IMG/VR virus record: IMGVR_UViG_3300044647_002122
Span: 1-20,939 of that record
Strand: one strand, 5' to 3'
DNA: 20,939 bases
Origin: a virus
Each line of letters begins with the position of its first letter. The stretch's first letter is position 1. Made by a program: the position numbers and the translations under genes. Of this stretch, positions 1 through 20,939 are shown one piece after another. The notes below the pieces were generated by a model. The model did not search any database, had not been told where the DNA came from, and saw only the letters and a program-made list of their open reading frames with translations.

Positions 1-251
1 TGGCGGTCCCTGACGCGCTCCCTAAGGCCGTTCGCGCGTACCTCCCGGCCTCTACCCCTGCCGCGCCCGCGACGACGACCACGGCCGCGCCAGCGGCGCC
101 GGTAGCGCCCTCGCCGCGCACCTCGACGGGCACGATTCCCCAGGCGCCGAGCGAACCGCAGGCATGGAGCGCCGAGGCCATCGCGCGGCTGTCGCCCGCG
201 GACTTCCGCGCGAACCGCGAGGCCATCATGGCGGCGCTCCGCACGGGTTGA
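1..251 (+). CDS. C-terminal part of an unknown head-region protein (partial, 5' end outside window)
   Basis: The reading frame starting at base 3 is open from the window edge to a TGA at 249-251, giving about 82 residues of a truncated protein. The visible part begins AVPDALPKAVRAYLP. It continues with a long Ala/Thr/Pro-rich linker (roughly residues 18-50) and ends in a compact charged helical segment, AWSAEAIARLSPADFRANRE. It lies directly upstream of the capsid gene, which is where phages usually encode a scaffold, a capsid-maturation protease or a portal-associated protein. A disordered linker followed by a short helical C-terminus is compatible with a scaffold-like protein, but no diagnostic motif is present, so the function stays open. 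The stop codon overlaps the -35 element of the putative capsid promoter. Confidence 0.7.
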   Translation, partial: AVPDALPKAVRAYLPASTPAAPATTTTAAPAAPVAPSPRTSTGTIPQAPSEPQAWSAEAIARLSPADFRANREAIMAALRTG

Positions 252-276
252 CAGTTTGTCGCGGAGGACGTAGGGT
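248..276 (+). promoter_or_regulatory. Putative sigma70-like promoter for the capsid/morphogenesis block
   Basis: A perfect -35 hexamer TTGACA (248-253) is followed after exactly 17 bases by TAGGGT (271-276), a G-rich -10 of the kind accepted in high-G+C bacteria. The -35 contains the stop codon of the preceding gene. Transcription would begin near 282-284, about 90 bases upstream of the capsid start. This is the best promoter match seen in front of the rightward morphogenesis block. It is inferred from sequence only. Confidence 0.5.
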
Positions 277-279
277 GGA

Positions 280-303
280 CGTGCGGGGTTAGCGCCCCGC
301 ACG
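280..303 (+). other. Strong hairpin in the leader of the capsid transcript
   Basis: CGTGCGGGG (280-288) and CCCCGCACG (295-303) form a perfect 9-bp stem with a 6-base loop (289-294). No T-tract follows, so it is not a typical intrinsic terminator. It lies exactly where the transcript from the putative promoter at 248-276 would start, so it may be a 5' stabilising stem-loop. A factor-dependent terminator for the upstream gene is the alternative. Confidence 0.45.
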
Positions 304-371
304 CGCACGGGGTCGAGCTCCCGTAAAAAAGCGAAAGGCGCGGGAACCCTCCAATCTGTCAGGAGGCCCCC

Positions 372-1049
372 GTGGCCAACGAAGTTTACTTTTCCGGTCT
401 GTCCGGCAACGCCCGCGTTGCCGCGATCCTCAACCAGTTCGTCGTCACCAAGCTGACGGACACCGCGTCGCTCGTCAATCACCCGAGCATCACCCAGCTC
501 CGTTCTATGAACGGCTCCGGGTCCACCGTCGTGCAGGTGCCGGTCGTGAGCTGGGGCGCGAACGCCATGGCGTCCGTGGCCGAGAACTCCACGGTGTCGA
601 ACACCGCGCTCACCACGACGAACGCCAACGTGACCATCGCTCGTCAGGCGCTCCGTCGCCAGATCAGCGACCTTGCGCAGCTCACCTCGGCGGGCATCGC
701 GCTCGACGTGACGCTCGAGAACATCGCGGCCGACATGGTCCTCGCGTACAACAAGCGCGTGACTGCGATGCTCGGCGATCTGGCGTCTGGCTTCTCGACC
801 TCGGTCGGCTCCACGGGCGTTGACCTCACGGTCGCGAACTTCTACGCCGCGATTTTTCAGCTCCAGCTCAACAGCGCGGACGGCATGTTCACGGCCATCC
901 TGCACCCGCAGCAGATCAACGACCTCATCTCCTCGCTGCGCTCCGAGACCGGCCCCGGCCAGTACCTTGCGACGAGCCAGGATCAGGTCCAGGCGAAGGG
1001 CCCCGGCTTCCGCGGAAACCTGTTCGGCGTAGACGTCGCCTCGGCATGA
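372..1049 (+). CDS. Major capsid protein, HK97-fold type (N-terminal and central part; ORF ends early)
   Basis: This ORF encodes 225 residues and starts at GTG 372 behind a perfect Shine-Dalgarno AGGAGG (361-366). The sequence has the pattern of small HK97-fold phage coat proteins: an N-terminal arm, a segment VAENSTVSNTALTTTNANVT followed by IARQALRRQISDLAQLT, a long helix around IAADMVLAYNKRV, and the later FTAILHPQQINDLISSLRSE and GFRGNLFGVDV stretches. In such proteins the chain normally continues from GVDV through a short loop into a C-terminal part of about 70 residues. Here the frame stops at TGA 1047-1049, and that C-terminal part is found in the -1 frame starting at 1046. The two ORFs together total 293 codons, a normal coat-protein size. 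The ORF is therefore either a broken capsid gene, a split capsid, or affected by a sequence error. Confidence 0.8.
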   Translation: MANEVYFSGLSGNARVAAILNQFVVTKLTDTASLVNHPSITQLRSMNGSGSTVVQVPVVSWGANAMASVAENSTVSNTALTTTNANVTIARQALRRQISDLAQLTSAGIALDVTLENIAADMVLAYNKRVTAMLGDLASGFSTSVGSTGVDLTVANFYAAIFQLQLNSADGMFTAILHPQQINDLISSLRSETGPGQYLATSQDQVQAKGPGFRGNLFGVDVASA

Positions 1050-1252
1050 TGATCGCCCCCGGCGCGATCGGCGTGGCGACCGCGACCGCTGCCCCGATCC
1101 TCGGCGGGGCGACCATCGCGTCGCAGTCGCCCATCCTCGTAGAGATTGAGAGGGACGCCAGTTCGGGGAGTTCCATCGTTGTTGGCTCCGCATTCGTTGG
1201 CGTCGCCGAGCTGGACGACCTCCGCGGCGTCGGCATCCTCTCCGACGCCTGA
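1046..1252 (+). CDS. Major capsid protein, C-terminal part in a different frame
   Basis: This 68-residue ORF starts at ATG 1046 and shares ATGA with the stop of the preceding ORF; a second ATG is at 1049. The product runs MMIAPGAIGVATATAAPIL, then SPILVEIERDASSGS, then a VGVAELDDLRGVGILSDA-like ending. This order (a small residue, then APGAIG, then a VE-ERDAS strand, then V-GVAE--D-RGVGI-TDA) is the usual C-terminus of HK97-type coat proteins and follows naturally from the ORF at 372-1049. No Shine-Dalgarno is visible directly upstream, so separate expression would depend on termination-reinitiation at ATGATGA. Compared with relatives I would expect a further loop of roughly 10-16 residues between GVDV and this segment. 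An out-of-frame deletion is therefore as likely as a natural split. Confidence 0.65.
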   Translation: MMIAPGAIGVATATAAPILGGATIASQSPILVEIERDASSGSSIVVGSAFVGVAELDDLRGVGILSDA

Positions 1253-1269
1253 TCCTCTCAGACACGCAC

Positions 1270-1306
1270 GCGCCCGCGTCGGTGGTTACCCTACCTGCGC
1301 GGGCGC
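1270..1306 (+). terminator. Inverted repeat after the capsid gene (possible terminator or attenuator)
   Basis: GCGCCCGCG (1270-1278) pairs perfectly with CGCGGGCGC (1298-1306) across a 19-base loop that can itself pair weakly. It sits in the gap (1253-1335) between the capsid C-terminus and the next gene. That is a common site for a partial terminator letting capsid mRNA exceed that of downstream genes. No U-tract follows, so intrinsic termination is uncertain. Confidence 0.3.
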
Positions 1307-1335
1307 ATCTGAGTCTGCGACACAAAGGAGCGACG

Positions 1336-2004
1336 ATGGCAGCGACATTTGGAACGAGTGGAACGGGACAGTTCGAGGGCCGCGCAGCGAGTCGCCCGCA
1401 GGCGATGCGCGAGCTCGTGCGGCTCGAGCCCTCTCCGACCTTCTGGTATCTGCACCATCCTGCCAAGTGGACCTATCGCGCTGGCGAGTGGCTCCCGATG
1501 CTTTCGACGCTGCGCGCTGACCCGGGCGTCGCCAACGTCGACCAGGGCGGCGACACCGCCGCCGCCGAGGTGGCCAAGCGCCGCCGGGGCTGGACGATCA
1601 TTCCCTGGGACGCCGAGCCGGGCGGCTACGTCGTCGCCTACGACGGCGTCGCGGGCACGGTCCACATGTCGAAGTGGGAATTGCCCAAGGTCGTTGCCGG
1701 GCAGACGCGCATCGAGAGCGACGAGGAGGGCTATTGGGCCTTCTGCCGCCGCCTCGTGGTGGACGGATACATCGAGCTGCCGGATACGGACTTTATTGAT
1801 CTCCAGATCGAGCGCCAGGAGAAGAAGGTCGGCGAGTGGCGCGAGAAGGCACCGAGCTCGCCGTACCACCGTGACGCTCTCGCCAACGAGGAGGCCCTCC
1901 TCGACGGGATGCGCGCTGCCATGGAGCGCCTCTACGCGCCGCCCGTGACGGACGGCGAGGCGCCCGCCGCGCCCGCACCCAAGCCGCGCCGAGGCCGCGC
2001 GTGA
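1336..2004 (+). CDS. Unknown virion-region protein (222 aa)
   Basis: The start is ATG 1336, chosen because AAAGGAG (1325-1330) is well spaced before it. An upstream GTG at 1282 in the same frame would read through the capsid-gap hairpin and has no ribosome site. The 222-residue product is soluble. It has an aromatic N-terminal region (FWYLHHPAKWTYRAGEWLPML), a middle segment with GWTIIPWD and a charged helical stretch (LQIERQEKKVGEWREKAP), and ends in a Pro/Ala tail with PKPRRGRA. I do not recognise the family. Its position between capsid and connector genes suggests a head-associated or capsid-decorating role, but nothing in the sequence proves this. It overlaps the next small gene by GTGA. 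Confidence 0.75.
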   Translation: MAATFGTSGTGQFEGRAASRPQAMRELVRLEPSPTFWYLHHPAKWTYRAGEWLPMLSTLRADPGVANVDQGGDTAAAEVAKRRRGWTIIPWDAEPGGYVVAYDGVAGTVHMSKWELPKVVAGQTRIESDEEGYWAFCRRLVVDGYIELPDTDFIDLQIERQEKKVGEWREKAPSSPYHRDALANEEALLDGMRAAMERLYAPPVTDGEAPAAPAPKPRRGRA

Positions 2005-2147
2005 GCGAGCGCGCCGGCTACCGCGAGGCCATGGAGCGGATGACCCAGCGTCTCCGTGAGTCGGGCATGGCGAGCGACAAGGCGCGCAAGGTGGCCGAGG
2101 ACACGGCGCGCCGTGCCGATCAGAAGCAAACCGACAAGGGCCGATAG
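2001..2147 (+). CDS. Small charged helical protein (48 aa)
   Basis: A GTG at 2001 overlaps the previous stop (GTGA, 2001-2004) and opens a 48-codon frame ending in TAG 2145-2147. The product, beginning MSERAGYREAMERMTQRL, is almost entirely Arg/Lys/Glu/Ala/Gln, predicted as one or two helices, with a basic C-terminus (RRADQKQTDKGR). There is no hydrophobic segment and no recognised domain. Translational coupling to the upstream gene and the high-G third positions support it as a real gene. Its role is unknown. Small coupled ORFs at this spot often belong to head assembly. Confidence 0.55.
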   Translation: MSERAGYREAMERMTQRLRESGMASDKARKVAEDTARRADQKQTDKGR

Positions 2148-2156
2148 GGGGCATCG

Positions 2157-2915
2157 ATGTCGCTCGCCGAGACTGTCTACACCGCGCGCTTTCGGAGCAC
2201 TGAGACGCTCGAGCGGGGGCGCACGCAGACGATCTCGTGTCCGACCTCGCGCGCGGGCGCGACGGCGACGCCGACGAGCGGCACCGTCACCATCTACCGG
2301 CCCGATCAGAGCGTGCTCGTAACGGGCGCGGTGACGGTCGCGAGCATCGCGACGTTCTCGCTCACGGGAGCGACGACGACGGCCGAGGCGCTCGGCGAGG
2401 GGTTCTTGATCGAGTGGGCGCTCGTGATGCCGGACGGCGTGACGCACACCTTCAGGCAGGACGCCGCCGTCTGTAGGCGAACGCTCTACAACGTCGTATC
2501 GCAAGATGACCTCACCCAGCGGCACTCCGACTTGCCGTCGCTCCTCGGCGCCGCGGCGAGCTACCAGCCGTACATCGACGAGGCGTTCTTTACGATCTGC
2601 AACCGACTGATCGGCGCGGGCCGTCGGCCCTACCTCGTGATCCAGCCGAGCGCGCTCCGCGAGTGCCATCTAATGCTGGCGCTTCACCTCGTGTTTATCG
2701 ACTACAGCACGTCGGCCGGCGACGGCGGGCGGTGGCAGGCCCTCGCCGCGCACTACCTGTCGGCGTACGAACAGGCCTACGGGGCGCTTCGATTCAGCTA
2801 CGACGAGGCCGACGACAACCGCGTCGACCCGACGAAGAAGAAGGCGGCCTCGTCGCAGATTTGGACGAACGGCCGCGGGCTCTCGCACGCGTCGTGGACT
2901 CGCTATGGCGGCTAA
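2157..2915 (+). CDS. Putative head-tail connector/adaptor protein
   Basis: The product is 252 residues, starting at ATG 2157 after a G-rich site (ATAGGGGG). Residues 1-105 are beta-rich and Thr/Ser-rich (TISCPTSRAGATATPTSGTV, then a TVTIYRPD strand). Residues 115-235 are helical, with QDDLTQRHSDLPSLL, a PYIDEAFFTICNRLI helix and LRECHLMLALHLVFIDYSTS. The helical half resembles the small head-completion adaptors that sit below the portal. The first half looks like an added beta-sandwich. The gene overlaps the next one by 11 bases. The assignment rests on position and general architecture, not on a signature motif, so another minor head protein is possible. Confidence 0.55.
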   Translation: MSLAETVYTARFRSTETLERGRTQTISCPTSRAGATATPTSGTVTIYRPDQSVLVTGAVTVASIATFSLTGATTTAEALGEGFLIEWALVMPDGVTHTFRQDAAVCRRTLYNVVSQDDLTQRHSDLPSLLGAAASYQPYIDEAFFTICNRLIGAGRRPYLVIQPSALRECHLMLALHLVFIDYSTSAGDGGRWQALAAHYLSAYEQAYGALRFSYDEADDNRVDPTKKKAASSQIWTNGRGLSHASWTRYGG

Positions 2916-3348
2916 GACGGTTCGCCAGCTTCGCGAGGACGTGACGACGCGGATGCTCACGCTGTCGGGCTGGCGTGAGTCGCGCGTGCTCCCGGAGTCG
3001 TTCGGGCGCGACGCGGACAGCATCGCCCACAAGGCATTCGTCGTGCACCCCATCGCGACGAAGGATCTCCGGCAGTACCGGGGCAAGCCTGCCGAGGGCA
3101 CGCTCGTCGAGACGGACCTCCAGATCCGGTACTCGTGGCGCATGGCGCCTAAGGACATGAGCAACAGCTACGACGACAGCCTCGACGGCGCCCAGGCCGT
3201 GATCAACCTGCTCATGGTCTACGACGCCAACTGGCCGAGCTCCTACAAGGTCCAAGTGCTCGAAACGTCGCAAGCCGGCACCGATACCGGTGAGTGGGTT
3301 ATCGGCGTGGTAAGCTTCCGCATCGTCCACACGCTCCCGCTCCAATAG
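2905..3348 (+). CDS. Putative tail terminator / head-tail joining protein
   Basis: The product is 147 residues, starting at ATG 2905 inside the end of the preceding gene. An N-terminal helix (TVRQLREDVTTRMLTLSGWRES) is followed by alternating beta strands (KAFVVHPIATKDLRQY, ETDLQIRYSWRM), a helix (SLDGAQAVINLLMVYD) and final strands (YKVQVLETSQ, EWVIGVVSFRIVHTLPL). An alpha-beta layout with a terminal strand of the form V-f-RIVHTLPL, placed immediately before the tail tube gene, matches phage tail terminator proteins that cap the tube and join it to the head. The match is structural and positional, not based on exact motifs. Confidence 0.55.
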   Translation: MAAKTVRQLREDVTTRMLTLSGWRESRVLPESFGRDADSIAHKAFVVHPIATKDLRQYRGKPAEGTLVETDLQIRYSWRMAPKDMSNSYDDSLDGAQAVINLLMVYDANWPSSYKVQVLETSQAGTDTGEWVIGVVSFRIVHTLPLQ

Positions 3349-3356
3349 GTGGAATC

Positions 3357-3851
3357 ATGGCTCAAAGCACGACGATCAAGAATTTTCGCGACGGCACGCT
3401 GACCTTCACGGACAATACCGGCACGCCGCTCAGCATGTCGATCGTGTACGAGGCGGGCGACTTCTCGATCGACAACCTGAACGAAGGGCTCGTTGAGACG
3501 ACGGCCTACCTCGATCGCGGCGAGTTCGCGACGTTGCGCAAGACCAACCGCGTGTTCCCGTCGTTCTCGTTCACGGCGCACATGACGGACCTGTCGGACG
3601 CGACCGACAAGTTGCTCTACGACCTCGCGCGCAAGACCGGCGCGTGGGCGTCGGCCGTGTCGACGCTCGGCGCCAACGCCGACGCCATGACGTACAAGCT
3701 CACCTGGGTTTGTGAGGGGACCAACTTCGGCGACACCGCCGACCACACCCTCGTGATGGATTCCTGCCGCATCACGATCTCGATCTCCGAGGGCGACCCC
3801 AACTCCTTCTCCGTGTCCGGCATCGTCTACGGCACCATCACGGCGACCTGA
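3357..3851 (+). CDS. Major tail (tube) protein
   Basis: The product is 164 residues. ATG 3357 is preferred because AGGTGG (3347-3352) is spaced correctly, while the upstream in-frame start at 3294 lies within the previous gene. The product opens with an N-terminal segment typical of siphophage tube subunits: NFRDGTLTFTDNTGTPLSMS, then VYEAGDFSIDNL. It continues through beta strands with Thr-rich edges (SFSFTAHMTDLSD, TYKLTWVCEG), and ends in DSCRITISISEGDPNSFSVS then GIVYGTITAT. This fold polymerises into the hollow tail tube around the tape measure. Its neighbours, a terminator-like gene before it and frameshifted chaperones after it, fit exactly. The next gene starts in the last base of its stop (TGATG). 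Confidence 0.8.
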   Translation: MAQSTTIKNFRDGTLTFTDNTGTPLSMSIVYEAGDFSIDNLNEGLVETTAYLDRGEFATLRKTNRVFPSFSFTAHMTDLSDATDKLLYDLARKTGAWASAVSTLGANADAMTYKLTWVCEGTNFGDTADHTLVMDSCRITISISEGDPNSFSVSGIVYGTITAT

Positions 3852-4216
3852 TGCAGTCCCGTACCGTCCAGCTCGGCCCGCACACGGTCACGCTCCGCGC
3901 GCCGCCCTCGTTCGCGCTGGGGCGCGTGGTGTCCATGGCGCTGTCCCAGTCGCCGCTCCTGGGTCTCGGCGCGGCGCTCGGCGTGTGCTGGGGCGGCAAG
4001 CCGCTCAAGGCCTCGCTCAAGGCCTGCCAGCACGACGCGTGCGCCTACGGGGCGGCCGTCGTCGACGAGCTCCACGCGCTCGGCATTCCCGAGGGCGAGA
4101 TCTGGACGGCGGCCTCGGCGGCGGTCGAGCTGCTCACGGCCTCGACGCCGACGGAGGCGGGCGTAGCTGCCGCTGCGGATTTTACCGCGCCCCCGGCGGC
4201 GGGCTCGACGCCGTAG
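3851..4216 (+). CDS. Tail assembly chaperone, short form (gpG-like)
   Basis: The 121-residue product starts at ATG 3851 in a TGATG overlap with the tail tube stop and ends at TAG 4214-4216. It is mostly helical (SFALGRVVSMALSQSPLLGL, EIWTAASAAVELLTA), with a flexible Ala/Pro/Thr end (AADFTAPPAAGSTP). Position between tail tube and tape measure, size, and an overlapping -1 ORF downstream are the hallmarks of lambda gpG-type chaperones that keep the tape measure soluble during tail assembly. Primary sequence is poorly conserved in this class, so the call rests on context. A fraction of ribosomes is expected to slip near 4180-4195 and make a longer product ending at 4401. Confidence 0.7.
   Translation: MQSRTVQLGPHTVTLRAPPSFALGRVVSMALSQSPLLGLGAALGVCWGGKPLKASLKACQHDACAYGAAVVDELHALGIPEGEIWTAASAAVELLTASTPTEAGVAAAADFTAPPAAGSTP
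4178..4195 (+). promoter_or_regulatory. Candidate -1 ribosomal frameshift region for the gpG/gpGT chaperone pair
   Basis: The zero-frame codons GAT TTT ACC (4178-4186) contain TTTT (4180-4183), where a Phe tRNA can re-pair perfectly one base back. A second run of five C residues (4190-4194, codons CCC CCG) allows a Pro tRNA to do the same. Slippage by -1 in this region leads into the downstream frame as PGGGLDAVAMEIG and continues to 4401, just before the zero-frame stop at 4214. Neither site is a canonical X XXY YYZ heptamer, so the exact slip position is uncertain. Confidence 0.45.
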
Positions 4217-4218
4217 CC

Positions 4219-4401
4219 ATGGAGATCGGGCTCGCCTACTGTGGGGAGCCCGACGCGTTCTACGCGTGGCCTGTCGAGACACAAGAGCGCGTGCTCGGAT
4301 GGTGGCGCGCGAAGCACACGCCGCCCGCGCCGGCGCCGAAGCGAGGCAAGTCCGCAGCCGAGGGCGACGCGGCGGCGCTTGCGTTCTGGGGGCTCGGGTG
4401 A
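4219..4401 (+). CDS. Tail assembly chaperone extension (T part of gpGT), probably made by -1 frameshift
   Basis: The frame is open well upstream of the first good ATG (4219) and overlaps the chaperone ORF, always in the -1 phase. If started at 4219 it gives 60 residues: EIGLAYCGEPDAFYAWPVET, then QERVLGWWRAKH, then a Pro/Ala/Lys linker and a final AAALAFWGLG. The GLAYCG-PDAFYAWP and WWR signature resembles the tail-chaperone T domains and similar small phage proteins found at this locus. No convincing Shine-Dalgarno precedes 4219, which favours expression as a fusion with the upstream ORF rather than alone. The fused protein (3851-4401) would be about 183 residues. The T part normally contacts the tail tube and tape measure. 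It overlaps the next gene by GTGA. Confidence 0.6.
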   Translation: MEIGLAYCGEPDAFYAWPVETQERVLGWWRAKHTPPAPAPKRGKSAAEGDAAALAFWGLG

Positions 4402-5087
4402 GGCCTCCCGGAACGCGCCGGTTCGTTTCAGAGACGACGACCGTAACGCTGGACCGCGCCCTCGATGACGCGCTCCTCGCGTTGGCGCGCGACGTTGCGG
4501 GCGGCGTGATCGACGTGCTCGAGGGGATGGCGTCGCAGACCGTCGATCAGACGCGCGCCAAGTGGTACACCATCGTTCGCAAGCGTTCCGGGCGCTCGGG
4601 CGCCGGCACGAAGTACCGGATGGAGATTCGCGGCGACTCGATCCGCGCGATCGTCTACAACGACGCAAAGGCGCTTGCGAAGCGCGACGTCAACGTGGAC
4701 GCGCAAGGCCGCCTTCTCCCAGGCAGGCAGCAGAAAGCCGGGCAAGTCGTCGCTACGCAAGAGTCCTACGCGTACTTTGTCCACGCGCCGGGCGCGCTCT
4801 CGACGATCGCGAAGTCGGTCCCCTTGGAGGAGTACCGAAAGCTGATGAGCCTGTGGCGCAAAGAGCGCCGCCTCCCGCCGGGCTACATCGCGGGCGCGTA
4901 CAAGGACCGCAAAGGCCGCTCGCGGCCTGTCGGCATCGCGCGCATCGTGCGCAACCCGCTCGCGTCCGACGGCAAGAAGGTGTGGGACACCCTCGCCGTC
5001 AAGGGGTCCAAGGCCGTGATAAAGTCGGAACTCGTTGAGCTCGACCGCGCCCTACAGGCGGCCGGGAAAAACCTCGGGAGGCGCTGA
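4398..5087 (+). CDS. Minor tail / tail-completion-like protein (229 aa)
   Basis: GTG 4398 is taken as the start because it overlaps the previous stop (GTGA), as most genes in this block do. The frame extends further upstream only as shadow. The 229-residue product has an N-terminal amphipathic helix (ALDDALLALARDVAGGVIDVL), a basic central segment (KWYTIVRKRSGRSGAGTKYR), strands SIRAIVYNDA and ATQESYAYFVHAPGAL, and a C-terminal helix (KSELVELDRALQAAGKNLGR). A helix followed by basic strands and a YAYFVHAPG-like segment recalls HK97 gp10-type tail proteins. Those usually lie before the tail tube rather than between chaperones and tape measure, so the assignment is tentative. It overlaps the tape measure start by one base (TGATG). 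Confidence 0.5.
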   Translation: MRPPGTRRFVSETTTVTLDRALDDALLALARDVAGGVIDVLEGMASQTVDQTRAKWYTIVRKRSGRSGAGTKYRMEIRGDSIRAIVYNDAKALAKRDVNVDAQGRLLPGRQQKAGQVVATQESYAYFVHAPGALSTIAKSVPLEEYRKLMSLWRKERRLPPGYIAGAYKDRKGRSRPVGIARIVRNPLASDGKKVWDTLAVKGSKAVIKSELVELDRALQAAGKNLGRR

Positions 5088-6952
5088 TGGCGACGGCAGA
5101 ACTCACCATCACCGCTAACATTGAGGGCCTCCGGCGCCAGCTCGAATCGATCAAGGACATCACCGCCGACCAAGCGACGGCGATGGCCAACCAGCTCAAC
5201 AAGTCGATCAAGGCCGCCGAAAACGCGTCGCGCGCCGCCGCGAAGGCCTCAAAGGTCGCCGCCGACGAGGCGAAGGCGGCCGGGCGCGCGGCGGCCGATG
5301 CGCTGAATGTCGCCTCCGAGTCGGCCACGCGCTTCGGCGACAAGGCCGGGGCGGTAGGCTCGAACGCCGGCAAGCTGGCCGGTATCCTCGACATGCTCGT
5401 ACCCGGCCTGGGTGGCGTGGCGCGCGGCGTGGCCGATGTCGCAGACACCGCCGAGGTGGCCTCCGTCGCCACGAAGGGCCTCGGCCTGTCGATGAGCTCG
5501 ACGCTCGCCGTGCTCGGCCCCGTCGCCATCGCCGTCGCCGCGTTGGGGGCAACCTATGCGTATCTCTCGTCGGAGCTCGACGCGGCCGAGCAGAAGCAGG
5601 CGGCGGCGGCGGACGCGGCGACCAAGCAAGCGGAGGCCGCCGAGAGGTGGGCGGCGACGACGCAAGAGGCCACCGATGCTGTCGCGATTGCGAGCGATGC
5701 TGCCAACGGCGAGGCCATCGCCATCCGCAAAGCGAACAAAGCCGTAGACGAGGGCGCCGCGGCGGTTCGGGCGTTGGCGGTGGTCAGGCGCGACGAGGCG
5801 GCGGCGGCGTCCAGGGCCTTTGGCACCTCGGAGTCGGACGCGGCTAAGGCTGCGTACGCTGAAGCCCAGCGCGAACAGGGGAAGCTCGACGCGCTGGACG
5901 CGCGCATCGACCGCACGAAAACCGAGCGAGAGCTTGTGATCACCGGCGAGTACGCCAAGGGCCGCGCGGCGAAAGAGACGGCCGACGCGCAGATTCGAGC
6001 AGCCAACGCGGCGGCGAAGCGCGCGGCCGACGAAGCCGCCCTCGCCGAGGTCGAGCGCGTCATCCTTGAGCAGACGCAGACGTACCGTTCGGCGCTCACG
6101 TCCCTTCAGGAGACGACGCGCGCCGCCAACGACGCGCAACTCACGGGCGCGGACGCGGTCGAGGCGGCGTTGGCGCGGCAGATCGAGAAGGTCAACGAAC
6201 TTGCGGCGGCCCAAGTCGAGCGCGGCGTGGGCGGCACAGAGCAGATCCTCGCAGTCGAGGCCGCGCGGATCGAGGCCGTGACCGCCCTCGAAGCCAAGGG
6301 CGCCGCCGACATCGACGCCATCTACGAGGCGGCGGCCCAGCGGCGCAACGAGGAGCGCGAAGCCGAGCTCGTCGCCGAGAAGGCGTACCAGCAGATGCGT
6401 GCGGAGGCAACGGCCTCGGCAACGTCAAGCCTGCTCGGCGCCACGTCGGAGGCCTTCGCCCAAGCGGCCGAAGAGCAGGCCAAGACCAATCAGGACGCCG
6501 CCGCCGCGAGCTTCGCGGCCTCGAAAGCCGCGGCTGTAGCGCAGGCGGTGGTAAACACGGCCCTCGCGATTAGCAGCGCCAACACCCTACCGCCCCCGGC
6601 GAACTTCATCGCCATGGCGGCGGCGGGCATCTCCGGGGCGACGACGCTCGCCTCGATCGCCGCGGCGCCGCCGCCCTCGTTCAACGACACGCCGGGCGTG
6701 CAGGTGATGGGGCAGCGCGGGAACGTGTCCCTGGCAAGCGGCGATTATTTCGCGGCGGCGCGGTCGCCGACGGAGCTACAGCGCCAGGTGGGCGCGTCGG
6801 CGTCGGGCGGGCCTACGGTGCTCCAAGTGCGCCTCGGGCACAAAGTCCTCGATCAGTCCGTGGCCCGCACCATCCAAGAGGGCGGGCGCCTGTCGCGTGA
6901 GATCTCGGGCCGAGTCAAGTCGGGCACCACGGGACACCGGAGTCGCGCGTGA
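5087..6952 (+). CDS. Tape measure protein
   Basis: The product is 621 residues, starting at ATG 5087 (TGATG overlap). It is very rich in Ala, Glu, Lys and Arg, with long predicted coiled coil from about residue 10 to 90 and again from about 160 to 470. A clear membrane-like hydrophobic segment lies near residues 139-160 (STLAVLGPVAIAVAALGATY) and a second Ala/Gly-rich hydrophobic region near 480-530, followed by a polar C-terminal part. This architecture, the position after the chaperones and the length define a siphophage tape measure. The protein sets tail length and may help DNA cross the membrane. At about 1.5 angstrom per residue it predicts a short tail of around 90 nm. No lysozyme or peptidase domain is visible. 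The stop overlaps the next GTG (GTGA). Confidence 0.85.
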   Translation: MATAELTITANIEGLRRQLESIKDITADQATAMANQLNKSIKAAENASRAAAKASKVAADEAKAAGRAAADALNVASESATRFGDKAGAVGSNAGKLAGILDMLVPGLGGVARGVADVADTAEVASVATKGLGLSMSSTLAVLGPVAIAVAALGATYAYLSSELDAAEQKQAAAADAATKQAEAAERWAATTQEATDAVAIASDAANGEAIAIRKANKAVDEGAAAVRALAVVRRDEAAAASRAFGTSESDAAKAAYAEAQREQGKLDALDARIDRTKTERELVITGEYAKGRAAKETADAQIRAANAAAKRAADEAALAEVERVILEQTQTYRSALTSLQETTRAANDAQLTGADAVEAALARQIEKVNELAAAQVERGVGGTEQILAVEAARIEAVTALEAKGAADIDAIYEAAAQRRNEEREAELVAEKAYQQMRAEATASATSSLLGATSEAFAQAAEEQAKTNQDAAAASFAASKAAAVAQAVVNTALAISSANTLPPPANFIAMAAAGISGATTLASIAAAPPPSFNDTPGVQVMGQRGNVSLASGDYFAAARSPTELQRQVGASASGGPTVLQVRLGHKVLDQSVARTIQEGGRLSREISGRVKSGTTGHRSRA

Positions 6953-8721
6953 TCCTCTACCCGTCGCAGCTCACCGGGCGCCGCGTCTACTGGCTGCTTA
7001 CCGTCGACGTGGGCGGCGTCCTGATGCGCATGGCCGACGACGAGGTCGACGTCGTTACGGCGTCGGGCCAGGTGCTCCACTACTCGGCGGGCCTCGACGG
7101 CATCGAGACAACCGAGGGCATCGACCTGTTCGGCGACAGCGTGGGGCAGCTCTCCGTGCCGCTCGAGTTCATCGCGCCGCCGGGTGTGAGCATCGCCGCC
7201 CTCGTCGCGCGCGGCGGTGACCTGTCGGCCGGGCGTGGCGAGCTCGCGCGGTGGGTGTCGGGCACTACCTACGAGGCGCGGCGCGTAGTGCTCGTCGGCG
7301 GCCTCACCGACCCCGAGTACGGCGACGACGGCGAGGCCGTGGCCACGTCGCTCGAGGAGCGCCTCGCGTACGACGAGACGCTCACGAGCGCGGCGTCACT
7401 GGCCACCACGGCGACGAACTGGGCACACACGGCGGATCTCCTCGACGACTGGATCGATGTGCCCTACCCCATCGTCATCGGCCGCCCCGGCTACCAGGGC
7501 GGGAGCTCCTACGTGACCGGCTCGCCGGCTGTGTGGGCAGATCATCGAGACGTCGCCGTTGGGGGCGCGTTCCCTGGTCGGGCCGTCGGCAACATCTGCG
7601 TACTTGCCGGGCATCACGTGTCGGCGAACTACGTCTACCTGAACCACGACCAGTATACGGCCGCCGACAAGCGTTTCCGAGTGTTCAACGGCTTCGACTT
7701 GGGCGGCAACCCCATCGCGTTCGCGGCGTGGTATCTGACGACGACGAGCCCCGACGCGTTCGAGTATTCATCCTCGTACGTCTACACGGTCTTTATCGAC
7801 CCCGACCCCGCGACGACGACGGGCGGCCCTACCGTCTCGTTCGGCTCGCTCTACGTCGACCTCGAGGCGACGTTCACGTCAGACGAACAGCTCCCGCTCT
7901 ACGTCGTCTGGAAGGACGAAGCCACGGTAAACGGCGGCGGCGGCGGGCTTGTGCGCGGTGGTGTACTTATCCGCAGCGCCGGCGATGTACTTGAGTACTT
8001 GTTGTCGCTCACGTCGATCCCGGTGGACGCCGGGCGCTTCGCCGCCGCCGCGCCGCTCCTCGATGCGTTCCAGCTCGACGCGACGATCACGGAGCGCGTG
8101 AACGTGTGGGAGCTCATCCAGGATGAGATCCTGCCGCTGCTACCCGTGTCGCTCGTGAGCGGCCCCGAGGGGCTCTACCCGGTCGTGTGGCGCTACTCTG
8201 CCGGCCCCGGTGACGCCGTGCTCGTACTCAACGCCGACACCGATCCCGACGTGTCGCGCGCCGGGCGCGTCGCCTACGACAGCAGCGACAGGAAGAACCG
8301 CTTCACCCTTGAATACCAGCTCTCCTACCGCACGGGCAGCTATCAAGCGTCGCTGACCTACGGCGCCGCCGCCGACGCCGCAGACGACGCCTCCGTCACC
8401 GTGCATCCCGCGTGCACCTACGCGCGGGCGCGAACCGGCCTCGTGGTCGAGCAGTCGATGTCAAGCGCGTGGGTGTACGACAGCGCGACGGCCCGCGCCG
8501 TGCTCGAATGGCAGGCCGCCGCCTACGCGCTGCCGACGCGCACCGTTGCCTACCTCGTTCCCGAGGTGGCCTTCGTCCACGTTGAGCGCGGCATGATCGT
8601 GGCGCTCACGGACTCCAGCATCTACCTCGCGGGCGCCCTCTGCATGGTGCGCGACGTTCTGACGGATGGGACGGGTTACCTGACGCTCACGCTCCAGCTC
8701 CTCGAGGCACCGAATGGCTAA
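6949..8721 (+). CDS. Tail tip / baseplate hub-type protein (590 aa)
   Basis: It starts at GTG 6949 (GTGA overlap with the tape measure stop) and encodes 590 residues. The N-terminal 120 residues are beta-rich and resemble a tail-tip entry domain (LTGRRVYWLLTVDVGG, VPLEFIAPPGVSIAALVAR). A segment WVSGTTYEARRVVLVGGLTD and EERLAYDETLT follow, then a long central region with Thr/Tyr/Asp-rich strands, a GGGGG stretch near residue 327, and a C-terminal part with WELIQDEILPLLPVSLVSGP and YLTLTLQLLEAPNG. The gene directly after the tape measure commonly encodes the distal tail or hub component that closes the tube and anchors fibres. No catalytic motif was recognised. It overlaps the next gene by 8 bases. 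Confidence 0.65.
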   Translation: MILYPSQLTGRRVYWLLTVDVGGVLMRMADDEVDVVTASGQVLHYSAGLDGIETTEGIDLFGDSVGQLSVPLEFIAPPGVSIAALVARGGDLSAGRGELARWVSGTTYEARRVVLVGGLTDPEYGDDGEAVATSLEERLAYDETLTSAASLATTATNWAHTADLLDDWIDVPYPIVIGRPGYQGGSSYVTGSPAVWADHRDVAVGGAFPGRAVGNICVLAGHHVSANYVYLNHDQYTAADKRFRVFNGFDLGGNPIAFAAWYLTTTSPDAFEYSSSYVYTVFIDPDPATTTGGPTVSFGSLYVDLEATFTSDEQLPLYVVWKDEATVNGGGGGLVRGGVLIRSAGDVLEYLLSLTSIPVDAGRFAAAAPLLDAFQLDATITERVNVWELIQDEILPLLPVSLVSGPEGLYPVVWRYSAGPGDAVLVLNADTDPDVSRAGRVAYDSSDRKNRFTLEYQLSYRTGSYQASLTYGAAADAADDASVTVHPACTYARARTGLVVEQSMSSAWVYDSATARAVLEWQAAAYALPTRTVAYLVPEVAFVHVERGMIVALTDSSIYLAGALCMVRDVLTDGTGYLTLTLQLLEAPNG

Positions 8722-11700
8722 GACGCAGCCGACTCACGACTTGCGCGGCCTGCTGGTCCCCGAGGCCGGCACGCTGACGGCGACGTACACGGCGACCTCC
8801 CAAGCGGGGCCGCGAGCTGGCGCGATCGTGCCCGATCAAGTCACCGGCCTCTCGCTCTACGGGTCGGGCGCCCTCGACGCCAACTCCCAGGCCGCGCTCG
8901 GCGGCGACATGATCCTCAACATCGCGGCGGCCGGGAGCGTCGGCACCGCTCAGTGCCGGTGGCGGTTCGACGGCGAGGTGGCGCGCAACTACGACCCGCC
9001 CGTGATGATGGCGGGCTGGGAGTACATCGACCGCACCACGACGGCGACGCGCTACCGCTATCCGCACATCGTGCGCCGCGCCGAGACCGGCCTCCTCGCC
9101 GTCGTGTCGACGTACAACACCAACGACCTCCGCGTGCACGCCCAGGGCACCACGGGCAAGTGGACGATGGCGACGCTCGCGACGAGCAACTTCGCCTCGA
9201 AGGCCTGCCTCGTCGATATGCCGTCGGGCCGCCTCCTCGCGCTCTACGTGGTGCCGTCCTCGCCGGCGGGCTCGTCGACACAGATCCGGATGGCCTACTC
9301 TGACGACGACGGCGCGACGTGGACCACGGGCTCTGACGCCGTGCTTCCGTCCGCGATCGGCGTGGCGCCGTCGGACATCCAGCGCATCCGCGCCGTGGAG
9401 CTCGGCGGCCAGATCGCCATGCTCATCCACTACGTCTCGGCCGGCGTCGACGTGATCTACCAGTACGCGAGCCGCGACGGCGGCGGCACGTTCGCCACCA
9501 TCGAGGCCGTCGGCCTCGTCGCGCGGGGGTTCCCTGACCTCGCCGTGAGTCAGGGCTCGATCTACGTGGCGCTCCTGCGCTACGACGCCTCGTTCACGCC
9601 CGTGACGATCCGGCCCTACGTCTACCGCCTCGCGTCGGCGTCGCAGCCTGTGACGAGCTCGCAGGGCGTCAACGCCGCAACCGCCGCGGGCAACGCGGTG
9701 TTCGGCTCGTACGCAGGCACGGCGTTCACGGCCGGCGAGCTGGCCATCCTCGCGACGGATGACGGGACGCTCTACCTGTACGGCGTAGACTTCGCGGGCG
9801 GCGGGACTGGCGAGGTCATCACGCGCGTCTCCGTTGATCGCGGCGCCAACTGGGACCAGAACTTCCGCAACTCGCGCGCGGCGGTGGGCGGCACGGTGGC
9901 GCACTACTCGGGCTCGGCCTCGACGGCCTGGCGCGACCTGTCCGTCGCTCCGGAGCGCGGGCGCGCCGTCCTGGCGCACACCTACATCGGAACCGTCGTC
10001 AACGACTACACGAGCCTCTGCGCGGCCTACCTCGGCGGGTGGTCGACGGTGGGGATGCCCGCGCCGGGCGATCAAGACGCGTGGGAGGTGGCGGGCTGGG
10101 ACGACAGCTACGTCCCGATGGACCTCCCCGACGACGCCGGGCCTACGTGGACGCGCACGCTCACGGGCTCGGCAACCGAGGCGCTCGGCGATGCTGGCGT
10201 CACGTTGACGGCGACGGGCGCCGACCGCGTGTTCTTTACGACGGCGCCCACGACGACCGGCTACCTCGAGGACGGCATTCTCTGCGAGGCCCGCGTCGTC
10301 GCCACGTCCGGCACGTCGGCGATAGACCTCCGCGTGTGCGACGGTACGAACGGCTACCGTGCCAGGGTAGAGATCACGACGACGGGCGTAACGCTCTCCG
10401 ACGTGGGCGGCGGCGCCTTCACGGCGACGACGGCGGTAGATGCCACGTTGGGCATCGTGGTGCGCATCGCGCTCGGGAAGGCGACCGGCGCATGGTCTAC
10501 CAACGTCGGCCGGGTGCGCGCATGGGTGCGCGTCGATGGCCCCTACACCGGTGGCGCCGTCAACCACGGCCCGCGACAGGACCGCGAGTGGACGCAGATC
10601 GGCACGTCCTCGACGCTCCAGAGCATCGCCACGGCCGCCAACCGCATCGCCTGGGGCGCGCTCACGGCCGCCGCGACGTCGACGTGGGGGTGGGTGTACT
10701 TCTCGGCCGGACGGGAGACGGCCGGGAACATCCTGACGAGCGCCACGGGCACCACGCGCGGCCACGTCGTGCCGAGCTCGGCGAGCCCCGTGCACATCAC
10801 GGACGGTCTCCGCGTCCACGGCGTCGACGGTCCCACCGTCCAGGGCGACTCGTTCCGCACGCGCGCCGACTACGAGTACCCCGTGTCGGCGATCAATCCG
10901 GCCGTGAGTCCGTCACCGCGGCGCCGGTGGCGCTCAACCTCCGACGCTCAACAGGACATCATCCTCACCGGCGTGTCGCTCGGCGCCCGCTCGGGCGACC
11001 TCTACGGCTTGTACCTCGCGGGCTGCAACTGGCGCACGGCGACGCTCTACCGCGACTCGAGCGCGACCAACAAAGTCTGCGACATCGACCTCGGCGCCGG
11101 CATGTCCGCGCTCGACTTCACGCGCACGCGTGGGCTCGTGTTCCCGATCGCCGGTGCGAGCGGGGGGATGCCGTTCTACGCGGGGGCACAGCGCCTCGCC
11201 GGCGCAACTGTCGAGTACACGCAGGCAGTCGGGCCTACCGTCGTCGCTCGCGAGGTGGCCGGGAACACGTCGGGCGCTTGGATCGGCGGCTCGGCGACGG
11301 GCACCTATGCGGCCGTGCGCATCGACCTCGACGCGTTCGAGGCGGGCGACCCGACGACGGGGCAGATGGGCCTCCGGATGCCGAGCGCCGTGATCCTGTT
11401 CGACGCGCTCGTCGGGACCGATACGCTGATGCTCCGGATTCCGGGCCAGGTCACGCCCGGCGACTACTTCTCGATCGGGACGATGATCGTGGGGCGCGTG
11501 CGGCTGTTCGGCAGGCAGTACTCGCGCGGGCGCGGCCTCACGTTCACGCCGGCCTACGAGCTCACCGAGACGCGCAGCGGCACACGCCGCGCTCGGCGGC
11601 TCGGCCCGACACGCCGCGCCATGGAGATGGCGTGGGACGATGGCATCGACACGACGGGCCTAAACACGGCCGGCACGGCGCCGGACTACTACGGCCTCGG

Positions 11701-11998
11701 GTACTCGGGCGCCGACGGCCTCACGGCCATCGCGGACACCGGGCGCACGCTCGCCGGCCTGATCGAGCAGACGGACGGCGCCGTGCTGCCGGTCGTCGTG
11801 CTCCCGGCCATCCCGCAGCAGGCGTCCGCGCCGGGTACGACCGGTGTGCAGCTCCTCAACCCGGAGGCGCACCTCTACGGGCGCATCCTGACGGAGACGC
11901 TCCGCGTCGACAGTGACGCGAGCGTGCGCGGGCAGGAGCTCCGCGACCCCGGCGAGGTGGTGCAGGTGTCCACAGTGATCGTGGAAGAGGAGCTCTGA
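8714..11998 (+). CDS. Large tail fibre / receptor-binding protein with sialidase-type Asp-box propeller
   Basis: The product is 1094 residues, starting at ATG 8714. Three Asp-box motifs (S-x-D-x-G-x-x-W/F) are visible: SDDDGATW at residue 196, SRDGGGTF at 253 and SVDRGANW at 373. They point to a six-bladed sialidase-like beta-propeller across roughly residues 100-420. Next comes a Thr/Gly-rich beta domain near 480-620 that looks like a lectin-type jelly roll. The final third, about 700-1094, is beta-rich (FDALVGTDTLMLRIPG, YFSIGTMIVGRVRLFG) and looks structural. No standard sialidase Arg triad can be assigned by eye, so glycan binding is better supported than hydrolysis. The size and place after the tail tip gene fit a central fibre or spike that recognises host surface sugar. 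Confidence 0.65.
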   Translation: MAKTQPTHDLRGLLVPEAGTLTATYTATSQAGPRAGAIVPDQVTGLSLYGSGALDANSQAALGGDMILNIAAAGSVGTAQCRWRFDGEVARNYDPPVMMAGWEYIDRTTTATRYRYPHIVRRAETGLLAVVSTYNTNDLRVHAQGTTGKWTMATLATSNFASKACLVDMPSGRLLALYVVPSSPAGSSTQIRMAYSDDDGATWTTGSDAVLPSAIGVAPSDIQRIRAVELGGQIAMLIHYVSAGVDVIYQYASRDGGGTFATIEAVGLVARGFPDLAVSQGSIYVALLRYDASFTPVTIRPYVYRLASASQPVTSSQGVNAATAAGNAVFGSYAGTAFTAGELAILATDDGTLYLYGVDFAGGGTGEVITRVSVDRGANWDQNFRNSRAAVGGTVAHYSGSASTAWRDLSVAPERGRAVLAHTYIGTVVNDYTSLCAAYLGGWSTVGMPAPGDQDAWEVAGWDDSYVPMDLPDDAGPTWTRTLTGSATEALGDAGVTLTATGADRVFFTTAPTTTGYLEDGILCEARVVATSGTSAIDLRVCDGTNGYRARVEITTTGVTLSDVGGGAFTATTAVDATLGIVVRIALGKATGAWSTNVGRVRAWVRVDGPYTGGAVNHGPRQDREWTQIGTSSTLQSIATAANRIAWGALTAAATSTWGWVYFSAGRETAGNILTSATGTTRGHVVPSSASPVHITDGLRVHGVDGPTVQGDSFRTRADYEYPVSAINPAVSPSPRRRWRSTSDAQQDIILTGVSLGARSGDLYGLYLAGCNWRTATLYRDSSATNKVCDIDLGAGMSALDFTRTRGLVFPIAGASGGMPFYAGAQRLAGATVEYTQAVGPTVVAREVAGNTSGAWIGGSATGTYAAVRIDLDAFEAGDPTTGQMGLRMPSAVILFDALVGTDTLMLRIPGQVTPGDYFSIGTMIVGRVRLFGRQYSRGRGLTFTPAYELTETRSGTRRARRLGPTRRAMEMAWDDGIDTTGLNTAGTAPDYYGLGYSGADGLTAIADTGRTLAGLIEQTDGAVLPVVVLPAIPQQASAPGTTGVQLLNPEAHLYGRILTETLRVDSDASVRGQELRDPGEVVQVSTVIVEEEL

Positions 11999-12435
11999 TG
12001 CCGGCGACGACTGTTTGCCCGGTGGCCTGGATTGAGATCGGCTCGCAGGCCGACGCGACGGTGCGGGCGCTCAAGATCGTGGCGGGCTCGGGCGTCACGC
12101 TGACCACGTCGACCTCGGCGGGCGTGGCGACGACGACGATCGCGGCCTCGGGCGGCGGCGGGAGCCCTACTGGTGCGGCGGGCGGCGACTTGGGCGGGAC
12201 GTACCCGAATCCCACGGTGACCCAGGCCCGCGGCCTCCGCGAGACGGGCGGCCCTACGACGCTCACGGTGGGGGCCGTCGCCGACGGGCAATACCTGCGG
12301 CGCTCGGGCTCGTCGATCGTCGGCGCCTATCTCGCGCTCGTCGTCGGCGTTACCGGCGGCGATCTCACATTCACCGACGGCAGCGCGGGCGTAGAGCTCC
12401 CGGCCGCCGCCGTTACCGCGGGGACTGTCGCATGA
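11998..12435 (+). CDS. Small tail-fibre-like protein with GDLxGTYPNPTV motif
   Basis: The product is 145 residues, starting at ATG 11998 (TGATG overlap). It contains a Gly/Ser/Thr-rich hinge (ASGGGGSPTGAAGG), then GGDLGGTYPNPTVTQARGLR. The GDL-GTYPNPTV element recurs as a linker in many phage tail fibres and marks fibre shafts. The remainder is short beta strands (LTVGAVADGQYLRRSGSSIV, GGDLTFTDGSAGVELP) like those of trimeric fibre shafts. It is probably a fibre accessory or tip subunit working with the 1094-residue protein upstream. It overlaps the next gene by ATGA. Confidence 0.6.
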   Translation: MPATTVCPVAWIEIGSQADATVRALKIVAGSGVTLTTSTSAGVATTTIAASGGGGSPTGAAGGDLGGTYPNPTVTQARGLRETGGPTTLTVGAVADGQYLRRSGSSIVGAYLALVVGVTGGDLTFTDGSAGVELPAAAVTAGTVA

Positions 12436-13424
12436 GTCTGGAGCACATCAACTGGCGATACGTCGGCTCGCAGTCGTTCGCTTCGGCGACCGTGGCGGCG
12501 GTCCTCGACGCAACCTACACGCTCGGCATCAAGACGACCTATGCCAACGGGGCGACGCGCACCGAGGGCACCGGGAGCGCGTGGACGTTCACCGGCAACC
12601 GCTACCAGAACACCGGGACGACAGAGGCGCTCTATCCGGCGCCGCCTACCTCGACGCTGAACGGGCGCATCCTCCTCGCGGGCGCGGCCACTCTGCCGTC
12701 GCCCAACCCCACGATGGCCTCTCCTGACGCCGCCGCCGCCAACATCCTGCTCGCGAACGTCGTCAAGAACGCGGGGGCTTTCGCGACGTGGAACGCCGCC
12801 TCCCCGATGACCTCGGGCCAAACGTTCGGTTACTGGCGCGTGTGGCCCACCTCGGCCGGCACTGGCAGCGTCTACCTCTACGAGGGGAAAGACGCGCTGC
12901 TCGTCGTGGTGTCGGCGGGCGCTGCTGCCTACGCGTGGATCGGCGGCGCCATCGGCGACCCGGAGACGGACTCCACGTCGGACGGAGAGAGCGACGGCAA
13001 GGTCTACGGACAGGCTGTGTCAGGTACAAACGCCGTGTGGTTGGCCAACTGGTTCGGCGCCACGAGTGCCACAACTTCGGGTTTCCCGCTCGTCCACGCC
13101 ACCGGGGCAAGTCAAACCCACATCGGGGTATTTACTCCGGGCGGAAGCACGATTCTAACCGCGACGTCGCTTACGGGCGGTCTCGTCGCCATGACGACCA
13201 CCGGACTGAAGACCCGCTCGGGCCGGTGGGCTCGGGCGCCGCTCCTCTACAGGTACACCGCCGCCGCGCCCAACGACGGCTTCGCGTTCCGCCTACGCGA
13301 GGTGTTCGCGTTCAGCGACGAGACCATGGGCCGCACCCAGACGAACGGCGCGACGACGATCGGCTACGTCGCCGGCCCCTCCGCGACGACCAATCAGGAC
13401 GCGCTCCTTCTGGAGCACGGATGA
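12432..13424 (+). CDS. Putative tail structural protein (330 aa)
   Basis: The product is 330 residues, starting at ATG 12432 (ATGA overlap). It is beta-rich and Ser/Thr/Gly/Ala-rich with few charged residues. Landmarks are a helix-poor N-terminus (INWRYVGSQSFASATVAAVL), TFGYWRVWPTSAGTGSVYLY, SGTNAVWLANWFGATSATT, and a C-terminal portion GRWARAPLLYRYTAAAPNDG then AFRLREVFAFSDETMGR. The composition and location after fibre genes suggest a virion surface or fibre-tip protein with a jelly-roll-type fold. No catalytic or binding signature was recognised. Base composition in the part around 13.0-13.15 kb is somewhat less G+C rich than the neighbours, as often seen in receptor-binding genes. Confidence 0.6.
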   Translation: MSLEHINWRYVGSQSFASATVAAVLDATYTLGIKTTYANGATRTEGTGSAWTFTGNRYQNTGTTEALYPAPPTSTLNGRILLAGAATLPSPNPTMASPDAAAANILLANVVKNAGAFATWNAASPMTSGQTFGYWRVWPTSAGTGSVYLYEGKDALLVVVSAGAAAYAWIGGAIGDPETDSTSDGESDGKVYGQAVSGTNAVWLANWFGATSATTSGFPLVHATGASQTHIGVFTPGGSTILTATSLTGGLVAMTTTGLKTRSGRWARAPLLYRYTAAAPNDGFAFRLREVFAFSDETMGRTQTNGATTIGYVAGPSATTNQDALLLEHG

Positions 13425-13633
13425 GCCCGGCCGTCGAGTGGCTCCGCGGCCACCTCGCCGAGGGGAGGTCCATCGCGCTCGTCTCCGTCGCCGTTGAGCA
13501 TCACGAGGCGCTCCATGCCTCCGGGCTCATCGCGGGCGCCGTCCTTGAACCGCCTCCCCCGGCGCGCGACGGGTGCATCGTCGTCATCGACGAGGCCGGT
13601 GACGAGTGGGCGGCGCACCTGTCCGCGTCGTAG
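13421..13633 (+). CDS. Small unknown protein (70 aa)
   Basis: ATG 13421 overlaps the preceding stop (ATGA) and gives 70 residues beginning SPAVEWLRGHLAEGRSIALV and ending EAGDEWAAHLSAS. It has a predicted beta-alpha-beta arrangement (SIALVSVAVEHHEAL, GCIVVIDEAGDEW) with a PPPP loop between. It has no signal peptide or membrane segment. The frame also runs open far upstream, but that part is a shadow of the 330-residue gene. Function is unknown. It may be a small virion or chaperone component, since it ends the tail gene run just before the lysis genes. Confidence 0.55.
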   Translation: MSPAVEWLRGHLAEGRSIALVSVAVEHHEALHASGLIAGAVLEPPPPARDGCIVVIDEAGDEWAAHLSAS

Positions 13634-13697
13634 TCCGCCGCTCGGCGACGCGCGAGACAAACTGTGATACGACGTGTCCATCCGCAACAGGACGATC

Positions 13698-14003
13698 ATG
13701 CCTGACTCTCCCTCGTGGTACGGCAAAGCATTCAAGCTCGAAGGACCGGCCGGCATCCTCGCGATTCTGTTCACCAGCGGCCTGATCGGGGCGAGCGCGG
13801 CGGGGGGCGTCGGCGAGATCACGCGGGAGGCCGACATGGCGGCGGTGGACGCTCGCGTGGACGCGCGCATGGGCGACGTGGTCGAGCAGATCCGGCGGGA
13901 GCAGCAGGCCGCGAGCGACGCAGCCCAGGCCCTCGCGGGGGCGCGGTACGATGAGATTCTCCGTCGCCTTGACCGCATCGAGCGGCGACTGGATACCCAG
14001 TGA
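13698..14003 (+). CDS. Small membrane/coiled-coil protein, candidate holin or lysis accessory
   Basis: ATG 13698 (101 residues) is preferred over GTG 13674 because a weak ribosome site (CAGGAC) precedes it and the added eight residues look non-coding. Residues 17-38 form one hydrophobic segment (GPAGILAILFTSGLIGASAA). Residues about 45-101 are a highly charged heptad-rich coiled coil (VDARVDARMGDVVEQIRREQ, then YDEILRRLDRIERRLDTQ). The gene immediately precedes an endolysin, sharing TGATG. One membrane segment plus a cytoplasmic or periplasmic coil fits a holin, antiholin or spanin-like lysis partner. With a single transmembrane segment and no lipobox the exact class cannot be fixed. Confidence 0.55.
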   Translation: MPDSPSWYGKAFKLEGPAGILAILFTSGLIGASAAGGVGEITREADMAAVDARVDARMGDVVEQIRREQQAASDAAQALAGARYDEILRRLDRIERRLDTQ

Positions 14004-14431
14004 TGCCCTCGCGCAACATCCTCGACCTGCACCCGGACCTCCAGCCGCTCGCGCTCGCGTTCCTGGCGCGGTGCGCCGCCCGCCAGGTGGACGTGCTCAT
14101 CGTGTGCACGTACCGGAGCGGCGCCGAACAGGACGCGCTCTACGCCATCGGGCGCACGAAGCCGGGGGCGAAGGTGACGAACGCCCGCGCCGGGCAGTCG
14201 GCGCACAACCACACGATCGACGGGAAGCCCGCCGCGCGCGCGTTTGACGCCGTTCCGCTTCTCCACGGCAAGCCTATCTGGGAAGATCCGCGCGACGCGG
14301 ACACCGACTGGACGAACGACTTCGGCTGGCGCGTGATGGGGGAGGTGGCCGCCGAGCTCGGGCTCGTGTGGTACGGCAAGCCGGGCTCGGCGTTCCGCGA
14401 GGCACCCCATTTCCAGCTGGCGGGCGCGTGA
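14003..14431 (+). CDS. Endolysin, M15 (VanY/L-Ala-D-Glu type) peptidase
   Basis: The start is ATG 14003; GTG 14000 in the same frame would add one residue. Both overlap the stop of the previous gene. The product is 142 residues. It has the M15 fold signatures YRSGAEQDALYAIGR, a SAHN box, AFDAVP and EAPHFQL. Numbering from the GTG, the zinc ligands would be H69, D83 and H137, with E134 as catalytic base. This family cuts the peptide stem of peptidoglycan and is the usual phage lysin partner of a holin. It is a single catalytic domain with no cell-wall binding domain or signal peptide, typical of lysins that need a holin to cross the inner membrane and act on thin peptidoglycan. The stop overlaps the next GTG. 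Confidence 0.85.
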   Translation: MPSRNILDLHPDLQPLALAFLARCAARQVDVLIVCTYRSGAEQDALYAIGRTKPGAKVTNARAGQSAHNHTIDGKPAARAFDAVPLLHGKPIWEDPRDADTDWTNDFGWRVMGEVAAELGLVWYGKPGSAFREAPHFQLAGA

Positions 14432-14613
14432 CCCTCGACGCTCTCGACGCGTTCATGGCCATCTTCGGCCTCACTCGCGTCCCCAACGACCCCGAGCTCG
14501 AGCCGACGAACGCCGACCGCGCCCAGCTCGCCGCCCTCGGCGCGACGCCGCCCGAGGCGCTCACCGTGACCGTGCGCCGGCCCGAGCCAGCGGCGGGGCA
14601 CTTCACCGACTGA
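14428..14613 (+). CDS. Small unknown protein (61 aa) after the endolysin
   Basis: GTG 14428 overlaps the endolysin stop (GTGA) and gives 61 residues beginning TLDALDAFMAIFGLTRVPND and ending PEPAAGHFTD. It is acidic and mostly helical at the N-terminus, with no membrane segment or motif. In the same frame an upstream ATG at 14368 would lie within the endolysin and is rejected. Location suggests a lysis or late accessory role, but nothing in the sequence shows it. Confidence 0.45.
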   Translation: MTLDALDAFMAIFGLTRVPNDPELEPTNADRAQLAALGATPPEALTVTVRRPEPAAGHFTD

Positions 14614-14623
14614 CGGAGCCCAG

Positions 14624-14809
14624 ATGCCCCTCACGCCGAACGAACACCCCACCGTCGCCCTCAACCTCGGCCGCGTGGTCATGCTCATCGTGCGCGCCCT
14701 CGGCAAGCAGAGCGACGGCGGCGCCAAGATCACGCCGGCCGAGTGGGCGGCGATCGGAGTGGAGGCCGGCCTCGTCGCGGCGAAGGTGGCGCGCGACGTG
14801 CGCGATTAG
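14624..14809 (+). CDS. Small unknown helical protein (61 aa), last gene of the rightward block
   Basis: ATG 14624 follows a CGGAG ribosome site by a short spacer. The 61 residues include a hydrophobic helix (VALNLGRVVMLIVRALGK), a linker (QSDGGAK) and a second helix (TPAEWAAIGVEAGLVAAKVA). It is too short and too polar around the helix to be a confident membrane protein. It ends at TAG 14809, one base before the convergent stop of the leftward block at 14811, so the two transcription units meet here. The function is unknown. Confidence 0.5.
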   Translation: MPLTPNEHPTVALNLGRVVMLIVRALGKQSDGGAKITPAEWAAIGVEAGLVAAKVARDVRD

Positions 14810-14810
14810 G

Positions 14811-15131
14811 CTACGGTAGACATCGATCTTCAGCCCGTAGTCGCGTCTCCTCCTCGCGGCGGTGCTCGCCGCGCTCAATGGCATCTGCGGCGCGCAGTAG
14901 CAGGCCGCGTCCGGACGGGGACAGGGCGCGTTCTCCGGCCTCGATGGGGTGGGGCTCGTTCGCCTCGGCGTTCAGCCACGCCACCACGGCGGCGCGCTCG
15001 GCGGCTACCTCGGCGCGCAGGCGCTCCACCTCCTCGACGAGCGCGAGAGCCTCGGCAGGAGGCAGCAGCACGGGCGCACCGTGCCCCGCCGTGAGGCGGG
15101 CGCGTGCCAATAGGGCGTGAAGGTCGGTCAT
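14811..15131 (-). CDS. Coiled-coil protein A of a paralogous pair (106 aa)
   Basis: This leftward gene starts at ATG 15131, overlapping the stop of the upstream paralogue (ATGA), with GAGGAGG just before it as ribosome site. The 106 residues form a helix-rich protein: ALALVEEVERLRAEVAAERA, AVVAWLNAEAN, a loop with GERALSPSGRG, then AADAIERGEHRREEE. The AERAAVVA-L and A-AIERGEHRREE elements are shared with the gene upstream (15128-15388), so these are tandem paralogues. Such short AIERGEHRREE proteins recur in phage-like DNA, and their role is unknown. It is the last gene of the leftward operon. Confidence 0.6.
   Translation of the reverse strand: MTDLHALLARARLTAGHGAPVLLPPAEALALVEEVERLRAEVAAERAAVVAWLNAEANEPHPIEAGERALSPSGRGLLLRAADAIERGEHRREEETRLRAEDRCLP
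14849..14873 (-). repeat. 25-bp direct repeat, copy 1 (copy 2 at 15136-15160)
   Basis: Bases 14849-14873 and 15136-15160 are identical. Each encodes the GEHRREE-type C-terminus of one of the two paralogues. In copy 2 the GAGGAG within the repeat also serves as the ribosome site of the next gene. In copy 1 no gene follows, so that ribosome site is left unused. Confidence 0.8.
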
Positions 15132-15388
15132 TTGCCCTCCTCGCGGCGGTGCTCGCCGCGTTCGATGGCGCTGGCTGCGCTCTCAAAGTTCGTCGCTGCC
15201 AGCGGCGCGTCGAGTTGCGCGGACACCAGCGCGCAGTCACGCAAGTACGCCACCACGGCCGCGCGCTCGGCCGCGCGCTCCTCCGTGCGCGCCAGCTCAA
15301 CGGCGCGGGGCAGAGCTGCGGACAGCACCTCGAGGGCCTCGACGAGTGCGGCGCCGGCCTCGCGGCGCGCGGTCTCGGCGGGGATCAT
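15128..15388 (-). CDS. Coiled-coil protein B of a paralogous pair (86 aa)
   Basis: The 86-residue product starts at ATG 15388, coupled by ATGA to the gene upstream (15385-15702). It is helical and Ala/Glu/Arg-rich: ARREAGAALVEALEVLSAAL, then EERAAERAAVVAYLRDCALV, then ESAASAIERGEHRREEGK. It shares the central ERAAVVA-L and C-terminal AIERGEHRREE blocks with the gene downstream, including 25 identical bases at the C-terminal coding end. It has no membrane segment and no enzyme motif. Tandem duplication followed by divergence is the simplest origin. Function is unknown. Confidence 0.6.
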   Translation of the reverse strand: MIPAETARREAGAALVEALEVLSAALPRAVELARTEERAAERAAVVAYLRDCALVSAQLDAPLAATNFESAASAIERGEHRREEGK

Positions 15389-15702
15389 GCGGGCACGCGG
15401 AGAGCTTTGAGCGCCGCGAGCTCGCGGAGCACCTCGGCGTCGTCGTGGACCTCGAGGAGGCCGAGCTCCTCGCGGACGGCGTCGATCAGGTCGCGGAGGT
15501 GGTCGCGCTCGGCGGCGAGGGCGCGCACGGCGTCGCCCTCCTCGAGCTTGTCGTCAGGGTCGACGCCGGCCTCGTCAAGCGCCGCGAGCACGTCGTGGAG
15601 GCGAGCCTCGAAGCCCTCGGCCTCCTCGCGCCAGAAGGCAAGCGTAGGTGCTCCCAGCGTGGGAGCGGCGAGCGGTGAGGTGGGCTGGGTGCGATGAGGC
15701 AT
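15385..15702 (-). CDS. Unknown helical protein (105 aa)
   Basis: ATG 15702 is chosen because GGAG of the duplicated intergenic cassette lies just upstream at a normal distance. The frame is open much further upstream, but only as an Arg/Gly-rich shadow of the neighbouring repeat gene. The 105 residues have a Pro/Thr-rich N-terminus (MPHRTQPTSPLAAPTL) followed by long helices: AFWREEAEGFEARLHDVLAA, GDAVRALAAERDHLRDLIDA, then VREELGLLEVHDDAEVLREL. It is probably a soluble coiled coil. No known family is recognised. The stop overlaps the next start by ATGA, so it is co-translated with the two paralogues. Confidence 0.6.
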   Translation of the reverse strand: MPHRTQPTSPLAAPTLGAPTLAFWREEAEGFEARLHDVLAALDEAGVDPDDKLEEGDAVRALAAERDHLRDLIDAVREELGLLEVHDDAEVLRELAALKALRVPA

Positions 15703-15758
15703 GGGAACTCCGAAGGGAACGCCGGGGCCGTGACGTGGCCCCGGCGGTGGGGTGGTTA
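15703..15758 (-). repeat. Intergenic hairpin + ribosome-site cassette, copy 1
   Basis: This 56-bp block fills the whole gap between the stop of the Ala-rich gene and the start of the 105-residue gene. Read on the minus strand it holds the TAA stop, a C-rich spacer, a perfect 9-bp stem (arms 15721-15729 and 15737-15745, 7-base loop), and TTCGGAGTTCCC, which is the ribosome site for ATG 15702. A near-identical copy lies at 16546-16601. No U-tract follows the stem, so it may be an attenuator, a processing or stability element, or a factor-dependent terminator. Confidence 0.75.
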
Positions 15759-16544
15759 GGGGGAGCCGGCAGCAATCATTCGCTCCAATAGGTCGAGCGC
15801 GCTGACCTGAAGCGTCTCGACGGTGGGACGTAGCGCGTCCCAGGCGGCGGCCCTGGCGGCGTCCCTGGCGGCGTCCCAGGCGGCGGCCCAGGCGGCGTCC
15901 CAGGCGGCGTCCCCGGAGGCGTCCCCGGCGGCGGCCCTGGCGGCGGCCCTGGCGGCGGCCCTGGCGGCGTCCCAGGCGGCGTCCCCGGAGGCGTCCCCGG
16001 CGGCGGCCCAGGCGGCGGCCCCGGCGGCGGCCCTGGCGGCGTCCCAGGCGGCGTCCCAGGCGGCGTCCCAGGCGGCGGCCCTGGCGGCGGCCCTGGCGGC
16101 GGCCCCGGCGGCGCGGACGACCGGCCCTGCGGCTTCCGCGCTGGCCATGTTGACAATTTCGCCCAATGCGCGAAGAGCGGACGCGTGAGGCTTGGTCGCC
16201 TCGACGAGGTCGAGCCACGCAGGGGTGTAGACGCGGATAAGCCAGTCCAGCGCGAGGTAGGAGCGCCGCTCGGCAACCGCCAACGAATCGCGAGAGCCGA
16301 CAAGGCGAGGGATGAACCGCTTCAGGTAGAGATCGCGGCGGGCGTCGTCGGGCAGGCCATCGTTCCAACTGCGCATAAAAGCCGCGATGACCGGACAAGC
16401 GCACGCGGGTGTGTCGGTGTGCGCTTCTCCAGCGACAAAAGCCACAGCTTCCATCGCGCACATCCCCTCCTCAACGGACCCGTGGCTACCGGAACGGAGG
16501 GGGATGGAGGCGAGAAGAGCGAGACGATCTTGAAGAATGAGCAT
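15756..16544 (-). CDS. Alanine-rich protein with C-terminal tetrad repeats (262 aa)
   Basis: It starts at ATG 16544 behind the cassette ribosome site (CGGAG). A later in-frame ATG near residue 28 (MCAMEAVAFVAGEAHTD) is an alternative start. Residues about 28-150 form a non-repeated domain with HTDTPACACPVIAAFMRSWN, RFIPRLVGSRDSLAVAERRS and LALDWLIRVYTPAWLDL. Residues about 155-240 consist of 22-23 tetrads of the form [A/D]-A-[A/S]-[W/R/G]. The last 25 residues (LRPTVETLQVSALDLLERMI) form a helix. The repeat should make a long Ala helix with W, R and D on one face. Proteins with this non-repeated domain plus Ala tetrads recur in phage and bacterial genomes, but I know of no function. Length variation by slippage is expected. 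Confidence 0.65.
   Translation of the reverse strand: MLILQDRLALLASIPLRSGSHGSVEEGMCAMEAVAFVAGEAHTDTPACACPVIAAFMRSWNDGLPDDARRDLYLKRFIPRLVGSRDSLAVAERRSYLALDWLIRVYTPAWLDLVEATKPHASALRALGEIVNMASAEAAGPVVRAAGAAARAAARAAAWDAAWDAAWDAARAAAGAAAWAAAGDASGDAAWDAARAAARAAARAAAGDASGDAAWDAAWAAAWDAARDAARAAAWDALRPTVETLQVSALDLLERMIAAGSP
15841..16112 (-). repeat. 12-bp coding minisatellite (about 22-23 units)
   Basis: On the minus strand the unit reads G[A/C]C GCC [G/T]CC [T/A/G]GG and is tandemly repeated. It encodes [D/A]-A-[A/S]-[W/R/G]. A larger unit containing AAAGDASGDAAWD occurs twice, so segmental duplication is layered on the 12-bp repeat. The bases that vary are confined to three positions per unit. Confidence 0.85.
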
Positions 16545-16545
16545 C

Positions 16546-16601
16546 GGGAACTCCGAAGGGAAGCCGAGGCCGTGACGCGGCCCCGGCGGTGGGGTGGTTT
16601 A
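16546..16601 (-). repeat. Intergenic hairpin + ribosome-site cassette, copy 2
   Basis: This is the second copy of the 15703-15758 block, again spanning exactly from the TAA of the upstream gene (16599-16601) to the ribosome site of the downstream gene (ATG 16544). Stem arms are 16563-16571 and 16579-16587. The single arm difference from copy 1 gives an A-C mismatch on the plus strand but a G-U pair in minus-strand RNA, so the structure is kept only in the transcribed orientation. Confidence 0.75.
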
Positions 16602-16778
16602 GGACGGGAGTTCGGCGCGTTCGGCGCGTTCGTCGCTCGGCTCAACCGGAGCGGGCGCCGGCTCAACCTTGGGCGCGTACATCCGCGCCTCGGCGAGCCA
16701 ATCGGCCCGCCAGTTGCGCTCCTGGGTCTCGTGGCACGACGCGTAGGCGCCGTGGTCGTAGCCGCAAGAGGGGCACAT
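16599..16778 (-). CDS. Small Cys-rich, probably zinc-binding protein (59 aa)
   Basis: ATG 16778 overlaps the stop of the ERF gene (TGATG), and the frame runs 59 codons to TAA 16599-16601. The N-terminus MCPSCGYDHGAYASCHETQE has C2, C5, C15 and H16, which could form a small zinc site. It is followed by an amphipathic helix (RNWRADWLAEARMYAPKV) and a Pro/Glu-rich acidic tail. Direct coupling to the annealing protein suggests a shared job in DNA recombination or replication, for example as an accessory that binds ERF or single-stranded DNA. This is inference; no family was recognised. Confidence 0.6.
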   Translation of the reverse strand: MCPSCGYDHGAYASCHETQERNWRADWLAEARMYAPKVEPAPAPVEPSDERAERAELPS

Positions 16779-17509
16779 CAGAACGGGATCTCGCCGTTGT
16801 CGTCATCGCCGGGCGGCGGGGGCGGCGGGCTTGCGGCCTGGACGCGCGGCTTCGCGCCTCCCGAGCGCGGCGGCCAGATGACGCCCTCGCAGCTCGCCTT
16901 GTCCTTGCATTTGAAATCGGGCGCTTTGGCGTTCATCACGCCCGAGGCCTTCTTCGGGCGGTTGTCCCACATGGCGCCGCCGCAGATGGGGCACGGAGGA
17001 TCGTTGCGGTCGCTGCTCGTCGGCGAGGCCTCGACGGGCGCTACGACGCGCAGCTCGGCGGGCGCCGGACGCTCGGCCGGACGCTCCGTCGGGCGCTCCT
17101 CGCGACGCACCGGCTGTGAGGCGGCGGCGCCGTCGTCATCCTCGGCGGACAGGCCGAGCACGGCGGCGTAGGCGTACCGGCGCAGGTACGAGATGACGGA
17201 GCCGGCGGCCTGGGCCGTCTCGGCGGACAGTCGCACGCCGCTCTCGTCGCCGATGAACTCGCCAGACGCGTGCATGAGCATCGTCGTTACGGTCGTGGTG
17301 CCGTCGTCCCGGCGACCAGGGAGCTGGACCACGGCGAGGCCGTGCTTCCCGAGCGCGGCGCGCGACGCGTCGTGGAGGCTGGCGAGGTCCGCGTACGTGC
17401 TGCGGAAGTGCGGGTTTGTGGCGTTCTTCTTCGCCGGGCCCATCTCGGCCTGTGCCGAGGCGAGAGCTTCGGCCAGCTTGCCGATGGTGGCGGACATGAC
17501 GAGGGGCAT
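16778..17509 (-). CDS. erf: ERF-family single-strand DNA annealing protein with zinc finger and SSB-like tail
   Basis: The start is ATG 17509, chosen because GGAG lies 8 bases upstream. An in-frame start at 17605 would run through the gene before it. The product is 243 residues. Residues 6-127 match the ERF family (P22 Erf-like recombinases that anneal complementary strands): NPHFRSTYADLASL, LGKHGLAVVQLP, TTMLMHASGEFIGD and SVISYLRRYAYAAVLGL, then SAEDDDG. Residues 135-152 are an Arg/Glu/Pro linker (RREERPTERPAERPAP). A C2-C2 zinc finger uses C173, C176, C201 and C207. The chain ends in a proline run and GDDDNGEIPF, close to the acidic tip of bacterial SSB. ERF acts in phage recombination-dependent replication and end repair. 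It is the main functional gene of the leftward block. Confidence 0.9.
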   Translation of the reverse strand: MPLVMSATIGKLAEALASAQAEMGPAKKNATNPHFRSTYADLASLHDASRAALGKHGLAVVQLPGRRDDGTTTVTTMLMHASGEFIGDESGVRLSAETAQAAGSVISYLRRYAYAAVLGLSAEDDDGAAASQPVRREERPTERPAERPAPAELRVVAPVEASPTSSDRNDPPCPICGGAMWDNRPKKASGVMNAKAPDFKCKDKASCEGVIWPPRSGGAKPRVQAASPPPPPPGDDDNGEIPF

Positions 17510-17511
17510 GG

Positions 17512-17631
17512 TTAGTTCTCCAACGTGTAGTGAGCGATAAGCGGCGACACCGCCGCGATGAGGTAGGCAAGAGGCGGGGGACCGCCTGCTGGGGACATAG
17601 CCCACACGGCGAGGGCGTAGAGTTCAGACAT
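17512..17631 (-). CDS. Very small hydrophobic protein (39 aa)
   Basis: ATG 17631 has a strong ribosome site (AAGGAG, 7 bases upstream). The 39 residues, beginning MSELYALAVWAMSPAG and ending AYLIAAVSPLIAHYTLEN, contain two short hydrophobic stretches separated by GGPPP. They could form a small membrane hairpin or a membrane-associated peptide. It lies between the first gene of the leftward operon, which it overlaps by 8 bases, and ERF, 2 bases downstream. No function can be assigned. The good ribosome site supports real translation. Confidence 0.5.
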   Translation of the reverse strand: MSELYALAVWAMSPAGGPPPLAYLIAAVSPLIAHYTLEN

Positions 17632-17854
17632 CGGGGGACTCCTTCGGGACGTGGTAGGCCGGGGGAAGGGGGCGCGTTTGGAGCATGACGGCGGCGGGCA
17701 CCTCAAGGTCGACGACGTGGATGTCGTCGTGTCCGCACAGTGACGCCGTGAGGGCGCGGGCGTTGGCGCACGACTCCTCGTTGTCTGGATCGGCGAAGAA
17801 CGCCCAGGGAACGCCGCTGTAGTCGGAACCGGCCATGTAGACTCGAACCTTCAT
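17624..17854 (-). CDS. Small unknown protein (76 aa), first gene of the leftward operon
   Basis: ATG 17854 is chosen because GAGG ends 5 bases upstream; GTG 17860 is an alternative adding two residues. The 76-residue product starts MKVRVYMAGSDYSGVPWAFF and continues with a DPDNEESCANARALTASL helix and a short IHVVDLEVPAAVML strand. The beta-alpha-beta pattern could be a small Rossmann-like or nucleotide-binding fold, but no catalytic motif is seen. As the first gene behind the putative leftward promoter it would be among the earliest products. Function is unknown. Confidence 0.6.
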   Translation of the reverse strand: MKVRVYMAGSDYSGVPWAFFADPDNEESCANARALTASLCGHDDIHVVDLEVPAAVMLQTRPLPPAYHVPKESPDV

Positions 17855-17871
17855 GCTCACCTCGCCCTTCC

Positions 17872-17957
17872 TTATTACTATGCCCCGGCGGAATAGTGCA
17901 AGGGTAGCGACGAAGATTTATTCCCCCTTGCCATAGCTGGGCGCGGCGTGGTAGCAG
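17872..17957. promoter_or_regulatory. Divergent promoter/operator between leftward and rightward early genes
   Basis: This A+T-richer gap contains an inverted repeat GCAAGGG (17898-17904) / CCCTTGC (17925-17931). Each arm carries a -35-like box. Leftward: TTGCAC (17896-17901, minus strand) with TAATAA (17872-17877) 18 bases away. Rightward: TTGCCA (17928-17933) with TAGCAG (17952-17957) 18 bases away. A rightward start near 17964 would make the regulator message nearly leaderless. The symmetric arms could be operator half-sites for the regulator at 17964. The -10 matches are weak, so the assignment is provisional. Confidence 0.4.
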
Positions 17958-17963
17958 TAGGCC

Positions 17964-18230
17964 ATGCTGAACCACCGAACGTTCGGCGCCCTCTGTCGGG
18001 AGTGGCGCGGAGAGACTACCCAGACGGAGGCCGCCGGGCTGCTCGGCATCCTCCAGAGCACCCTAAGCAAGCTCGAGGCCGACCAGCGGCGGCCGACTAC
18101 GCGCGTCATCGCGCGGATGGCCGAGGTGTACGGCCTCGATGATCTCGACGTAGCCTACGCCGTGCGCCTCGCGTGCGCTGAGATGGCTGTCGCGGGCGAC
18201 GAGGAGAGCGACGATGCCGACCGTGCTTGA
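17964..18230 (+). CDS. Cro/CI-like helix-turn-helix regulator (88 aa)
   Basis: ATG 17964 follows a weak AGTAGG site. The product is 88 residues. The core TQTEAAGLLGILQSTLSKLE, then ADQRRPTTRVIARMAEVYGL, is a classic XRE/Cro-CI helix-turn-helix: recognition helix around IQSTLSKLE-type residues and helix-capping R-P-T. The C-terminus is acidic (GDEESDDADRA) with no extra domain, so it is a small DNA-binding protein, dimerising without a protease or cleavage domain. Its position beside the divergent promoter and inverted repeat makes it the likely repressor or Cro-like regulator of both early units. It overlaps the next gene by 17 bases. Confidence 0.8.
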   Translation: MLNHRTFGALCREWRGETTQTEAAGLLGILQSTLSKLEADQRRPTTRVIARMAEVYGLDDLDVAYAVRLACAEMAVAGDEESDDADRA

Positions 18231-18465
18231 CGCCAACGGGCGCACCTTGACGGATCGAGTGTGGCTCGCACTCGATGCGGAGCCGTGGAGCACCGCGAAA
18301 GACCTCGCCGACGAGCTCGGCGCGCGGCCGTCGTCGATCTCGAACATCCTCCAGAACATGGTGATGTGCGGCCGTGCCGAGCGCGTGCGTTCGCGCCGCA
18401 ACTCCAGCGTTGCGCGCGTGTGGAGCTATCGAATCGTGGCCACCGTCCCGGAACATCTCCTATGA
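18214..18465 (+). CDS. Winged-helix DNA-binding protein (83 aa)
   Basis: ATG 18214 has a GGAGAG ribosome site and lies inside the end of the regulator gene. The 83 residues include PWSTAKDLADELGARPSSIS then NILQNMVMCGRAERVRS. This is a winged-helix arrangement in which a helix-turn-helix (A-DLADELG--PSSISNIL-NM) is followed by a basic wing (RSRRNSSVARVWSYRI). It is probably a transcriptional regulator, or a replication or recombination accessory that binds DNA. The gene is coupled by ATGA to the resolvase gene downstream, so the two are co-translated. Confidence 0.7.
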   Translation: MPTVLDANGRTLTDRVWLALDAEPWSTAKDLADELGARPSSISNILQNMVMCGRAERVRSRRNSSVARVWSYRIVATVPEHLL

Positions 18466-18944
18466 ACATCCTCGGCATCGACCCAGGTAAGGACGGCGCG
18501 GCCGTGCTCATCCGCGACGGGGCGCACGTGCACGCCGTGCTCGCCTCCGAGCTGCTGTGCGGCCAGTCGTGGGAGGCGGCACACGCCGAGGTGACGCGCT
18601 GGCTTCGCCTCGTGCACGCGACGTGGCCGCTGGACCTCGTCGTGCTTGAGCGCGTCGGCGGACGGCCCGGCGAGGGCGCCACGTCGGCGCGCACGATGGG
18701 TGTCGGCTGGGGCCTATGGCTCGGCGGCGCGTCAATGCTCGGCGTGCCCGTCATCGTCCCGACGCCGCAGCGGTGGCAGCGCGAGATCCTCGCCGACTTG
18801 CCCGGCGACACGAAGGCCCGCTCGGTGGCGTGGTGCCGAGCGCACCTTCCCGAGCTGGACCTGACGCCGGGGCGGCGACGCGTGCCCCACGACGGCCTCG
18901 CCGACGCAGCCTGCCTCGCGGTGTACGGGAGGCGGCATGGTTGA
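18462..18944 (+). CDS. RuvC-type Holliday junction resolvase
   Basis: The start is ATG 18462 (ATGA overlap), giving 160 residues. The RNase H-fold signature is complete: N-terminal GIDPGKDGAAV with catalytic D7, VVLERVGG with E63, and a C-terminal HDGLADAACLA box with D144 and D148. Spacing matches RuvC-family nucleases, which cut four-way junctions symmetrically. Phage copies debranch DNA before packaging and resolve recombination intermediates. In this genome it complements the ERF annealing protein encoded in the opposite direction. The length is close to bacterial RuvC (about 170). The end overlaps the next gene by 8 bases. Confidence 0.85.
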   Translation: MNILGIDPGKDGAAVLIRDGAHVHAVLASELLCGQSWEAAHAEVTRWLRLVHATWPLDLVVLERVGGRPGEGATSARTMGVGWGLWLGGASMLGVPVIVPTPQRWQREILADLPGDTKARSVAWCRAHLPELDLTPGRRRVPHDGLADAACLAVYGRRHG

Positions 18945-19101
18945 GCGCCTGCGTCGAATCCTGACGCTCTTTGGCCCGTGCTCGGCGTGGTCGTTGCGCC
19001 GTGAACTCGGCGTGCTGCCGGGTGAGCTGCTCGTGATGCTCCGCGAGGTGGGCGCGGTGCGCTGCGACCACGGCGGGCGCGTGCTGTGGCGGCTCCCGTG
19101 A
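18937..19101 (+). CDS. Small winged-helix-like protein (54 aa)
   Basis: ATG 18937 follows GGAGG and overlaps the resolvase end. The 54 residues, starting VERLRRILTLFGPCSAWSLR, continue with ELGVLPGELLVMLREVGAVR and end CDHGGRVLWRLP. Helix-turn-helix plus a short wing (REVGAVRCDHGGRVLWR) is the pattern of small winged-helix domains seen in phage early regions. It is probably a DNA-binding accessory. No specific family can be named. GTGA at its end couples it to the next ORF. Confidence 0.5.
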   Translation: MVERLRRILTLFGPCSAWSLRRELGVLPGELLVMLREVGAVRCDHGGRVLWRLP

Positions 19102-19268
19102 CCCAGCTTCGACTACCTCTGCCGCCCGCTCGTGTCGCCGGTGGCGTGTGGGCCGAGCTCGGGCGCTGGATGTGCGGCGAGGGGCCGGAGCCCATCGAGC
19201 TCGCGGCGGCGGCCGTGGCGCGTGAGCACCGGCGGCGCGTCAACGCGGCGTCCGGGAGGGCGAAGTGA
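19098..19268 (+). CDS. Small unknown protein (56 aa)
   Basis: GTG 19098 overlaps the preceding stop (GTGA); GTG 19086 in the same frame is an alternative. The product starts TQLRLPLPPARVAGGVWAEL, then GRWMCGEGPEPIELAAAAVA, and ends in a basic helix (REHRRRVNAASGRAK). It has no recognised fold. It ends with TGATG, coupling it to the 19-codon ORF at 19268. Role unknown. Confidence 0.4.
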   Translation: MTQLRLPLPPARVAGGVWAELGRWMCGEGPEPIELAAAAVAREHRRRVNAASGRAK

Positions 19269-19327
19269 TGCTGTTTACCGACCTGCCCGAACGCGTCGCC
19301 ATGTCGCGTGTGTGGTGCATGCTATGA
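19268..19327 (+). pseudogene. 19-codon ORF, possible N-terminal stub of a replaced methyltransferase
   Basis: ATG 19268 overlaps the previous stop (TGATG), and the frame ends at TGA 19325-19327, itself overlapping the methyltransferase ATG 19324. The peptide is MLFTDLPERVAMSRVWCML. The element SRVWCM resembles the start of another phage methyltransferase group (SRVWAMPN---TF-I-PI), of which the rest is missing here. It is therefore read as the remnant of a gene whose body was swapped for the present methyltransferase. It may still act as a short leader that delivers ribosomes to ATG 19324, which lacks its own ribosome site. This comparison is from memory, not from a search. Confidence 0.4.
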
Positions 19328-20265
19328 CGCCAAACCTTTGGCTCCTCGGCCACGTTCTCTACAGGCTTCGCGATCTTCCTGACCGCAGTATTCACGCCTG
19401 CGTTACGTCGCCGCCTTACTTCGGGCTGCGCGACTACGGTACTGATGGTCAAGAGTGGCCCGAGGTAACCTTTGCGCCCATGCCGGGCCTGCCGCCGATG
19501 ACGGTCCCTGCCATGCGGGGCTCACTCGGTGGCGAGTCAGACCCGTGGGCGTTCATCGGGCATCTTGTGCTGACGTTTCGCGAGCTGCGGCGGGCACTTC
19601 GTGACGACGGGACGCTTTGGCTGAACCTGGGGGACAGTTACCACAACCTGCGCACCCACAACAACGGAGGCGCGCCAACAAACACAGTCCACCGTGGCGG
19701 CGCTCGTGACGGAACCGAATCGTTCGCGCGCACGAATCGAAACCACAAGATCGCCGGTGTAAAGGACAAAGATCTTCTCGGCATACCGTGGCGCGTCGCG
19801 TTCGCACTTCAAGCAGACGGGTGGTTTCTCCGCATGGACAACGTGTGGAGCAAGCCCAACCCCATGCCGGAATCCGTGAAAGACCGGCCGACAAGGGCGC
19901 ACGAATACGTGTTCCTGCTGTCCAAGTCGGCACGGTACTTCTACAACCCGTCCGCCGTAGCGGAGACGACCAACGATGGGGCGCGCAACCGGCGCTCAGT
20001 CTGGAGAGTTAGTACGCACTCATACACGGGCGCGCACTTTGCGACGATGCCTCCGGCGCTTGCGGAGCTGGCGATCTTAGCAAGTACGCCAAGCGGTGAA
20101 TCGGCTGTAGTGCTTGACCCGTTCGGGGGCGCGGGCACAACGGCGATGGTTGCGCGGAGACTCGGCCGCTCGTTCGTTCACGTCGAGTTGAACGCGACCT
20201 ACATGGACCTTGCGAGGCGTCGATTTGAGAGCGACGCGCCACTGTTCAACCGCGTGAGCCTATGA
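19324..20265 (+). CDS. DNA methyltransferase (N4-cytosine/N6-adenine type)
   Basis: ATG 19324 is used, with start/stop overlap to the 19-codon ORF. The frame is open further upstream but only through other genes. The product is 313 residues. Catalytic motif IV is TSPPYFGLRDYG (TSPPY at residues 28-32). The AdoMet-binding motif I, DPFGGAGTT, is at 265-273 near the C-terminus. This order (IV before I) is typical of beta-class site-specific methyltransferases. Between them lie SDPWAFIGHLVLTFRELRRA, DGTLWLNLGDSYHN, VWSKPNPMPESVKDRPTRAH and EYVFLLSKSARYFYN, all typical of the family. Residues 105-145 and 210-245 probably hold target recognition. No restriction partner is next to it, so it most likely protects phage DNA or marks it. 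Its base composition is visibly less G+C rich than its neighbours, which suggests recent transfer. Confidence 0.9.
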   Translation: MTPNLWLLGHVLYRLRDLPDRSIHACVTSPPYFGLRDYGTDGQEWPEVTFAPMPGLPPMTVPAMRGSLGGESDPWAFIGHLVLTFRELRRALRDDGTLWLNLGDSYHNLRTHNNGGAPTNTVHRGGARDGTESFARTNRNHKIAGVKDKDLLGIPWRVAFALQADGWFLRMDNVWSKPNPMPESVKDRPTRAHEYVFLLSKSARYFYNPSAVAETTNDGARNRRSVWRVSTHSYTGAHFATMPPALAELAILASTPSGESAVVLDPFGGAGTTAMVARRLGRSFVHVELNATYMDLARRRFESDAPLFNRVSL

Positions 20266-20433
20266 CACCCGTTCGCGATCGCACGCGTCGTCTACCGCGC
20301 GCCGAATGGCCGCAGAAAGGTCAACCCCCCACACGGCGGCGAGGCGCCCCCATCGGGCACGGCGCGTCGCAGAGAGGCGCACCGGCTGGTTGCGGGTGGG
20401 GCCGTCCTGCTCTTGAGGGCGGCCGGCTTTCAT
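20260..20433 (-). CDS. Probable ribbon-helix-helix DNA-binding protein (57 aa)
   Basis: ATG 20433 is coupled to the gene upstream (ATGA). The 57 residues begin KAGRPQEQDGPTRNQPVRLS, followed by ATRRARWGRLAAVWGVDLSA and AIRRAVDDAC. A short strand NQPVRLSA, then two helices with G-D-S-AIRRAV, is the ribbon-helix-helix pattern of Arc/MetJ-like repressors. The basic N-terminal arm supports DNA binding. The stop (TAG, 20260-20262) lies within the last codons of the convergent methyltransferase, so the two genes overlap tail to tail by 6 bases. It may regulate the methyltransferase region. Confidence 0.6.
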   Translation of the reverse strand: MKAGRPQEQDGPTRNQPVRLSATRRARWGRLAAVWGVDLSAAIRRAVDDACDRERVS

Positions 20434-20669
20434 CGTGCCCACATGCGGGTGATCGTGTCCGTGTCGTTCGCCCATGTCACGCTCCAACCGGCGCCCGCGC
20501 CGATCTCGCACACGGACACGCGAACGTCGTCGTTCGGCGGGCACTCGCACGTCATGATCTTGTTGCCGCGCTTCATGACGAGCACGTCGCCGATCACGGT
20601 GACTTCGTCGTAAGGGACGGAGCGGACGATGTGGTAGGCGAGATTTTCGGGGTCCGTGGTGATGCTCAT
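20430..20669 (-). CDS. Small unknown protein (79 aa) upstream of the RHH gene
   Basis: ATG 20669 is chosen for its strong ribosome site (AAGGAG, 7 bases upstream). The frame is open further upstream but includes the promoter region. The product begins MSITTDPENLAYHIVRSVPY and continues DEVTVIGDVLVMKRGNKIMT, then CECPPNDDVRVSVCEIG and a C-terminal GWSVTWANDTDTITRMWAR. It is a small mixed alpha-beta protein with three cysteines (CEC and one more). No family was recognised. Together with the RHH gene it forms a two-gene leftward operon opposite to the methyltransferase. Confidence 0.6.
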   Translation of the reverse strand: MSITTDPENLAYHIVRSVPYDEVTVIGDVLVMKRGNKIMTCECPPNDDVRVSVCEIGAGAGWSVTWANDTDTITRMWAR

Positions 20670-20706
20670 CGGGGGCTCCTTGCCGGCGGTGGTGCCGACA
20701 CCGTGA

Positions 20707-20734
20707 ACATTACGCATCCCGTTATCGGCGTCAA
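20707..20734 (-). promoter_or_regulatory. Putative leftward promoter for the two-gene 20669-20260 operon
   Basis: On the minus strand TTGACG (20729-20734) is followed after 16 bases by TAATGT (20707-20712), with a conspicuously A+T-rich surrounding (20700-20755). Transcription would start near 20700, about 30 bases ahead of ATG 20669. The -35 matches consensus at five of six positions; the -10 is weaker. No equally good rightward promoter for the gene at 20771 was seen in this gap. Confidence 0.45.
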
Positions 20735-20770
20735 TATTGTAGTGCGAAATAATGCGTCCGGGAGGGCAAA

Positions 20771-20914
20771 GTGAGCGCGCCGCGCCCACGACTCGAACGG
20801 CGCACCGTGCGCCTACCGCCCGAAGCCTGGGAACGCATCGAGCGCCGGGCGCTTGAGTGGCGGTGCCCGATCGAGGTGGCCGTCCTGCGGATGCTCCAGA
20901 CGGGCGGACTGTGA
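20771..20914 (+). CDS. Small basic protein, possible RHH/DNA-binding (47 aa)
   Basis: GTG 20771 follows an excellent ribosome site (GGGAGG, 5-6 bases upstream), and the frame ends at TGA 20912-20914. The 47 residues include RRTVRLPPEAWERIERRALE then WRCPIEVAVLRMLQTGGL. A strand-like RTVRLP followed by two helices suggests a ribbon-helix-helix fold, but the protein is short and lacks clear signature residues. GTGA at its end opens the next gene. Function unknown. Confidence 0.5.
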   Translation: MSAPRPRLERRTVRLPPEAWERIERRALEWRCPIEVAVLRMLQTGGL

Positions 20915-20939
20915 GCGCCTACCTGACGCACACCGAGCT
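20911..20939 (+). CDS. Start of an unknown gene (partial, cut by window end)
   Basis: GTG 20911 overlaps the stop of the preceding gene (GTGA) and stays open to the window end, giving only MSAYLTHTE. The overlap style matches the other coupled genes here, but nine residues allow no functional statement. Confidence 0.35.

Follow-up and report, generated by a model that had tools for sequence, protein, structure and literature searches.

The window, i.e., the whole stretch of DNA analysed here, is a linear virus record of 20,939 bases (IMGVR_UViG_3300044647_002122) that contains no Ns and lacks a terminal repeat. Outside the capsid locus, its gene content is compatible with a tailed phage and includes a tape-measure protein, an endolysin with a VanY domain, an ERF annealing protein, a RuvC-like resolvase and a DNA methyltransferase. 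At the capsid locus, two ORFs lie in different frames and overlap at ATGATGA GCATGATGA (Table 1). The first-pass annotation took these ORFs for the two parts, of 225 and 68 aa, of one coat protein, and the alignment agrees: the product of the first ORF is 99% identical to the N-terminal part (first 225 residues) of uninterrupted 308-aa relatives, and the ATG ATG at the start of the second ORF corresponds to two internal Met codons that belong to the invariant G-M-M motif (GMMIAPG, GMMFAP) of the intact protein. The GTG start of the first ORF is preceded by an AGGAGG motif, whereas no Shine-Dalgarno-like sequence is present upstream of the second ORF. As already pointed out in the initial annotation, there is no slippery heptamer at the overlap; the lesion described below, located approximately 10 nt upstream of the stop, explains the two frames without one.

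Table 1. Features of the window considered in this analysis (positions are those of the whole window)
Feature	Position	Strand	Comment
AGGAGG motif	361–366		ahead of the GTG start of the 5' ORF
5' part of the major capsid protein gene	372–1049	+	GTG start, 225 codons, ends in ...FGVDVASA followed by a frameshift-generated TGA
Deletion breakpoint	1035–1036		46 nt of every close relative missing; 1 nt breakpoint ambiguity
3' part of the same capsid gene, other frame	1046–1252	+	ATG start, 68 aa, MMIAPGAIG...
Stretch common to L005 and L009, strain-switch zone	1621–1747	+	127 nt exact, equal to the end of the L005 contig
ORF containing the tandem repeat	15756–16544	-
Tandem repeat	15835–16113		12-nt/72-nt repeat, ~23 copies of the 12-mer
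ERF ssDNA-annealing protein gene	16778–17605	-
RuvC-like resolvase gene	18411–18941	+

The assignment to the HK97-type coat proteins, also made at first pass, holds, albeit weakly at the sequence level. For the intact relative, the hit to PHROG 544 (“major head protein”; E 6.5e-4) is weak but specific; no match was obtained in Pfam or, for the capsid protein, among the sequences of solved structures. Confidence in the predicted structure of the intact protein of relative L005 is low (mean pLDDT 49); among the top Foldseek matches listed for this model, nearly all are HK97-fold capsids or encapsulins, with E down to 4e-7 and TM mostly between 0.3 and 0.5, and further matches are to viral capsid proteins. 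Another relative, L009, extends further upstream than the window and has a terminase large subunit (PHROG) preceding the capsid gene; the ORFs of 564 and 216 codons before the major capsid protein (MCP) have the size and place of a portal and a scaffold and no PHROG match of their own. We propose that the 564-codon ORF is probably the portal and the 216-codon coiled-coil ORF probably the scaffold.

Searching IMG/VR for the first ORF yielded 60 loci (L002–L061), a family of uncultured-phage MCPs with a probable HK97 fold, nearest to PHROG 544. This family resembles the window in sequence, as noted above for the N-terminal part, and shares the gene order of the window's phage (terminase large subunit, 564-codon ORF, 216-codon coiled-coil ORF, MCP); the difference is that the window copy lacks 46 nt and its frame is broken. 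A single uninterrupted frame runs through the site in all 56 IMG/VR relatives that span it, 50 of which contain a complete ORF of 303–310 codons; in the other six (L013, L015, L029, L057, L058 and L060), the ORF is clipped by contig ends and the frame is open at the site. The joining segment missing from the window is likewise present in 56/56. The stop-start overlap occurs in none of the 56, i.e., a termination-reinitiation gene pair is not conserved, nor does any relative have a two-frame architecture, all being single-frame, and the pattern of a programmed -1 frameshift was not found. By tblastn, no relatives were detected in named phages, and none were confirmed in bacterial genomes that could provide evidence of a host or a prophage. 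One relative (L015) has a separate private gap in the same capsid gene, near window position 604, of 21 nt (7 codons, in frame), which is not present in the close relatives L002–L014.

Over the gene, the window and L002–L005 match at 929 of the 929 aligned bases, and the sole difference is a 46-nt gap in the window, which follows position 1035 or 1036 given the 1 nt of microhomology. The 46 nt comprise 15 codons, which specify residues 223–237 in the intact 308-aa protein, and 1 further nt, and thus give an exact size to the 10–16 residues or so that the first reading of the sequence had considered missing after GVDV. The lost segment joins GVDV to GMMIAPG; in the L005 model, it lies in a low-confidence loop (219–232) and reaches to where the strand 237–243 begins. 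Three residues of the lost segment, A232, G235 and D237, do not vary within the family, whose members diverge to 56% identity. The gap shifts the frame, so that translation meets a TGA at 1047. The longest exact relative, L005, shows no mismatches to window positions 1–1747 besides the gap, which implies that no further change has followed the deletion. Judging from the alignment, this lack of change around the gap is what would be expected of a very recent event or an artefact and not of an established split gene. Two routes to the deletion were considered and rejected. The intact site shows nothing unusual in its folding (z -0.93), in disagreement with a hairpin-driven deletion, and slippage between two CCTCGGC copies would yield a product with different junction bases, the real breakpoint having 1 nt of microhomology.

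The apparent split stems solely from the absence, in this record, of 46 bases that are kept by otherwise identical relatives. On the strength of these sequence comparisons, the locus is almost certainly an ordinary single coat protein gene that is broken, in the window contig, by a private out-of-frame deletion of 46 bp. Under this scenario, the MCP of the phage population would be encoded by one normal gene of roughly 308 codons; the loss of 46 bp after 1035/1036 in the window contig would remove 15 residues and shift the frame, which would then run into TGA TGA, that is, the two conserved Met codons read out of frame, such that the second ORF would be the leftover 3' end of the capsid gene. 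The product of the broken gene, we infer, would be non-functional.

The first-pass annotation had left the choice between an out-of-frame deletion, an error of consensus or assembly, and a capsid made of two polypeptides. The first two stand as a class, given that the 46-bp gap is private to the contig, and the third does not. Production of two polypeptides by termination-reinitiation at ATGATGA, or of a joined product by a programmed frameshift, is very improbable: the geometry of the overlap is the one point in its favor, whereas in the intact gene ATGATG is read as a pair of conserved Met codons inside the frame, no ribosome-binding site serves the second ORF, and a frameshifted, joined product would still lack the 15 residues, including the invariant ones. 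The comparison with homologues of identical sequence that had been suggested as a possible refutation shows one uninterrupted ORF between identical flanks (L002–L005, 0 mismatches over 929 nt), on which the two-polypeptide capsid fails. It is most unlikely that a real phage lineage couples the translation of two polypeptides at ATGATGA to make a shortened coat protein that can still assemble; such a functional split, if true, would be unusual for a coat protein, and the evidence is against it. Programmed frameshifts are known in phage capsid genes, namely those of T7 (gp10A/10B) and Listeria phage PSA, where a slippery site directs the addition of a C-terminal extension to an already complete coat protein. 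The window resembles these systems in having two frames around the coat gene but differs in that the break falls within the protein core and costs it residues.

Searches of IMG/VR with two exact patterns found the window junction in no other contig, with the proviso that the collection may omit records closest to the window, so that the privacy of the junction holds for other contigs and samples only. The intact version of this spot was recovered from 14 contigs, which belong to 13 datasets. The window is a mosaic: apart from the gap, it equals L005 over 1–1747, and it equals L009 at 100% over 1621–15009, with L009 differing from the window at more than 100 places up to 1620. Both L005 and L009 come from dataset 3300042515. 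Given these successive matches, the source community probably consists of several interweaving strains, with the contig being one path through them. The stretch shared by the two relatives is as long as a usual largest k-mer of de Bruijn short-read assemblers (127 nt); no literature support for this assembler setting was found. The join between L005 and L009 may also be a true recombinant, and the presence of ERF and RuvC-like resolvase genes in the phage would fit mosaic exchange between strains. The neighbouring relatives L003, L004, L006 and L007 also alternate, block by block, between stretches that are identical and stretches that diverge.

These observations bear on the origin of the deletion that, in the preferred interpretation, breaks the single coat gene. 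It probably, if by no means certainly, is an artefact of sequencing, amplification or assembly in a metagenome of mixed strains, whether by mis-assembly or from a template or read that was chimeric or itself deleted, as suggested by the composition of the contig from two haplotypes joined through an exact 127-nt stretch, by the coexistence of intact L005 and L009 contigs in one dataset, and by the different private gap of L015 in the same gene. However, the strain switch is located some 600 nt from the gap, so that the haplotype join was rejected as the direct cause of the deletion, and the mosaic itself, as mentioned above, is possibly a real recombinant. A genuine recent 46-bp deletion, i.e., a rare loss-of-function allele in a defective genome or decaying prophage that either depends on a helper to spread or was sampled while at low frequency, is possible but not probable. 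The contig is free of Ns and otherwise identical to the intact relatives, and a microhomology of 1 nt is not a normal assembler overlap, which suggests that the junction was probably present in one or more templates or reads. Nevertheless, the allele occurs in no other contig searched, the absence of surrounding substitutions gives no indication of decay, a relative with an intact gene matches the rest of the window at 100% up to 15009, and none of the genome-collection hits to the capsid family points to a prophage. More generally, the locus is a case for caution: an apparent split of an essential gene in a metagenomic phage contig is explained here by strain-level relatives of identical sequence.

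The window also contains, outside the capsid region, a 12-nt/72-nt tandem repeat located inside an ORF on the minus strand. The product of this ORF contains repeated Ala/Asp/Trp-rich units, and other frames through the repeat are likewise open.
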